Shown: positions 1 to 64,000 of the stretch, piece after piece
Layout of the letters: every line of letters starts with the position of its first letter
How positions within the stretch are numbered: the stretch's first letter is position 1
DNA from: Spirochaetota bacterium
GTDB taxonomy: Bacteria > Spirochaetota > UBA4802 > UBA5368
Assembly: GCA_004297825.1 (NCBI GenBank)
Contig: SCSX01000051.1
Location: 1 to 64,000 of the forward strand
Length of the DNA stretch: 64,000 nt
Direction of reading: 5' to 3'
Program-made: the position numbers and the translations under genes
Notes under the pieces: model-generated
Databases searched by the model: none
What the model saw: the letters and a program-made list of their open reading frames with translations, nothing else
What the model was told of the DNA's origin: nothing

Positions 1-65
1 CGTACTTCAACAGCTCTTAATGAGGCTATTTCAAGCGCATTTGCGTCAGTCTCGATTTCTGACAT
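1..65 (-). CDS. Possible 5' end of a minus-strand gene cut by the left edge
   Basis: An ATG on the minus strand at 65-63 opens a frame that reads to the left edge with no stop (21 codons, beginning MSEIETDANALEIAS). The peptide has a plausible composition, but there is no clear ribosome binding site upstream, and 21 codons are too few to identify a family. It would be divergent from the HEPN gene. It may be chance. Confidence 0.25.
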   Translation of the reverse strand, partial: MSEIETDANALEIASLRAVEV

Positions 66-159
66 ACTTTCATGGTTCGAATCTTGCGGCTACGTATTAA
101 TTAAATCGTGAAGTGCTATATAACTAATCATGGAAGTATAGCAAAAGATAGATTACTGG

Positions 160-528
160 ATGGATATGGCCGCGTATGATCTCGATACTGCCAGGGCCAT
201 GCTTGATGCAGGCAGATATCTTTATGTGGGATTCTTGTGCCATCAGACTGTTGAAAAAATGCTCAAGGCATATTATTGGAAATCGATTCACGATGAGCCT
301 CCATATACGCATAACCTCCTGGTGCTCGCGGAAAAATCGAATCTAACACCGTTGCTACCCGGGGGAATGGACGGTCTTCTCAACCGATTGATGCCTCTCA
401 ATATTCAGGCGCGCTATCCGCAGGACAAGGATGAATTGCTGAAAATCCTTACATCGGAAGTTTGCGGCGAATTGCTAAAACGGACGGGGAAACTATCCGA
501 GTGGATCAATCAGTTATTGAAAAAGTAA
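160..528 (+). CDS. HEPN-domain protein, toxin-type partner of a HEPN/MNT pair
   Basis: A 122-residue helical protein of the HEPN family (COG2250-like). The signature is near the N-terminus, YDLDTARAMLDAGRYLYVGF followed by CHQTVEKMLKAYY, then the family's YTHNL segment. HEPN proteins paired with small nucleotidyltransferases form toxin-antitoxin modules in which the HEPN partner is usually an RNase or RNA-binding protein. I see no RX4-6H RNase motif, so nuclease activity is uncertain. The family's usual N-terminus (KIDYW) is encoded just upstream at 142-159 but follows an in-frame TAG at 139-141, so the ATG at 160 is taken as start. The gene overlaps the MNT gene. Base composition is lower in GC than the island that follows, suggesting transfer. 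Confidence 0.8.
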   Translation: MDMAAYDLDTARAMLDAGRYLYVGFLCHQTVEKMLKAYYWKSIHDEPPYTHNLLVLAEKSNLTPLLPGGMDGLLNRLMPLNIQARYPQDKDELLKILTSEVCGELLKRTGKLSEWINQLLKK

Positions 529-800
529 CCCGGTATGCAGGCATTGTCAGGCAAACAATGCCGGTAAAAAAAATAATTCTTTACGGTTCATATGCTCGTG
601 AAACCGAGCGTAAAGCCAGCGATATCGACATAGCCGTTATCGTTGACAGGATAGATAGGAATTTCCTTGAGTTGAGCGCGCGACTGTTTGAACTGGTCAG
701 GGGAATCGATGTGCGCATTGAACCTGTCCTGCTTGACGAAAACCTGGATAAAAGCGGGTTTATAAAAAGTATATTGAAATATGGGGGAGAAATTAATTAG
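501..800 (+). CDS. MNT-domain nucleotidyltransferase, antitoxin-type partner
   Basis: A minimal nucleotidyltransferase (MntA-like) of about 99 residues. It carries the GSYARETERKASDIDIAV motif, in which GS and the two Asp residues bind metal and nucleotide. In known HEPN/MNT modules this protein neutralises the HEPN partner by AMPylation. The frame is open from an ATG at 462, but that would overlap the HEPN gene by 67 bases. The GTG at 501, preceded by GGGGA, gives a 28-base overlap and starts directly before the conserved helix, so I prefer it. A third Asp is expected further on; VRIEPVLLDEN lies in the right place. Nothing here links it to sulfur genes. Confidence 0.8.
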   Translation: MDQSVIEKVTRYAGIVRQTMPVKKIILYGSYARETERKASDIDIAVIVDRIDRNFLELSARLFELVRGIDVRIEPVLLDENLDKSGFIKSILKYGGEIN

Positions 801-1414
801 GGCGTGTAGTAGAAAACCCCCACCCGTCACGCTATCGCCCGGAAATAGTGAAAATGAAGTCCGTAGAAAAAACGTCTGAAAAAATCACACCCCATCATGG
901 CGTCGGCCTGAATTAACGATACTGAACCCTTCCGAGTATTGACCTGGCTGGATTAACTAGAATATTATTCTCAAGAATCATCCTGTTTCATCGAGAATAG
1001 GCCGCAAAAAGCGTGATCGAAATGGAAAAATACCAATACGCGAGGGCAGGAGGCCCGAGCGGAAGGCTGCGCGCGAGTCACACAGGAAGTGTATCGCAGC
1101 GCGCGCACGCAGACGAGATCGTGAGCATAGACCCAGCCTCCCCGGTGCCTGAGGGGCGGGCTTCTTTGGCTACTTTCTTCCCCCGCAGGAAGAAAGTAGC
1201 GAAGCACGCACTCGCAGTGTGCGAACAAAACCCGCCGTGGGGCGTCACCTATGGCGCGTATTGGCGCATCAACCCGCCGTCATGCGAACCCGCCGGGAAA
1301 TAAATGTATCAATCCCCCCGGATGTTTGAGGTGTACCCACAACGTTCGATGGCCGCTATTAATTATTCACCCGCACGCGCAAAAAAATATTTCGAATAAA
1401 AACATAACAGCGCT
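801..1414. other. Gene-free stretch with repeat-like DNA
   Basis: About 600 bases without a convincing gene. Open frames exist on both strands between 971 and 1303, but they are low in protein character and coincide with a hairpin-bearing repeat. The segment 1040-1300 is GC-rich and has a different texture from the AT-rich flanks, consistent with an inserted intergenic repeat. I see no promoter, tRNA or insertion sequence ends here. Confidence 0.4.
1169..1200. repeat. Perfect 13-bp inverted repeat hairpin
   Basis: The arms GCTACTTTCTTCC (1169-1181) and GGAAGAAAGTAGC (1188-1200) are perfect complements with a 6-base loop. It lies inside a GC-rich repeat-like segment and is not followed by a T run, so it is more likely part of a dispersed repeat than a terminator. 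Confidence 0.7.
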
Positions 1415-1494
1415 AAATTTATCCTGAAATAAATTTCCGCCGATACGTTTTTCTTTCCAATTGCTGTTGACATGGAGCGGAAATAAATTATCGT
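1415..1494 (+). promoter_or_regulatory. Candidate dsrC promoter with upstream inverted repeat
   Basis: TTGACA at 1467-1472 is followed, after 16 bases, by TATCGT at 1489-1494, a fair sigma-70-type pair 43 bases before the dsrC start. Upstream, AAATTTAT (1415-1422) and ATAAATTT (1429-1436) form a perfect 8-bp inverted repeat with a 6-base loop that could bind a regulator. It does not match the TGAAT-N3-ATTCA palindromes found at the dsrA and xsc promoters. Confidence 0.4.
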
Positions 1495-1536
1495 GGAATC
1501 AAGACGAGAGTACCATTAAGCGAGGAGGACGCACTT

Positions 1537-1854
1537 ATGCCGCAGATAGATCTCAACGGAACGATGTACGACGTGGACGAGGACGGCTTTTTACAGGAGC
1601 CGGAAAAATGGAACGAAGCGGTGGCCAACGCCTTTGCGGCCATAGAAGGCGTAGGCGCGCTCACCGATGAGCACTGGAAGGTGATCAACTACCTGCGCAC
1701 CTATTTTCAGGAAAACGGAATCGCGCCCATGGTGCGCAAGCTCACCAAGGACACCGGCGTGCAGTTGAAGCACATGTACGAACTTTTCCCGCAGGGGCCC
1801 GCGAACTCGGCATGTAAATGGGCCGGGCTTCCAAAACCCACCGGGTGCGTGTAG
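1537..1854 (+). CDS. dsrC: DsrC, sulfur carrier of dissimilatory sulfite reductase
   Basis: A 105-residue DsrC/TusE family protein. The C-terminal arm carries both redox cysteines, Cys93 and the penultimate Cys104, in the canonical CKWAGLPKPTGCV, so it can form the DsrC trisulfide with DsrAB and is not a one-cysteine TusE-like variant. In sulfite reducers DsrC takes the sulfur from DsrAB and delivers it to DsrK for reduction to sulfide. The start is set by GGAGG at 1524-1528. It heads a plus-strand group with dsrN and a nitrilase-type gene, separated by 27 bases from dsrN. Confidence 0.96.
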   Translation: MPQIDLNGTMYDVDEDGFLQEPEKWNEAVANAFAAIEGVGALTDEHWKVINYLRTYFQENGIAPMVRKLTKDTGVQLKHMYELFPQGPANSACKWAGLPKPTGCV

Positions 1855-1881
1855 TCGGGCGACCATCGCGTATCGAATTCC

Positions 1882-3297
1882 ATGGACGGTCACCCATTGA
1901 ATTCGTTTCGTAAGGGAATAGCGATCGCCGGGCTCCGGGGCGGAAGCGGGAAGACCCTCATCTCCCTGGGTCTGCTCGCCGCGTTCGTCCGCAGGGGCCT
2001 GTCGATCGCTCCCTTTAAAAAAGGACCAGACTACATAGACCCGGCCTGGCTCTCGCTCGCCGCGGGCCGCGAGTGCCACAACCTCGACACCTACCTGCTC
2101 GATGAACGCACCGTAATTTCATCGTACCTGTCCCGCAACAATGAATGCACCTACGCGCTTGTCGAAGGAAACCGCGGTCTCTTCGATGGTTTCGATATCG
2201 AGGGCACCTATAGTTTCGCGAGCCTCGCAAAGGTGCTCGGAATTCCGGTCGTCATCGTGGTGGACAGCGCCAAGTCGAGCAGGACCGCCGCCGCGCTCGT
2301 GCGCGGCTGCCAGGTGTTCGACCCGGACCTGGCGGTGCGCGGCGTCATCCTCAACCGTGTGGCGGGCGAGCGGCACCGTTCCGTCGCGGCGGGGGCCATC
2401 GAGAAGTATTGCGGCATCCCGGTCCTGGGGGCCGTATCCCGGATCCCGGGCCTTGATCTCTCCGAGCGGCACCTGGGACTCTTCCCGGTCCAGGAGCACC
2501 CCGATCCGCGGCGCAGCATCGACATGGTCGTCTCCGCAATGGAGTCCGCGGTCGATATTGACGGCATCATCGCGCTCATGGACCGGTATGAATATCCCAC
2601 TCGTTCCGTTGAGGCGGGCGCCCTTTCCATGGAGCGGCACGAACCGGAAACCTCCGCATCGGCGCCGGCGGTGGGCGTTATACGCGACAGCGCCTTCAAT
2701 TTCTATTACCCTGAAAACCTTTCGGCGCTCACCGGCCACGGGGCGCGGCTCGTCTTTATCGACGCCCTGAAGGATAAAGCGCTTCCCGATGTGGGCGCCC
2801 TGTATATTGGCGGGGGCTTTCCCGAGACGCACGCCCGGGCGCTTGCCGATAACGAATCGCTGCGCAACGATATCCGCGCGGCGGTCGAGCGCGGACTGCC
2901 CGTCTACGCCGAGTGCGGCGGCCTCGAGTATCTTTCCGAAACGCTCGAGGTTGAGGGGACCCGCTACCCCATGGCGGGGGTGTTCCCGCTGCGGTTCAGC
3001 CTCTCGAAAAAACCGCAGGGCCACGGGTACACCGCCTTCACGGTGGACGCGGACAACCCGTATTTTCCCCGCGGTACCGCGGTGCGCGGGCACGAGTTCC
3101 GCTACTCGCGGCTCACCGAATCCCCTGCGGGAATTCGGACCGCGTTCAGGATGGATCGCGGCACGGGCCTGGCCGGCGGGCGCGACGGGATCATGCATAA
3201 AAACGTCCTCGCGACCTTCTGTCACACCCACGCGCTGGGCGCCAATGTCGCCTGGCCTGGAAATCTTGTCGCGCTGGCGCGGGAAAGAAAAAAGTGA
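1882..3297 (+). CDS. dsrN: DsrN, cobyrinate a,c-diamide synthase-like siroheme amidase
   Basis: A 471-residue CobB/CbiA-family glutamine amidotransferase. The N-terminal ATP-binding domain has the P-loop GLRGGSGKT (17-25) and KKGPDYIDP. The C-terminal class I amidotransferase domain has the nucleophile in YAECGGLEYLSE (Cys345) and the closing FCHTHALG (about 447-452). In dsr clusters this enzyme, DsrN, amidates siroheme to the siro(heme)amide of DsrAB. A cobalamin role cannot be excluded by sequence, but no other cob genes are near and it sits between dsrC and dsrAB. The last bases overlap the next start (GTGA). Confidence 0.88.
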   Translation: MDGHPLNSFRKGIAIAGLRGGSGKTLISLGLLAAFVRRGLSIAPFKKGPDYIDPAWLSLAAGRECHNLDTYLLDERTVISSYLSRNNECTYALVEGNRGLFDGFDIEGTYSFASLAKVLGIPVVIVVDSAKSSRTAAALVRGCQVFDPDLAVRGVILNRVAGERHRSVAAGAIEKYCGIPVLGAVSRIPGLDLSERHLGLFPVQEHPDPRRSIDMVVSAMESAVDIDGIIALMDRYEYPTRSVEAGALSMERHEPETSASAPAVGVIRDSAFNFYYPENLSALTGHGARLVFIDALKDKALPDVGALYIGGGFPETHARALADNESLRNDIRAAVERGLPVYAECGGLEYLSETLEVEGTRYPMAGVFPLRFSLSKKPQGHGYTAFTVDADNPYFPRGTAVRGHEFRYSRLTESPAGIRTAFRMDRGTGLAGGRDGIMHKNVLATFCHTHALGANVAWPGNLVALARERKK

Positions 3298-4115
3298 GCG
3301 GCGCGATCCGAATCGCCATGGTGAGCTGCCGCGCGGTCGTGGGCGACACGGCGGGGAACGTCGCCGAGATGGAGCGCTGTCTCGATTTGCCGGACGCGCG
3401 CGGGGCCCATATCGTCTGCTTTCCCGAATGCTCGCTCACCGGGTACCTCGTCTCGGCGGACGCGGCGGACCTGGGCGAAACGATTCCGGGACCGCTCACC
3501 CGAAAGCTCGAAGCGGTTTGCGCGGCGCGGGGGATCGTGGTGATCGCCGGGATCGTCGAGCGCGCGAAGAGCGCGTGTTTCCTGACACAGGTTGTCGCGG
3601 GGCCCTCCGGCGTTATCGGCGCGTATCGAAAAATTCACCTGTCGGCGCGCGAGCTCGAATATTTTACGCCGGGCGGCGGCGTGCCGCTTTTTTCCTGGAA
3701 AGATTTTTCCTTCGGCATCGGCCTGTGCTACGACGCGCACTTCCCGGAGCTCGCCACGCTCTACGCACTCGCGGGGGCCGATATTATTTTTTATCCGCAC
3801 GCCTCCCCGCCGCCGGAGACGCGGGATGAAAAACGCGCGCGCTGGCTTCGCTACCTGCCGGCCCGCGCCTATGACAACGGGGTGTACGCGGCGGCCTGCA
3901 ACCAGTCCGGCGTCAACGGACGCGGCATGGCGTTCCAGGGCGTCAATCTCATCCTGGACCCGAAGGGACGGCTGGTGAGCGAGTCGAGCGGGGAGGGCGG
4001 AACGGTCGCGTCCGCAGAGCTGAGCCGCGAGGTTCTCCAGCGGGTACGGACCTCGGATCAGGGATTTTTCCTGGGGGGCCGGAGGCCCGATATTTACGGC
4101 GGGCTGGTCGAATAA
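3294..4115 (+). CDS. Nitrilase-superfamily carbon-nitrogen hydrolase
   Basis: A 273-residue single-domain cytoplasmic C-N hydrolase. The catalytic triad is visible: Glu45 in CFPEC, Lys113 in YRKIHLS and Cys145 in GIGLCYDAHFPELA. Members hydrolyse amides, nitriles or carbamoyl groups; the substrate here cannot be read from sequence. The GTG start overlaps the dsrN stop (3294-3297), so translation is probably coupled. That placement suggests a task related to amidated siroheme or another amide in sulfur metabolism, which is inference only. It is followed by a hairpin shared with the convergent dsrB gene. Confidence 0.85.
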   Translation: MSGAIRIAMVSCRAVVGDTAGNVAEMERCLDLPDARGAHIVCFPECSLTGYLVSADAADLGETIPGPLTRKLEAVCAARGIVVIAGIVERAKSACFLTQVVAGPSGVIGAYRKIHLSARELEYFTPGGGVPLFSWKDFSFGIGLCYDAHFPELATLYALAGADIIFYPHASPPPETRDEKRARWLRYLPARAYDNGVYAAACNQSGVNGRGMAFQGVNLILDPKGRLVSESSGEGGTVASAELSREVLQRVRTSDQGFFLGGRRPDIYGGLVE

Positions 4116-4123
4116 AAATGAAA

Positions 4124-4149
4124 GCGCGGGAGACATGAGTCCCCCGCGC
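4124..4149 (-). terminator. Terminator between the nitrilase gene and dsrB
   Basis: GCGCGGG (4124-4130) pairs with CCCGCGC (4143-4149), and GAC (4132-4134) pairs with GTC (4139-4141) after one mismatch, around a four-base ATGA loop. Read on the minus strand, the stem is followed by a T-rich run (complement of 4111-4123), as expected for a rho-independent terminator of dsrAB. It may also stop plus-strand transcription. Confidence 0.65.
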
Positions 4150-4166
4150 CCCTGGCCGCGTGTTAC

Positions 4167-5225
4167 CTAAAAGCGAAACTGCATCGACGACCGGTACGAC
4201 TCGGTCGCCATCGTGAAATCGTCGACATGGTCCTCGGTGAATTCGATTCCCGTGAGCGTGAAAAATCTTTCCCAGCCGATGCGCTCGATCCATTCACCGA
4301 TACGCTCGTACTTGCGCGAATGGGCCATGAAGACCTCGATGATGTGCTTGAGCGTATCGGTCACCTCCGGCCAGCGCGGCGGGTTGTTGGGCAGGAACGA
4401 TACCGCGAGCCGCGAGAACATGGGCGACTTGCGCGCGTTCGAGACCTTGCCGCCCACGAAAATGGCGAGCCCGTCGCCGTCGGCGTCCGAAAGCGGCATC
4501 GCCGGGCACACGGTATAGCAGTTGCCGCAGTACATGCACCGCTCGCGGTTCACGACGACCCCTTCGCCGTCAGGATTCTTGCGTATCGCGCCCGTGGGGC
4601 ACGACTTGATTGTCGACGGGATCTCGCATATGCTGGGCACCCGGCTGTTGTCGACCTTGGGGGGCTTGGTGTGAACCCCCACCACGGCGAGGTCCGAGCA
4701 ATGGACGGCGCCGCACATGTTGATGCAGCAGGCCACGGCGATGCGGATCTTCGACGAGAGCCTGAACTCCGTGAAGTATTCGTACAGCTCGTCCATGATC
4801 GCCTTGACGAGCCCGGAGGCGTCGGTCGCGGCGCTGTGGCAGTGGACCCAGCCCTGCGTGTGGATGACGTTAGAGATGCAGTCGCCGATACCGCCCACCG
4901 GCAGGCCCAGCTTTTTCGCCGCCGCGACGATGCCGTCGACATTCTCCTTTTTAGGGGTCATGAATTCCACGTTCGCGCGGCTCGTGAATCTTAAAAAACC
5001 GTCGCACCACTCGTCCGCGATGGTGCAGAGATCGCGGACGAAATCGACGCTTATGAGGCGGGGTGAGCCCACCCTCACGGTGTAGAGCGCGTCGCCGCCC
5101 AGCGCCGTATGGCGCATAACGCCCGGCCGCAGTATTTCGTGATGCTTCCACTGCCCGTAGTTCGCCTTGATCGTCTCCGGGAGCATCGTGCGGAAATCGG
5201 GGGGGCCTATATCGGTTCGTGCCAT
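4167..5225 (-). CDS. dsrB: DsrB, dissimilatory sulfite reductase beta subunit
   Basis: A 352-residue sulfite reductase beta subunit. It binds siroheme and a [4Fe-4S] cluster through the CX(n)CCxxxC pattern, seen here as CISNVIHTQ and then [15 protein letters not shown] second ferredoxin-type domain has KSCPTGAI and [12 protein letters not shown]. With DsrA it forms the heterotetramer reducing sulfite in the cytoplasm. The start is set by AGGAGG, complement of 4 5 bases around 5234-5239, nine bases upstream. It lies 20 bases after dsrA in one operon. DsrD, often downstream of dsrB in sulfate reducers, is absent: the next gene is convergent and only 51 bases away. Confidence 0.96.
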
Positions 5226-5245
5226 GTGTATGTCCTCCTGGATTA

Positions 5246-6412
5246 TTATCGGTTGTAGAATACGAACGGGTTCGAGCGCGGATGCTTTACCATCTGCGGG
5301 ACGGGTTTGATGCCCAGCGCCTTGAGGAATTCCTTGAGGCCCATGCGCGCGATCGTTTCGGCGATGCGCTCGCGGTTCCTGCCGTGCTCGTCCCACCATT
5401 CCCATATCTTCGCGAGAAGGTCCTTGATCTCGGTGTAGGGCGGCTTGATCTCGATGAACGGAACCAGCACCCAGGAAAGGAACGCGCCCTTGAGGATGGG
5501 CGCCTTGCCTCCCACCAGAATGGTCGCTCCCCGCTGCTTCCCGATCTTTATGGCCTTCGTGAGCTTGTTGACGCAGTGCATGCAGCGCACGCACTCCTCG
5601 GGGCGCACGGTGAGGGTCGTGGTCTTTTCGTCGAACGAGAGCGAGCTTCCCGGGCAGCGGTCGACGAAGTCCTTCTGCATGTCGATGCCCTTGGCAACGT
5701 ACTTCTTGATCTCCTCGTTGTCGATGACGATGCTGTCGCGCCAGGTCCCTATGAGGGTGAAATCGGAGCGGGCAATCGCGGCCACGCAGTCGTTGGGGCA
5801 GCCGGACGCCTTGATCTTGAATTTATACGGCCACCGCGGACGGTGAAGCTCGTCCTGGAAGGCGTGCGTGACGTCGTTAATGAAATCGAGCGTATCGAAA
5901 CAGGCCCATTCGCAGCGCGCGGGCCCTACGCATCCCGTGGGCGTCCGCAGGCAGGAGCCTGATCCGCCCAGGTCGAAGCCGGCGTCGGAGAGCTCGTTGA
6001 AGCAGGGCTGCACGTTTTCCGTCCTGGTCCCCAGCAGTATGATGTCGCCGGTGGAGCCGTGGAAGTTCGTGATGCCGCTTCCCTGTTTCTCCCATATGTC
6101 GCAGATCTTGCGGAGCGATTTCGTATCATAGAACCACCCGGCGGGGTGATTCACCCGCACGGTATGGAACTGTTCCGCGGCGGGGAAGGCGTTGGGAATA
6201 TCGGAATAGCGCCCGATCACGCCCCCGCCGTATCCAATGACGCCGACGATCCCCCCATGCTTCCAGTGGGTTACTTTTTCCTTGTAGGACAGCTCGACGA
6301 TTCCGAGCAAATCCCTGGCGGCGGGGCTTTTTTCGGCCGCCCGTTTGATCTCTTTAACGAAACTGGGCCACCTGCCTTGCTCCAGGTCGTCTAACAACGG
6401 GGTTGTAGACAT
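5246..6412 (-). CDS. dsrA: DsrA, dissimilatory sulfite reductase alpha subunit
   Basis: A 388-residue alpha subunit. The siroheme/[4Fe-4S] ligands are in [20 protein letters not shown] and [12 protein letters not shown]. The inserted ferredoxin domain shows RCPG and CVRCMHC. The alpha subunit carries the catalytic siroheme that reduces sulfite to the sulfur later bound by DsrC. The ATG at 6412 is preceded by GGAGGG and starts the family-typical protein; in-frame codons upstream are not conserved-looking. It is first in the dsrAB operon and divergent from the dsrMKJOP operon. Its promoter lies 30-57 bases upstream. Sequence alone does not let me place it firmly in the reductive or oxidative clade. 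Confidence 0.96.
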
Positions 6413-6441
6413 GGGCACCCTCCATTTACGATATTTGGGTA

Positions 6442-6469
6442 AGCATAGCGCTGATTTATTGAATGTCAA
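6442..6469 (-). promoter_or_regulatory. Candidate dsrA promoter
   Basis: On the minus strand TTGACA (complement of 6464-6469) and TATGCT (complement of 6442-6447) are separated by 16 bases, a good sigma-70-type promoter 30 bases before the dsrA start. The -35 box is part of TTGACATTCA, and the same ten bases recur 36-40 bases further upstream (complement of about 6499-6508), making a direct repeat in the promoter. Confidence 0.6.
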
Positions 6470-6510
6470 GCTTTCGATAAGGGTAGCGCCGGCATAATGA
6501 ATGTCAATTA

Positions 6511-6533
6511 AAAAATGAATGGTATTCATTTTT
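6511..6533. promoter_or_regulatory. Palindromic operator candidate in the dsrA/dsrMKJOP divergent region
   Basis: A 23-bp perfect palindrome: arms AAAAATGAAT (6511-6520) and ATTCATTTTT (6524-6533) around GGT. Its core TGAAT-N3-ATTCA is shared with two sites in the xsc promoter (21565-21598). Size and symmetry suit a TetR-type dimer, and a TetR gene ends the xsc operon. It lies just upstream of the promoter for the RsbRD-like/dsrM operon and about 40 bases upstream of the dsrA -35 box, so the direction of control is unclear. Confidence 0.6.
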
Positions 6534-6536
6534 TTA

Positions 6537-6571
6537 TTGACACAAGAAATATGTGCTATAAATGCTATACT
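6537..6571 (+). promoter_or_regulatory. Candidate promoter of the RsbRD-like/dsrMKJOP operon
   Basis: Two extended -10 boxes are visible, TGCTATAAA (ending 6562) and TGCTATACT (ending 6571), with TTGACA at 6537-6542. Spacing of TTGACA to the first -10 is 14 bases, shorter than optimal, but the TGn extension compensates in many promoters. Either start would give a very short or absent leader for an ATG at 6573, so the true start codon may be further in. Confidence 0.4.
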
Positions 6572-6572
6572 C

Positions 6573-7100
6573 ATGCTGGAACTTCACAATGATATGGCGG
6601 TGCGCGTCCGGGAATTGAGTGGTGTCGTGTCGGCACCGTGGCGGGCTATGCTCAATGCCTCCCCGGTTTCGTCCGCGGGCGGGGGTGAATCCGCGCGGTT
6701 TCTCAACCCGCGGGGGGCGATCGTGGACGCGGCCGTCGATTCGGTACTGGGCTGCCTCGCGGGGGTAACGGATCCCGAGGCGCTCGGCAATGCGCTCGAG
6801 CCCTATATGAAGCTCCAGGCGCTGGAGGCCCAATCCGATGTCAAGGCCACCGAGTTTCTCGTTACGCTGAAGGCGCTTTTTCGCGATGCGGTGGAAATCG
6901 TCGGGAGGGCGGATATGCAGGAAGCGGCGCGCGTAATCGAACGGAGCCTGGACGAAATGATCGCCCTCGCCGCCGGGATGTATTGGAAAAACAGGCGCCT
7001 GCTGGTCGAGTTGCGGAACGCCGAGGAGCGGCGTATCGCGGTTCGCAATTTGAAGAATGAGAATGAATCGTCGCAGCCCGATGGAGCGTCGTCCCGATGA
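6573..7100 (+). CDS. RsbRD N-terminal-domain protein at the head of the dsrMKJOP operon
   Basis: A cytoplasmic helical protein of about 175 residues, resembling the N-terminal sensor domain of RsbRD-type stressosome proteins without the STAS domain. Segments such as [36 protein letters not shown] and [17 protein letters not shown] fit that family. My recollection is that such a gene precedes dsrM in several sulfate reducers; its function is unknown, with redox or stress sensing as a guess. The frame is open from 6519, but the candidate promoter lies at 6537-6571, so the start is at 6573 or the ATG at 6594. The stop overlaps the dsrM start (ATGA). Confidence 0.7.
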
Positions 7101-8092
7101 TGATAGCATTCGCCATAACCGTGGTTTCCGCAATCGCGTTCGCCGCCTGGATCGGCGCCGGGCAGGGGCTGCAATCGGTCATGGGAATCGCGCTGCCCTA
7201 CGCGGGGCTGTCGCTGTTCCTGGCCGGAATGCTCTACCGGGTAATCCGCTGGGTGAAAACGCCGGTCCCCTTCAACATCTCCGTGACCTGCGGGCAGCAG
7301 CGCTCGCTTCCCTGGGTTCGCCCGGAACCGCTCGACAACCCGCACAATTCCCTGTATACCTCGGCGCGCATGCTCGTTGAGACGTTCCTGTTCCGCTCCC
7401 TGTTCCGCAACACGCGTGCCGGTCGAAACGGAGCCGTCATCGTCTACGGTTCGGATAAGTGGCTCTGGCTCGGGTCGATGGCGTTCCACTGGATGCTGCT
7501 GGTAATATCGGTCCGCCACCTGAGACTTTTCATCGAGCCGGTGCCGGCGTGGATCGACGCCTTCCAGCAGGTCGATGGAATTTTCAGCCTGGGGCTGCCC
7601 CCCCTGCTCATAAGCAATGTCATTATCGCCGCCGCGCTCGCGTACCTATTCATGCGCCGCGTCGTCAACCGTAAGATCGCGTCGCTGTCGCTCTTCCAGG
7701 ATTATTTCCTGCTCGCGCTCGTCGCGGCGGTCGTGCTGTCGGGCATGTACGTGAGATATTTCGGCAGGGTCGATCTGCTCGCCGTGAAGCAATTCGCGAT
7801 CGGCCTGCTTTCCTTCCAGCCGGTCCTGCCCGCGGGGGCGGCGCCGTTTTTCTACATGCATGTGGTCCTGGTTTCGGTCCTGGCCGCGGCGATCCCGGCA
7901 AGCAAGATCGTGCACCTGGCGGGGATATTCTTTTCGCCCACGCGCAACAGCGCCGCCGACAGCCGGCGCCGGCGCCACGTGAATCCCTGGAACCCGCCGG
8001 TCGCGGTGCACACCTACGAAGAATGGGAAGACGAGTTCAGGGACAGGCTCGTGAAATCAGGATACGCCGTGGAGCGTGACGAACATGGCTGA
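7097..8092 (+). CDS. dsrM: DsrM, membrane cytochrome b subunit of DsrMKJOP
   Basis: A 331-residue membrane protein of the NarI/DsrM type. Hydrophobic segments occur near residues 3-45, 120-140, 170-195, 210-232 and 255-285. His residues in the membrane segments (AFHWMLL, FYMHVVL) are candidate heme b ligands. DsrM oxidises menaquinol and passes electrons to DsrK. The C-terminal charged tail (YEEWEDEFRDRLVKSG) is cytoplasmic. The start overlaps the previous stop, and the end overlaps dsrK by 8 bases, so the operon is translationally coupled. Confidence 0.92.
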   Translation: MMIAFAITVVSAIAFAAWIGAGQGLQSVMGIALPYAGLSLFLAGMLYRVIRWVKTPVPFNISVTCGQQRSLPWVRPEPLDNPHNSLYTSARMLVETFLFRSLFRNTRAGRNGAVIVYGSDKWLWLGSMAFHWMLLVISVRHLRLFIEPVPAWIDAFQQVDGIFSLGLPPLLISNVIIAAALAYLFMRRVVNRKIASLSLFQDYFLLALVAAVVLSGMYVRYFGRVDLLAVKQFAIGLLSFQPVLPAGAAPFFYMHVVLVSVLAAAIPASKIVHLAGIFFSPTRNSAADSRRRRHVNPWNPPVAVHTYEEWEDEFRDRLVKSGYAVERDEHG

Positions 8093-9695
8093 AAAATATC
8101 TCCCCGGGGATCTGCAAGTAATAGAAGCGCCCTCTTCGCGCGCGTGGTACGACCTTCCCGTCCCCATGAAGAAGGGAACCTACAGCCACGCGGGTACGCC
8201 AAAACACGCCGCGTACCTGGGCCTGCCGAACGTGCGTGAGTGGCAGCCGCACAACGAGGACTGGAAGCTGCCGGATGACTGGAAGGAAATTTTATTGAAG
8301 GGAATGCGGGAACGGCTCGGGAAATTCCGCTCATTCCGGCTCTTCATGGAGATGTGCGTGCGGTGCGGCGCCTGCGCCGACAAGTGCCATTTTTACCTGG
8401 GGACGGGCGATCCCCGCAACATGCCGGTCCTGCGCGCCGAGCTCCTGCGCTCCGTGTACCGGGGCGAGTTTACCCTGTCCGGGAGGCTGTTCGGCAGGCT
8501 CGTGGGGGCGCGCCGTCTCACCGAGAGCGTGGTCAAGGAATGGTTCTACTATTTCTACCAGTGCACCGAGTGCCGGCGCTGTGCGGTCTACTGCCCGTAC
8601 GGCATCGACACCGCCGAGATCACCATGATGGGCCGCGAGCTCCTCAACCTCGTCGGCGTGAACATCAACTGGATCGTGGAACCTGCGTCCAATTGCTTCC
8701 GGACCGGAAATCACCTCGGGCTCCAGCCGCACACCATCCGCGACAATATCGAGTTCGCGGTCGATGAGATAAAAGGGATCACCGGCGTCACCGTCGAGCC
8801 TTCCATAAACCGCAAGGGCGCCGAGCTTCTCTTCGTCATCCCGTCCGCCGATATCTTCGCCGATCCGCATATCTACACCTTCTACGGGTACCTGATGCTC
8901 CTTCACGAGTTGGGGATCGACTACACGTTCAGCGCGTACGCGTCGGAGGGGGGGAATTTCGGGCTCTTCCATTCCAACGAGCTCATGAAGCGCCTGAACG
9001 CGAAGATCTACGCGGAGGCGCGCCGGCTGGGCGTGAAATGGATACTGGGCGGCGAGTGCGGGCACATGTGGCGCGTGCTGCACCAGTACATGGATACGAT
9101 GAACGGCCCGGCGGATTTCCTCGAGGTGCCGGCGTCCCCGGTGACGGGGACGGTATTCGAAAACGCGCGCTCGACGAAGATGGTGCACGTATGCGAATTC
9201 ACGGCGGATCTCATCCATCACGGGAAGGTGAGGCTCGATCCCTCCCGCAACGACCGCCTGCGGGTCACCTACCACGATTCATGCAATCCCGCGCGGTCGA
9301 TGGGCCTCTTCGACGAACCGCGCGCGATCATACGCGCGAGCTGCAATAATTTTTTCGAGATGCCCGAACAAACCATCCGCGAGCACACCTTCTGCTGCGG
9401 CAGCGGGTCGGGCATAGGTACGGATGAAAACCTTGAAATCCGGCTCCGGGGAGGGCTTCCGCGTGCGCAGGCCGTCAGCCACGTGCGCGAGCGCCACGAC
9501 GTCAACACGCTTGCCTGTATCTGCGCGATCGATAAGGCGACGCTCCCCACGCTCCTGAATTTCTGGGTCCCCGGCGTGGAGGTTTACGGCGTCCATGAGC
9601 TCGTGGGAGACGCCCTCGTGATGCGCGGGGAATCGCCGCGCGCGACGACGCTCCGGGGCGAACCCCTCGCGGAGGAAACCAATGCGGGGGAATGA
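8085..9695 (+). CDS. dsrK: DsrK, iron-sulfur catalytic subunit of DsrMKJOP
   Basis: A 536-residue HdrD-like protein. Two [4Fe-4S] ferredoxin sites are seen, CVRCGACADKC and CTECRRCAVYCP. The CCG-type cluster module follows: GGECGHMWRV, YHDSCNPARSMG and FCCGSGSGIG, which in this family binds the non-cubane cluster reducing the DsrC trisulfide. The ATG at 8085 is chosen over a GTG at 8076 because GGAG at 8071-8074 is ideally spaced. It overlaps dsrM at its start and dsrJ at its end. Confidence 0.94.
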   Translation: MAEKYLPGDLQVIEAPSSRAWYDLPVPMKKGTYSHAGTPKHAAYLGLPNVREWQPHNEDWKLPDDWKEILLKGMRERLGKFRSFRLFMEMCVRCGACADKCHFYLGTGDPRNMPVLRAELLRSVYRGEFTLSGRLFGRLVGARRLTESVVKEWFYYFYQCTECRRCAVYCPYGIDTAEITMMGRELLNLVGVNINWIVEPASNCFRTGNHLGLQPHTIRDNIEFAVDEIKGITGVTVEPSINRKGAELLFVIPSADIFADPHIYTFYGYLMLLHELGIDYTFSAYASEGGNFGLFHSNELMKRLNAKIYAEARRLGVKWILGGECGHMWRVLHQYMDTMNGPADFLEVPASPVTGTVFENARSTKMVHVCEFTADLIHHGKVRLDPSRNDRLRVTYHDSCNPARSMGLFDEPRAIIRASCNNFFEMPEQTIREHTFCCGSGSGIGTDENLEIRLRGGLPRAQAVSHVRERHDVNTLACICAIDKATLPTLLNFWVPGVEVYGVHELVGDALVMRGESPRATTLRGEPLAEETNAGE

Positions 9696-10074
9696 GCGCG
9701 TGAAGAAAATCGCAATCGTATTTTTTTGGGCGTCGATACTCTCCGTTCCCCTCTGGTGGAATCTCGTCCGGGGAACCGTGCGGGAGCTTCCCCGGCCCGA
9801 GATGCCGGTCGACGTAAAGGAATGCGTACTCCCCGCCGCCGAAATGCGGGCAAACCATATGAATCTGCTGATCGCGTGGCGTGAGGACGCGGTCAGGCGC
9901 GGCGACCGCGCGCCGATCACGGTAAACGGCACGCTATTTGAAAAAAGCCTTACGGGAACATGCCTTGCCTGTCACCGGAAGAAGGACGCCTTCTGCGACC
10001 GCTGTCACAATGCGGTCGCGTCACATCCGGCATGTTTCGATTGTCACAGCGATTCCGCGGGGGCCCGGCCATGA
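9682..10074 (+). CDS. dsrJ: DsrJ, triheme cytochrome c of DsrMKJOP
   Basis: A 130-residue protein with an N-terminal membrane anchor or uncleaved signal (KKIAIVFFWASILSVPLWW) and three CXXCH heme c motifs near the C-terminus: CLACH, CDRCH and CFDCH. This is the canonical three-heme DsrJ. It acts on the outer face of the membrane next to DsrO. The gene starts inside the 3' end of dsrK, and its stop overlaps the dsrO start (ATGA). Confidence 0.95.
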   Translation: MRGNERVKKIAIVFFWASILSVPLWWNLVRGTVRELPRPEMPVDVKECVLPAAEMRANHMNLLIAWREDAVRRGDRAPITVNGTLFEKSLTGTCLACHRKKDAFCDRCHNAVASHPACFDCHSDSAGARP

Positions 10075-10847
10075 ACAGGACACGGAGGGAATTCATACGA
10101 ACCGCGCTGGAGCGCGGGCTCGTCGTTATCGGCGGGACGGCGTTCGCGGCCCTTTCCTGCAAGGACATCTTCACGGACGACGGGCTCAAAACGCACACCG
10201 GAAAACGCTGGGGCATGGCCGTCGATCTCCTGAAGTGCATGAAAAAGGAATCCTGCGTCGATTGCATCGCGGCGTGCCACCTGGGTCACAATGTGCCCGA
10301 TATAAAAGAAGTAAAGCACGCCATAACCTGGATATGGAAGGACGAATTCGAGCGCGTACTGCCGAACGTGCACGACGAATACTCCCCGCCCGCCGCGCGG
10401 CACGCCGGCACGATTCTCTTGTGCAACCACTGCGCGAATCCTCCCTGCGTGCGGGTGTGCCCGGCACGGGCCACGTGGAAGCGCGAGGATGGCATCGTCG
10501 TGATCGACCAGCATCGCTGTATCGGCTGCCGGTACTGCATGGCGGCATGCCCGTACGGCTCGCGCAGCTTCAACTGGAGCGATCCGCGTAAATTCCTGGC
10601 GAAGGAGCGCATCACACCCGCGTACCCCACCCGCACGAAGGGTACCGTCGAGAAGTGCGAATTTTGCGTCGAGCGCGTCGACCGGGGGCAGGGGCTTCTC
10701 TGCGTGGGCGCCTGCAAGGAAAAGGCGCTGCTCTTTGGCGACCTGAATGACCCGAAATCCGAAGTGCGCGCGGCGATGACGGGACGCACGGCGCTGCGCC
10801 GGAAATCCGAGCTGGGAACCGGCCCGGCCGTGTACTATCTCCTGTGA
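10071..10847 (+). CDS. dsrO: DsrO, Tat-exported ferredoxin subunit of DsrMKJOP
   Basis: A 258-residue periplasmic iron-sulfur protein. The N-terminus has a twin-arginine signal, NRTRREFIRTALERG, followed by a hydrophobic stretch and LSC. Four-cluster-type cysteine groups follow: CMKKESCVDCIAACH, CNHCANPPCVRVCP, CIGCRYCMAACPYGSR and CEFCVERV with CVGAC. This is the PsrB/DsrO layout. A longer frame is open upstream but would lie inside dsrJ; the Tat signal fixes the start at 10071. Confidence 0.94.
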   Translation: MNRTRREFIRTALERGLVVIGGTAFAALSCKDIFTDDGLKTHTGKRWGMAVDLLKCMKKESCVDCIAACHLGHNVPDIKEVKHAITWIWKDEFERVLPNVHDEYSPPAARHAGTILLCNHCANPPCVRVCPARATWKREDGIVVIDQHRCIGCRYCMAACPYGSRSFNWSDPRKFLAKERITPAYPTRTKGTVEKCEFCVERVDRGQGLLCVGACKEKALLFGDLNDPKSEVRAAMTGRTALRRKSELGTGPAVYYLL

Positions 10848-10854
10848 GGACGGA

Positions 10855-12009
10855 ATGTTCGAAAAAGCGTTACACGGTTCACGACGATACTGGATGCTTC
10901 TTGCCACGCTGGGAATCATAATTACGGCGGGGGCGATCGCGTACCGATTCCAGCTCCGGGAGGGACTGGCGCTTACCGGCCTGTCGAGAAGCGTCTCGTG
11001 GGGACTCTACATCGCCCAGTTCACCTTTCTCGTCGGGGTCGCCGCATCCGCGGTGACGGTGGTTCTTCCTTATTACATTCACGATTACAAGACGTTCGGG
11101 AAAATCACCATCCTGGGGGAATTTCTCGCCGTGCCCTCGGTCATCATGTGCCTGGTATTCATCCTCGTGGACCTGGGACAGCCGTTCAGGGTTTTCCATG
11201 TGATCATGTACCCGTCGCTTTCGTCCCTCATGTTCTGGGACACCGTCGTGCTGGGCATGTACCTCGTGCTCAACATCGTCATCGGGTGGACGGTGATATC
11301 GGCGGAATATAAAAGAACGGCGCCTCCCGCCTGGGTGAAACCGCTCATATACCTCTCGATTCCCTGGGCGATCAGCATTCACACGGTGACCGCGTTTCTC
11401 TACGCCGGCCTGCCCGGCAGGGACCTCTGGCTCACCGCGATCACGGGGGCCCGCTTTCTCGCGTCGGCCTTTTCTTCCGGCCCCGCGCTCCTGGTGCTCC
11501 TGTGCGGCATGTCGCGCCGATTCACCGGTTTCGATCCGGGGGAGCGCGCGGAGCGGTCGCTTGCCGTGATAATCACCTACGCGTTCAGCGCGCACGTCTT
11601 TTTTATCGTCCTCGAGTTCTTCACCGCGTTCTACAGCGGGATCCCGGCGCAGCGGGCGTCGCTGGCCCACCTGTACTGGGGATGGGGCGATCCGGGCAGT
11701 CTCACGATCTTCACCTGGGTCTCGATCGCCCTCGGGTTTGGCGCGCTCGGCGTCCTGTATTCGCCCGCGCGGCGGCGGGACGGCTGGCTCCTGGCGGCGG
11801 TAACCGCGATTTTTATTTCGGTGTGGCTTGAAAAGGGGCTGGGTTTCGTCGTGGGCGGATTCATCCCCGATCCCTTGGAGCACGTCGCCGTGTATCGGCC
11901 CACGGCCGTCGAGTCGTTCATCGCGGCGGGGGTGTGGGCGGCGGGAATTCTCGTGCTGGTCATACTTTTTAAAATCACGTCAGGGGTACGCGCCCAGGCG
12001 CAGCGGTGA
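10855..12009 (+). CDS. dsrP: DsrP, NrfD/PsrC-type quinone-interacting membrane subunit
   Basis: A 384-residue polytopic membrane protein of the NrfD/PsrC family with about ten hydrophobic segments. It starts after GAGGAC, 7 bases downstream of dsrO. DsrP exchanges electrons between menaquinol and DsrO/DsrJ on the outer face. Family-like sequence includes GLSRSVSWGLYIAQFTFLVG, VDLGQPFRV and SGPALLVLL. It completes dsrMKJOP in canonical order. Confidence 0.93.
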   Translation: MFEKALHGSRRYWMLLATLGIIITAGAIAYRFQLREGLALTGLSRSVSWGLYIAQFTFLVGVAASAVTVVLPYYIHDYKTFGKITILGEFLAVPSVIMCLVFILVDLGQPFRVFHVIMYPSLSSLMFWDTVVLGMYLVLNIVIGWTVISAEYKRTAPPAWVKPLIYLSIPWAISIHTVTAFLYAGLPGRDLWLTAITGARFLASAFSSGPALLVLLCGMSRRFTGFDPGERAERSLAVIITYAFSAHVFFIVLEFFTAFYSGIPAQRASLAHLYWGWGDPGSLTIFTWVSIALGFGALGVLYSPARRRDGWLLAAVTAIFISVWLEKGLGFVVGGFIPDPLEHVAVYRPTAVESFIAAGVWAAGILVLVILFKITSGVRAQAQR

Positions 12010-12021
12010 CACGGAGGAAGC

Positions 12022-12918
12022 ATGTCTGAATATATCTGGCTTATCGCCACGTACGCCTCAATCGGGATTTTCGCGCTGGGAATGGCGGTGCGCGTCGTGC
12101 GCATCGCCCGGCTGCCGCTGCATTTGCGCTGGGAGCTCGCGCCCGTGCCCCATGAGCGCGATAAACACGAATACGGCGGCTCCTTCCTGGAGGAGCCCGA
12201 CTGGTGGATGAAGCCGCGGGAACGCTCCCGGATGAACGAGCTCCTGTTTATGCTCAAGGAAATATTTTTCCTGCACGCGGTAAGGAAGAACAACAGGCGG
12301 ATATGGCCCTTCTCGCTGGCGTTCCACACCGGCCTGTATTGTCTCTTTTTCATGGCCTGCCTCCTCGTCGCGTCCGCGGCCATGAGCGCCGCCGGTTACG
12401 CCGCGCCGGCCGCCCTCATCGAAACGCCCGCCGGCATCCTGGGCGGGGCGGCCTATCTCCTGGGAAGCATGGGCGCGCTGGGGATGCTGGTCCTGCGCGG
12501 CCTCGACCGTGACCTGCGTTCCTACTCGGGGCTTCCCGCGTATCTGAACCTCGCGGTGCTCTTTGTCCTTTTCGCAAGCGGCGGGTTCGGCATGATCATC
12601 GAGGACGGGTTCATCGGCGAGATGCAGCGATTTATTAACGCCGCGATGCTGGCGCGTCCGGGCCTCGCCTTGTATCATGCGGCGGCGATTCACCTGGGGG
12701 CCGGGTTGTTTTTCCTCGCGCTGCTTCCATTCACCTCCATGGTGCATTTCGCGGCGAAATTCTTCACGTATCATACCGTCCTGTGGGACGACAGGCGGAT
12801 GGACGCCGCCATGGAAAAGGAAGTGGGCGCGCTCCTGGGCCAGCCGGTCGGCTGGAAATCGAGCCACCTGGGCGCCGACGGAACTAAGAACTGGATCGAC
12901 GTGGTGAAAGGGGAATAG
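12022..12918 (+). CDS. Second DsrM/TmcC-like cytochrome b membrane subunit
   Basis: A 298-residue membrane protein of the NarI/DsrM/TmcC type, distinct in sequence from DsrM upstream. Hydrophobic segments are at about 5-25, 105-130, 140-160, 172-195 and 220-245, with His residues (AFHTGLY, LYHAAAIHLGAG) as likely heme ligands. Its partner is the DsrK-like gene six bases downstream. In Desulfovibrio Tmc complexes TmcC pairs with TmcB; here the tetraheme TmcA is missing, so the electron source may be quinol only. It sits 12 bases after dsrP in the same operon. Confidence 0.85.
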   Translation: MSEYIWLIATYASIGIFALGMAVRVVRIARLPLHLRWELAPVPHERDKHEYGGSFLEEPDWWMKPRERSRMNELLFMLKEIFFLHAVRKNNRRIWPFSLAFHTGLYCLFFMACLLVASAAMSAAGYAAPAALIETPAGILGGAAYLLGSMGALGMLVLRGLDRDLRSYSGLPAYLNLAVLFVLFASGGFGMIIEDGFIGEMQRFINAAMLARPGLALYHAAAIHLGAGLFFLALLPFTSMVHFAAKFFTYHTVLWDDRRMDAAMEKEVGALLGQPVGWKSSHLGADGTKNWIDVVKGE

Positions 12919-12923
12919 CGCTT

Positions 12924-14531
12924 ATGAAGCCGACACGCATAAAGAATATCTCGAAGATTACCAGGGAGCCGCTGAGCGCGAACGAGATCGACGATCTCGT
13001 TCCCCTGCCGCCGCCCTATGACCGGGTCGAGGACCAGCCCGGGTGGAAGCAGCTCACGGGCGAACAGCGCGAAGCGTATGCGTGCGACCTGGACGGCGTC
13101 GTCGCCCTGTCGCTCCCGAAACCAAAAAATGCGGAAGAAGAAAAGCAGGTCGTCGATTCGTTCGTTTCAGGGCTGCGCAAGCTCCTCTCAAAGGAAAACA
13201 ACTGGACCTTCTTGCAGCCGCTTACGCTTACCCTCGATTACTGCGCCCGCTGCCAGACCTGCGCGCAGTCTTGCCCGGTATACCAGGAGAGCGGCGGAAA
13301 CGAAATCTACAGGCCCACGTACCGGTCCGAGATATTCCGCCGCCTCGTGAAGAAGTATACCAAGAGAGGCGGCGCTCTCCTCGCGAAGCTCAAGCGGGAA
13401 GACATCGATCTCAACTGGACCACCATAAGCCGGCTGTACGAGCTCAGCTACCGGTGCACCATGTGCAGGCGATGCGCCCAGGCGTGCCCCATGGGACTCG
13501 ACAACGGGCTGATAACCCATGAGTTGCGAAAGCTTTTCAGCCAGGAACTGGGCTGGGCCCCGCGCGAGCTTCACGAGAAGGGAACCGTCCAGCAGCTTAC
13601 GGTCGGGTCCTCCACGGGCATGAAGCCCGCCGTGGTCAGGGACAATATTTCTTTCATGGACGAGGACCTGTCCGAAGAGTTGGGCATCAAGATAGAGACG
13701 CCGTGGGACGTGGAAGGGGCGGACGTGCTCCTCATCCACAACGCGGGCGAGATTCTCGCCTGGCCGGAGAACCCGGCGGCCTTCGCGATAATCCTGAACG
13801 CGGCGGGGGTGAAATGGACGCTCTCGAGTGAAGCGCCGGCGTACGACGGCGTGAACTACGGCCTCTTCTACGACGACTTCCAGCTCGCCCGCATCGTGAC
13901 GCGGCACATGGAGGTCGCGAAAAAACTGGGGGTCAAAAAGGTGATCATGGGCGAGTGCGGCCACCAGCACAAGGCCATGATGACGATCGCGGACCGCATT
14001 CTTACGGGCAATCTCAACATACCCCGTGAAAGCTCCCTCACCTTCATCGAGGACATCGTCGCGAGCGGCAGGATCGCCCTCGATCCGTCCAGGAACGATT
14101 TCCCGGTAACGCTGCACGATCCCTGCAACATCGTCCGCAACCTGGGAATCGTGGAGCCGCAGCGCAGGATACTGCGAAAAATCTGCCCGCGGTTTCGCGA
14201 GATGGAGCCGCACGGCGTGAACAATTACTGCTGCGGGGGAGGCGGCGGCGCCGCGATCATGTCGCAGCATAACTTCAAGGATTGGCGCGTGAGTGTGTCG
14301 GGCAGGATGAAATTCAGGCAGATACTCGAAGCGTTCTCGGATTCACCCGGGCCCGAAATAAAGAAATACGTTTGCGCGCCCTGCTCGAACTGCAAGGGAC
14401 AGATCAGGGACATCTTCGAGTACTACGGCGCGCAGGAGAAATCCGGTCTTACCTACGGCGGGTTGGTCGAGCTCATCGTCAACGCGATGCCGGAAATAAA
14501 GACTCCCTACATCAAGTGGGACGTCACGTAG
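12924..14531 (+). CDS. Second DsrK/TmcB-like iron-sulfur subunit
   Basis: A 535-residue HdrD/DsrK/TmcB family protein. Two ferredoxin sites, CARCQTCAQSCP and CTMCRRCAQACP, precede a CCG module with MGECGHQHKA, LHDPCNIVRNLG, NYCCGGGGGAA and KYVCAPCSNCKGQ. The module looks intact, so it could carry a non-cubane cluster and act on a disulfide-type substrate, possibly DsrC. Together with the membrane gene upstream it forms a second DsrMK-like unit at the end of the dsrMKJOP operon. It lacks J, O and P partners. Confidence 0.88.
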   Translation: MKPTRIKNISKITREPLSANEIDDLVPLPPPYDRVEDQPGWKQLTGEQREAYACDLDGVVALSLPKPKNAEEEKQVVDSFVSGLRKLLSKENNWTFLQPLTLTLDYCARCQTCAQSCPVYQESGGNEIYRPTYRSEIFRRLVKKYTKRGGALLAKLKREDIDLNWTTISRLYELSYRCTMCRRCAQACPMGLDNGLITHELRKLFSQELGWAPRELHEKGTVQQLTVGSSTGMKPAVVRDNISFMDEDLSEELGIKIETPWDVEGADVLLIHNAGEILAWPENPAAFAIILNAAGVKWTLSSEAPAYDGVNYGLFYDDFQLARIVTRHMEVAKKLGVKKVIMGECGHQHKAMMTIADRILTGNLNIPRESSLTFIEDIVASGRIALDPSRNDFPVTLHDPCNIVRNLGIVEPQRRILRKICPRFREMEPHGVNNYCCGGGGGAAIMSQHNFKDWRVSVSGRMKFRQILEAFSDSPGPEIKKYVCAPCSNCKGQIRDIFEYYGAQEKSGLTYGGLVELIVNAMPEIKTPYIKWDVT

Positions 14532-14534
14532 GAA

Positions 14535-14616
14535 TTAACAGGGATATACAGGATATTCAGGATTGGTATAATGATGGGACAGGCTAATCCCTGTCCATCC
14601 TGTCAATCCCTGTTAA
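14535..14616. repeat. Imperfect inverted repeat between convergent operons
   Basis: The arms TTAACAGGGAT (14535-14545) and ATCCCTGTTAA (14606-14616) are perfect complements, and similarity continues inward for about 30 bases (CAGGAT-rich units). The ACAGGAT-type units resemble a dispersed intergenic repeat found in many genomes. It lies between the convergent TmcB-like and tetR genes, so it may also act as a bidirectional terminator. Confidence 0.65.
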
Positions 14617-14647
14617 AATGCCTTGGAGGGTGCGTGCAGGCGGGAGG

Positions 14648-15337
14648 TTACTTTTTGGCGACCAGCGTGTCCATGAAATTATCCAGGGCGTACTGGACGA
14701 CCTTCCGGTAGCTCTCTTTCTGTAAAATAGTGGTTTCCATTTTCCTGAACTGGATGAGGCCGTTCAGCGCGCCCCAGAGCCACATGGTATGCTTCCTGGT
14801 GTCGACCTTTTTGAATTCCCCCGAATCTATCCCCGCCTCGATTACGCCGGCGCAATACTCGATAATCCTTGCCCCGATTTTATCTATCCTGTTTTTAAGG
14901 CGTTTCGGGAAAAACTGTTCGGATGTCGAGAGAAAGTAGGTGATGACGTCGTAATAATTGGCGTGCTTTTCGCTGAAATCGATATAGGCGCTGCTTATCG
15001 CCCTGACCCTTTCCTGGTGGGACGTGACGGCGGATACGGCGAGGGCGATCTGCTGGTTCAAAAGCTCCAGTCCTTCCTCCTGGAGGGCCGCGAAAATATC
15101 CTCCTTGTTCTCGAAGTAGAGATATATCGTGCCCACGCTCAATTCCGCGAGTTTTGCTATCTGGTTTACCGTGGTCGCGTGCAGGCCTTTTTTAAGCAGG
15201 AGCGTCCTGGCCACACCTAAAATATGCTCCTTTCGCGCCTCTTTTTCGCGTTCCCTTCTTTCCTGCGATCCCATATTCCGTGCCTTGAGTAATAGTGCTT
15301 CGATTTGAGGTCTGATATTTTCCGCGTATGGTTCCAT
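14648..15337 (-). CDS. TetR-family regulator, last gene of the xsc operon
   Basis: A TetR/AcrR-family repressor of up to 229 residues. The N-terminal helix-turn-helix is clear: HATTVNQIAKLAELSVGT then IYLYFENKEDIF. The C-terminal helical ligand domain is variable. The first ATG (15337) has AAAAGG upstream; an alternative start at 15274 (MGSQERRERE) has AAGG. It lies downstream of the MFS gene on the same strand. The TGAAT-N3-ATTCA palindromes at the xsc and dsr promoters are of the size and symmetry this family binds, making it the best local candidate. Its ligand might be a sulfonate intermediate; that is inference. Confidence 0.88.
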   Translation of the reverse strand: MEPYAENIRPQIEALLLKARNMGSQERREREKEARKEHILGVARTLLLKKGLHATTVNQIAKLAELSVGTIYLYFENKEDIFAALQEEGLELLNQQIALAVSAVTSHQERVRAISSAYIDFSEKHANYYDVITYFLSTSEQFFPKRLKNRIDKIGARIIEYCAGVIEAGIDSGEFKKVDTRKHTMWLWGALNGLIQFRKMETTILQKESYRKVVQYALDNFMDTLVAKK

Positions 15338-15476
15338 TCCGGCAAGCCTTTTATCATGACCGGTTGCCGTCGCGATGCGGCGATGAAACCGGTTCTCGCA
15401 TCCGCCGGGGACCGATACGCCGGTCGAAAAATCGGGCCGGGAGCAGCTAGACCCCCGGCCTTGTGCACGCCCGAAA

Positions 15477-16766
15477 CTATTCTATTTCAAGCACGACCTT
15501 TTCCACCTTGGCAAAATCGCGCGTGTAGAAGAATGAACCGGCAAAAAAGAGCGCCGCCGCCACCAGGAGGAATCCCGGCAGTATCGTGAGCGCGAATTGT
15601 ATGTCATACGCGTCCGATATCGAACCTATGACGATGGGGCCCAGGGACGATCCCAGCAGGTTCTGCACGATGGCGCAGATCGCGTAGGAAACCGCGCGAA
15701 GCCCCGGATGGACCACGTCCTGGGTGACGGCCGCTGCCGCAGGCAGGAACGCAACGATCACGAGGCCCGCGAAGAGAATGAACACGTACTGGATGTTTCC
15801 CTCGAACACGGAAAAGGCCAGGAACAGGATCACCGCGGTGATAATCGCCACTATGGCCGAAAATAAAAGCCTGGCATTGTGCCGTTTCTTCATCCACAAG
15901 TCCGCGAGCAGCCCGCCCAGCGGCGAACCGATAAGCGCAAGGAGCATCACGGATCCGCCCTTGATGCCCGCCTGGGACTCAGGCAATCCGTGCACGCGCT
16001 GGAAAAACGTCGGAAGCCAGACGATGAGCGAGGTGGTCACGAAGGTCATGCCCGCGAATCCGAAATACGTGAGCACGAGCGATGGCGTGTTGATGAATTC
16101 ATGGAATATGTCCTTGAAGCCCATGCGTGCCTTCGCGTCCTTGTTCGCGTCGACGGTCTTGACCAGGTTTACGGTCTTGTAATCCTTCACGAAGAAGAAC
16201 AGGATTGCCACGATGAGCCCGGGCAGGGCCACGATGCCGAAGGCGTGCCGCCAGCCCCAGTTCGTCGCGATTATGCCCCCCAGCGCGATGCCCACAGCGC
16301 TTCCCAGCGGAATGGACGCGTTCCATATCCCCATCATCCGCGAGCGCTTTTCCTCCGGGTAGAGGCCCGAGAGCATCGCCGTACCGCCGGGCGCGTACCC
16401 GGCTTCGCCAATGCCGATAATCGTGCGCGTCGCGAAAAGCTGGGTGAAGCTTTTGGTGAGCGCGCACACCGCGGTCGCGATGCTCCATACGACCGCCATG
16501 AGGCCAATGGTCTTTTTGCGGCTCCAGCGGTCGACGAGAATGGAAACGGGGATGGTGAAGATGATGATGGACCAGTAGACGGCCGACACCATCATGCCGC
16601 ACTGGGCGTCGGAAAGCCCCCAGTCCGCCTTGAGGAACGGGAAGAGTGAGGTTACCACCATCCGGTCGACGTAGTCGAAAAAGTAGAGGAGAAACAGGAG
16701 AATGAAAACGTACGTCGTGTAGCCTTTTGAGAGCTTGTATTCACGGGACACCTGCTGATCGCTCAT
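15477..16766 (-). CDS. MFS transporter, candidate organosulfonate importer
   Basis: A 429-residue major facilitator with twelve hydrophobic segments. The loop 2-3 signature is DRWSRKKTIG, and the loop 4-5 region reads GIGEAGYAPGGTAML, as in the spinster-like/anion:cation symporter groups. Its position in the xsc-ackA-ThDP operon suggests uptake of the sulfonate substrate; export of acetate or sulfite cannot be ruled out. AGGAGG (complement of 16771-16776) sets the ATG at 16766 rather than the longer frame to 16793. An 89-base gap with a hairpin separates it from the ThDP gene. Confidence 0.85.
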   Translation of the reverse strand: MSDQQVSREYKLSKGYTTYVFILLFLLYFFDYVDRMVVTSLFPFLKADWGLSDAQCGMMVSAVYWSIIIFTIPVSILVDRWSRKKTIGLMAVVWSIATAVCALTKSFTQLFATRTIIGIGEAGYAPGGTAMLSGLYPEEKRSRMMGIWNASIPLGSAVGIALGGIIATNWGWRHAFGIVALPGLIVAILFFFVKDYKTVNLVKTVDANKDAKARMGFKDIFHEFINTPSLVLTYFGFAGMTFVTTSLIVWLPTFFQRVHGLPESQAGIKGGSVMLLALIGSPLGGLLADLWMKKRHNARLLFSAIVAIITAVILFLAFSVFEGNIQYVFILFAGLVIVAFLPAAAAVTQDVVHPGLRAVSYAICAIVQNLLGSSLGPIVIGSISDAYDIQFALTILPGFLLVAAALFFAGSFFYTRDFAKVEKVVLEIE

Positions 16767-16791
16767 TCCGCCTCCTGTGAGTTTGGGTATC

Positions 16792-16818
16792 AAACCGCCC
16801 GGGTGCGCGCGGCGGTTT
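16792..16818. other. Hairpin between the ThDP and MFS genes
   Basis: AAACCGCC (16792-16799) pairs with GGCGGTTT (16811-16818) around an 11-base loop. The T run follows on the plus strand (16819-16825), where no gene ends, so it is not a normal terminator for this minus-strand operon. It may modulate expression or protect mRNA ends between the two genes. Confidence 0.4.
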
Positions 16819-16855
16819 TCTTTTTCAAGTCAGCGCATGTTTCCGCACCCGCGTA

Positions 16856-18550
16856 TTATGCCTTGTATCCCCCGAGGTTGGCCAGGGCGACGCTGCCGGG
16901 ACTGATAACCGACGGGTCCACCATGACGTTGACGCATGCCGTCTTCCCCGACGCGAAGGCCGCCTCGATCGCCGGACGGATGTCTTCCGGTTTTTCGACA
17001 TACGCGCCAAACCCTCCCAGGGCCTCGACCATCTTCTCGTAATGGACATGCCCCAGGTCCGTGCCGTCCTTGATCGCATGGCCCAGGCGAAGCTGCTGGC
17101 TGTGGGCGATCATGCCCCACAGGGTGTCGTTTGCCACGACCACCACGATGGGAAGATTGTTCCTGATCGCCGTATGAAATTCCATGAAGTTGAATCCCAC
17201 CGAACCGTCGCCAATCACCAGGAGCACCCGCTTACCGGGATTGAGGAGCTTCGCGGCGTTGGCGTACGGCAGGCCCACCGCGAGACAGCCATAAAGGCCG
17301 TAGTCGAGATAATGGCCGGCCTTCCGCACCGTGCGGGTCATCCCCATCCAGGTGGCCGTGTCGCCGCCGTCCGATACGACGATGTCGTCTTCGCGGTCCA
17401 TGTAATCGTCGATCTCGCGGGCGAGGCGCAGGGGATGTATGGGCATTTCCGCCTTTTCCCACATCGGTTGGGCCTGGGCCTTCCCCTCGGCATCGGATTT
17501 TTTAATGAACTCGAGCCAGGGCGTGTATTGCTGCTGCAGCGTCGGGCCGACCTTGCGTTCGTCCACGATGCGTACGAGCTCGGCAAGCATCGCCTTGACG
17601 TCGCTCACCACGCCCAGGTCCACGGAGCGGTTGCGGCCTATTTCCTCGGCCTCGATGTCCACCTGGATGAACTTGGCCGCCTTGCTGAAGATGTCGCCGA
17701 AAATATAGAAGAGCGAAAGCCGGGATCCCAGGAAAAGCACCAGGTCGGCCCCCATGTTACCCATGAGCGACGCGCCCGGACGGATTGCCAGGGACGATTC
17801 GAAGCACAGGGGATGCGTGTCGGGAATGACGCCCCGCCCGCCGCCCAGGGTGAACGCGGGAATGCCGGTTTTTTCCACGAAGGAGACGAGCTCCGGGCCG
17901 GCGTCGGAATACCATGCCCCGCTTCCCGCGATGATGATGGGATTCTTCGCGCCTTTAAGAAGGTCGATGATTTTCCCGGCGCTCTCGCAATCCACGCTGC
18001 GGGAGGTGACGGTGCTTTCGTATCTGCGTACCTTGGTCATGTCGGCGGTCGCGTTGAGCATGTCGCAGGGAAGCTCAAGGTAGACCGGCCCCGGCCTGCC
18101 CTGGGTCGCATAGCGGAACGCCATGTCGATGAATTCCGGAACCCTTTCGGCGTTATGGCAGACCAGGGCCTTCTTGACCATGGGCGCGATAACGGGGAGC
18201 TGGGTCATATCCTGAAGATCGAGTTTTTCCGCGGTTTCCAGTCCCACGCAGCCGGCGATGAGGATGATCGGCGCGTTCGAGAGGCGCGCGCTCGCGATCC
18301 CGGAAAGGGCGTTGGTGAAGCCCGGCCCCGCGGTGACCATCGCCACGGCCGGCTTCCGCGTCATGCGCGCGTAGGCCTCGGCCATGAAGACCGCCGCCTG
18401 TTCGTGCCGCGTGGCGAAGATTTTCACGCTGGTGTTTTCCAGGAACTGGTAAATGGGGGTGATATGACCGCCGCTGATCGAAAAAATGTGCTTCACGCCG
18501 CGATCGATGAGTGCTTCTGCCGCTAATTGTCCGCCGATGATTTTTTCCAT
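16856..18550 (-). CDS. ThDP-dependent acetolactate synthase-like enzyme of the xsc operon
   Basis: A 564-residue single-chain ThDP enzyme with the three-domain layout. The N-terminal PYR domain has the activating Glu in RHEQAAVFMAEAYARM. The C-terminal PP domain has GDGSVGFNFMEFHTAIRNN and the metal-binding NDTLWG. The C-terminal segment resembles oxalyl-CoA decarboxylase/2-hydroxyacyl-CoA lyase relatives more than biosynthetic acetolactate synthases. It differs from Xsc next door. Within this operon a sulfopyruvate decarboxylase feeding sulfoacetaldehyde to Xsc is attractive, but known enzymes of that type are usually smaller two-chain proteins. The start is set by AGGAGA before ATG 18550. 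Confidence 0.85.
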   Translation of the reverse strand: MEKIIGGQLAAEALIDRGVKHIFSISGGHITPIYQFLENTSVKIFATRHEQAAVFMAEAYARMTRKPAVAMVTAGPGFTNALSGIASARLSNAPIILIAGCVGLETAEKLDLQDMTQLPVIAPMVKKALVCHNAERVPEFIDMAFRYATQGRPGPVYLELPCDMLNATADMTKVRRYESTVTSRSVDCESAGKIIDLLKGAKNPIIIAGSGAWYSDAGPELVSFVEKTGIPAFTLGGGRGVIPDTHPLCFESSLAIRPGASLMGNMGADLVLFLGSRLSLFYIFGDIFSKAAKFIQVDIEAEEIGRNRSVDLGVVSDVKAMLAELVRIVDERKVGPTLQQQYTPWLEFIKKSDAEGKAQAQPMWEKAEMPIHPLRLAREIDDYMDREDDIVVSDGGDTATWMGMTRTVRKAGHYLDYGLYGCLAVGLPYANAAKLLNPGKRVLLVIGDGSVGFNFMEFHTAIRNNLPIVVVVANDTLWGMIAHSQQLRLGHAIKDGTDLGHVHYEKMVEALGGFGAYVEKPEDIRPAIEAAFASGKTACVNVMVDPSVISPGSVALANLGGYKA

Positions 18551-18598
18551 GGGTATCTCCTGCACATTATTTTAAAACTTCATCGGATATGTAAACCA

Positions 18599-19798
18599 CT
18601 ATCCGCTCACGTTCACAATTGCCCTGGCCGTTTCGCGCGCGATCTGCCGTTCCTCGTTCGCCGGCACGACAAGCGCCCGTATGCTGCTTCCGGGCGCTGT
18701 AATGATTTCGTCTCCCCGTTCGTTCGCCGCGGCGTCGAGAATAAGGCCGCAATAGCCGAAATGCCCCAGGACCCGCCCGCGCAGATACGCGGAATTCTCG
18801 CCGATCCCGCCGGAAAAGACGATTGCGTCGACCCCGCCCATCTCCGCGGTGTAGGAGCCTATGAGACAGACGATGCGGTTGATCAGGATGTCGCTCGCGC
18901 GCCGCGCCGCCGCGTCGCCCGCCCGCGCCCGTTCCTCGATGATCTTGTAGTCGCTGCTTATCCCCGACACCCCGAGCAGGCCGGATTTCCTGTTGATCAT
19001 GGCCTGGATCGCCTCGGGCGCGTAACCGCGCTTCATCAGGAAAAAAATTATTTCCGGATCGAACGAACCGCTCCGTGTCCCCATGGGCAGCCCTTCCAGG
19101 GGGGTGAACCCCATGGAGGTGTCGACGCTCTCTCCCTTCTTCACCGCGCACACGCTCTGGCCGTTTCCCAGGTGACAGGTGATGATATTGAGGTCGCCGG
19201 AATCGCGCCCCAGGATTTCGGACGCGCGCAGCGCGATATGGGCATGGTTCGAACCGTGGAATCCGTATTTCCTGATGCCGAATTTCGTATACAATTCGTA
19301 GGGAAGCCCGTACAGGTATACCGATTCGGGTATCGTCCGGTGAAAGGCCGTATCGAACACGGCGAAGTGCGGCACACGGGGGAGGGGGTCCGATAACGCC
19401 TTAATGCAGGTGAGCGCCACCGGGTTGTGAAGCGGGGCGAGCACGGAAATCTCCTCGATATATCCCAGCACCTCCGGCGTGATCAGTGTCGCGCCGGAGA
19501 ACCGCTCGCCGCCGTGCACGATACGGTGCCCGATCGCGGCGATGTCCCCTTCATCCTTCACGAAACCGCGCTCCCTGAGTATGCCGAGCATGTCCATGAT
19601 CGCTGCCCCGTGATCGGAGTTCGCGATCGTCGCGGTTTCATCCCGGCCGTCAACGCTGATCTTCCTTACGGTAGAAGGCTTCGCGGCGATATCACCGATC
19701 TCGAGGTAGTGGCCCCGGATGATGACATCGCCGGAATCGCCGTCATTGAGCTGGAATTTCAGCGAGCTGCTTCCCGCGTTGATGACCAGGATGTTCAT
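18599..19798 (-). CDS. ackA: Acetate kinase
   Basis: A 399-residue acetate kinase of normal length. Signatures are NILVINAGSSSLKFQL at the N-terminus, HFAVFDTAFHRTIP and GFHGSNHAHIALRA for the active site, and VFSGGIGENSAYLR near the C-terminus. It converts acetyl phosphate and ADP to acetate and ATP. It lies 18 bases after xsc, so the acetyl phosphate made by Xsc would give ATP directly; a phosphotransacetylase, the usual partner of xsc in assimilating bacteria, is not present in the window. Confidence 0.95.
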   Translation of the reverse strand: MNILVINAGSSSLKFQLNDGDSGDVIIRGHYLEIGDIAAKPSTVRKISVDGRDETATIANSDHGAAIMDMLGILRERGFVKDEGDIAAIGHRIVHGGERFSGATLITPEVLGYIEEISVLAPLHNPVALTCIKALSDPLPRVPHFAVFDTAFHRTIPESVYLYGLPYELYTKFGIRKYGFHGSNHAHIALRASEILGRDSGDLNIITCHLGNGQSVCAVKKGESVDTSMGFTPLEGLPMGTRSGSFDPEIIFFLMKRGYAPEAIQAMINRKSGLLGVSGISSDYKIIEERARAGDAAARRASDILINRIVCLIGSYTAEMGGVDAIVFSGGIGENSAYLRGRVLGHFGYCGLILDAAANERGDEIITAPGSSIRALVVPANEERQIARETARAIVNVSG

Positions 19799-19816
19799 CG
19801 CGAACAGTGCGTGTCC

Positions 19817-21541
19817 CTACACCATGCTCAGGTGCTTGTACTTGGGAAGATACCGCACCGCCGGCTTGAACGCGTCCCTGCGGAACGGCTCCGCGAGCAC
19901 CTTCTCGCCTCCCTCTATGACGGCGTTGATGACGACCGGCTTGCCGCATTTCACGGCTTCCTTGACCACGTCCTTGACGTCGGCGTAGTTGTCGACCTTG
20001 AAGCCGACGGCGCCCATATCCTTCGCGATCTGGGCGTAATCGGGATTAGTCAATAAATCAGCCCCGACGAACCGGCTCTTGAAGAAGTCGATCTGGTTCT
20101 TTTTCTCGGCGCCCCACTCATGGTTGTTGAAGACGACGGCGATTACGGGGATGTTCTCCCTGACGGCCGTCATGACCTCGCTCAAACCGCTGATCCCGTA
20201 CGCGCCGTCCCCCTGCAGGGCGAACACCGGCGAGGAGGGCGCTCCCATCTTCGCGCCCAGCGCGGCGCCGTAGGCGAAGCCGCAGTTTCCCCAGGAGAGG
20301 GCCGATAAATGCTGCCGCGATCCCGTGAATTTTAAATAGCTGTTGCAGATGGAGGAATTGTTGCCTATGTCCGTGGCGACGATTGACCCGGCCGGGATCG
20401 CGTCGGTCAGCTCCTTGATGAAACGCCGGGGGTGCATCAGCGCGCTGGTCGATGAGGACCAGGCGTCGAGCTCGTCCTTCCAGATCCCTTTTTCCTTTGT
20501 AATATCGGCGAGGCGCGCGGCGTCTTTCTGGCGTTTCTGGTCGATCGTTTTCAGGGCCGCCAGCAGTTCCTTCGCGAATTCGCGCGCGTCGGCGAGGATG
20601 CCCAGGTCGATCTTTTTCGAGATGCCCAGCTGCGTGCCATCGCAATCGACCTGGATGAGCGTCGCGTTTTTGGGCCAGTAGTCGATATCATACTGGGGCA
20701 GGGTGCCAAAGGGCCCCAGCCTCGTACCCAGCGCGAGGACGACATCGGCCTTCGCGATGCATCTCATGGCAGCCTTCGATCCGCAGTAGCCGATAGGCCC
20801 CACGGCGAGCTCGTGGCCGGCCGGGAAGGTGTCGTTGTGCAGGTAGGTGTTCACCACCGGGGCGGTCAGGTACTCGGCGAGCGCCCCCGTTTCCGCATGG
20901 GCATTGGCCATGGAAACGCCGCCGCCGGCGAGGATGACCGGGTATTTCGCCTTCGCGAGCATCTCGGCGGCCTTCTTTATCTGGTCGTCCGTACCGCTTC
21001 CGTAATGGACGTCATCGGTCTTGAAGATATCGCAGTTGATGTCCCCGTAGAAATAGTCCCGGGGGATGTTGAGCTGGGTGGGCCCGCACAGGAGCTTGGC
21101 CATATAGAAGCAGCGGCGCGTCAGTTCGGCCATGCGCTCCGGACGGTTCACGCGAACCTGGTACTTGGTGCATTTTTCGAACCAGGGCATCTGGTCGAGC
21201 TCCTGGAACCCTCCCGTGCCGATACCCATGCTCCCGGTCTCGGGCGTGATCGCGACGACGGGCGAATGCGCCCAGAACGCTGCCGTTACGGCCGAAATGA
21301 AATTTGCCGCGCCCGGCCCGTTCTGCCCGATGCAGGTCTGGGGTTTGCCGGTCACCCTCGCGTAGCCGTCCGCGGCATGGGCCGCCGCCTGTTCATGCGC
21401 TACGGATATAAAGCGAATGCCCGCCGCGGGAAAGAGGTCCAGGGCGTCCATGTAGGCGCTTCCAACGATACCGAAGATGTCTTTAATGCCTTCAGCGGCA
21501 AGGGTTTCTACAAAAGCCTCCGACGGGGTCATTTTTGTCAT
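19817..21541 (-). CDS. xsc: Xsc, sulfoacetaldehyde acetyltransferase
   Basis: A 574-residue ThDP enzyme. The N-terminus GIVGSAYMDALDLFPAAGI, followed by HEQAAAHAADGYARVTGK and QNGPGAANFISAVTAAFWAHS, is typical of Xsc and unlike acetolactate synthase. The PP domain has LQGDGAYGISGLSEVMTAV and NNHEWGAEKKNQ. Xsc converts sulfoacetaldehyde and phosphate to acetyl phosphate and sulfite, in the cytoplasm. GGAGG four bases before ATG 21541 sets the start. It is the first gene of a minus-strand operon with ackA, the ThDP enzyme, the MFS transporter and tetR, behind a promoter with tandem palindromes. Confidence 0.94.
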   Translation of the reverse strand: MTKMTPSEAFVETLAAEGIKDIFGIVGSAYMDALDLFPAAGIRFISVAHEQAAAHAADGYARVTGKPQTCIGQNGPGAANFISAVTAAFWAHSPVVAITPETGSMGIGTGGFQELDQMPWFEKCTKYQVRVNRPERMAELTRRCFYMAKLLCGPTQLNIPRDYFYGDINCDIFKTDDVHYGSGTDDQIKKAAEMLAKAKYPVILAGGGVSMANAHAETGALAEYLTAPVVNTYLHNDTFPAGHELAVGPIGYCGSKAAMRCIAKADVVLALGTRLGPFGTLPQYDIDYWPKNATLIQVDCDGTQLGISKKIDLGILADAREFAKELLAALKTIDQKRQKDAARLADITKEKGIWKDELDAWSSSTSALMHPRRFIKELTDAIPAGSIVATDIGNNSSICNSYLKFTGSRQHLSALSWGNCGFAYGAALGAKMGAPSSPVFALQGDGAYGISGLSEVMTAVRENIPVIAVVFNNHEWGAEKKNQIDFFKSRFVGADLLTNPDYAQIAKDMGAVGFKVDNYADVKDVVKEAVKCGKPVVINAVIEGGEKVLAEPFRRDAFKPAVRYLPKYKHLSMV

Positions 21542-21564
21542 AAAGCCTCCAACTGGGGATCAAG

Positions 21565-21598
21565 TATTGAATAATATTCAATATGTGAACTATATTCA
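21565..21598. promoter_or_regulatory. Tandem palindromic operators in the xsc promoter
   Basis: Site 1 is a perfect palindrome with arms TATTGAAT (21565-21572) and ATTCAATA (21576-21583) around AAT. Site 2 is TGAAC-TAT-ATTCA (21586-21598), one mismatch from the consensus core. Centres are 18 bases apart. Site 2 covers the -10 box and site 1 covers the expected transcription start, a repression geometry. The core matches the palindrome at 6511-6533. Confidence 0.7.
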
Positions 21599-21616
21599 GT
21601 GGCCAATTGGTGTCAA
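21589..21616 (-). promoter_or_regulatory. xsc operon promoter
   Basis: On the minus strand TTGACA (complement of 21611-21616) and TATAGT (complement of 21589-21594) are 16 bases apart, a strong sigma-70-type promoter 47 bases before the xsc start codon. The -10 box lies inside operator site 2. Confidence 0.75.
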
Positions 21617-21717
21617 TGGTTTTTTTATAAAATTTTGGTCGAAATGGGGGGCGAGAGGCGATCGTTCGTATGACATTACAGGGTCCCGGGTAATCCGTGC
21701 GAAACAGCGGGAAAAAT

Positions 21718-21747
21718 AAAAGAGAGAGGGTATGGCCTCTCTCTTTT
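21718..21747 (-). terminator. Terminator downstream of the 21.8-22.7 kb lipoprotein gene
   Basis: A perfect 12-bp stem, AAAAGAGAGAGG (21718-21729) with CCTCTCTCTTTT (21736-21747), six-base loop. On the minus strand it is followed by a T-rich run (complement of 21708-21720). It ends transcription of the lipoprotein gene before the xsc control region. Confidence 0.8.
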
Positions 21748-21786
21748 CCGACAGGCAACCCCTTGCGAGGGCACGCCCAATCCACT

Positions 21787-22689
21787 CTATTTCTTCGTGA
21801 TGATAAACTCCTCTTCCCCGCCGCTCGACTTCGTCTTCACCCGGTCGCTCGCGATCTCGATCATCACGCCGTTCATGTTGTCGTCATAATAAACGATCTT
21901 GTTGTTCGTCCGGACCATCGTAAAGACGTGCTCGGTGCCGAACCAGCCGGCGTATTTGAATACCACCTTGTTTCCCTCGTGACGGACTACGAGCGCTTCC
22001 CCGAGGTTGATCGAGCCGTCCTTGTTCTTGTTGATCATGGTGTCCTTCCAGAAGCCGGGGATGCTCGCGCCGGACCCCACGTTCACTATCTGTGATTTGG
22101 ACCACCCCTCGAACATGCCGTGCGGATCGTAGGTGATCCTGTCGTTTTCGACGGTGATATCCTGGTCGCTCGAGAGTATCCCGCCCTTGAAGCGGGCGTT
22201 GTTATCCTTCATTTCGATCTCGGTCTTCGACGAGAAGAGGCCGCCGAAATCGATCGTGAGCTTCGATCCTTCCTTGATGAACTTCGTATCGGACGAGAAA
22301 AATCCGCGCCCCTTGCGTACGATCGTGAAGTCCTGGTCCTTCCTGATCCCCAGGAGCTGGAAAAGGTTGAGTGAAAGGTTCATGTTCGCGTCCAGGAAGA
22401 GGCCGTTGCCCATATCGACGCCCAAGTAATGATACGGCACGGGCACCTGGTAGGTTTCGGTGCGGGTCGTGGTTTGCCCCTTCGAGTCGGTCGAGCTGAC
22501 GGTCCTCGTGTGCGAGGTAAACTGCCGCTGGAGATCCACCCTGAGCAGCATCACGTCGTAGGCGATGTCTATCTTCTGCGGTTCAAGCTTGACGAGATCG
22601 GCCGGTGCGGGAATGTCGCTTTTGCTGAGCGTGGCGCAGCCGGATACTATCAGCAATGCGGCGAAGAATAAGATTAATGCTTTCCTCAT
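21787..22689 (-). CDS. Lipoprotein of unknown function
   Basis: A 300-residue predicted lipoprotein. The signal peptide MRKALILFFAALLIVSGC ends in a lipobox with the modified Cys at 18. The mature part is beta-rich with repeated short strands (KEGSKLTIDFGG, NDRITYDPHG, NNKIVYYDDN). I do not recognise a family. It starts after AGGAG and has its own terminator. It is upstream of the xsc operon on the same strand but separated by a terminator and a promoter, so it is an independent unit. Confidence 0.75.
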   Translation of the reverse strand: MRKALILFFAALLIVSGCATLSKSDIPAPADLVKLEPQKIDIAYDVMLLRVDLQRQFTSHTRTVSSTDSKGQTTTRTETYQVPVPYHYLGVDMGNGLFLDANMNLSLNLFQLLGIRKDQDFTIVRKGRGFFSSDTKFIKEGSKLTIDFGGLFSSKTEIEMKDNNARFKGGILSSDQDITVENDRITYDPHGMFEGWSKSQIVNVGSGASIPGFWKDTMINKNKDGSINLGEALVVRHEGNKVVFKYAGWFGTEHVFTMVRTNNKIVYYDDNMNGVMIEIASDRVKTKSSGGEEEFIITKK

Positions 22690-22932
22690 GATTAAACTCC
22701 TGAAAAGTGTTTGATTTTAATAAGTTGATATTCTATTCATTTCCGTATGTCAATTATTTTCCGGAAGGACGAGCGCCGTTTCCGGGAAAACGCGGCATCG
22801 GCTTCGTTCGAGGCGGTATCGGACACGGGAGTGAAGTCCGAATCGCGGAGTGCGTACGTCGCAGTATGCGCCGTGAAATCGCCGCGAGATGAATCGGCAT
22901 CCATTCGCGCATAACGGCTTTGGGGAGACTCT

Positions 22933-23613
22933 ATGAAAATATCGGACACGCTGATTAAATTAGTCGTTATCCTCTCTATCGCCTCGATGAACGCCTGCAT
23001 GGCGACTTCGACGGCGGTGCCGCTCGATCGCCTGGACGAGGGCGCGTCGATCGAGGGAGTATGGCAGGACGTCAAGTGGGGCGACCTCGTCACGGTGCGC
23101 GCGGAAAACGGCGGGTACAGGGTCGCGGCGGTTATCGACAGCCAGAGCGCTGAGGAATTTTCCATCCAGTCCTCGTCGTGGGACGGCAAAACGCTCTCCT
23201 ACATGTACACGATTCCCTCCAACAAGACCACCGTGATCGCCTCGATAGGGACGCTCAAGGGCGAATACCTCGCGGGAAAATGGAGGCTGGACGACAACAC
23301 CAACTCCGGCGAATTCAAGTGCAAAAAGCTCATGACCGGCGTCGCGGCGGCCGCGCGCAGGGACGACGCGGGAAAGAAGGAGATCGACCGGCTCCTGGGA
23401 AAGATATACCAGGTCAAGGGGGATCTCGTCGTGATCGCCTCCGCATCCATGGCGCAGGTGAGGCCGCATGACATCGTGTACGTGTATATCGACGGACAGA
23501 AGGCCCGGCTCAAGGTGCTCTTTCCCATGATGACGATCGCGAAGTGCGCGCTCGATCCGGAGGACGCGCGGTTCAAGGACATGCTCGCGGCCGGAATGCC
23601 GGTGTACCGATAA
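22933..23613 (+). CDS. Putative lipoprotein of unknown function
   Basis: A 226-residue protein with a short signal (LIKLVVILSIASMNAC); Cys22 in a loose lipobox suggests lipid anchoring. The middle (residues 35-125) reads as a beta-sandwich-like segment, SIEGVWQDVKWGDLVTVRAE to GKWRLDDNTNSGEFKC. The C-terminal part (KGDLVVIASASMAQVRPHDIVYVYIDGQ) may be a small beta barrel. No family recognised. It is preceded by a 240-base gap in which I find no convincing gene, and ends about 130 bases before the next gene. Confidence 0.7.
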   Translation: MKISDTLIKLVVILSIASMNACMATSTAVPLDRLDEGASIEGVWQDVKWGDLVTVRAENGGYRVAAVIDSQSAEEFSIQSSSWDGKTLSYMYTIPSNKTTVIASIGTLKGEYLAGKWRLDDNTNSGEFKCKKLMTGVAAAARRDDAGKKEIDRLLGKIYQVKGDLVVIASASMAQVRPHDIVYVYIDGQKARLKVLFPMMTIAKCALDPEDARFKDMLAAGMPVYR

Positions 23614-23747
23614 CACCCGCCGTATGACGGGGCGCGTTGCTTTTCATGCGGATTTAGAGGAGCGGTTTTATTCTTGATTTTCATTTTCTTTCATGAATTA
23701 TATCGGTCAGCATAAAATATATTATCGATTGGAATGAGGATTCACTG

Positions 23748-25982
23748 ATGAAATTGTCGTTGGGAACGAGTCCGCTGCCCGGAAGGCGTATGACTTCTTT
23801 TTGCCTGGTGCTATTACTATCTTTGCTCGCAGGGAGCGTGGAATATCGTAAAGCACATGCAGGAGACGCCAAGAAAAAACTGTATATTTCCACTGTAAAG
23901 ACAGACGGGGTTCCATTGAAACTGGCGGCAGAGGTGCGCGAAGGCCTTAAACTCGCAATCATAGAGCGGTATGGGCATGAATATTATGTAATGGATGACG
24001 AAGCAGTGAAGGTGATGTACAAACAGGCCGAAAAAATCATGATCGCCGGCTGCGGCGCGGAGTCCTGTATTCAGCAGATTGCAGACGCAATCAACGCCGA
24101 TGAAATCATTTACGGAGATTTACGCGGAGAGGGAGGGAATCTCACGCTCGTCCTGAACTGCCTCACACGCGATCCAAAGTCCTTTGCCATCAGCACGAAA
24201 TCGATGGTTAAGGAGGGTTTTACAGAGAAGCTTCTTCCTCATTTTGTACGCGAGGCGGCGGCCAAACTTGTCGACCCTGCGTATACAATGAAGAAACCCC
24301 GCGAGGAGGTATTTAAGGGCGCAATTTCCTTAAAAGGGATCGAGGTGGATACGCAAAGGGGTGTTGATATCACCGTTCTAAATTTCAATTCTACCGATGA
24401 ATCCGTACAAAAAATACTTGGCTACACGAAAGAACTCATGCAGGAAGGCGATATACTGTTTAAAGACGGTAACTACAAAAAAGCAGCCAAACAATACGTG
24501 TCAATACTCGATCGTATCCGTTCCAAGCTCACGGAAGAAAGCCAGAAGAAGATGGCGGAATTTACCGAAGGTGCGAAGCGACGTGCCGATGCATCGTACG
24601 CGATGCTTTATAAGGCGGAAATAGAAGAGGTCGATAGCGCATTACAATCCGAGATGAAAGCCGATGAATCGTTTCTTGAGAATATATTGGAAGAATACGG
24701 CAAGGTTCGCCAAAGAATAATTGCTGACATTCCGGCTTATGCACGGGGTGATGCGATTTCCGGAATATTGAAAACGATCGAGGGACGCGAAGATGCCGCG
24801 TGCAAAGCAATGGTAGTGCTGTTCGAAAAGCAGGGAGACGTCCATTATCACGAATACCGATTTGCAGACGCGCTGGAAAGTTATCAAAAGGGACGCTCAT
24901 ACGGAAATCGCGTTCGCGACGAGGCGGCTAAGTTGGAAATAACCGCAAAACTTTCTGAAAAAACCAGAACAGTCAATGGAACAGGTAGAAGCTTTGTTCA
25001 GAATCGAATAAAAACTCTCGCCGACCTGGCTGAATTCTATAACTTCAAAGATGAGACATCGGAAGCGAAGGGCGCGCTTAAAGAAGCGCGAAAACTTATT
25101 ACCGGGACTTTTCAAGTTTTCGCAACACGCGAAGCCGTCGCCGCGTTTAACACTATTTCAAGGGTAATTGGAACGGATGAAATCACTCGCGATGATATGC
25201 CTGAAGCCTGGGATACCAATATTGCCGAGAAGCGATTGTCACGACAGTTACAAGCGGAAAAAACAAGCTCTGGAATACGCACGATAAATCCATTGAACAT
25301 CAAAGTTAAAACGATCGGTGATATTGAGTTTGTGTTTATACCGGGAGGAATTTATATTATGGGGGGAGCTAATCTCAATGAAAAACCGCAGCACCGGGTT
25401 GCGGTAAAGGATTTCTGGATGAGTAAATTCGAACTGACCCAGAAGCAATACCGTTCAACCATTGGAGTCGACCCTTGTAACAATTCGAATTATGGAATAG
25501 GTGACGACTATCCAGTTCACTTTATCAACTGGAGCGACGCGAAGTCATTTTGCGATATATGGAGTGCAAAGTATAATATGGTCGTGAGGCTTCCGAGCGA
25601 GGCCGAATGGGAATACGCCTGTAATGCCGGTGGGCAGAATACGTACTTCTGGGGAAATGAGATGGACGGCGAGTACTGCTGGTATTCCGGAAACTCAGGC
25701 AGGCAAACACACCCCGTAGGTACCAGAAGGTCAAACATATGGGGACTCTACGACATGAACGGAAATGTTTGGGAATGGTGCGGTGACTGGTATGGTGACA
25801 AATACTACAGTGACAGTCCGGAACAAAATCCACAAGGTCCGGCTGATGGAAAATATAGAATTTTGCGTGGAGGCTCGTGGGGCAGCCACGACGTAATTAC
25901 ACGCTCGGCATATCGACACTGGAGCGATCCAAACAGCAAAGGTGGTGATATTGGTTTTCGAATCGTGAGTCCGGGCCCCTGA
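23748..25982 (+). CDS. Exported protein with CsgG/TolB-like N-terminus and non-catalytic SUMF1 domain
   Basis: A 744-residue exported protein. A signal peptide covers about residues 15-40. Residues 45-165 resemble the periplasmic TolB-N/CsgG-like fold (CIQQIADAINADEIIYGDLR). Residues 220-500 are helical and rich in charged residues. The C-terminal 220 residues form a SUMF1/formylglycine-generating-enzyme fold: FVFIPGGIYIMGG, LPSEAEWEYACNAGG, GLYDMNGNVWEWCGDWYG, LRGGSWGSHD, GFRIVSP. The pair of catalytic cysteines expected in the RSAYRHWSD region is absent, so enzyme activity is unlikely. Base composition is clearly lower in GC than its neighbours, a sign of transfer or different constraint. 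Confidence 0.8.
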   Translation: MKLSLGTSPLPGRRMTSFCLVLLLSLLAGSVEYRKAHAGDAKKKLYISTVKTDGVPLKLAAEVREGLKLAIIERYGHEYYVMDDEAVKVMYKQAEKIMIAGCGAESCIQQIADAINADEIIYGDLRGEGGNLTLVLNCLTRDPKSFAISTKSMVKEGFTEKLLPHFVREAAAKLVDPAYTMKKPREEVFKGAISLKGIEVDTQRGVDITVLNFNSTDESVQKILGYTKELMQEGDILFKDGNYKKAAKQYVSILDRIRSKLTEESQKKMAEFTEGAKRRADASYAMLYKAEIEEVDSALQSEMKADESFLENILEEYGKVRQRIIADIPAYARGDAISGILKTIEGREDAACKAMVVLFEKQGDVHYHEYRFADALESYQKGRSYGNRVRDEAAKLEITAKLSEKTRTVNGTGRSFVQNRIKTLADLAEFYNFKDETSEAKGALKEARKLITGTFQVFATREAVAAFNTISRVIGTDEITRDDMPEAWDTNIAEKRLSRQLQAEKTSSGIRTINPLNIKVKTIGDIEFVFIPGGIYIMGGANLNEKPQHRVAVKDFWMSKFELTQKQYRSTIGVDPCNNSNYGIGDDYPVHFINWSDAKSFCDIWSAKYNMVVRLPSEAEWEYACNAGGQNTYFWGNEMDGEYCWYSGNSGRQTHPVGTRRSNIWGLYDMNGNVWEWCGDWYGDKYYSDSPEQNPQGPADGKYRILRGGSWGSHDVITRSAYRHWSDPNSKGGDIGFRIVSPGP

Positions 25983-26112
25983 TTGAATTCTATTTGACCT
26001 CGCCTCCGCTCTCTGAAATCCTTCCCAAGAACTTTTTTTCCGGAGCGCGCCGCGCCCCTTCGAATACCAGGGATGTGAATCCCGAATGGACCAGGATTTC
26101 AAGGAAAACTCG

Positions 26113-28194
26113 ATGACTAAAACCGATGCGGACAAGGAATTCCGTCCCGAGCTCCAGGGCCTGCGCGGCGTCGCCGTCCTGCTCGTGCTCTTCTATCACA
26201 TGTGGCCGTCCGCCCTGTCGGGGGGCCTCGTGGGCGTGGATGTCTTCTTCGTCCTTTCCGGGTTCCTGATAAGCGGACTGCTGCTCGACGAATCGGACCG
26301 TCGGGGGGCCATCGACCTGCCGGCATTCTGGGGCCGCCGTATCCGGCGCCTGGTCCCGGCCGCGGCGGTCGTGCTCATGATCATACTCCCGCTCGTTGTA
26401 AAGTTCCTCCCCCCCACGCGGTGGATCGCCACGGGATGGCAGATTATCGGCGCGGCGCTGTATGTCGTGAACTGGACGCTCGCCGCGCAGTCCGTCTCGT
26501 ACGCCGAACGCGGGGCCGATCCCTCACCGGTGCAGCATTACTGGTCCCTTTCCATAGAGGGGCAGTTCTATCTCGTATGGCCCGTGCTGGCATTTCTCAT
26601 AACGCGCATTTTCGAAAAACGGCGGCGCTTCGTATTCGGGCTTGCCGCGCTCATGGTGTTTCTGGGATCGCTGTTGCACTGCATCCTGTTCACCTACTCC
26701 GGCTCCGCGGCGGCGTACTTCGTGACGACGACGCGCGTCTGGGAGCTGGCCCTGGGAGGGGTGCTCGCCGCGATAATGCCCTCGGTTCGCCTTTCCAACC
26801 GGCTCCGCACGGCGTTTTCGTGGACCGGGCTGCTCGCCATCCTCGTCTCGGGCGTCGCGTTCACTCTGCACATGGCGTTTCCCGGCTGGATCGCCCTGGT
26901 ACCCACCCTGGGCGCGTTCGCGGTGATCGCGGCCGGGCAGGGCGGAAGATATTCGCCCGCCCGTTTCCTCGCCTGGAAACCGGCGCAGTACCTGGGGGAC
27001 ATCTCGTATTCGGTTTACCTGTGGCATTGGCCCCTGATACTGTTTCTCCCGCTGTGGGCGGAGCATGCCGGTTCCGGCCTTGCCACCGCGCTCAAGGGCG
27101 GGGTAGTGCCCGTGCTGCTTTCCCTGCTTATCGGCGCGCTCTCCAAGCACGTGGTCGAGGATCCATTCCGGCGCGGGGCCGTGGCGCGCTTCCTGCGCCT
27201 TCATAAACGCCCGGTTCCCTATATACTGGCTGCGCTGTTCATCGTGCCCGTCGTGTTCTTCTCCTGTCATCGCATCGCGGTGCAGAATGAGACGGAACGC
27301 GCCGCGAAACAGGAGCTGGACGCGCTCCTCGTCGAGGACCCTGATTATCCCGGCGCGGCGGCGCTCGATCCCGCGCACCGGAGGCCCGGTCGTCCCGGCG
27401 CCGCGCTCCGTCCCGATCCCCTGGTCGCGAGGAAGGACGCGCCCTCCGTCTACGAGGACGGCTGCGACGCGCGCCAGACCATGACGGCGAGCCCGTGCGA
27501 ATACGGAGAGCCGGGCGGGAAACGCACGATCGTGCTTCTGGGCGATTCTCACGCGGTCCAGTACCTTCCCGCGATGGAGCGGCTCGCCGACCGGAACCAC
27601 TGGCGCATCGTGGTTCTCCAGAAATCGGCGTGCCTTCCCTGCGACGCGCCGACCAGCGTGCGCGCGACGGGGCTCGTGAAACCGGACTGCGAAAGCTGGA
27701 AGGCGGATGCGACCAGGCTCATTATCGAGCTTAAGCCCGACCTCGTCGTCACGACGGGCGGCATGCCCAACATCTACAACGAAGTCTACATGGTGCCGGG
27801 GACGCAGGAAATAGTCGCGGGATACCGTTCGTTTTGGGGACGAATCACCGCAAAGGGAATCCGCGTACTCGTGATCCGCGACAACCCGCGTCCGATCTAT
27901 GACGTCCCCTCGTGTGTGGCGATGAACCGTGATACTACGGGCAGATGCGACCACACCCGGGAGTGGGCGCTTGACCGCCACGACGACCCGCTCATCGAGG
28001 CGTCGCGCATGCCGCTTGTGGAGCTTTTGGATCTCACCGAGTTTTTCTGTGAAGGCGGAAACTGCCCGGTCGTGATCGGGAACGTGCTCGTCTACCGCGA
28101 CGGCGATCATATTACGGGGAGCTATGCGCGGACCCTGGCGCCGTATATTGGGAAGAGGATGGAGGAAGTATTCCAGATTAAACAAGAACGGTGA
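26113..28194 (+). CDS. OafA/YrhL-type membrane O-acyltransferase with SGNH domain
   Basis: A 693-residue acyltransferase-3 protein. It opens with FRPELQGLRGVAVLLVLFYH, whose RG and His belong to the catalytic motif, then GGLVGVDVFFVLSGFLI. About ten membrane segments follow up to residue 385. The C-terminal periplasmic SGNH domain has IVLLGDSHAVQYLPA and a closing DGDHIT. Such proteins O-acylate surface polysaccharides. AAGGA seven bases before ATG 26113 sets the start; an upstream ATG at 26086 lacks one. It stands alone on the plus strand. Confidence 0.88.
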   Translation: MTKTDADKEFRPELQGLRGVAVLLVLFYHMWPSALSGGLVGVDVFFVLSGFLISGLLLDESDRRGAIDLPAFWGRRIRRLVPAAAVVLMIILPLVVKFLPPTRWIATGWQIIGAALYVVNWTLAAQSVSYAERGADPSPVQHYWSLSIEGQFYLVWPVLAFLITRIFEKRRRFVFGLAALMVFLGSLLHCILFTYSGSAAAYFVTTTRVWELALGGVLAAIMPSVRLSNRLRTAFSWTGLLAILVSGVAFTLHMAFPGWIALVPTLGAFAVIAAGQGGRYSPARFLAWKPAQYLGDISYSVYLWHWPLILFLPLWAEHAGSGLATALKGGVVPVLLSLLIGALSKHVVEDPFRRGAVARFLRLHKRPVPYILAALFIVPVVFFSCHRIAVQNETERAAKQELDALLVEDPDYPGAAALDPAHRRPGRPGAALRPDPLVARKDAPSVYEDGCDARQTMTASPCEYGEPGGKRTIVLLGDSHAVQYLPAMERLADRNHWRIVVLQKSACLPCDAPTSVRATGLVKPDCESWKADATRLIIELKPDLVVTTGGMPNIYNEVYMVPGTQEIVAGYRSFWGRITAKGIRVLVIRDNPRPIYDVPSCVAMNRDTTGRCDHTREWALDRHDDPLIEASRMPLVELLDLTEFFCEGGNCPVVIGNVLVYRDGDHITGSYARTLAPYIGKRMEEVFQIKQER

Positions 28195-28304
28195 TACAAC
28201 TGGTTCTTACTCTTATTCCATTCTCTTGGCGTATCTTTGACATTATTAAAAAAGATTTGAAAAACAATGCCTTTATTCGTATATATAGATATAGGAGACG
28301 GTGA

Positions 28305-28517
28305 ATGAACAAATATACGGTCACGGTGCCTGCGGATAGACTGAAAGGAATAATTTCCATCCCCCCGGAATTCGAGCATCAGCAGCTTGAAATCGCGATA
28401 TCCTTGAAAAAACATAAGGAATTCGATCCCAGGAAATTTCGAGGCGCGGCGCGAGGATCTAAAAAGCAAATCGATGAAGAACTAGGCGTCATCAGGCGGG
28501 AATGGGCGGCCCGCTAA
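28305..28517 (+). CDS. Small antitoxin-like protein without a visible toxin
   Basis: A 70-residue protein behind a strong AGGAG. It starts with a short beta segment (YTVTVPADRLKGIISIPPEF) and ends with a helical, charged tail, FDPRKFRGAARGSKKQIDEE and IRREWAAR. This tail resembles small VapB/RelB-like antitoxins (FxxFRG...IDxxIxxxRxEW). No toxin gene is adjacent on either side, so it is an orphan or serves another role. Confidence 0.6.
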   Translation: MNKYTVTVPADRLKGIISIPPEFEHQQLEIAISLKKHKEFDPRKFRGAARGSKKQIDEELGVIRREWAAR

Positions 28518-28585
28518 ACTAATTTCCCGCCCGCGTATTCGATAGAATCATGACAGCCTCGACCAACCGCATGACGTAAGGATTC

Positions 28586-30487
28586 ATGAGAAAAAAATTC
28601 GACTATAATGACAAGATCGTACTCCTGACCGGCGCAACCGGCGGGCTGGGGTCCTCGCTCGCGCGCATGCTCGCACAGGCCGGGGCGCGCCTCGTGTTTT
28701 CCGCGCGGTCCCGCACGGCGCTCGAAGAGTTGCGTGCAGCGCTCGCCAACCCGGAGCGCGCGGAGATCGTTATGGCGGATCTTTCCGTCACCGGGGAAGG
28801 GCCTCGCCTCGCGCGCGAGGCCGAATCGATCTACGGGCGCATCGATGTCGTGGTGAACAACGCCGGTCTCGGTTATTTCGCGACGATGGATGAGGCGGAC
28901 GAGGAGCGCCTGCGGTATCTTTTCGAAGTCAACATGTTCGCCCCGCTCGCGATTGCGCGCGCGCTGATTCCCGGCATGAAGGCGCGGGGCTCCGGCCGAA
29001 TCGTGAACGTCGTGAGCTTCGCCGGACGGGTGCCCATAGTCACGAACGGGTCGTACGGCGGGAGCAAGTCGGCGCTCGCCATCATGATGAACACCATGCG
29101 CCTTGAGCTGGCCGGAACGGGCGTCGATGTCATAAATATCTACCCGGGAACGGCGGCCACGGCGTTCGAGGAGAACGCGCTCAGGGAGCCGGGCCGGGAC
29201 CGGATTTGTCCGCGGGAAACCTGTGGCGATCCGCGGGACGAGGTGGCGCGCGAGGTTTTCGAAGCGTCAAAAGGAATGCCCGGCGAAAAATGGCTCGACC
29301 GGAGCGGCCGTGCCATGGCGGTACTCTCGCTCCTGTGGCCGCGCAGGGTGGAGCGCAGGCTCGAACCGCTCAGGAAAAGGGTGTTGGACGGGGAAGGGGG
29401 AGGAGGTACTTTCCGCGCGCGGCGCTGGCGTCTCTGGCAGGTCGAGACCTCGATCGCGTGCAACCTAAGCTGCATCATGTGCCCGTGGGACCAGGTCCGC
29501 GCCGCGGCGGGAAGCGAGGGCCTCATGAAGGAGGAGGTGTGGGCCGCGCTCCGCCCCCACCTGGGCGACGTCGCGTCGATCGACTTTTCGGGAGGCGGCG
29601 AGGCGCTCATGAATCCCCATCTCCCTTCGTGGATCGCGGAGGCGCACGGCGCGGGCTGCGTGACGGGATTCCTGTCAAACGGCAGCCTCCTTACGGCAGA
29701 GCGCGCCCGGGGCATCGTCGATGCCGGCGTGGACTGGATCGCGCTGTCGATCGACGGTGCGACCGGTGCGGTGTATGATTCGATCCGAAAAGGCGCGCGC
29801 TTCGACCGTCTCATCGAAAACATGGAAGCACTCGCGTCGCTGAAAAAACGAGGCCGCCCGCGTCTTGTCATCATTTTCGTCATGATGAACGACAACATCC
29901 ACCAGCTCGACGACATGGTGCGGCTTGCCGCACGGTACTCGTTCGACCGGATCACCTTCAAGCAGTGCGACGTCATCCGCGGCGAGTCGGGCAGGGGATT
30001 CGGGCTGTTCGGCGGCACGCGAAACCGGGAGGTCCGGCGCTACGAGAAGATGGTGTCGAAAGCCCGCAGGCTTGGAAAGCGCCTGGAGGTGGAGGTATCC
30101 GGATTTTCGTTCGTTCCCGAGGAGCAGCCGGTCTGCGCGCAGGACCCGCGGTCGTCGGTGTTCGTGCGCTATGACGGGCGCGTTTCGCCGTGCATCAACC
30201 TCGCGTACGGCGGTGCGACGACCTGGCTCGGGAAGGAGGTCGTAATGCCGTCTGTCCACTACGGCGCGCTTCCCGCCGACGAGCTCGATTCGCTGTGGGA
30301 AACGCCTTCGTGCATATTGTACCGGACACGCTTCGAGGAGAGGTACGAATCATTCAATCGCAGGATCGCCGGGTATGACCGCGAACCCTCGCTCCAGTAC
30401 CTCAGGCAGATCATGGAAGAGGCGAGGAAAGGCATGCCGGAGCCGCTGGAAGGCTGCAAGGTATGCCCGTACCTGTACGGAATTTGA
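28586..30487 (+). CDS. Fusion of a short-chain dehydrogenase and a radical SAM/SPASM enzyme
   Basis: A 633-residue two-domain protein. Residues 8-255 are an SDR: TGATGGLGSS for NAD(P), NNAGLGYFA, SFAGRVP and the catalytic SYGGSK. Residues about 285-630 are a radical SAM enzyme with CNLSCIMC, a GGGEALMNP turn, and a SPASM-like C-terminus with CAQDPRS, YDGRVSPCINLAYGG and CKVCPYLYG. The join (MAVLSLLWPRRVERRLEPLR) is an SDR C-terminus followed by a Gly-rich linker, with no frameshift. The substrate is unknown; SPASM proteins modify peptides or other small substrates. I know of no common protein with this order. It ends 50 bases before a strong terminator. Confidence 0.85.
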   Translation: MRKKFDYNDKIVLLTGATGGLGSSLARMLAQAGARLVFSARSRTALEELRAALANPERAEIVMADLSVTGEGPRLAREAESIYGRIDVVVNNAGLGYFATMDEADEERLRYLFEVNMFAPLAIARALIPGMKARGSGRIVNVVSFAGRVPIVTNGSYGGSKSALAIMMNTMRLELAGTGVDVINIYPGTAATAFEENALREPGRDRICPRETCGDPRDEVAREVFEASKGMPGEKWLDRSGRAMAVLSLLWPRRVERRLEPLRKRVLDGEGGGGTFRARRWRLWQVETSIACNLSCIMCPWDQVRAAAGSEGLMKEEVWAALRPHLGDVASIDFSGGGEALMNPHLPSWIAEAHGAGCVTGFLSNGSLLTAERARGIVDAGVDWIALSIDGATGAVYDSIRKGARFDRLIENMEALASLKKRGRPRLVIIFVMMNDNIHQLDDMVRLAARYSFDRITFKQCDVIRGESGRGFGLFGGTRNREVRRYEKMVSKARRLGKRLEVEVSGFSFVPEEQPVCAQDPRSSVFVRYDGRVSPCINLAYGGATTWLGKEVVMPSVHYGALPADELDSLWETPSCILYRTRFEERYESFNRRIAGYDREPSLQYLRQIMEEARKGMPEPLEGCKVCPYLYGI

Positions 30488-30537
30488 TCGTCGGTACCGG
30501 CACGAATTGCCCTTCAGTAGTATCGGAACCATAAATA

Positions 30538-30568
30538 AAAACGGCGGACAACTCGTGTCCGCCGTTTT
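30538..30568. terminator. Strong bidirectional terminator
   Basis: A perfect 13-bp stem, AAAACGGCGGACA (30538-30550) with TGTCCGCCGTTTT (30556-30568), five-base loop. A/T tracts on both flanks let it serve the plus-strand SDR-radical SAM gene and the convergent minus-strand exporter gene. Confidence 0.9.
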
Positions 30569-30588
30569 CTGTTTCAAATAAGCGATGC

Positions 30589-32124
30589 CTACAGGGGAAC
30601 CGGGAAAAGTATTCCGCCGAAGATCAGGTAGGCGATTATCAGCGTCCAGACGATGTTGAAGAGCTGCGCCACCGAGAACGCGAGCGCCGGCTTGCCCCCG
30701 CCCATCGCGACAAGCTCCTTGAACTTGGTTTCGAGGCCGATACACAGGAACGCGAGGGTAAACCACCATACCCGGATTTCCTTCGTGATATCCGTGACGG
30801 CTTTCGCGCTGGCCTCGGTCATGAAGAATGAGAAGAAAACCGATGCGATGATGAAACCCAGGACGAATTTTGGGAAGCGGGACCATATCTCCCTGATCCC
30901 GGGTTTCTCACCGGTGGCGGATCCCTGCTTCATGGAGAACCACACGGCGAGCCCGAACGCGGCGACGCCGATGAGCACGTTCTGCGCCATCTTGACGACG
31001 ATCGCGACCGACATGGCCTTATCGCCCGCTATCGCCCCGGCGGCGACCACCGCCCCGGTGGTGTCGATCGTTCCCCCGATCCACGCCCCGGCGACCGCGG
31101 GTGACATCCCGACCCACTTGGCTATGAGGGGCTGAAGGATCAGCATGGGTACGGCCATAAGGAGCACGAGGGAAATGGTGTGACTTACTTTCTTGGAGTC
31201 GCCCTTGACCGCGCCGCCTGCGGCGATCGCTGCCGAAACGCCGCAGATCGATACCGCGGAGGCAAGGATGGAGGCAAATTCATCGTCGAGCCCGAGCTTC
31301 TTGGCGAGCCAGTAGCAGACGTAGAACACCGCCGCGATGACCACCACGGCCTGGATCATGCCGTATGCGCCGACCGTGACGATCGTCGTGAACAGGACCT
31401 CGGCCCCGAGCATGACCAGGCCGATCTTGATGAAGAACTCGGTCTTGACCGCGGTCTTGAGCCACTCGGGCACGCCGATCGTGTTGCTTATAAGCAATCC
31501 GAAGATAAGAGCCCAGAAAACGACCTCGAGGCCGTAATAGCTGATAATATCATTGCCGGCGATGAAAAAGGCGAGCGCCGACAGAATGAAGATTATGGGG
31601 AAACCTCCGGCGAACTTTCCGGCCGGCAGGCCCATCAGGAGCATGCCGATCATGCCGAGCACCCAGAGTCCGGCCAGCAGATACAGGGCAGGCAGCATGT
31701 TCTGCGCCGAGAATACCTTGCTCACCGTCGCACCGGCCGTTCCGGCGATATCCTTGCCGAGCTTTTCGCCCTTCTTCTTGAGATCGCCGTCCTTCGCGCC
31801 CTTCGCGGCCGCTTCGAATTTCTTCGCGGCTTCGCCGATGGCCTTCCGGTCCTTGGCGTCAAGCGCCGTTTTCAACGCTTTGGCTTCGGTTGCCAGCGCA
31901 TCCTCTTTCTTGGTGTCGGCATCTTTTGCCAGCCCGTCCGCCTTGGGCGCCCACTTCTCGATTTTTTCCTGGAAAGACCCGTCGGTCACCCATTTCCACT
32001 TTGGAGACTGGAACGTGAGACCGACCATGAAGACGATCAGGACCAGGAATCCGATCCAGACCGACATCCAATCGTCGGATTTGATAAGGTTTTTCCACCG
32101 ACTTTCGACTTTCTTATCGTCCAT
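30589..32124 (-). CDS. YeiH/UPF0324-family putative sulfite/sulfate exporter with N-terminal extension
   Basis: A 511-residue membrane protein of the putative sulfate exporter family (Cons_hypoth698). Family sequence includes GLLISNTIGVPEW, IKIGLVMLGAEVLF, SAVSICGVSAAIA, AGAWIGGTIDTTGAVVAAG and FLCIGLETKF. Relatives occur beside xsc and taurine genes, where sulfite or sulfate export is proposed. The N-terminal 140 residues are unusual: one membrane segment (20-38), then about 90 residues rich in Lys, Ala and Asp predicted helical or coiled coil. AGGAGGG precedes the start. It is separate from the xsc operon, 9 kb away. Confidence 0.82.
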   Translation of the reverse strand: MDDKKVESRWKNLIKSDDWMSVWIGFLVLIVFMVGLTFQSPKWKWVTDGSFQEKIEKWAPKADGLAKDADTKKEDALATEAKALKTALDAKDRKAIGEAAKKFEAAAKGAKDGDLKKKGEKLGKDIAGTAGATVSKVFSAQNMLPALYLLAGLWVLGMIGMLLMGLPAGKFAGGFPIIFILSALAFFIAGNDIISYYGLEVVFWALIFGLLISNTIGVPEWLKTAVKTEFFIKIGLVMLGAEVLFTTIVTVGAYGMIQAVVVIAAVFYVCYWLAKKLGLDDEFASILASAVSICGVSAAIAAGGAVKGDSKKVSHTISLVLLMAVPMLILQPLIAKWVGMSPAVAGAWIGGTIDTTGAVVAAGAIAGDKAMSVAIVVKMAQNVLIGVAAFGLAVWFSMKQGSATGEKPGIREIWSRFPKFVLGFIIASVFFSFFMTEASAKAVTDITKEIRVWWFTLAFLCIGLETKFKELVAMGGGKPALAFSVAQLFNIVWTLIIAYLIFGGILFPVPL

Positions 32125-32993
32125 AAAGTACCCTCCTGGAATAGTTGAGCTTCATGAATACGAGTGTATGAGACTTGTTTGAGTCGTTGATTGACGTGAT
32201 AAGCATGCTTATTTAATAGAACCCTCACCGGGAAATGCAAGTACTATTCACACGCAGCATCCTCCCGGGAATACGGCTACCCATTACCCACAAGTTAAAA
32301 ACGCCCCCTATACCCCCGGCGGGGGGCAACGACATCTGCCAATGGTAGAAAATTGCATATTTTGCCGATTGCTGGAGTCCCCCTTCGGGGGATTTAGGGG
32401 GGCTCCTGAGGCAGTTTTTGTGATAGGGGTAATGGTCAAGGGAATACGGAGGGGCCGGGCCGGCGCCGATACGCTCCGTTCAGGCGCGGGGCAGGTACAG
32501 GCAGGATTAAATGTTGACACGTGTCCTTGGCGGCGGCGATAAATAGGGCCTGGACAATCATGATCATGAATGACGCCGCAGGAGCCTTGACCGGATCGAT
32601 GGCCATCATTGCGAACAAGAAGCCGGGACCTGTACGGGACGTCACGGGCGGTCTTCACGGTTTATGTGGCTGCCCGGCGGGGAAAGCAGGTCCCGGGACA
32701 TGATTCGATTCCGGCGCGGTTCGTTCGAAAAACCGTTATTGGAATTAATTCGTCATCCGTTTATTTCGCCGGTTCACTCGAGTCCTGTCCCGTAAATTCC
32801 TCAATGAACCGCAGGTGGTTGACGCAGCGTATTCCGCCAAAGTCGGGCGCGTCGTCGCCGCGAAAAATGAGCATCCCGGAAACGTTCCACGCCGCGGAGC
32901 GGGGCGACTCACGTTCGAGGGCGATGAGCTTCTTCAATCCCCTACAGATATATACTGTCAATATAAAATTGTAGATAATACCTCATTAACAAC
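32125..32993. other. Long intergenic region with repeats and no confident gene
   Basis: About 870 bases without a supported gene. It contains a 14-bp perfect palindrome, ATAAGCATGCTTAT (32199-32212), about 75 bases upstream of the exporter start and a possible operator. A small hairpin TCCCCC-TTC-GGGGGA lies at 32378-32392. A minus-strand frame at 32761-32961 (66 codons, TTG start) has some protein character but no family. The rest shows no feature I can name. Confidence 0.45.
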
Positions 32994-34301
32994 TCACCCC
33001 GCCGGAAGGCTCACCCTGATCGCCGTCCCCTTGCCCGGCGCGCTCGTCGCCTCGATGCTCCCCCCGTGCGCCTCGACGATCCGCTTGCACAGGTACAGGC
33101 CCAGGCCGTAGCCGCCGCGCTCGTGAGAGCGGGCCCGGTCGGCGCGGTAGAAGGGCTCGAAAATGAAGGGGAGGTCTTCCGGGCCGATGCCCGGGCCGCC
33201 GTCGCGCACCTCCACGACGATGGAATCCTCGTTATGCGAGATCGCGATCGAGATCGGGGGCCCGTCCGCCGGGGTGAACTTCACGGCGTTCTCGATGACG
33301 TTCCGGAACACGATGCCCAGGCGCTCCCTGTCGCCACGTACCGCGGGGGGAGGTGCGCCCTCCTGGCCCAACGCGTATCGGCCCCCCGCCGCCGTCGCCG
33401 CGGCCTCGCGGACCAGGGCGGAGATATCCACCGGTTCGCGCATAACGGCACCCGCCGGGTGGTCGAGCCGTTCGCTTTCAAGGAGCTCGCGGACCATGCC
33501 CTCGAGCACGTTCACATCATCGAGGATGCCGGCGCGCGCATTTGGATCGTCGATAAGTTCGCAGGCGAGGCGCAGCCGCGTGAGCGGCGAGCGGAGCTCG
33601 TGGCTCACGTCCAGGAGGAGCTGCTCACGTGAGCGGAGCATCCGCGCAATGGTCGTGTTCATGGAATTGAAGGAATCCGAGAGCGCGGCGAGCTCGTCGG
33701 CGCCGCGGACGGGGAGGGCATTGTCGAAATTTCCGCGCGCGGTTTCGCGCACCCCCCGGGCGATGAGCGTGAGGGGACCCAGGATGCGGCGTATCGCGAA
33801 CCAGGTCCCGGCGAGCGCCGCGCACAGGAGCGCGATGAGCAGCAAGAGCGAGGCGTCGAACTCGTCGGGGGCGGCGTCCCCGCGCGGGACGAACACGAAG
33901 GTGTAGCCCTCCTTCTCGACGACGTAGACCATCCGACCGAGGTGAACGCCCGCCTTTCCCTCGCCGAACGGGCGCAGGCGTTCCAGGGTGCGCCGGTCGG
34001 CGGGGGTGCCGCCGGGGCTCGTCCACTCGACGCCCCTGCCGGAGATGCTTATATATAGAAGAAGATCGGATGCGCGCTTCTCGGCGACGCCCAGGTCGGG
34101 CGGGAGGCCGATATCGCGGACGAGGTACCCGATGTACGCGCTCATGTTGCGCGCGAAGACGGCACGGCCGCGGTAGGCGAAATGCGTGCGGAAGAACGCC
34201 CCCACGGCGAGGTTGATGACGACGCCCAGGAGCACGATGACGGCGAGTAGCCGCGCGAAGAGCGAGCCGCGGAGCTTTCGGAAGACGCCCTTTCTATCCA
34301 T
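32994..34301 (-). CDS. Sensor histidine kinase (CpxA/EnvZ type)
   Basis: A 435-residue membrane kinase. Two membrane segments at about 15-38 and 148-168 flank an extracytoplasmic sensor of 110 residues. A HAMP domain follows, then the HisKA box LLLDVSHELRSPLTRLRLA and a HATPase domain with NVIENAVKFTP, EVRDGGPGIG, FIFEPFYRAD and GGYGLGLYLCKRIV. It overlaps the upstream response regulator by 8 bases, forming a two-gene operon. The signal is unknown. Confidence 0.93.
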   Translation of the reverse strand: MDRKGVFRKLRGSLFARLLAVIVLLGVVINLAVGAFFRTHFAYRGRAVFARNMSAYIGYLVRDIGLPPDLGVAEKRASDLLLYISISGRGVEWTSPGGTPADRRTLERLRPFGEGKAGVHLGRMVYVVEKEGYTFVFVPRGDAAPDEFDASLLLLIALLCAALAGTWFAIRRILGPLTLIARGVRETARGNFDNALPVRGADELAALSDSFNSMNTTIARMLRSREQLLLDVSHELRSPLTRLRLACELIDDPNARAGILDDVNVLEGMVRELLESERLDHPAGAVMREPVDISALVREAAATAAGGRYALGQEGAPPPAVRGDRERLGIVFRNVIENAVKFTPADGPPISIAISHNEDSIVVEVRDGGPGIGPEDLPFIFEPFYRADRARSHERGGYGLGLYLCKRIVEAHGGSIEATSAPGKGTAIRVSLPAG

Positions 34302-34995
34302 GTGCGCCCCCGTCCTCCCCGCCGATAAACATGTAGCCCGTGCCGCGCAGGGTCCGGAGAAAGCGCGGGGCCTTAGGATCGTCGCCCAGCTTCTGGCGCA
34401 GCCTGCTCACGAGCACATCGATGGACCGGTCGTAGGAATCGTCGTCCAATCCCTTCAACAGCTCGAATATGCGGTCGCGGTCGAGCGCGATCCCGGAATT
34501 GCGCGTAAAGACCGCGAGCGCGCCGAACTCCATGGCCGTGAGCTCCACGGGGTTACCGTCCACGTGCACCGCGCGGCTGTGGTAGTCGATCTCGAGCCCG
34601 GCGAAGCGCGCGATGCGCGATGATGCGCGGGGGGAGCTGCGCCGGAGCACGGACTGGATGCGCGCCACGAGCTCGCGCGGCTCGAAGGGCTTGGGAAGAT
34701 AGTCGTCGGCGCCCATCTCGAGACCCACGACGCGGTCGGCGAGCTCGCCGCGGGCGGTGAGCATGATGACGGGGACGGTATGGGAGGCGCGTATCCGCCG
34801 GCACACCTCGAAGCCGTCCATGCCGGGAAGCATCACGTCGAGTATCACGAGGTCCGGGACGGCGTGCGCGATCTGGGCGAGCCCGTCCCCGGCGGTGTGG
34901 GCCGCGCGGCAGCGGAGCTCGAATTTCGCGAGGTACTCGGTGAGGAGACCGGCGAGCTTCTTGTCGTCGTCTATGATGAGAATGTCCCTGGGCAT
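34294..34995 (-). CDS. OmpR/PhoB-family response regulator
   Basis: A 233-residue DNA-binding response regulator. The receiver domain has the acidic pair IDDDKK, the phosphorylated Asp in LVILDVMLPGMDGF and the Lys in DDYLPKPFEPREL. The winged-helix domain ends with SIDVLVSRLRQKLGDD and LRTLRGTGYMF. The frame is open further upstream, but the conserved protein starts at MPRDILIIDDD (34995). It is transcribed before its overlapping histidine kinase. Confidence 0.94.
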   Translation of the reverse strand: MPRDILIIDDDKKLAGLLTEYLAKFELRCRAAHTAGDGLAQIAHAVPDLVILDVMLPGMDGFEVCRRIRASHTVPVIMLTARGELADRVVGLEMGADDYLPKPFEPRELVARIQSVLRRSSPRASSRIARFAGLEIDYHSRAVHVDGNPVELTAMEFGALAVFTRNSGIALDRDRIFELLKGLDDDSYDRSIDVLVSRLRQKLGDDPKAPRFLRTLRGTGYMFIGGEDGGAHG

Positions 34996-35239
34996 GGTCC
35001 CCCGGCGGCGTAAGAGTATCGGACCCCTCCCCGCCGTGAAAAGACAGCCGGAGGAGGGAGTCGTACCTTTCACGGGAATATAGGCATGTCCGGCGCGGGC
35101 TTCAAGGACTTTTTCGGGGGCCGGGGCGCGCGGGCGGGGCGAACCGTTACAAATAATATTGAAGATTCCTTGACACTAAGCGATATTAGTATTAATCGAT
35201 GATCGACCCGGGCGGCACAATGAGCGCCCCGAAGAGGAC

Positions 35240-38008
35240 ATGCCCATAATGAGCACCGTCGCCATTTCCCGCGCCCGCCGCATACTGTACTTCGAATTCC
35301 CCATGGCGGACGATCCGTCCACGCCCGCGGGGCTTCCGCGGACCGTGCTGGAGCGCGCGCACGCGGCCGGGGCGCGCAACGCCGTGATCATTACCTCCGC
35401 GCCCGTCCATGCCGACCGCTACCGGGCGCTCACGGCCCTCCTGCGCCAGGAGGGGATCGCGGCATACTCCGACCATATCGAGGCGCTCGATATCGGCGGG
35501 TTCACCTCCATGCGCAACGCCGCCGACGACCTTCTCGCGTCCCTTCGGGATTCCAATACGCTCCTCATTTCCTACGGCCGCAGCCACGCGCCCACCGTGG
35601 TCGCCTGCGCCTACGTGGCCGCGGGGGTCGACGCACCGGGGGCGATCGACATGGCGCACTGCCTGCGCGGGGGCCGGAGGGCCCCGGACGAGGAGGGGGG
35701 GTATGTCTACCATTTCGGGGACTACCTGAACCTGAACCGGGGCGGGGAGGAGGCATGGGGGTCCGATACCCTTCGCGAAGTGACGCTCGATGTGCTCCAG
35801 GCGCCCGCACTGGGAGAGGAGCGTCTCACCCCCATCCTGGACGCGCTTCCGGCTGCACGAAGGCTCGTCCGCAAGGAGACGCCGGGCACCGATAAGGCGC
35901 CCGCGGGTAAAGAGGCTCTGACCCCTGTACCGGCGCCCGTCGTGGATGGGGCTCTGACCCCTGCGCCGGCACCCACCGCGCAAGAGGCTCTGACCCCTGC
36001 GGAAACCGCACTGTCATCCGCGGATGAGGGCATCCCCGAGGTACAGGCGGAGGAGGTGCCCGCCCCAAAGCGCAGGAAAGAGCGCCGGGTAAAGCAGGTG
36101 AAGCCTGCACGTCCGGTATCCCCGGCGCCGCTCCCGGCGAACGGGGCAGCGCATGCCGCACCCTTTTACCGCTCACTCCAGTTCAAGCTCATTTCAATCA
36201 TCTCGATCATCATCGCGGTCTCGCTCTCGGGCATGATCTTCGTCGCGACCTACTTCTTCAGCCGTTACAACCGGATCCAGGTCGACGAGGCGAGCGTCAA
36301 ACTCGCGGAGGTCCTCGCGCTCAAGGTCTCCTCGGACTTCGAGTCGATCATCAAGCGCGCGCGCCTCATCGACATCTCGGCCGCGCGCCCCGGCGCGGAC
36401 CCGGCCGACTCGCCCATCCGCGGGGACCAGGACATCATGTTCGCCTCCACGGCGCAACGCTCCCCGGAGGGCGAGGGCGTGCGTTTCGACCGGCAGCTTT
36501 CCAACGACGATCTCCTCGCCCGGCTCCAGGTGACGCGTCCGGCGATCGAGGCGGCCGCGGCCGCGAACGGGAAGACCCTCGCGCGCTCGTTCACGGGTGA
36601 GCTTATCATACACAACGTCTCGCAGTCCTTCTCGGCGCCGGTGATGGCGCTGTGCATGCCCGAGGAGCGCGACCCGGCGGGGCGCGTGAATTCCATCATG
36701 ATCTGTTTCGTGTCCCTCGCGAACATCCAGAAGGCGTTCGAGACCAGGGGCGACGTGACGCAGGCCTTCATGGTGAACGACCAGGGCGATATCATCGCGC
36801 ACCCGGACGTGAACATCGTGGTCTCGGGCGGGAACTTCATAGACCTGCCCATCGTCAAGATGATGATGACCGGCAATTCCGTGAACGGCAAGACGCGCTA
36901 CCGCGACGAGAACGGGGTGTTCCACATCGGGTCCTTCCAGAAGACGGGGATCGGGGCCTGCGGCGTCATCACCACGGTGGAGGAGCAGCGCGCGCTCGAA
37001 GAGGTCTACAACATCCAGCGCAGGAACATCTACCTCATGATCATCGTCCTCACCGTGGGGGTCATGGTCATATTCTATTTCGGGAAGTCGATCACGACCC
37101 CCATCGTGCGCCTGGTCGACGCGACCAAGCTTATCCGCGACGGGAACTACCAGGTGGACATACGCCCCACGACGCGCGACGAGATAGGCGAGCTCACGAG
37201 CTCCTTCATCGAGATGGGGCGGGGCCTGGAGGAGCGCGAGAAGATCAAGGCCGCGTTCGGGAAGTTCGTGAACAAGGAGATCGCCGAGGCGGCCATGCGC
37301 GGGGACCTGGCGCTGGGGGGCGAGCGCAAGAACGTCGCGGTGCTCTTTAGCGACATCCGGAGATTCACCGCGATCTCGGAAACGCTCGAGCCGGAGGAGG
37401 TCGTGGAATTCCTGAACGAGTACCTTTCGCGCATGGTGGGCTGCGTGAACGGGACGCACGGGGTCGTGGACAAGTTTATCGGCGACGCCATCATGGCCAT
37501 CTGGGGCACGCCTGTGTCCCACGGGAACGACACCGTGAACGCGCTCGACTGCGCGCTCATGATGCGCCGCGAGCTCATCGAGTACAATCTGACGCGCGGC
37601 ACGGACCACAAGCCCATCATTTCGATCGGCTGCGGCATCAACACGGGTCCGGTGCTCGCGGGGCAGATAGGCTCCCAGGACCGCATGGAATACACGGTGA
37701 TAGGCGACACCGTGAATCTCGCCTCGCGCATCGAGGCGCTCAACAAGCCCTTCGGCACCGACATCCTGGTCTCCCAGGACGCTTATGAGATAGTAAAGGA
37801 CACCTACGCCGTGGAGCGCATGCAGAAGATCCGCGTGAAGGGAAAAGAGGAACCGCAGCAGATATACGCCGTGCTCGGCAGGCTGGACGATCCCGCGCGG
37901 CCCCAATCGGTTCTCGATCTCAGGGCGCTCCTTTCCATTAAACCCTACGCGGGCGGGCAGGGGCACGGCACGGACGAGGGCGAAGTGAAATATGAAATTC
38001 TTGAGTAG
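35240..38008 (+). CDS. Membrane adenylate/guanylate cyclase with degenerate phosphatase-like N-terminus
   Basis: A 922-residue protein. Residues 1-180 look like a dual-specificity-phosphatase-like fold (NTLLISYGRSHAPTVVACAY) with the active Cys and Arg missing. A Pro/Ala/Thr-rich linker (about 215-310) holds a 12-residue tandem repeat, ALTPxPAP. A membrane segment at about 315-338, an extracytoplasmic sensor, a second segment near 595-615 and a HAMP domain follow. The class III cyclase domain has VLFSDIRRFTAISE, VDKFIGDAIMAIWGTP and TVIGDTVNLASRIEA, with both metal-binding Asp. It should make cAMP. The start could also be 35249 or 35303. It overlaps the FecR gene by 17 bases. Confidence 0.85.
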   Translation: MPIMSTVAISRARRILYFEFPMADDPSTPAGLPRTVLERAHAAGARNAVIITSAPVHADRYRALTALLRQEGIAAYSDHIEALDIGGFTSMRNAADDLLASLRDSNTLLISYGRSHAPTVVACAYVAAGVDAPGAIDMAHCLRGGRRAPDEEGGYVYHFGDYLNLNRGGEEAWGSDTLREVTLDVLQAPALGEERLTPILDALPAARRLVRKETPGTDKAPAGKEALTPVPAPVVDGALTPAPAPTAQEALTPAETALSSADEGIPEVQAEEVPAPKRRKERRVKQVKPARPVSPAPLPANGAAHAAPFYRSLQFKLISIISIIIAVSLSGMIFVATYFFSRYNRIQVDEASVKLAEVLALKVSSDFESIIKRARLIDISAARPGADPADSPIRGDQDIMFASTAQRSPEGEGVRFDRQLSNDDLLARLQVTRPAIEAAAAANGKTLARSFTGELIIHNVSQSFSAPVMALCMPEERDPAGRVNSIMICFVSLANIQKAFETRGDVTQAFMVNDQGDIIAHPDVNIVVSGGNFIDLPIVKMMMTGNSVNGKTRYRDENGVFHIGSFQKTGIGACGVITTVEEQRALEEVYNIQRRNIYLMIIVLTVGVMVIFYFGKSITTPIVRLVDATKLIRDGNYQVDIRPTTRDEIGELTSSFIEMGRGLEEREKIKAAFGKFVNKEIAEAAMRGDLALGGERKNVAVLFSDIRRFTAISETLEPEEVVEFLNEYLSRMVGCVNGTHGVVDKFIGDAIMAIWGTPVSHGNDTVNALDCALMMRRELIEYNLTRGTDHKPIISIGCGINTGPVLAGQIGSQDRMEYTVIGDTVNLASRIEALNKPFGTDILVSQDAYEIVKDTYAVERMQKIRVKGKEEPQQIYAVLGRLDDPARPQSVLDLRALLSIKPYAGGQGHGTDEGEVKYEILE
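35914..35999 (+). repeat. 36-bp tandem repeat inside the cyclase linker
   Basis: GGCTCTGACCCCTG occurs three times at exact 36-base spacing (35914, 35950, 35986) and encodes a 12-residue repeat in the linker. The core GGCTCTGACCCC also forms the loop region of the intergenic palindrome at 48668-48709, so the linker may have grown from an intergenic-type repeat. Confidence 0.8.
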
Positions 38009-40133
38009 CACATTCCTGGTCCCCGCCGTGGGGCTCACGATCGTCGCGACCTTCTCGACGCTCTTCTACGTGGACCTCACCCGCGCCGTAACGTCCGGCG
38101 GCCAGGAGGAGGTGGGCACCATCACCTTCAAGCAGCGCGTCGCCCAGCGCAAGTACTCCACCCGCGTCGTGTGGGAGGAGGTCCAGCAGGCGAGCCCCGT
38201 GTACAACTACGACACCATTCGCACGGCCGACCTCTCCGAGGCCGTCGTGAAACTCAGGGACGGCACCGAGATCATGCTCGCCGAAAACAGCATGATCATG
38301 ATCGCGATCGCGAAGGAATCCGTGAGCGTGGATTTCAACCAGGGGTCCATCAAGGCATCGCGCGGGGAGGGACTCTCCAAGTTGAACATCAAGAGCGCCG
38401 ATTCCAATCTCACGCTCTCCGACGGGGACGTGAACCTCTTCAAGGGCCAGGGCAAGGAGCTCAACGTAGTTCTAAACAAGGGATCCGCGCTCCTGGCCGC
38501 GGGCGGAAAGGAAAGCACGATAGGCGAGAACCAGCGCGTGGTCGCCACGGACGAGGGCGTGCAGGTGTACAACCTCTCGATCCGGCTCGTAGCCCCCGCG
38601 CCGCAGAAGTACCTCTTCTCCGCCGCCGATTTCCAGAACGTCGTGTTCACCTGGGAGGCGGTGCCCCAGGGTTTCGACGTCTTCCTGGAGACCTCGCGGG
38701 ACGCCGCGTTCGCCGTCCCGCTCGTCTCGCAGCCGGCGTTCGGGAACGCCGCGGCCCTCACGCTCCAGACGGGTTCATTCTACTGGCGCGTGCGCGCGGT
38801 GAACCGCGCGAACCGGAAGATGGAATATTCCGAGACCAGGAGGCTTTCCCTTATCAAGAATGAGCCGCTCTTCGTGATCATGCCCCAGGACGGCGCGCGC
38901 CTCAGCTACGTGAGCGTGCCCCCGCTCGTGAGCTTTAAGTGGACCAGGGGCGAGAACGATTCCGGGTACACCCTCGTCATGGGAAACGACCCGGCCCTCT
39001 CCGCGCCCCTGAAGACCATGAAGCTCGACGAGCCCGGGATCGCCGTCGACAAGCTCGCAGCGGGCGCCTGGTACTGGCGCGTTACGCGCAAGATCAATGT
39101 GGGCGGGGAGGGCTATGCGGACGACAGCCCCGTGCGCTCGTTCGTGATCGAGCGCTCGGAGAAGATGCCCGCGGTCGAGCTCATCTACCCGCCGGACGGC
39201 ATGACGATGAACAAGATCGCGCTCGACCAGGAGCCCGTCACCTTCACCTGGCGCAAGAGCGGGGAGATACCCGAGTACATGGTCACGGTCGCGGAGGACC
39301 GTGAATTCAGCGACGTCGTGTTCACGGCGGCCAGTAAGGCCAATTTCCTCAAGATGCCCAGGGCGCTCGGCAAGGGGGCCTACTTCTGGCGCGTCGCGGG
39401 CGTATCGGGCGTGGACTCGGTGACCGCCCCCTCGCAGCCGCGCTCCCTGCAGGTCTCCGATTCGAACGTGATCGAGCTCGTGAGCCCGGCGGCGGGTCAG
39501 CGCATTCCGCCGCGCGAGAACGAGAACATCGCCTCCGCGAGCTTCATCTGGAAGAAGACCGACGTGCGGGGACGCTTCGCCCTGGAGATCGCGCGGGACG
39601 ACGACTTCACCGCGAAATACCGGGAGGCGTCCGTGGACGGCTTCGCCGCGGTGTTCGCGGACCTTGAGCCGGGGGATTACTACTGGCGCGTGAAGCTTAT
39701 CGACGAGGCGGGACGCGAGCTCATGAAGAGCGCCGCGCCGCCCTTCAAGGTGCTCGCCCAGCTCGCGGTCCCGGTCGCGGACTCGCCCAAGGGCGGCGAC
39801 ACCGTGGATATGAGCGATTCGGACAGCCTCGCCTTCAAGTGGCGCCCCATAGACGGCGCGACCGTCTACCGTGTCGCGCTCTTCCAGAGAAAGGCGGGGG
39901 CGCTCCAGAATATCTATGAAAAGGAGCTCTGGGCCCTGGAAACCAGCTTCACCGAGCTCGACAAGCTCGACGTGGGCGAGTTCTACTGGACCATCCAGGC
40001 CTTCGACGCGCCCGGCGGCATGCAGAATATTTTGCGCAAGAGCGTGATTTCGGGGTATAACTTCAAGATAACGCTCGCTAAGATGGAGACGATACCGAAG
40101 ATCGAGGTTCCTAAGACGCTTTATACGGAATGA
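37992..40133 (+). CDS. FecR-domain protein with fibronectin-like repeats
   Basis: A 713-residue envelope protein. It has an N-terminal membrane anchor (about 5-28). A FecR-like domain follows (about 60-190): YNYDTIRTADLSEAVVKLRD and GTEIMLAENSMIMI. About five beta-sandwich repeats come next, each closing with a F/YYWRV motif (FYWRVRAV, WYWRVTRK, YFWRVAGV, YYWRVKLI, FYWTIQAF). The gene overlaps the cyclase stop, so the two are co-translated. Cyclase-FecR pairs are familiar in spirochaetes. It may sense or bind envelope material for the cyclase, which is inference. Confidence 0.82.
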   Translation: MKFLSSTFLVPAVGLTIVATFSTLFYVDLTRAVTSGGQEEVGTITFKQRVAQRKYSTRVVWEEVQQASPVYNYDTIRTADLSEAVVKLRDGTEIMLAENSMIMIAIAKESVSVDFNQGSIKASRGEGLSKLNIKSADSNLTLSDGDVNLFKGQGKELNVVLNKGSALLAAGGKESTIGENQRVVATDEGVQVYNLSIRLVAPAPQKYLFSAADFQNVVFTWEAVPQGFDVFLETSRDAAFAVPLVSQPAFGNAAALTLQTGSFYWRVRAVNRANRKMEYSETRRLSLIKNEPLFVIMPQDGARLSYVSVPPLVSFKWTRGENDSGYTLVMGNDPALSAPLKTMKLDEPGIAVDKLAAGAWYWRVTRKINVGGEGYADDSPVRSFVIERSEKMPAVELIYPPDGMTMNKIALDQEPVTFTWRKSGEIPEYMVTVAEDREFSDVVFTAASKANFLKMPRALGKGAYFWRVAGVSGVDSVTAPSQPRSLQVSDSNVIELVSPAAGQRIPPRENENIASASFIWKKTDVRGRFALEIARDDDFTAKYREASVDGFAAVFADLEPGDYYWRVKLIDEAGRELMKSAAPPFKVLAQLAVPVADSPKGGDTVDMSDSDSLAFKWRPIDGATVYRVALFQRKAGALQNIYEKELWALETSFTELDKLDVGEFYWTIQAFDAPGGMQNILRKSVISGYNFKITLAKMETIPKIEVPKTLYTE

Positions 40134-40366
40134 AGAGCCCCCTCCCCCTTGATGGGGGAGGACGGGTGGGGGTGGAAAGTTGTGTAGTGCAGAAAGCGCC
40201 TCACCCTCCCCCGGCCCCTCCCCTCAAGGGAGGGGCGAAAAGGAGGAGAGGCGGGGAATGAAGAGCCCCCTCCCCCTTGATGGGGGAGGACGGGTGGGGG
40301 TGGAAAGTTGTATAGTGCAGAAAGCGCCTTCACCCTCCCCCAGCCCCTCCCCTCAAGGGAGGGGGG
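40127..40366. repeat. Tandem duplication of a 128-bp hairpin-rich intergenic element
   Basis: Two near-identical copies, offset 128 bases, start at about 40127 and 40255 and differ by a few bases. Each carries two hairpins, CCTCCCCC/GGGGGAGG and CCCCTCCC/GGGAGGGG. The first copy begins over the FecR stop codon. The units look like a mobile palindromic repeat of the kind dispersed in GC-rich genomes. The remaining bases up to 40418 are AT-rich and may hold the promoter of the next gene. Confidence 0.8.
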
Positions 40367-40418
40367 TTGCGGCATTTGACGAATTGCATATCGATAACAG
40401 CATATATACATTATTAAT

Positions 40419-41480
40419 ATGAATATAAAGTCCAAATTCACACGCAGCCTCCTCCCGCTCATGATCGCCTTCGCGTTCATGCTGGTTCCCCACGCCTGGC
40501 CGGAGAGCGCGGCCGATATCGACCGGAAGACCGATGAGCTTGTCGCGAAAAAGGATTACGCGGCGGCGTACGCCCTGCTGAACGGCGTTTTGGAGAGGGA
40601 CCCCGAAAACCGCGCGGTAAAGGAGAAGCTCGACGGCCTCTACAGGGAAAAATACATCACCGAACAGGAATACCAGACCGCGCTCAGGAGCAGGAAGTTC
40701 ACCACAACCGGCAACGCGCCCAAGCTGCTTAAGCTTGAATGGAACGGAGTCCCCGGGGCGAAGAAATACTCGGTGCAGATCCAGGACCAGTCGGGAAAGA
40801 CGCTCTTCGACGGCACCGTCAACGAGAGCGCCGTGGAGCGCGCGTTTGACCCGGGGCAGTACCGCATGCGTATCGGCGCGATAAACAAGTTCAACAAGAT
40901 CGCCGGGTGGTCCGACTGGCAGGACGTCTCCGTCGTGAAGGGGCGTCCCCCGGGGATCGGTTTCTGGGGGAACCTGCATATCAGCGTCGCGGCCGGCATG
41001 CCGTATTATCGGCTCACGGGCGATTTCAGCAAATACCTGGGAAACAGCTACTCGGGGGCCAACCTGACCGGCCGCTTCGAAGGGGGAAAGGGCTTCTGGA
41101 AATACACGGGCCTCGAATTGGAAGGGGCCTACGTGACCATGAAGTACGCCGGCGCGCAGAAGAAGGTCCCCGACAACGGGACGCTCATGATGGGCGGGGG
41201 CGCGCTCCTCGTCCGCACGGCGTTCGACTTTCCCGTTAACCTTATCGCGCGCATGGGCGGCGGCATGTGCTCGTCCTCCTACGAGTACACGACGCTCATC
41301 ATGCAGAAACAAACCTACACCTCGATGGACCCGTACCTCCGCGCGGGGGTATCGATAGAATACGCCTTCTACAGGCCGTTCTTCTGCGAGCTGGGGGCCG
41401 ATTATCTCTCGGTGATGTACAAAGCCTCGAGCCTGGATTCCACGCGGTTCTATTTCATGGCGGGGATGAGGGTGAAGTAA
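40419..41480 (+). CDS. Exported protein with TPR-like, Fn3-like and outer-membrane barrel-like parts
   Basis: A 353-residue protein with a cleavable signal (LLPLMIAFAFMLVPHAWPESA). Residues 35-75 form a TPR-like helical pair (KKDYAAAYALLNGVLERDPE). Residues 100-175 are an Fn3-like domain. Residues 185-353 alternate short strands typical of an outer-membrane barrel and end in an aromatic-rich strand, FYFMAGMRVK. No family assigned. It is in the same direction as the FecR gene, beyond the repeat, and convergent with the LamG genes. Confidence 0.72.
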   Translation: MNIKSKFTRSLLPLMIAFAFMLVPHAWPESAADIDRKTDELVAKKDYAAAYALLNGVLERDPENRAVKEKLDGLYREKYITEQEYQTALRSRKFTTTGNAPKLLKLEWNGVPGAKKYSVQIQDQSGKTLFDGTVNESAVERAFDPGQYRMRIGAINKFNKIAGWSDWQDVSVVKGRPPGIGFWGNLHISVAAGMPYYRLTGDFSKYLGNSYSGANLTGRFEGGKGFWKYTGLELEGAYVTMKYAGAQKKVPDNGTLMMGGGALLVRTAFDFPVNLIARMGGGMCSSSYEYTTLIMQKQTYTSMDPYLRAGVSIEYAFYRPFFCELGADYLSVMYKASSLDSTRFYFMAGMRVK

Positions 41481-41487
41481 ACGCCGG

Positions 41488-44418
41488 CTACCAGAGACTG
41501 TACTTGTCTTTCAGGTATTCCTGCACGCGTAAGAGCTCGGGCTCGCCCAGCGCGTTGTCGTAGATGATGATTTCCGCGATATAGCCGTTGAAAAATTCTG
41601 CCGAGGCGAAGTCGCGGGCGCCGATACGCACGACAGTGGACGCGAAGCTGAAGACCCCGACATCGAACAGCGCATCGCTAGGACTCGCACCGAACAAGGT
41701 GATCGACGAATCGTTGAAGTAGAGACTGGTGATCCCGGTTGTCGACTGCCGGAAGCGCTGCGCGGCGAAATTCCATTTGAGGGGTAACGTGATTGCAGTA
41801 CCTGAGGCCGCACCCACTGTAACGCCGAGGGTTTTACGATCAACGCTGTAAAAGTCGCTCGCAGAAATAAAGGCCGGCCGGATATACGAAGATCCCGCAT
41901 CGCCGATCGCGTACAGGGATTGCGCGGTCCCTAGGATTTCGGTCTGGAATACGATTATAAACGTAAAGTCGTTGTCGTCGCCGTTGAAAAGGTCGGAGAA
42001 CCCCGGCTTCGCATACATGCTCTTTGTGTTGGTGCCGTCAAAATACAGGGCCGGTTTTCCGTTTTGTACATTGGTGCGAAATTTAGGCTGTTCTCCTGCA
42101 GACGTCTGCTCCGCATAATTTCCCAGGCCGGATGAGTCGAGCCATAGCCCGTTCGGATTTTGCCCGACGCCGTCCAGGTTGGCCATGTTAAGGATGGAAT
42201 CCGCCTTGAGCCACTGGATGAGTCCATTCAGGCTGGAAGGAGCAAATACCGATGTGATGGAAGCATACGCTACATATCCGTCCGCATCCGTGACACGAAG
42301 CGTGTCGATATAAAACTGAGACCCGTCATCGACCGCGGTATAGAGCCCGCTTCCATCGACCGTACCGTCAAAAGTGCCGCCTGGAATGATTGTATAGGCA
42401 TAGGGTCCCGTTCCGCCGTACCCGCTGAACTGCTGCGTCTTGTTGAAAGGCACTATTCCAGCCGCGGGGGTCACCCCAATCTTGAGCCCCCTTGAATCCA
42501 GGTACCGCTTATTAATTTCAGTAGCCGTGAGCGCCCGATTGTAGAGCGCTACATCATCGATAGCGCCTGTGAAGAAGTTGTTGCTCGTTGCGCCGCTGAC
42601 AGCCATTGCACCGATGCACAGGGTGTCCCACGAACCGGTAGTAGTGAGCGTTGCCGGCGTTACGAGCTTTGCCGTCCCGTTTATATAAATTTGCAGATCG
42701 GTCCCCGCGTGGGTCACTACGACATGATACCAGAATCCAGGGAGCACCCTGACGCCGCTGTAGACCCAGACGCCGCTCGCCGCCCGGAACCCGATCTGGT
42801 CGTTGGTCGCCGCATCCACTGCGATGTAGCCCAGATAATCAGTATATGCCGAATCCGCCTGGCTGAAGGCGATGAGCGGCTTGTTAACCTGTAGGTCGGC
42901 TTCGTTGTTGACCCTGATCCATGCCTCCGCGGTGAAGTCCGTGGCGGAGGGGTCAAGCGCCGGAGCATTCGCTAGTAGTATGCTCGCGCTCCCATTAAAA
43001 TTACCGGCCCAGGATGTTGAATCGACCTGGATTGCGCCTGGAGTGACTGCGGTAACCGTTCCAACAGGGGAGCCGGCAGCATGCTGCATGGTCTTGTCGG
43101 CCAGAATGGACCCGTTCTCCAGCATCCAGTAGCCCAGCAGACCGGAAACGTTCTCCACGGATTGAGCGTAGGAAATGACATTGATTGTTGTCGAATCGGA
43201 ATGAAGGAGTGCGTCGGTCACAGAGACCGTAACGGTTTCCGGCAAAATGACCGCCGCGTTCTTGTAATAGCCCGTTACCGGATCGATGGTCCCCGAACCG
43301 GAGAGGACGGAGTAGGTGAAGGGGGCCGTCCCGTGTGCTGTCTTGAAGACCTGCTCCCCGTCCGGCGCCATGGTGACATTGCGCGGGTAGAGAATAAGCA
43401 GCGAGTACTGGGTGCTCTGGAAGTACTCCTCCAGTTCGACCACGGTAAGGGCGCGCTTATAGAGGATGACCTCGTCGATGGAACCGTTGAACAATTGCGT
43501 GACGGACGGTGAAGAGTCGATAAGTCCCCCGATCGCCATGTCACGCGTGGTGGAGGCAATGTTCATCGCAGCCGTCTTCACCGGCACGCCGTTTATATAA
43601 AACACAGTAGAGGTGCCGGATTTTACGAGCGCCGCGTGGAACCACTGCCCCGGGGTCGCGTATACGCCCGAATCGATCCACACCCGGCCGCCCGCCACCG
43701 TGTCGTAATACCAGCACCCGATCGTGTCGGTCGTTTCGGAGCGGATCGCGATGTATGCCGTTTCCCTGCCTACGATAGGATCGGCCTGGCTGAAGGCGAC
43801 CATGGGCCAGGTGCTGTCCAGGTCCGCGGGCTTGATCCAGGCCATGATGGTAAAATCGGCAGCCGTGGGATTGAAGAGGCGTCCGGTGTTGTCGATAGTG
43901 ATACAACCCCACGTTCCGTCGAATGCCGCGGCCTGGTTGGCAGGATCCTGAGCGATGTTAATGGGTCCGGCGGAATCTGTCGTCACGCCGACATAGACGG
44001 TGTTATTCAGGTAATGCCCGGTTTCGTCAACATTCTCCGCTAAGGCCTCCAGCCTCCATAGGCCTTCGATGCCCGGGCTTGCCAGTATGAAATCCTCGTA
44101 GGTGGAGACCTGGATGGTCGTTTCGTCGGTGTTCCCGGCGGCATCATCGACGCGGACGGTTACCGTTTCCGGGGCGGCGATGCTTGCGTTCAGGTAGTAG
44201 CCCGTTGCCGGGTCGATCGTTCCCGAGCCCGCGGAAAGCGAATAGGTGTAGGGGGGGGTGCCGCCGGTCGTGCTGAAAGTCTGCTCGCCGTTCCGCATCA
44301 TGTTGATGTTCCTGGGGGTGACCATTATCCCCAGAAGGTTATAGTCGAGCGGGTCGGGCATCCTGGTGCATGCCGTCACGACCGCGAAAACAAGAAACGA
44401 TATTAATAAACCCTTCAT
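41488..44418 (-). CDS. Large LamG-repeat lipoprotein
   Basis: A lipoprotein of about 976 residues. The signal ends at the lipobox VVTAC. Two LamG/concanavalin-like domains (about 105-335 and 420-655) each begin with GLWRLE/GYWMLE, include DFTxxAWI and WFHAALVKSGT/WYHVVVTHAGT, and end with a GSIDEVILYKRAL-type motif. Each is preceded by a Ig/cadherin-like unit of the type PPYTYSLSAGSGTID. The C-terminal 230 residues are a third sandwich (GLIQWLKADS to EFFNGYIAEIIIYD). These domains often bind carbohydrate or mediate adhesion. It has a close paralogue just upstream on the same strand. Confidence 0.82.
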   Translation of the reverse strand: MKGLLISFLVFAVVTACTRMPDPLDYNLLGIMVTPRNINMMRNGEQTFSTTGGTPPYTYSLSAGSGTIDPATGYYLNASIAAPETVTVRVDDAAGNTDETTIQVSTYEDFILASPGIEGLWRLEALAENVDETGHYLNNTVYVGVTTDSAGPINIAQDPANQAAAFDGTWGCITIDNTGRLFNPTAADFTIMAWIKPADLDSTWPMVAFSQADPIVGRETAYIAIRSETTDTIGCWYYDTVAGGRVWIDSGVYATPGQWFHAALVKSGTSTVFYINGVPVKTAAMNIASTTRDMAIGGLIDSSPSVTQLFNGSIDEVILYKRALTVVELEEYFQSTQYSLLILYPRNVTMAPDGEQVFKTAHGTAPFTYSVLSGSGTIDPVTGYYKNAAVILPETVTVSVTDALLHSDSTTINVISYAQSVENVSGLLGYWMLENGSILADKTMQHAAGSPVGTVTAVTPGAIQVDSTSWAGNFNGSASILLANAPALDPSATDFTAEAWIRVNNEADLQVNKPLIAFSQADSAYTDYLGYIAVDAATNDQIGFRAASGVWVYSGVRVLPGFWYHVVVTHAGTDLQIYINGTAKLVTPATLTTTGSWDTLCIGAMAVSGATSNNFFTGAIDDVALYNRALTATEINKRYLDSRGLKIGVTPAAGIVPFNKTQQFSGYGGTGPYAYTIIPGGTFDGTVDGSGLYTAVDDGSQFYIDTLRVTDADGYVAYASITSVFAPSSLNGLIQWLKADSILNMANLDGVGQNPNGLWLDSSGLGNYAEQTSAGEQPKFRTNVQNGKPALYFDGTNTKSMYAKPGFSDLFNGDDNDFTFIIVFQTEILGTAQSLYAIGDAGSSYIRPAFISASDFYSVDRKTLGVTVGAASGTAITLPLKWNFAAQRFRQSTTGITSLYFNDSSITLFGASPSDALFDVGVFSFASTVVRIGARDFASAEFFNGYIAEIIIYDNALGEPELLRVQEYLKDKYSLW

Positions 44419-44572
44419 AGCCATCCATACGACTCGTCAATAGTCGTGTTCGAAGCAATGGCATGGGGTACGGAACAATATACATATAATACAGAGATTG
44501 AGGGGAAGGGTAATTATTTTATTCCGATTCGAAGAATTTTTCTTCTATGGAAGTTGATTTGCGGAGGGGTCC

Positions 44573-44584
44573 GGGGGGGGGGGG
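44573..44584. repeat. Run of twelve G next to a stop codon
   Basis: A G12 homopolymer ends one base before the complement of the stop of the second LamG gene. Such tracts slip in replication and in sequencing, so the exact length and the 3' end of the reading frame should be treated with care. Confidence 0.7.
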
Positions 44585-44585
44585 C

Positions 44586-47500
44586 CTAAAAACCGTATTT
44601 TTCCCTTACGTAGTCATAAACCCGGATGAGCTCGGTCGTTTCGTCCAAGTCGTGGTCGTAGACGATAATTTCCGCTATATAGCCGTTAAAGAACTCGAAG
44701 GGTGCGCCGTTGTCGCGTGCGCCTATATACGTGAGATCGGTCCCGATAAAAGGTAGTGTGGGGACGGTGGCAAAAAGCTGCCCCGACGGCAGCGCGGTGA
44801 GCACGGGGTCGTTCGTATTATTCAGGTAGAGCGAGGTAGTGGAAACAGGCGTACCGTAAAAAACCTGTGCGGCGAAATTCCAGTCCGCGGCGGTGAACGA
44901 TGTGCCGTACGTGACGCTCTCGCTTGTCCCATCATAGCGCGAAACGAACGCGTCGATAGGGGAGCCAGGCTGCAGCCCCAGCGGAATAATTTCCCTCCCG
45001 GAGCTAAAGCTTCCAATGCTGTAGGCGGACTGGACGGCGGTGGAATTTGGCTTGAACACGATAATAAAGGTAAAATTATTTCCGGATGGTGCAAAATAGG
45101 TGTTCGCAAAGCTGTTCGCCACCGTCATATAATGGGCGGTACCGTTGAATTCAAGTGCCGGTTTCCCGTTGATTGCATTCGTCCTGTAGATCGGCTGCGT
45201 GGCGCCAACCGAGACCGCGGAGTTTCCCATGGAGCTTAAATCCAACCATAACGCAACCGGATTCGAATCCGCATAGCCCGGTGTCATAAAACCTGCGTTC
45301 AGCCACTGGATGAGTCCGGTCAACTGGCCAGGGCTGAAAACGGATAACACGGTTGCCTCAGCGGTGTACCCGTCGGCATCCGTAACGCGGATGGTGTCCG
45401 TCTCAAATGCGTGTGCCGCGTCATCGGGCGCGGTATACAAGCCGGAGGCGTTGATTGTGCCATCCATGGTGGGGATTTCAGCAGGATTCGGCACTATGGA
45501 GTAGGTATACGGGGCTGTACCCCCGAATCCCTGGAACGTTCTGGTGCCGAGATAGGGGACAATCGTCGCGGCCGGGGACAGGCCTATCTTGAGCCCCTTC
45601 GAAGTGAGGTAGCGTGCTGCGACTTCATCATCCGACAGGGCGCGGTTGTAGAGCGCCACATCGTCGATGTCGCCTTCGAAGTAATCGATCAGGGTAGGCG
45701 TATTGTCGGTGATCATCCCGCCGATCGCCAGGTTGCCCACCGCAGGAAGTACGGTGACACTGCCCTGGGTTTTTTTAAGATAGCCGTTCACGTAAATCTT
45801 TACTTCTGTACCCGATTTCGTGACGACTACATGATACCAGTTGTTTGGTCCGGGCACCACGGGAACGGTGCTGTCGATCCAGCTCCCCCCGATCCAGCTT
45901 CCTATTGAGTCGGTACCGGCGGAATTGATGCCTATGAACGCGATATCGTTGAACCCGGCGTCATCTGCCAGGCTGAATACCACGCGTGCATTGGATCCAG
46001 AAGTCGCGAGGGCTTTTTCATCGTTTACACGGAACCAGGCGGCAACGGTGAAATCGAGTGTCGGGTCGAAGACGGTCACAGGGGGGGGCGCCGGGACGTT
46101 GTCAATGACTATGTTCGATGCGATGCCGTCAAAATTTGCGGCTTCGCTTGAAGCGTCTATCTGAATCGCGCCCGGTCCGAACGTGAATGGTCCTCCGGGT
46201 GTGGCTGCCGTAAAATTCCCCACCTTGTCCGCCGTAAGACTTCCGCTCTCAAGCTGCCAGTAACCCAGCAGTTCTGAAACGTTTTGCATGGATTGTGTGT
46301 ATGAAATGACATCTATCGTCGTAGAATCGGAGTGTCCGACGCTGTCTGTGACCGTGACAGTGACGGATTCGGGCGCCGCGGCGTTCTTGTAGAGGCCATT
46401 CACGCTATTGTAATTCATCGTCCCCGTACCGGTGACGGAGTATAAATAGGGGGCGATACCCCCCGCTACTTTAAATATCTGCTGTCCCTCGGGTGCCAGG
46501 GTGATAATGCGCGGATACAGGATGAGCTTTGTCCCCTGCGTGCTCTTGAAATAGGTTGCTATGTCGTTCGCGGAGAGGGCGCGTGTATAGAGGATCGCCT
46601 CGTCGATCGAGCCGTTGAAAAGCTGTGTGACGGATACGCCTCCCGCGGGGCTGTCAATCTTTCCCCCTATCGCCATGTCGCCCGTGGTTGGGCCCAGGTT
46701 CATCGGCGCGGTCTTCGCAAGCACTCCGTCCACGTAAAGGGACGCCGTCGTCCCCGACTTGACGAGCGCCGCATGATGCCATTGGTTCACAGTGGCGTAT
46801 GCCCCGCTGTCGATCCACACTCGTCCGAGAGATATCGAATCGTAATACCAGCAGCCTATGGTGTCGGTCGTGTCCGTGCGTACGGCGATGAATGCGGATT
46901 CGAGTCCATCGGTCAAAGAATCCGCCTGGCTGAATATGATCATGGGTTCATTACTAGCTGCCACAAGGCTCGCGGGCTTGATCCAGGCCATGACGGTGAA
47001 GTCGCCGGCCGCGGGATTGAACAGTCTTACCGAGTTATCGATTATGATTTGTGACAATGATCCGTTAAACACAGCAGCCTCAGTGACAGGCTCCTGCACA
47101 ATTGCAATGGGTCCCGCAACGTCCGTCGTGGGAAACGATGAAGAAGTATTGTTGCCGTAATGAAGGGCGCTGTCCGTCATCAGGGTTGCCGACTCCAGCC
47201 TCCAGAATCCCTCGAGGCCGGGGGTGGCGAGAATGTAATCGCTGTAATACACCACGTTTATCGTCGCGTCCGCCGATCTTCCCTGTGAGTCGACGACGTG
47301 TACGGTAACCATTTCCGGAGCCGCAGACGTGTTCTCGTACTGCCCGGCGGCGTTGACGGTCCCGGCCCCCGCGGTTATGGAATAGGTATAGGGGGCGACC
47401 CCGCCCGTGACCGTAAACGATTGCTCCCCCCGGAGGGCCATGGTAAGGGCGGCAGGATCGAGAATGAGGGTCATGCCTTTGGTCTTCATCACGTAATCGC

Positions 47501-48488
47501 CGATTTCTGCCGCGTCAAGCGGGCGCGTATAGATGAGGACCTCGTCGATCGAGCCGTTGAAATTGTCGGTAACAACGGACGTATTGTCGATCAGCCCTCC
47601 GATCGCCAGGTCGGTCAACGGTGATGAATTGAAGTTGGCTGTTGTAGTCTGCTTTTTTAGTATCGCGTCCACATACAGGTTGACCGTGGTGCCGGATTTT
47701 ACCAGCGCCACGTGGTACCACTGTCCCGGTGCCGCATATACGCCGCTGTCGATCCAAGTGCTGCCCAGGCCCGTGTCCCAGTACCAGCACCCGATCGTGT
47801 CGGTCGAATCGGAGCGTACCGCGATGTATGCCGTTTCCTGGCCCGTGGTCGGGTCGGCCTGGCTGAAGGCGACCACGGGAGTCGCGGAGGCCAGGCTCGC
47901 CGTCTTGATCCAGGCCATGACGGTGTAATCGCCCGCGGGATCGAATCCGCGCGAATTGGTAATCGTGACATATCCGCCGCCCGAAAAATCCGCGGCTGTG
48001 TTGATTGGATCCTGGGTGGCGCTTATGGGCTGGTCGACGGCGTCTTGTGAAATGGGAACCGCGAATGCAGTGAGATTATAATTGGTGGTTTCGTCGTAGT
48101 CCCAATTGGGGTCAGTCATTCTCCACATGCCCTCCAGGCCGGGAATGCTGAGCAGGTAGTCCTCGTATGATCCCACGGTGATCGTGGCCTCGTCGGAATT
48201 CCCCGCGGCGTCCTTGACGCGGATTACCGCCGTGTCGGGTGCCGTCGCCGAGGCATTCACGTAAAGGCCGTTTGCCGTGATGCTTCCCGAACCGGAAACG
48301 ACTGTGTAGCTGTAGGGAAGGGTGCCGCCCGTCGTGGAGAAAAGCAGATTGCCGCTCTGGACAATCGTGCCGGTGCGCGGGGAAATGGCAATACCAAGGT
48401 TGTTATGGTCCAGCGGATTCCCAAACCGATCACACGCGGTTAATGCCGCTATGGCTAAAAAAATTGCTGCAAGACCCCACTTCTTCAT
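44586..48488 (-). CDS. Giant LamG-repeat lipoprotein, paralogue of the 41.5-44.4 kb gene
   Basis: A 1300-residue lipoprotein with signal MKKWGLAAIFLAIAALTAC (Cys19). It carries three LamG domains (about 110-330, 410-650 and 730-975) and a C-terminal sandwich domain (about 1065-1300), so one LamG unit more than its neighbour. Each repeat shares GxxGxWxxE, DFTVMAWIKPAS, WYHVALVKSG and NGSIDEVLIYTRPL. The C-termini of both proteins align well (EFFNGYIAEIIVYDHDLDE). Probably a surface-exposed adhesin or polysaccharide-binding protein. Short poly-G runs occur inside the gene near 46082. Confidence 0.82.
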   Translation of the reverse strand: MKKWGLAAIFLAIAALTACDRFGNPLDHNNLGIAISPRTGTIVQSGNLLFSTTGGTLPYSYTVVSGSGSITANGLYVNASATAPDTAVIRVKDAAGNSDEATITVGSYEDYLLSIPGLEGMWRMTDPNWDYDETTNYNLTAFAVPISQDAVDQPISATQDPINTAADFSGGGYVTITNSRGFDPAGDYTVMAWIKTASLASATPVVAFSQADPTTGQETAYIAVRSDSTDTIGCWYWDTGLGSTWIDSGVYAAPGQWYHVALVKSGTTVNLYVDAILKKQTTTANFNSSPLTDLAIGGLIDNTSVVTDNFNGSIDEVLIYTRPLDAAEIGDYVMKTKGMTLILDPAALTMALRGEQSFTVTGGVAPYTYSITAGAGTVNAAGQYENTSAAPEMVTVHVVDSQGRSADATINVVYYSDYILATPGLEGFWRLESATLMTDSALHYGNNTSSSFPTTDVAGPIAIVQEPVTEAAVFNGSLSQIIIDNSVRLFNPAAGDFTVMAWIKPASLVAASNEPMIIFSQADSLTDGLESAFIAVRTDTTDTIGCWYYDSISLGRVWIDSGAYATVNQWHHAALVKSGTTASLYVDGVLAKTAPMNLGPTTGDMAIGGKIDSPAGGVSVTQLFNGSIDEAILYTRALSANDIATYFKSTQGTKLILYPRIITLAPEGQQIFKVAGGIAPYLYSVTGTGTMNYNSVNGLYKNAAAPESVTVTVTDSVGHSDSTTIDVISYTQSMQNVSELLGYWQLESGSLTADKVGNFTAATPGGPFTFGPGAIQIDASSEAANFDGIASNIVIDNVPAPPPVTVFDPTLDFTVAAWFRVNDEKALATSGSNARVVFSLADDAGFNDIAFIGINSAGTDSIGSWIGGSWIDSTVPVVPGPNNWYHVVVTKSGTEVKIYVNGYLKKTQGSVTVLPAVGNLAIGGMITDNTPTLIDYFEGDIDDVALYNRALSDDEVAARYLTSKGLKIGLSPAATIVPYLGTRTFQGFGGTAPYTYSIVPNPAEIPTMDGTINASGLYTAPDDAAHAFETDTIRVTDADGYTAEATVLSVFSPGQLTGLIQWLNAGFMTPGYADSNPVALWLDLSSMGNSAVSVGATQPIYRTNAINGKPALEFNGTAHYMTVANSFANTYFAPSGNNFTFIIVFKPNSTAVQSAYSIGSFSSGREIIPLGLQPGSPIDAFVSRYDGTSESVTYGTSFTAADWNFAAQVFYGTPVSTTSLYLNNTNDPVLTALPSGQLFATVPTLPFIGTDLTYIGARDNGAPFEFFNGYIAEIIVYDHDLDETTELIRVYDYVREKYGF

Positions 48489-48667
48489 AATGTCAGCCTA
48501 GCACTCTCCGTCAGGAATGGCAACAATGTTTAAGATTTGGGAGAAATATATAATATCTACACAAGTGGAAGGGAAACGGGTAATTATTTTAGAACCGGAG
48601 TGCATAAATTTAATGTAAAGACTGTCGATGATGAAGGAATTGAGATTCACTAAGCATTCTAACAACC

Positions 48668-48709
48668 GGGACCGGGAGGGAGGGGCTCTGACCCCTCCCT
48701 CCCGGTCCC
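48668..48709. repeat. Perfect 18-bp inverted repeat, possible terminator
   Basis: GGGACCGGGAGGGAGGGG (48668-48685) and CCCCTCCCTCCCGGTCCC (48692-48709) are perfect complements around CTCTGA. It lies just after the stop of the minus-strand Spy-like gene and may end that transcript, though no T run follows. The loop context GGGGCTCTGACCCC is shared with the cyclase linker repeat. Confidence 0.8.
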
Positions 48710-48717
48710 CCATGACG

Positions 48718-49149
48718 CTATTCCATCTTCTTCTGGAACTCTTCCATAAGCTCGGCCGCCTTCGCGCGCTGTTCGGGCGTGAGGATCGCGTGGAACTCGA
48801 TAATCTTGTCGATGATGAAGGGCCGCAGCCGCTTCATGTGTTCCTCGCGCTCGCTGAAAAGCTTCTCAACCTCGGCCCGTTCGACCTTGTCCTTTTTCAC
48901 CAGCGCTATCGCCTCGGCGCGCATCGCCTTGTGGCCGGCGCGCTCCTCCTTGAATTTCGCGACCGCCTCGTCCTTGATCGCGTAGAGTTTCGCCTTCTGC
49001 TCGTCGTTCAGGTCCAGCTTGGACGCAATCTTCTTCGCCATGTAATCGGCCCTCTTCTCGGGGCTCCAGTGGTGGGCGCATCCCGCGAACGCGAGGCCCG
49101 CGACCGCGATGACCGATGCGACGGCGATAAAACGTGTGCTTCTCTTCAT
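48718..49149 (-). CDS. Spy/CpxP-like lipoprotein
   Basis: A 143-residue lipoprotein, lipobox AFAGCAH (Cys24). The mature part is all helical with two LTxxQ-type motifs, LDLNDEQKAKLYAIKDEA and ILTPEQRAKAAELME, typical of Spy/CpxP/ZraP periplasmic proteins that act as ATP-independent chaperones or metal and stress sensors. It stands alone, divergent from the DUF2339 gene. Confidence 0.85.
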   Translation of the reverse strand: MKRSTRFIAVASVIAVAGLAFAGCAHHWSPEKRADYMAKKIASKLDLNDEQKAKLYAIKDEAVAKFKEERAGHKAMRAEAIALVKKDKVERAEVEKLFSEREEHMKRLRPFIIDKIIEFHAILTPEQRAKAAELMEEFQKKME

Positions 49150-49421
49150 GATGATTCACCTCTATCGAGTGTAGTGATTTAATATATGCATGATCGGGGG
49201 CGCGTGTGTAGCCTTGATTTCGGGAATGTAACGAATTGTAACGCCGGGCGGTTTTTTTTCAAAAATCGGAAAATTTTTATTAGCACGGGAATGCCGGTTT
49301 TCATGGGCGCAGGGGGAGGGAGAGGTGGGGATTGAAGAGATGGAAATGAAATTGACACGCGGCTTTTCGCGTGCTTGGGTGGAGGCCGCGTCTTGAACCC
49401 GAACATGAGCGAGGGCCCGTG

Positions 49422-52328
49422 ATGACCGAATTCCTGCTGTTTGTCGCCTTCATCCTGATAACCCTGATCTGGGCGCGCATGCGCAGGCTCGAGAAGAGGA
49501 TATCGTGGCTGGAGGACGAGCGCATTCCCGCACCGGCGCCGGTCACCCGGAAGGAGGAACCGCGGGCGGAAAAGCCTGCATTGCGCGAGACAGCCGCGGA
49601 AAAGGCCGGGCTGGCGCCGATATCGCATGAACCCGCAACAGCGCCGCAGGCGCCAGGCGGCGAGGCCGCGCCGGGTCGCGCGACAGGGCGCATCCTCCCA
49701 CCCCGGAACGAGCTGCTCCGCGGCTTCGAGAAACAATTCGCCGAGAACTGGACGGGAATCGTGGGCGCGATCGTGCTCGTCATGGGGGTGAGCTTCCTCG
49801 CCATCTATGCCGCGCTTACGCTTTCCGCGTTCGTGCGCTTCCTGCTCATTACCGCGGCTTCGGGCGGACTTTACGCGGTGTACTTCGCGTTCAGGAACTC
49901 CCCCCGGCTCGGGCGTTTCGCGCTCTGGGTCCGGAGCGCCGCGGGCGCGCTGTTCCTTTTCGGGTGCCTGGGGTCGAGCGAGATCCCGGGCATCAAATGG
50001 ATCGACGATTCGCGGGCGGCGCTGGGGCTCCTGGGCGCAGGCGTGCTCGCGAATATATGGTGCGGATTCGCCGGTAGATCGCAGGCGACGGCTTCGCTGC
50101 ACGTCGTACTCTGCCTTGTATCTCTAGGCGTCGCGCCGCAGTCGCCGCTCACCCTGGGGATCACGGGGCTTGTCGCGCTTACCGGTGTCGCTTTCGCATA
50201 CCGCGAACGCTGGGAATATCACCTGCTCGCAACCATCACGGGTTTCCTCGCGTATCATATCTACTGGTATTATGCGGTGGGTGCGCCGGCGGCGGTTGTA
50301 GAGACGCGATTAATCGCGTCTCTACAATGGACCGGTATATCGGTCACCGCAATTATCGGGGTCGCGGCGTGCCTGGTCCACTACCGCGACCGATACCGCA
50401 CGGAGGGTTTCGATCCCGTACCCTTCCTCGCGCACCTTGGCAATTGGATATACATGCTCGTGGGCTACCTGATGTACTCCTCGGGTTCAAAATGGAACAC
50501 GCTCGTACTCGCGGGCGCGTCGCTCGCGGCGTTCCTGCTCGCGCGGCGCGCGAAGGCGATACCCGTCCGCTGGCTCGAAACGACCGACACGCTGGTAGGC
50601 CAGGCGCTCGCCGTCGCCGCGATCCTGACCCTTCGCCGCTGGGGATGGGACTGGCTTCCCGTGTGCGCCGCGCTCTACTTCCAGTCGCTCTTTTTCATCG
50701 TGTACATGGCGAAAGAAGGAACACGATTGCTCGAGCGGGCGGGAATATTCCTGCATTACGCCGCGGCGCTCCTCCTCGTCGTGGTCGCGCTCGACGAGGT
50801 CCGGCCGGAAGAGGGCGCACACGTGATCACAAGCGCGCTCATCCTCGCGGGGGCGCTCCTGGGGGAAAGCGCCCTCCACCTTGCCACGCTCCGCGGCATG
50901 GGGAAGGGGCTTGACGCCGTTCCCGTACGCCCCGGTGCGCCCGACGGGTACGTCTTCGCGCCGGGCGGCGTGCTCATGGGCCTCTTCCTATGCGCGCTCT
51001 ACGCTATCCTCCAGCCCTATCCCTGGGCGCCGTGGGCGCTCTCGGCGGCGGGGTGCGGATTTATCGTTATGCGGCATTTCACCGGTTCCGCGGGGCTCTG
51101 GGCGGGCATGCTCTTCTTCGCCGTTGTCGCCCACATGATCGCCTGGGCGAAGATCGCGCTCCTCCGGGCGGACCCGGCCGCGGCGGCGCTCTACGGCGCC
51201 CCGCTCCTCGCGCTGGACGTCATGCTCGCGGTGCTGCCGCATCGCTGGGGCGGGGGGAAGCCGCTGGTATGGCCGGGCATTTACCTTATGGCAGTGCACC
51301 TCGCGGTGGTCGGGTATTACGCGACCGTTGACGTATCGGCCCTCATCCCGGGTGTGCTGTGGCTCCTCACGTCGGTCGGGTACCGCGAGGCGGCCTCGTG
51401 GGCGGGGCGCAGGACGGGGCCCGCGCACGCGGGCGCCCTTGCGCATCTGGTGAACGCGGGAGCGCTCTTCCTCGCGCTCTTTCTCGCGCGTCACGTACTC
51501 GTGCACATGCAGTCCGAGATGTATATCGGCCCCGTGCGCGTGCGCCTGCTCATCGAGCTTTTCGCGCTCGCCGTGTTCCTCTACTGGGCGCTCTGGGGCC
51601 TCCCCAGAATCAAGGATGAGCCCCCCGGCTGGAAGTTCGGGGAGCTGGCATGGGAGCTTTTCCTTGGATTCCTCGCGTTTACGATCGCGCTCGAGGTGCC
51701 CGTCGTCTGGCATCCGCCGGCATGGGCGCTCCTGGCCGCGGCGCTTTTCCTCGCGGGCGCGGACGCGCGAGTCTCGCGCATGCGCTTCTATTCGCTCCCG
51801 TTCTACTGGGCGTCCGCGATCCACGTCGCCTTCGTATCGAGCTCCCACGTCACCCCGTCCCTGGTGTGGACGGACCAGGCCTGGGTGGGCGGCGTGTGCG
51901 CGATGGCGGTGCAGGTCGGGTACATCGTGCTCTTCTACCTGCGCGGGGGCATCGCGGGGATCGCGTTCCCGTACCCCGTGCGGCGCATCGCCGCGCTGGC
52001 GGGCGCCGTCGAGCGGCGCCGGAACCTCTGGGTATACTATCCCGTGTTCGTCTCGGCGGCGCTCTTCCTCTACTGGACCTTCGACAGCTCGGTGCTCACC
52101 CTGCTGTGGGTCGCCGAGACCTTCGCGATCTTCGTGCTCGCGCTCTTCCTCAGGGAGGGGCATTTCCGCCTGGTTTCGATGCTGGGGCTCGCGGGCTGCC
52201 TGGTGCGCCTGGTATTCTTCGATCTCGCGCAGTCGGGAACGCTCGCGCGCGCGCTGGTGTTCGTGGGGGTGGGGGCGATAATGCTTTTCATGAACATGCT
52301 GTACGGCAAGTACCGGGACCGGTTTTAA
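49422..52328 (+). CDS. DUF2339-type polytopic membrane protein
   Basis: A 968-residue membrane protein. After an N-terminal membrane helix comes a cytosolic coiled-coil/proline-rich region (about 20-105), followed by ENWTGIVGAIVLVMGVSFLAIY and some 25 hydrophobic segments to the end. This matches the DUF2339 family, whose function is not known. The ATG at 49422 is preferred over a start at 49371, because GAGGG lies upstream and the membrane helix then comes first. A 32-bp perfect palindrome is embedded in frame at 50296-50327. The gene ends two bases before the peptidase start. Confidence 0.8.
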   Translation: MTEFLLFVAFILITLIWARMRRLEKRISWLEDERIPAPAPVTRKEEPRAEKPALRETAAEKAGLAPISHEPATAPQAPGGEAAPGRATGRILPPRNELLRGFEKQFAENWTGIVGAIVLVMGVSFLAIYAALTLSAFVRFLLITAASGGLYAVYFAFRNSPRLGRFALWVRSAAGALFLFGCLGSSEIPGIKWIDDSRAALGLLGAGVLANIWCGFAGRSQATASLHVVLCLVSLGVAPQSPLTLGITGLVALTGVAFAYRERWEYHLLATITGFLAYHIYWYYAVGAPAAVVETRLIASLQWTGISVTAIIGVAACLVHYRDRYRTEGFDPVPFLAHLGNWIYMLVGYLMYSSGSKWNTLVLAGASLAAFLLARRAKAIPVRWLETTDTLVGQALAVAAILTLRRWGWDWLPVCAALYFQSLFFIVYMAKEGTRLLERAGIFLHYAAALLLVVVALDEVRPEEGAHVITSALILAGALLGESALHLATLRGMGKGLDAVPVRPGAPDGYVFAPGGVLMGLFLCALYAILQPYPWAPWALSAAGCGFIVMRHFTGSAGLWAGMLFFAVVAHMIAWAKIALLRADPAAAALYGAPLLALDVMLAVLPHRWGGGKPLVWPGIYLMAVHLAVVGYYATVDVSALIPGVLWLLTSVGYREAASWAGRRTGPAHAGALAHLVNAGALFLALFLARHVLVHMQSEMYIGPVRVRLLIELFALAVFLYWALWGLPRIKDEPPGWKFGELAWELFLGFLAFTIALEVPVVWHPPAWALLAAALFLAGADARVSRMRFYSLPFYWASAIHVAFVSSSHVTPSLVWTDQAWVGGVCAMAVQVGYIVLFYLRGGIAGIAFPYPVRRIAALAGAVERRRNLWVYYPVFVSAALFLYWTFDSSVLTLLWVAETFAIFVLALFLREGHFRLVSMLGLAGCLVRLVFFDLAQSGTLARALVFVGVGAIMLFMNMLYGKYRDRF
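50296..50327. repeat. Perfect palindrome inserted in frame in the DUF2339 gene
   Basis: The arms TTGTAGAGACGCGATT (50296-50311) and AATCGCGTCTCTACAA (50312-50327) are perfect complements with no loop. GTAGAGACGCG-type palindromes are dispersed repeats in several bacterial groups. Here it adds codons VVETRLIASLQ between membrane segments without breaking the frame. Confidence 0.85.
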
Positions 52329-52330
52329 TC

Positions 52331-53254
52331 GTGGCGCGGGCGAGGATCCTCATCGCCGTGTTCCTGCTCACGGGCGGCGCCGCGCTGGCCTGGCTCCTCG
52401 CGGACCGCGCGGCCGATGCGCCGCGCGACGCGAGCTTCAAGCCTGCCTTCGAGCTCCTTGGCCGGGGCGCGAAAACGCTCGACAGGGCGCTTTCGCGCGC
52501 GGTGCCGGTGAACGAGCTTGACGAGAAGGAGTTCGGTGACGCGATCGCGCTGCGCTACGGGAGGAATTCCGACGTGACGGACGCCGACCACCGTTACGTA
52601 AACGGCATTGTCGCGTACCTTGCCGGGCGCGCGAGGCGTCCCTTCCTCTACCGCGCTTTCATCGTAAAATCCGATACGCCCAACGCCTTCGCACTCCCCG
52701 GGGGGATCGTCCTCGTGACCAGGGGATTGCTCGCCGCGCTTGGAAGCGAATCGGAGCTCGCCGCCATAGTCGCCCACGAGATGGGACACATCGAGCGCGG
52801 GCACTGTTTCGACGCGGTGCGCTTCGAGCTCCTCGCCCGCAAGACAGGCACGGAACCCCTGGGGAAGCTCGCCGATTTCGCGATGAACCTGATGCTGCGC
52901 CACGGGTTCAGCAAGAGCCAGGAGGCCGAGTCCGACGAGTACGCCTTCGAGATGCTCTGCGCGCGCGCTTACGACCCCGGCGGCGTCGCCGGGGCGTTTG
53001 GCTCCCTTATCCGTTACGCGGAAGCGCGCGGTCCCCGTGCGGAAAGCGGCGCCCTCAACCCGTTCCGGGATTATTTCGCGACGCACCCGGACACCGCGCA
53101 AAGGCGCGAACGCTACGAGGCGCGCGCCCGCGGATGGCGGGCCGCCCATTACGAGGAGCGGCGTTATACCGGCGTGCGCAACCTCGCCGAAAGAAGGGCG
53201 TTCCCGGGGGATGATTTTCCCGGCGAATGGAACATCGTCGCGCAGCAGGAATGA
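52331..53254 (+). CDS. M48-family zinc metallopeptidase, exported
   Basis: A 307-residue peptidase with an N-terminal signal or anchor (RILIAVFLLTGGAALAWLLA). The zinc site is IVAHEMGHIERGH with the third ligand in QEAESDEYAFEML, and a family-typical FATHPDTAQR closes the domain. LPGGIVLVTRGLL before the HEXXH is also characteristic. BepA/LoiP-type members act on envelope proteins. The GTG start at 52331 lies just after the DUF2339 stop; the frame runs further upstream but only inside that gene. Confidence 0.87.
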   Translation: MARARILIAVFLLTGGAALAWLLADRAADAPRDASFKPAFELLGRGAKTLDRALSRAVPVNELDEKEFGDAIALRYGRNSDVTDADHRYVNGIVAYLAGRARRPFLYRAFIVKSDTPNAFALPGGIVLVTRGLLAALGSESELAAIVAHEMGHIERGHCFDAVRFELLARKTGTEPLGKLADFAMNLMLRHGFSKSQEAESDEYAFEMLCARAYDPGGVAGAFGSLIRYAEARGPRAESGALNPFRDYFATHPDTAQRRERYEARARGWRAAHYEERRYTGVRNLAERRAFPGDDFPGEWNIVAQQE

Positions 53255-53292
53255 GGACAATGCTTTGTTCCGCGGGGGCGGGGCGCATTCAT

Positions 53293-53934
53293 CTACTCCA
53301 CAGGCTTGAATATGTTGAACGACTGCCCTTCCAGGAAGGTGTGGCGTTCAACGGCGATGTAACCCGCGTCCTTCATGACGGCGAGGATCTCGCCCTCCTC
53401 GATGAAATGCCCGTGGAGCCGCGCGAGGACCCCCGCGGGCAGGTAATCGATAATCGCGACCCGCCCCCCGGGTTTCAGCACTCCTTTCAGCCGGGCGAAG
53501 TAGGCGACGCGGTCTCCCATGTCGTGGAACACGTTCCGTAAAAACGCAAGGTCTGCGCTCTTCGCGGCGAGTCCCGATTCGGTGAAGCTCGCCCTGACGT
53601 ACCCGATATTCCCGATTCCCTCTGCGGTCGCGCGCTCCTTTATAAAATCCAGGAAATCGGGGTTGATATCGACGGCCCACACCCTGCCGTCGCTTCCCAC
53701 CGCGCGGGCGAGGAGCAGGGTGAAGTGGCCCCCGCCGGCGCCGATATCGGCGACGGAGTCCCCGGGCTTGAGCGACAGGTTCTGAATCACGCGAGGGGCC
53801 TGGCTCGATTCGTCCGAGGCGCTCTTGTTGAAGTGGTCCGCAAGGTATCTCGACGAGCACTGCGCCGTCATAAGCGTGCACAGGAACGGGACGATCAGCA
53901 CCCCCGCGCGCAGGGTCTTAATGGAAAACAACAT
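53293..53934 (-). CDS. Class I SAM methyltransferase with a secretion signal
   Basis: A 213-residue protein. The N-terminal 27 residues form a signal peptide (LRAGVLIVPFLCTLMTAQC), with Cys26 in a lipobox-like site. The rest is a Rossmann methyltransferase: VADIGAGGGHFTLLLA (SAM motif I), AVDINPDF, DLAFLRNVFHDM and KPGGRVAIIDY. It resembles predicted methyltransferases that carry export signals. How it would receive SAM outside the cytoplasm is unclear. GAGGTGA precedes the ATG at 53934; longer frames upstream lose the signal position. It is convergent with the M48 gene. Confidence 0.8.
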   Translation of the reverse strand: MLFSIKTLRAGVLIVPFLCTLMTAQCSSRYLADHFNKSASDESSQAPRVIQNLSLKPGDSVADIGAGGGHFTLLLARAVGSDGRVWAVDINPDFLDFIKERATAEGIGNIGYVRASFTESGLAAKSADLAFLRNVFHDMGDRVAYFARLKGVLKPGGRVAIIDYLPAGVLARLHGHFIEEGEILAVMKDAGYIAVERHTFLEGQSFNIFKPVE

Positions 53935-54287
53935 GGTGTCACCTCGCACATCTGGTTTGTCCGGTCCGGGAAACCGGCGAATCACGCGGGCCGGAGTGCG
54001 AATCGGCGCCCCCCCGGCCGTGATGCGCAAGACCTGGACGCGGCATCCGGCTTTACCCCGGGAAATCCTGAATTGGTTGAACATTCAGATTAAATCGGCG
54101 CCACTCCCCGATGCCTTGCCCGCGGCACCCATGACGGTTCCCGGAAGTCAATGATCATTCCCTGAACGCAAATAAGTCAAATATGTTTGAAATCGGTTGA
54201 CCATAATGCTATAATTTTTTACGCTGACCGGGTACACGGGGAGCGGCTGTCCCCTTCGATGATCTGAATGGACTGGCAGGGTACACT

Positions 54288-55880
54288 ATGATAGAAATGC
54301 GTCATACCGCGTGGGAAGTACTGGAGATCAAGGGGAGCTTCATGTACTTCATTTTTCTCTGCATCATCACGGCGGTGGCGACAGGTTTCCTCGTCATCGC
54401 GAAGATGGACATCGGCTCGATCCTGCGCCCCTTCCTCGTGATTGGAACGGGGGGCGGCCTCGCGTACCTGATTTACCTCAAAAAGAAGGCGGGGAAAAAA
54501 TCCACGGTGCTGCCCTGGATCGTGGCGACCCTGACGACGATGATCCCCGTGGCGCAGAAATACCTGTATGCCGCCAACGGGAACTGGACCGCCGACGCGT
54601 GGACCTTCGCGGCCGAATCGTATAATTCGTCCATTATGATCGTCATGATGGTCATCCTCCTCTACCTCTATTATAACAAGACGCTTTACGCGGTGTTCGC
54701 GTTCATAGGGTTCGCGAACTGGGCGCTCTTTTATTTCATCGCGTATCGGAGCGGGGCGGCCATGCACGTCGACGCCACGGTGAACGGAGAATATGTTCAC
54801 GGAATGATAATCGCCCGGGAGGCGTTTTTCTACATCGCGTCGCTCATGATCGCGTTCATCGCCTACCGCAATATTCCGATAGTCGAGGAATACGAGGCGC
54901 GCAGCGCGCACCAGCGCGAGCTCATCGAGCGGCAGGCCGACGCGCGTGCCGCGATGACCCGGGAGATCAAGGAGAAAATGGGAAACCTCGCCGTGCAGGT
55001 GGACGGCCAGAACAGTTTCATCTCCGAGTTCAACCAGAAGATGGAGGCGCAGGCGGCGACCTTCGAGGAGATGTCGGCCACGATGGAGGAGCTGCTCTCG
55101 TCCGCCGAGAACATTCACGTATCGTCCGTGAACCAGCTGGACGGCAATATCAACATGGAGACCATCGTCACCGAGTTCAAGAACATCAAGCAGGAGACTA
55201 AAAAGAACCTGGACGTGACCTTCGCCGAGATCGAGACGGTGGTCGCGCAGACGAACGTTACCAATGAGAAGCTCCAGGCCGTGGAGAACACGATCGCCTC
55301 CATCAAGGAACAGAGCGGGAAGATGTCCGAGACCGTGTCCATCATCGTCGAAATCGCCGACAAGATAAACCTGCTCTCGCTTAATGCGTCGATCGAAGCG
55401 GCCCGCGCAGGGGATTACGGGCGCGGATTCGCCGTCGTCGCCGACGAGATCGGCAAGCTCGCCGCCCAGACGACCGACAGCATCAAGGAGATAGAGCGCG
55501 TGCTCTCGGTGAGCGCGAAGACGACCACCGACGGTGTGGAGGTTATCCGCTCGTCGGCCCAGAACATAAAGGGGCTTATCTCGAACATGAGCGAGAGCTC
55601 CAACAAGATCAAGCTCCTTCAAGACTCCATCCTGGTCGAGGAAAAATTCATCAAGGTCATCATCGAGCAGATGTTCAAGAACATCGACCTCGCGAAAAAT
55701 ATCGGCATGGGCACCGAGGAGCAGAAGCGCGCGATTCAGAGCACCTCGGAGGCGATCGAGCATGTGAACGAGCTTGTCGCCATCATGGTGAAGGAGATCC
55801 ACGAGCTCGCCAAATCGTCCGCCGTGATACTCGACCACTCCAAGGCGCTCATCGCGAAGGCAGAGGAAGCCGTGTCATAA
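54288..55880 (+). CDS. Methyl-accepting chemotaxis protein with a polytopic N-terminus
   Basis: A 530-residue receptor. The first 190 residues hold about six hydrophobic segments instead of a periplasmic sensor. No HAMP domain is evident. The signalling domain is a long coiled coil whose conserved hairpin tip reads [20 protein letters not shown] then [18 protein letters not shown]. It should act through CheA/CheW encoded elsewhere. AGGG seven bases before ATG 54288 supports the start. The 200 bases upstream show only weak structure. Confidence 0.9.
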
Positions 55881-56003
55881 TCCCTTCATCGAAACATCCC
55901 GGCCCGAAAATGTCTTGAACAAACCGCCGAAGCGGCATACATTCCTGGTATACGGCAGCGGAGGTTTCTCCTTCCCCGGGAACACCGGCGCCGATCGGCG
56001 ATC

Positions 56004-59000
56004 ATGCTTGATCGAAGCACGCATCCAACCCCCGCGAAAATCCTGGTCGTCGAAGACGAACAGATAATCGCGCAATTCGTGACCGAAGCGCTGGAGCGCC
56101 TGGGCTACCTCCCCGTGGGCTCGGTGGATAACGGCGAGGCGGCGATAGCCGCCGCCCGCGACCGCCGGCCCGACATCATCCTCATGGACATCAGGCTCAG
56201 GGGCGGGATGGACGGCATCGAGGCCGCCCGGCGAATCCGCGCCGAGCGCGACGTGCCCATCATCTATGTGACCTCGAACGCGGACCAGGATACGGTCGAG
56301 GCCGCCCGCGATACCGAGCCCTCGGGATATCTCAACAAGCCCATCAACGAGCGCGACCTTCTCACGAACGTCGATTCCGCCCTCTACAAGCATTCCATGG
56401 AGCGAAGGCTCAGGGAAAGCGAGGAGAAATATCGGAACCTCCTCGCCAATATCAACGACATCATCTATTCCCTGGACGCGGAAGGCGCGATCACCTTCAT
56501 GAGCCCGCCCTTCATCCTTCTCTCGGGCTACGCGCCGGAAGAGGTAACGGGAAGGCCGCTCGCCGATTTTGTCCATGCCGACGACGCCGCCGCGCTGAAC
56601 GCGGCATGGCGGGGGGAGAAGGTGGGCGATACGGTGAGCGCGGAATTCCGCATGATCACCGGGAGCGGCAGGGCCGTGTGGGTGCGCACCTCCGCCCGCC
56701 GGGTCCTGGAAGAGGGCCGGTATGCGGGGCTGAACGGCGTCCTCACCGATATCGACGCCCGCAAACGCGCGGAGATGGAGCTCGAGAAATTCAAGTTCAT
56801 GGTGGAGGGGGCGGGCGAGGAGATATACCTGGCCCATCCGGACGGATCGCTCGCCTACGTGAACGAGGCGGCGGCGCGCAGCCTGGGATACGCCGGGGAG
56901 GAAATGCTCGGCATGGGATTCCGCGGATTCGATCCTGCGTTTGGCGAGAATTATTCCGGACATTTCCTGGAGCTCAAGCGGGGCGGCGTCCCCCCATTCG
57001 AAACCGTCCACCGCACCCGTGACGGGCGGGCCGTCGTAAAGGAGATGCGGTCAGTGTATCTGAAAATCGGCGAGGACGAATACGCGTGCGGGTTCGGTCA
57101 CGATATCACCCCGCGCAAGCGCATCGAGGAAAAACTGCGGGAAAGCGAGCGGCGGTACCGGTTCTTCCTGGATAACTTCCCGGGCATCGCCTACCAGTTT
57201 TACGTGGATAACGGCGAGATGCTCTTCATCCACGGGGCGATCGAGCGGATCACCGGCTACACCGGCGAAGACTTCCTCGCGGGCGCCGTCTCCCATGCCG
57301 CCATCGTACACCCGGACGACGCCGCGCGCGTCGAGGCGGAAAGGCAGGCGCTGTACGGGGCCTCCGGGTACGCCTCGTTCATTGAATATCGCATAACGCG
57401 CCGTGACGGCGGGCTCCGCTGGGTGCTCCACAGCGCGCTCAATTTTTCCGACGCCGGCGCCCGTCCCTTCGTTCAGGGAGTCATTTACGACATTACGGAG
57501 CGCCGGGAATACGCGATGCTCCTCGAATCCGTGTTCCGGGAAATGCCGGTGAGTATCGGCATCACCGAGGCCTCGAACGGGAAATTCGTGATGGTGAACG
57601 AGGAATTCCTGAGGGTGTCCGGGTACGCCCGGGAGGAGGTGATCGGCCGCACCACCGCGGACCTGGGGCTTTACTTCGGGCAATCCGACAGGGAATCCAT
57701 ACGCGGCATCGCGCTGTCCGGCCGGGAGGACCACGTGGTGGAGGTCCGTCTCAAGGGCCGGGACGGCCGGTCGATGACGGGACTTATGACGGCAACCAGC
57801 ATCGTGCTGGGCGGCAGGACCTGCATCCTCGCGGTGGTCCAGGACATCTCCGAGCGCAGGAAGGCCCAGGAGGCGCTTGCCGGGGAGAAGGAGCGCCTCA
57901 TGGTGACCCTCCGGAGCATCGGGGACGGCGTCATCACGACCGACACCGAGGGGCGCGTCACGCTCATGAACAGGGTCGCGGAAGAGCTCACCGCATGGCC
58001 CATCGAGGAAGCGCTCGACCGTCCGCTCGGGGAGGTGTTTCGCCTGCGCGACCGGGGCAACCGGGAGGAATTTCCCAGCCCGGTGGAAACCGTGATCCGG
58101 ACCGGCGGCATAACGGGCCGGGAGGCGGATGCGCTCCTGGTGAGCAAAACCGGCCGGGAGATGATCATAGCCAACAGCGGGGCTCCCATACGCGACCGCG
58201 AAAGCAATATTATCGGCGTGGTCCTAGTGTTCAGGGACATCACGGAGCGCGAGCGCATCGAGGAAGGGCTTCGCAACGCGCAAAAGCTCGAGTCCATAGG
58301 CATGCTCGCGGGAGGGATCGCGCACGATTTCAACAACCTGCTCACGGGAATATTCGGGTACCTGGAGCTTGCGCGGGACTCCCTCGCCAGTGCGGAGGAG
58401 GCGGCCGGTTACCTCGCGAGCGCGCTGAGCGTGTTCAACCGGGCCCGGGATCTCACCCAGCAGCTCCTGACCTTCTCCAAGGATATCAAACCCATCCGGA
58501 CGCCGTCATCGATAGGGACGCTCGTCCGCAAGTCGGTGGGCTTCGCCCTGAGCGGCTCGAAGATCAACGCCCGGTTCACTATCAGCGAAAAGCTCTGGGG
58601 CTGCGCCGTCGATGAAAGCCAGGTGGGGCAGGTGATCGACAACATCGTGATCAACGCGCAGCAGGCGATGCCGGAGGGGGGAACCATCACCGTGAGCGCC
58701 GACAACGTGGCCCTGCCCAGGGGCGGGAGAATTCCGCTGCCGCCGGGCCGGTACGTCCGCATCGTGATTGGCGACCAGGGCATAGGCATACCCAGGGACC
58801 TGCTCTCGAAGATATTCGACCCGTTCTTCACCACGAAGCAGAAGGGGAGCGGGCTGGGGCTTGCCACCTCCTACTCGATAATCAGGAAGCACGACGGCCA
58901 CATCGAGGCGAGCTCGGAGCCGGGGAAGGGCTCGTCCTTCTCGATATACCTTCCCGCGATCGCTGAGGACGCGGGTGTCCAGCGCTCCCAGGGGCTGGAC

Positions 59001-59396
59001 GATTACCGCGGCACCGGCAGGGTGCTGCTCATGGACGACGAGGGCTTCATCAAGGACGTTGCCGGCCGCATGCTCAAACACCTGGGTTATTCGGTGGAAA
59101 CGGCCCAGGAGGGGTCCGTCGCGGTCAAGCTTTTCCGGGAGGCGTTGGAGCGCGGCGAGCCCTTCGACGCGGTGATCCTCGATCTCACGGTACCGGGGGG
59201 CATGGGCGGCGTCGAGACGATAAAGAATATCCGGGAAATCCATCCGGGGGCGCGCGCAATCGCATCGAGCGGCTATTCGGTCGACCCGGTCATGGCGCAC
59301 CCGGACGACTACGGCTTCAGCGGAACCCTGATCAAGCCGTTTAAGATCGAGGAGCTCGGAAAGGCGCTCAAGGAAATGCTCGCGAAATCCTCTTGA
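56004..59396 (+). CDS. Hybrid histidine kinase: REC-multi-PAS-HisKA-HATPase-REC
   Basis: A 1130-residue cytoplasmic signalling protein. The N-terminal receiver (12-130) has VVEDEQ, the phosphorylated Asp in IILMDIRLRGGMDG and YLNKPINERDL. Five PAS domains follow (about 140-735), two with GYxxEEV motifs. The kinase core starts at MLAGGIAHDFNNLLTGIFGYLE, then DNIVINAQQAMPEGG, GDQGIGIPRDLLSKIFDPFF and GLGLATSYSIIRKHDG. A C-terminal receiver has DDEGF, DAVILDLTVPGGMGG and LIKPFKIEEL. No membrane segment is evident, so it senses cytoplasmic signals. It follows the chemoreceptor by about 120 bases. Confidence 0.9.
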   Translation: MLDRSTHPTPAKILVVEDEQIIAQFVTEALERLGYLPVGSVDNGEAAIAAARDRRPDIILMDIRLRGGMDGIEAARRIRAERDVPIIYVTSNADQDTVEAARDTEPSGYLNKPINERDLLTNVDSALYKHSMERRLRESEEKYRNLLANINDIIYSLDAEGAITFMSPPFILLSGYAPEEVTGRPLADFVHADDAAALNAAWRGEKVGDTVSAEFRMITGSGRAVWVRTSARRVLEEGRYAGLNGVLTDIDARKRAEMELEKFKFMVEGAGEEIYLAHPDGSLAYVNEAAARSLGYAGEEMLGMGFRGFDPAFGENYSGHFLELKRGGVPPFETVHRTRDGRAVVKEMRSVYLKIGEDEYACGFGHDITPRKRIEEKLRESERRYRFFLDNFPGIAYQFYVDNGEMLFIHGAIERITGYTGEDFLAGAVSHAAIVHPDDAARVEAERQALYGASGYASFIEYRITRRDGGLRWVLHSALNFSDAGARPFVQGVIYDITERREYAMLLESVFREMPVSIGITEASNGKFVMVNEEFLRVSGYAREEVIGRTTADLGLYFGQSDRESIRGIALSGREDHVVEVRLKGRDGRSMTGLMTATSIVLGGRTCILAVVQDISERRKAQEALAGEKERLMVTLRSIGDGVITTDTEGRVTLMNRVAEELTAWPIEEALDRPLGEVFRLRDRGNREEFPSPVETVIRTGGITGREADALLVSKTGREMIIANSGAPIRDRESNIIGVVLVFRDITERERIEEGLRNAQKLESIGMLAGGIAHDFNNLLTGIFGYLELARDSLASAEEAAGYLASALSVFNRARDLTQQLLTFSKDIKPIRTPSSIGTLVRKSVGFALSGSKINARFTISEKLWGCAVDESQVGQVIDNIVINAQQAMPEGGTITVSADNVALPRGGRIPLPPGRYVRIVIGDQGIGIPRDLLSKIFDPFFTTKQKGSGLGLATSYSIIRKHDGHIEASSEPGKGSSFSIYLPAIAEDAGVQRSQGLDDYRGTGRVLLMDDEGFIKDVAGRMLKHLGYSVETAQEGSVAVKLFREALERGEPFDAVILDLTVPGGMGGVETIKNIREIHPGARAIASSGYSVDPVMAHPDDYGFSGTLIKPFKIEELGKALKEMLAKSS

Positions 59397-59561
59397 AACA
59401 ACCTGGCACGGAAAGGGGGATCGGGGGGAGCGAAGGGATGGGGGGCCGATACGCTATTTTGACCTCATCCCATCATTCTGCAATATCCATTCACTCCACA
59501 ACGAAAGCGTAATCAAATATGCTTCGACGCGGCCACTACCCGTGAATGCCCTAAAGCTCCC

Positions 59562-60206
59562 CTAATGATCCGCGCGGCAGGTCCAGATCGTCACGGTTCC
59601 CCCGAACACCCGCGCGGCCTCGCCGCAGACAAGGCCGGCACGCTCCATGAGCGCCGGCATTCCCCCGCCGCGCCGATACGCGCGGAAATTAATGAAGTGA
59701 CGGAAGCCCGCGAGAAATTCGACCGCGTTCACCCAGGCGCGTCCCGGCAGCGGCGCGCTCCCGAAATCGGCGATGACGAGCAGGGGGGCCATGCGCTTCA
59801 TTTCAAGGAGCGCCGCGAGCGCGGAATCCCCGGGCGTCTCGTGGAAAAAGAGCGATGCCGTCGCGACGTCGAAGCCCTTGTCGGGAAAGGGGGAGAGGTC
59901 CGCGGCGTCGGCAAGCTCGAAACGGAGGTTCGAGAGTCCCCGGCGCGTCGCCGCGCGGCGGGCGTAGCCTATCATCCGGTCGGAAATATCGACCCCCACG
60001 CCCTCGCGGATACGGGGTGCAAGGCGCATGAGCTGGTCGCCGGTGCCGCAGGCGAGCTCGATCACCCGGGCGCCCCTGGGGATCAGGCGGTACACCGCGT
60101 CGCGCAGCGACGCGGCGCGGGGATCGACGATCGCCGCGTAGCGCGCCCCGGCGTAGATCTCGTTCCTGGGCTTTACCGCGCGGGGGACGCTTTCAATTGC
60201 GCGCAA
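59562..60206 (-). CDS. Class I SAM-dependent methyltransferase
   Basis: A 214-residue cytoplasmic methyltransferase. SAM motif I is VIELACGTGDQLMRLAP, followed by GVGVDISDRMIGYAR and ELADAADLSPFPDKGFDVA. The start is TTG at 60206, eight bases after the stop of the NagB-PIG-L gene, so translation is probably coupled to it. The substrate is unknown; position suggests a link to amino-sugar or glycolipid metabolism. Confidence 0.8.
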   Translation of the reverse strand: MRAIESVPRAVKPRNEIYAGARYAAIVDPRAASLRDAVYRLIPRGARVIELACGTGDQLMRLAPRIREGVGVDISDRMIGYARRAATRRGLSNLRFELADAADLSPFPDKGFDVATASLFFHETPGDSALAALLEMKRMAPLLVIADFGSAPLPGRAWVNAVEFLAGFRHFINFRAYRRGGGMPALMERAGLVCGEAARVFGGTVTIWTCRADH

Positions 60207-60213
60207 CGGGTAT

Positions 60214-62163
60214 TCATCCGCCCGGGGATTTCTTCCCGGACCAGGTTCCTTTCATCGGGCAACGCTTGAACACCTCCAGGGCCTCGTACTCGGCCATGCC
60301 CAGCCCGTCGTAGAACGCCGCCGTGGCGCGGTTGCGCGCCTCGGCGCGCTGCCAGAACTCGCGCTCGTCCACGCCCGGGAAGAGCGGCCTGTCTTTTTGA
60401 GACTGGTGCTTGAAGATGGCGCTGCGCTTGCGCGCGAGCTCCTGGGGGGAAAGGGGCACCGCCATATCGACGTCCTGGATATCCCACTCCTGCCACGCGC
60501 CGCGGTAGAGCCACACGGCGCATTCCCGGAGCCAGTCCTCGCCCGCGAGGGAATCCAGGGCGCGCAGTATCGCGTTGAAACATACCCGGTGCGTACCGTG
60601 CGGGTCCGAGAGGTCGCCCGCCGCGAAGAGCTGGTGCGGGCGCACCGCGCGCATGATGTCCCGGACGAGGGCGATGTCCCGCTCTCCCAGCGAGTGCTTC
60701 TTCACGATCCCGGTCTGGTAGAAGGGCATGTCCAGGAAGTGGATGTTTTCCGCGGGGATGCCCGCGTAGCGCGCGGCCGCCTTCGCCTCGCCGCGCCGGA
60801 TGAGCGCCTTCACCTTCATTGCCTCATCGCTGTCCGCGTCGGCGGGGAGTTTCTCCCGGAGGAACTCCGTCACGCGGTCGCACACCCCGCGCGCGGGGGC
60901 CGAGCCGATCCCGAACGAATCGTGAAAGTCGCGCACGAAATCGAGGAAGCGCACGGCGTCGTCGTCGTAGACGGCGACGGTCCCCGAGGTCTGGTAGGCG
61001 ACGTGCACCTCGTGGCCCTGGTCCACGAGCCGGATGAGGGTGCCCCCCATCGATATCACGTCGTCGTCCGGGTGCGGGCTCATGATGAGCACGCGCTTGG
61101 GAAAGGGGCGCGCGCGCTCGGGCCGGTTCGCGTCTTCCGTGCCGGGCTTCCCCCCGGGCCAGCCCGTGATGGTGTGCTGTATGTCGTTGAAGACGCGGAT
61201 GTTTATCGAGTACGCGTCGCCCAGGCGGTCGACCAGGTCGTACATGCCGTGGTCGATGTAATCGCGGTTGGTGAGCTTGAGTATGGGCTTGGAGGTCGCG
61301 CGGCAGAGCCAGGCGACGGCCCTGCGGACCAGGCGTTCGTCGTCCCAGGCGCACCTCCCCGTGAGCCAGGGCGTCGCGATCCGCGTGAGGCCCGCCGACG
61401 AGGCGCCGTCCAGGACCACGCGGGCGTCCGGGTGGCGGCGCAGGAAGGAGGCGGGCACCCTGTCGGTTTCCGGTCCCTCGACGCACGCGCGCACGATCTC
61501 GGCCTTTCCCTCGCCCAGGGCGAGAAGGTATATCTTCCGCGCCTCGAGTATGGTGCCCACGCCCATCGTGATCGCGTGGGAGGGTACGTGCTCCTCGCCG
61601 TAGAAGTCGCCCGCCGCGTCGAGCACCGTGATGCGGTCCAGGGTGACGAGCCTGGTCCGGGAATCGGGCCCCGAGCCGGGCTCGTTGAAACCGATATGCC
61701 CCGTCCTGCCGATCCCGAGTATCTGCGCATCGATGCCCCCCGCCTCGCGTATCGCGCGCTCGTACTCCGCGCAGTGGCGCTCGATGCCGGGCCCGTCCGC
61801 GGTCCCGTCGGGGATGTGCGTGTTTAGGGGGTCGATATCGACATGGTCGAAGAAGGACTCCTTCATGAAGCGGACGTAGCTTTGCAGGGAAGAGGGGTCC
61901 ATGGGATGATATTCGTCCAGGTTGAAGGTGATCACGTGGCGGAAGGAGAGCCCCTCCTCGCGGTGCATGCGGACGAGCTCCTCATAGACGGAAAGCGGCG
62001 TTGAACCGGTGGCGAGGCCCAGCACGCAGGGCTCGCCCCGCGAGGCCCTGGCGCGCACGAGCGCCGCGATTTCACCCGCGACGAAGCGGGAGGCGGCGCC
62101 GGGATCGGGGAAAAGGGCGACTGGTATCTTTTCGGGTGTGTTGAGGTCCGGCGACGATTCCAT
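60214..62163 (-). CDS. Glucosamine-6-phosphate deaminase fused to a PIG-L deacetylase
   Basis: A 649-residue fusion. The N-terminal half (about 15-290) is NagB-like: LGLATGSTPLSVYEELVRMH, FNLDEYHPM, and GIGRTGHIGFNEPGS, the variant of long NagB-type proteins in which the usual ND is RT. The C-terminal half (about 350-620) is a PIG-L/LmbE deacetylase with MSPHPDDDVISMGG and DPHGTHRV metal ligands. Such two-domain proteins occur in Bacteroidota and spirochaetes. Together the halves suggest amino-sugar breakdown or deacetylation. GAGG before ATG 62163 is the preferred start; 62202 and 62238 are alternatives. Confidence 0.88.
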   Translation of the reverse strand: MESSPDLNTPEKIPVALFPDPGAASRFVAGEIAALVRARASRGEPCVLGLATGSTPLSVYEELVRMHREEGLSFRHVITFNLDEYHPMDPSSLQSYVRFMKESFFDHVDIDPLNTHIPDGTADGPGIERHCAEYERAIREAGGIDAQILGIGRTGHIGFNEPGSGPDSRTRLVTLDRITVLDAAGDFYGEEHVPSHAITMGVGTILEARKIYLLALGEGKAEIVRACVEGPETDRVPASFLRRHPDARVVLDGASSAGLTRIATPWLTGRCAWDDERLVRRAVAWLCRATSKPILKLTNRDYIDHGMYDLVDRLGDAYSINIRVFNDIQHTITGWPGGKPGTEDANRPERARPFPKRVLIMSPHPDDDVISMGGTLIRLVDQGHEVHVAYQTSGTVAVYDDDAVRFLDFVRDFHDSFGIGSAPARGVCDRVTEFLREKLPADADSDEAMKVKALIRRGEAKAAARYAGIPAENIHFLDMPFYQTGIVKKHSLGERDIALVRDIMRAVRPHQLFAAGDLSDPHGTHRVCFNAILRALDSLAGEDWLRECAVWLYRGAWQEWDIQDVDMAVPLSPQELARKRSAIFKHQSQKDRPLFPGVDEREFWQRAEARNRATAAFYDGLGMAEYEALEVFKRCPMKGTWSGKKSPGG

Positions 62164-62359
62164 GTTCTCTGCCTCGTCCTGCGTGGGGTGTGCGATCTTC
62201 ATGCAGGGATACCCCCACGCGAGGCCGAGCGCAACCAAAAATTTATCTCGTCCACTTCTCCCGTTCTTACACGCCTTTCAAAGCCTCGCCAGCCTCCTGC
62301 GCCGCCTTGTGGTGCTCATGCGGTGCGGAAAGGGTCGATGATTGACGCGATAAACAAGC

Positions 62360-62419
62360 AACCGCGAATAGACGCGAATAAACGCTAATCATTTTAAAAA
62401 TTCGCGTTCATTCGCGGTT
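62360..62419. repeat. Imperfect 20-bp-arm inverted repeat upstream of the NagB-PIG-L gene
   Basis: AACCGCGAAT (62360-62369) pairs with ATTCGCGGTT (62410-62419); the inner units (62370-62379 and 62400-62409) pair with two mismatches. GCGAAT-type units repeat. It looks like a dispersed intergenic repeat and may also serve as a terminator for the minus-strand gene ending at 62441. Confidence 0.7.
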
Positions 62420-62440
62420 TAACCGCCTTTTTCTGAGATT

Positions 62441-64000
62441 TCATTCCGACGGACGGAAGGTCTCGGGAACCGGTTTCCCGGCGGCGCCGGAGAGCTGCCC
62501 GTTCGCCATGAGCCAGGTCTTGAAGCCGCCGGACAGGTTGACCGCGTCGAAGCCCGAAAGTGAGAGCATCCGTTGGGCGACATAGCCCCGCAGCCCCACG
62601 GCGCAGTAGGCGATAATCCTGCCGCCGCGCGGGAGCTCGCCCATCCGGGCGCGCAGTTCGTTCACCGGTATGTTTATCGACCCGTCGATATTATCCGCCT
62701 TGAATTCATCGACGGTGCGCACGTCGAGAAGCACGTCGCGCGCCGGGTCAAGGTCGTGGAGATCTTCCGGCTGGATCGCGCGGTGGTCGCCACGGAGCAA
62801 ATTGGCCGCGGTAAAACCCGCCATGTTCACGGGGTCCTTCGCGGAGCCGAAGGGCGGCGCGTACGACAGTTCAAGGTGCTCCAGGTCGTACACCGTGAGG
62901 CCCGCGCTCATGGCCGTGGCAAGGACGTCGATACGCTTGTCGACGCCCTCCGTCCCGACCGCCTGCGCCCCGAGGATCGTTCCCGTCGCGGGATCGAACA
63001 TGAGCTTGAGGGCCACCGGGAAGGCCCCGGGATAATAGCTCGCGTGGTTTCCCGCATGAATGTATATTTTCCTGAAATCACGGCCGGCTTTCCTGAGCAG
63101 TTTTTCGGACGCTCCCGTACCACCAGCGGCCAGGTCGAACACCTTGCATATGGAGGTGCCCAGGGTGCCGCGGTACTTCGAGTCGCGTCCGAAGATGCGG
63201 TCGGCGGCGATACGGCCCTGCCGGTTCGCGGGACCGGCGAGCGGGACGTAACCGGGAAGGCCCGTCACGGGGTTCACGACCTCGATCGCGTCGCCGATTG
63301 CGTAGATTTCGGGGTCCGAGGTGCGCATTCCCTCGTCGACGGCGATGCCGCCCGTTGCGCCGATCGCGAGTCCCGCGTCCCGCGCGAGCTTCGTACGGGG
63401 ACGCACCCCAATGGAAAGAATGACCATCCCGGATTCGAGCGTACCCCCGTCCTCGAACGAGATTACCGCCAATTTTCCGTTATGCGTAATTCCGGCGGCC
63501 TTGCGCCCCAGGTGCAGCGCGATGCCCTTGACCGCCAGGTGCTGGTGAAGCAGCTCCGCCATCTCCGGGTCGAGCGGCGGCATGACCTGGCTGTCGGCCT
63601 CCACGATGCTCACGGCGATCCCCCGGAGGGCCAGGTTCTCCGCGGCCTCGAGCCCGATAAACCCGCCGCCGATTATCGTCGCGCTGCGCACGCCCTCGCG
63701 CGCGATGAAGGAAAGCACCGCGTCCATGTCGGGGATGGTCTGGAGCGTGAACACCGACGGGAGGTCGACGCCCGGCATGGGCGGCCTGAACGCATCCGCA
63801 CCCGGCGAAAGGATGAGCCTGTCGTAGGGTATGGTCTCATTCCCGCCCCCTGCGGCGTCCGCGAGCGTAACCGTGTGCGCGGCCCGGTCGATGGCGACGG
63901 CCTCGGTCCCGGTGCGCACGGTGATGTTGAACCGGTCTTTCAGGGAGCGGGGCGTCTGGATGAGCAGGTGCGCCCTGTCCGGAATGACGCCCCCGATATG
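62441..64000 (-). CDS. CoA-disulfide reductase/rhodanese fusion, cut by the right edge
   Basis: A 519-residue portion of a flavoprotein of the CoA-disulfide/NADH-dependent persulfide reductase family; the N-terminus with the FAD motif and active Cys lies beyond the window. The frame continues without stop to the edge (HIGGVIPDRAHLLIQTPRSL). The NADH site is ATIIGGGFIGLEAAENLALRG, then IYAIGDAIEV and a dimerisation domain ending LSYAPPFGSAKDPVNMAG. The last 100 residues are a rhodanese domain with the persulfide Cys in IIAYCAVGLRGYV. Relatives reduce polysulfide or persulfide, which would fit a sulfur-metabolising host. Confidence 0.9.
   Translation of the reverse strand, partial: HIGGVIPDRAHLLIQTPRSLKDRFNITVRTGTEAVAIDRAAHTVTLADAAGGGNETIPYDRLILSPGADAFRPPMPGVDLPSVFTLQTIPDMDAVLSFIAREGVRSATIIGGGFIGLEAAENLALRGIAVSIVEADSQVMPPLDPEMAELLHQHLAVKGIALHLGRKAAGITHNGKLAVISFEDGGTLESGMVILSIGVRPRTKLARDAGLAIGATGGIAVDEGMRTSDPEIYAIGDAIEVVNPVTGLPGYVPLAGPANRQGRIAADRIFGRDSKYRGTLGTSICKVFDLAAGGTGASEKLLRKAGRDFRKIYIHAGNHASYYPGAFPVALKLMFDPATGTILGAQAVGTEGVDKRIDVLATAMSAGLTVYDLEHLELSYAPPFGSAKDPVNMAGFTAANLLRGDHRAIQPEDLHDLDPARDVLLDVRTVDEFKADNIDGSINIPVNELRARMGELPRGGRIIAYCAVGLRGYVAQRMLSLSGFDAVNLSGGFKTWLMANGQLSGAAGKPVPETFRPSE

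Follow-up and report, generated by a model that had tools for sequence, protein, structure and literature searches.

A conserved SDR–radical SAM/Twitch fusion enzyme associated with Dsr-type sulfite respiration and a YeiH-type transporter

Introduction

Why would an SDR and a radical SAM enzyme be carried on one polypeptide, and in what metabolism would such a protein take part? The question is raised by a gene at 28586..30487 (+ strand) in a 64,000-nucleotide stretch of DNA from a Spirochaetota bacterium (assembly GCA_004297825.1, contig SCSX01000051.1), which was analysed as a whole and is called the window here. The strongest clue on the fusion is that it is linked to dsr genes and a gene for a YeiH-type transporter. 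We consider it an evenly balanced proposition that the protein is a bifunctional enzyme going back to a single ancient fusion, serves as an accessory to Dsr and is tied to the YeiH-type protein, with a radical SAM half that makes a carbonyl and an SDR half that reduces it. Among the alternatives weighed below, we rank protein maturation above tetrapyrrole tailoring, and tetrapyrrole tailoring above sulfonate catabolism. The Dsr pathway ranks among the oldest respirations; that a radical SAM family is conserved beside dsr genes and genes for a transporter of the sulfite-resistance type suggests that one of its accessory steps has been missed. The fusion itself suggests which two activities share one substrate, a question that can be tested with a single purified protein.

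Results and Discussion

Two catalytic modules in one polypeptide

The gene is a single ATG-to-stop frame of 633 aa, preceded by a possible ribosome-binding site read from the sequence (AAGGA, 28578..28582, + strand), for which the 3-nt spacing to the ATG at 28586 is short. A first-pass annotation had described one frame joining a complete SDR to a complete radical SAM domain, and the frame, the Pfam matches and the motifs bear this out: the gene encodes two complete catalytic modules in a single conserved polypeptide.

The classical SDR core spans residues 10-198 (28613..29179, + strand; PF00106, adh_short, 3.8e-44) and contains TGATGGLG at 15-22, NNAG at 91-94, N116, S144 and Y157-GGS-K161, motifs that are kept in all homologues covering them. 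The TGxxxGxG cofactor motif, the Ser and YxxxK catalytic residues and the Rossmann-fold match make this half a classical SDR. Arg41 follows the second strand, which we take to suggest NADPH, and the SDR half probably uses this cofactor. In a fold search it resembles 3m1a and HSD17B13, and it shares with classical SDRs (PRK06181/NF004825 as well as these two structures) the full core, the Ser-Tyr-Lys residues and the fold; it differs from them in that the core is followed by a C-terminal extension and then by the radical SAM domain. The extension, delimited by alignment of seven fusions (residues 199-268; 29180..29389, + strand), has an amphipathic stretch and two conserved cysteines, C208 and C213 (29207-29224), a pair that is kept among the fusions.

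The halves are joined by a linker at residues 269-277 (29390..29416, + strand), which varies slightly in length among homologues and is the sole low-confidence segment of the AF2 model (pLDDT <50 at residues 270-276). GC3 across the join is 0.72-0.90, with no shift in codon-position composition. The model of the whole protein has a pLDDT of 91.7 and a pTM of 0.68, and because of the latter value the domain interface is uncertain. Since the best 50 fold matches of the full model were all SDRs, a separate model was made of the radical SAM half, giving a pLDDT of 93.7 and a pTM of 0.91.

The radical SAM domain lies at residues 288-448 (29447..29929, + strand; PF04055, 3.2e-15). The CX3CX2C motif within it, CNLSCIMC at 292-299 (in CNLSCIMCPW), which places the protein in the radical SAM superfamily, provides the cluster cysteines C292, C296 and C299, kept in 94-100% of the 49 members of the radical SAM family that we mapped. 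Beyond it, residues 503-633 (30092..30484, + strand) form an auxiliary-cluster domain with the motif C517-X13-G531-X4-C536 ... C624-X2-C627, the cysteines of which are present in 96-98% of the 49 members. SPASM domains are defined by seven cysteines (CX9-15GX4C-gap-CX2CX5CX3C-gap-C), and Twitch domains are truncated SPASM domains that hold one auxiliary cluster and retain the first four cysteines (PMC6231123). The C-terminus had been called ‘SPASM-like’ at first; only C517, C536, C624 and C627 fit, a count that rules out the seven-cysteine SPASM label and agrees with Twitch, and the Pfam SPASM model (PF13186) is marginal at 20.2 bits against a cut-off of 21.5. The four conserved cysteines would together fully ligate one auxiliary cluster.

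In a profile search of the PDB the radical SAM half matched BtrN best (8e-15), followed by BlsE and PqqE, and its fold neighbours are SkfB, DesII, BlsE, anSME and SuiB. BtrN, a Twitch radical SAM alcohol dehydrogenase, has the same four-cysteine Twitch domain; it differs in having no SDR and an aminocyclitol substrate, and it aligns well over about the first 130 positions only. The only NCBIfam matches of the fusion, all below cut-off, are SDR models, TIGR04311 (rSAM_Geo_metal, a putative metalloenzyme maturase; 132.1 bits, cut-off 400) and TIGR04317 (a maturase of a tungsten cofactor oxidoreductase; 117.1 bits, cut-off 380). The latter two are the closest named radical SAM families, and membership in either is ruled out by scores so far under the cut-offs; their gene neighbours also differ in the loci examined. 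By its sequence, then, the radical SAM half is assigned to a family without a name. The remark of the first-pass annotation that no existing family with this domain order was recognised holds in that Pfam and NCBIfam name no such architecture and a full-text search of open-licence papers found none describing an SDR–radical SAM fusion. Searched by term, the main texts of two surveys of Dsr genomes (PMC10591310, PMC11406059) mention no such enzyme. As far as these libraries and open-licence papers go, both halves are of known kinds, while the architecture and the association of the family with dsr and YeiH-type genes are undescribed.

The join is conserved and under selection

The same fusion was found in at least seven genomes of three phylum-level groups, the genome of the window included. 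Three further full-length copies come from Spirochaetota of the same family as the window and are 80% (G001), 79% (G007) and 74% (G004) identical to it. Two more full-length fusions (G753/L148 and G755/L155) belong to the order of an uncultured Desulfomonile, with 54-57% identity to the window in the SDR and 49-50% in the radical SAM half, or 54-59% and 49-51% when compared with the four Spirochaetota copies together. The copy from the third group (L025) is 42% (SDR) and 53% (radical SAM) identical to the window and is 5′-truncated, its contig beginning inside the SDR so that the first ~107 residues are off the contig end. The relatives of the window's genome are Spirochaetota MAGs, and the data on homologues are MAG data. 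A 645-aa SDR frame in G043 (L015) was rejected as a fusion, as its SDR stands behind what looks like a spurious upstream frame.

The annotators had named an assembly error at the join (29390-29430) among the things that would refute it, and this is excluded by the conservation of the join across three phylum-level groups. That two unrelated genes were joined by chance or in assembly could be suspected in a genome of 4.9 Mb that is spread over 96 contigs; with the same join in seven genomes at identities down to ~50%, and with selection acting across the linker, such an origin has almost no chance of being right. Between the window and G001, dN/dS is 0.12 for the SDR, 0.24 for the linker, 0.13 for the radical SAM domain and 0.25 for the C-terminal domain, so that purifying selection acts on the linker as well as on both halves.

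The seven fused SDRs form a single clade (support 100/97) apart from the other SDRs sampled in this and related genomes. In the radical SAM tree, monophyly of the SDR-fused rows is weakly rejected (p-AU 0.043), and in the Desulfomonile order they are interleaved with rows that have a GNAT-like partner. We read this tree as a single fusion, after which some genomes of that order lost the SDR or replaced it.

Link to Dsr-type sulfite respiration

The window carries a Dsr island at 1882-12009, comprising a CobB-family amidotransferase gene, a nitrilase-like gene, dsrB, dsrA, dsrM, dsrK, dsrO and dsrP. On the − strand, dsrA (match region 5249..6394, mechanical ORF 5246-6574; TIGR02064, 563.5 bits, cut-off 392.85) and dsrB (match region 4167..5171 within ORF 4167-5594; TIGR02066, 476.8 bits, cut-off 341.5) were identified, and on the + strand dsrM, dsrK, dsrO and dsrP (7097..12009; NF038037, NF045796, NF045797 and NF045798, all over cut-off). 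The amidotransferase gene beside dsrB (1882..3297, + strand; NF002204, 428 bits, cut-off 254) would, by its position, be DsrN-like. After dsrP, at 12022-14531, come another membrane cytochrome-like gene (PF02665) and another DsrK/TmcB-like one.

All seven fusion genomes contain dsrA. In Spirochaetota, dsrA is present in 13 of 393 genomes, and the five with a radical SAM gene of the window type are all among these 13. In a Desulfobacterota sample, dsrA occurs in 54 of the 62 genomes that carry the family in its broad sense, whereas in the sample as a whole it occurs in 144 of 297 (Fisher 2e-12, a test that ignores kinship, which inflates co-occurrence statistics of this sort); within the window's own family the co-occurrence is not significant (p = 0.11). 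Five genomes have a family gene and dsrA on one contig, at distances of 2.3 kb (G395), 3.5 kb (G574), 3.8 kb (G522), 6.4 kb (G478) and 22 kb (the window). The order in G574 is radical SAM gene, YeiH-type gene, nifU, nifS, dsrA and a dsrB-like frame, and in G003 one contig holds a standalone homologue, a YeiH-type gene and genes that resemble dsrMKJOP in sequence. Genome co-occurrence and gene linkage tie the fusion to the Dsr gene set, and we take it to be an accessory enzyme of dissimilatory sulfite respiration of the Dsr type. Many dsrA-positive genomes lack it (G002, and 90 of the 144 in the Desulfobacterota sample), so the enzyme is not essential to Dsr.

The linkage to dsr genes, together with the CobB-family gene adjoining dsrB, would also be expected of an enzyme that tailors siroheme or another tetrapyrrole for DsrAB, much as NirJ and AhbC/AhbD act on siroheme derivatives. 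NirJ is a radical SAM enzyme with a siroheme-derived substrate (PMC12505453), and relatives of the fusion match the NirJ, AhbC and AhbD models weakly. This role is nonetheless quite improbable, given that the gene is absent from most dsrA-positive genomes, that family members also occur in dsr-free genomes and that, among solved structures, the profile lies nearer to BtrN and BlsE than to tetrapyrrole enzymes.

A YeiH-type transporter gene as recurrent neighbour

The gene next to the fusion encodes a long-form transporter of the PF03601/YeiH family (30589..32124, − strand), lies 102 bp past the fusion gene and is the only copy found in the genome. The two genes are convergent and so do not form one operon in the window. 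A gene of this type adjoins 14 of the 49 family loci, that of the window included, and these loci span genomes of Spirochaetota, Chloroflexota and Desulfobacterota type. The YeiH-type gene is single-copy in most genomes checked, and the adjacent copy is usually the only one. The neighbour also occurs in four family-bearing genomes without dsrA (G048, G060, G100, G598). On the basis of this conserved adjacency, the fusion enzyme is functionally tied to the YeiH-type membrane protein.

The partner is related to the YeiH/putative sulfate exporter family (PF03601, TIGR00698), of which the Salmonella member protects against sulfite and is reported as the chief driver of in vitro sulfite resistance (PMC12880088). 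It differs in being a long form that scores 102 bits against TIGR00698, below the cut-off of 232.6; the charged, low-complexity N-terminal extension of ~170 residues is common to relatives in other phyla. The YeiH-type protein may move sulfite or a related sulfur compound.

SPASM/Twitch enzymes modify peptides, and the recurrent adjacency to a single transporter gene could alternatively mean that the target of the radical SAM half is a protein: the transporter itself, a subunit of Dsr or something else encoded nearby, with the SDR or GNAT-like partners as helpers. The nearest NCBIfam models, TIGR04311 and TIGR04317, are named as metalloenzyme maturases, and SkfB, SuiB and anSME are among the fold neighbours. 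Against this, those models are matched at 132 and 117 bits, far under the maturase cut-offs of 400 and 380; Pfam reported no peptide-recognition (RRE) domain; no precursor peptide gene was noticed in an unsystematic look; and protein maturases are not usually paired with a ketone reductase. We regard a maturase as unlikely and prefer an enzyme that forms and reduces a carbonyl.

Exchangeable partners and proposed chemistry

Across the 49 members and their loci, the radical SAM family has three recurring partners, namely the PF03601/YeiH protein, an SDR and a GNAT/FemAB-like protein. In a distant branch, the SDR is of a different subfamily and is encoded by its own gene directly upstream of the radical SAM gene (L160, L180, L186, L187). 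In many Desulfobacterota loci the radical SAM gene is adjoined by a GNAT/FemAB-like protein of ~280 aa, often with a TraB-family protein. One 711-aa protein, at 4813-6948 of L154 (G689), fuses the radical SAM half to a domain that is GNAT-like, and it was on this ground rejected as an SDR fusion. The interleaved radical SAM tree looks as if the partner had been exchanged between SDR and GNAT-like.

Several further features of these loci were observed. The GNAT/FemAB-like protein has a YVPEH motif and is a separate gene in L156, L157, L159, L163, L166, L168, L172-L175 and L177, and pairs of it with the radical SAM gene are often accompanied by a TraB/GumN-family gene. A close standalone homologue in G394 (L028/L192) is split over two frames at ~5680 of L028, by decay or sequencing error. 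A YedE-family putative selenium transporter gene stands beside family members at L030 3688-4785 and L177 6618-7709 (464 and 490 bits, cut-off 200). Many clade members have two-component regulators nearby (window 32994-35073; L023, L024, L025, L026, L100), a proximity that may be due to chance as these are common genes.

An SDR transfers hydride and cannot itself supply single electrons to clusters, and its natural role is therefore on the substrate. The first-pass annotation had proposed a redox step beside a radical step on the same substrate; this may be so, and the reading is made more plausible by the separate SDR gene directly upstream in the distant family branch. In the proposed scheme, the 5′-deoxyadenosyl radical would abstract a hydrogen from a hydroxyl-bearing carbon, after which either a second electron would pass to the auxiliary cluster, as proposed for BtrN, or a group would be eliminated, as in AprD4. 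The carbonyl product would then be handed to the SDR half and reduced by hydride, for a net deoxygenation or inversion of an alcohol. A precedent for such pairing is the apramycin pathway, in which the radical SAM diol dehydratase AprD4 and the NADPH-dependent reductase AprD3 act on one substrate (PMC5461906). The likeness would be one of function; AprD4 and AprD3 are separate proteins of an aminoglycoside pathway whereas the present enzyme is fused and linked to sulfite respiration.

Some clade members lack the SDR and have a GNAT-like protein instead, so the SDR step is not universal. For the family at large, we hold it possible, at somewhat short of an even chance, that a radical SAM/Twitch enzyme associated with Dsr and the long-form YeiH protein makes or modifies a metabolite or cofactor, with an exchangeable partner (SDR or FemAB/GNAT-like) that is either fused or separate.

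A likely sulfonate module in the window

At 15477-21541 the window carries genes for an MFS transporter, a second TPP enzyme, acetate kinase and sulfoacetaldehyde acetyltransferase, the last two (ackA and xsc; 18599..21541, − strand) matching TIGR00016 and TIGR03457 over cut-off. This stretch is likely a sulfonate-to-sulfite module feeding Dsr. With xsc and ackA 7-10 kb upstream of the fusion gene, and with xsc in most of the window's family, the enzyme could be imagined in organosulfonate catabolism. The SDR would then oxidise or reduce a C2/C3 sulfonate, its cleavage would be aided by the radical SAM half, and the sulfite would pass to Dsr. Two genomes with xsc (G005/G006) are without such a radical SAM gene, and the search for xsc was negative in G753, G755 and G007, three fusion genomes that are MAGs and perhaps incomplete, so sulfonates are not the common denominator of the fusions. 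This weakens the sulfonate pathway as the main role, which we hold to be very improbable. Elsewhere, at 41488-48488, the window encodes two large proteins in which Laminin_G_3 (concanavalin A-like) domains are repeated.
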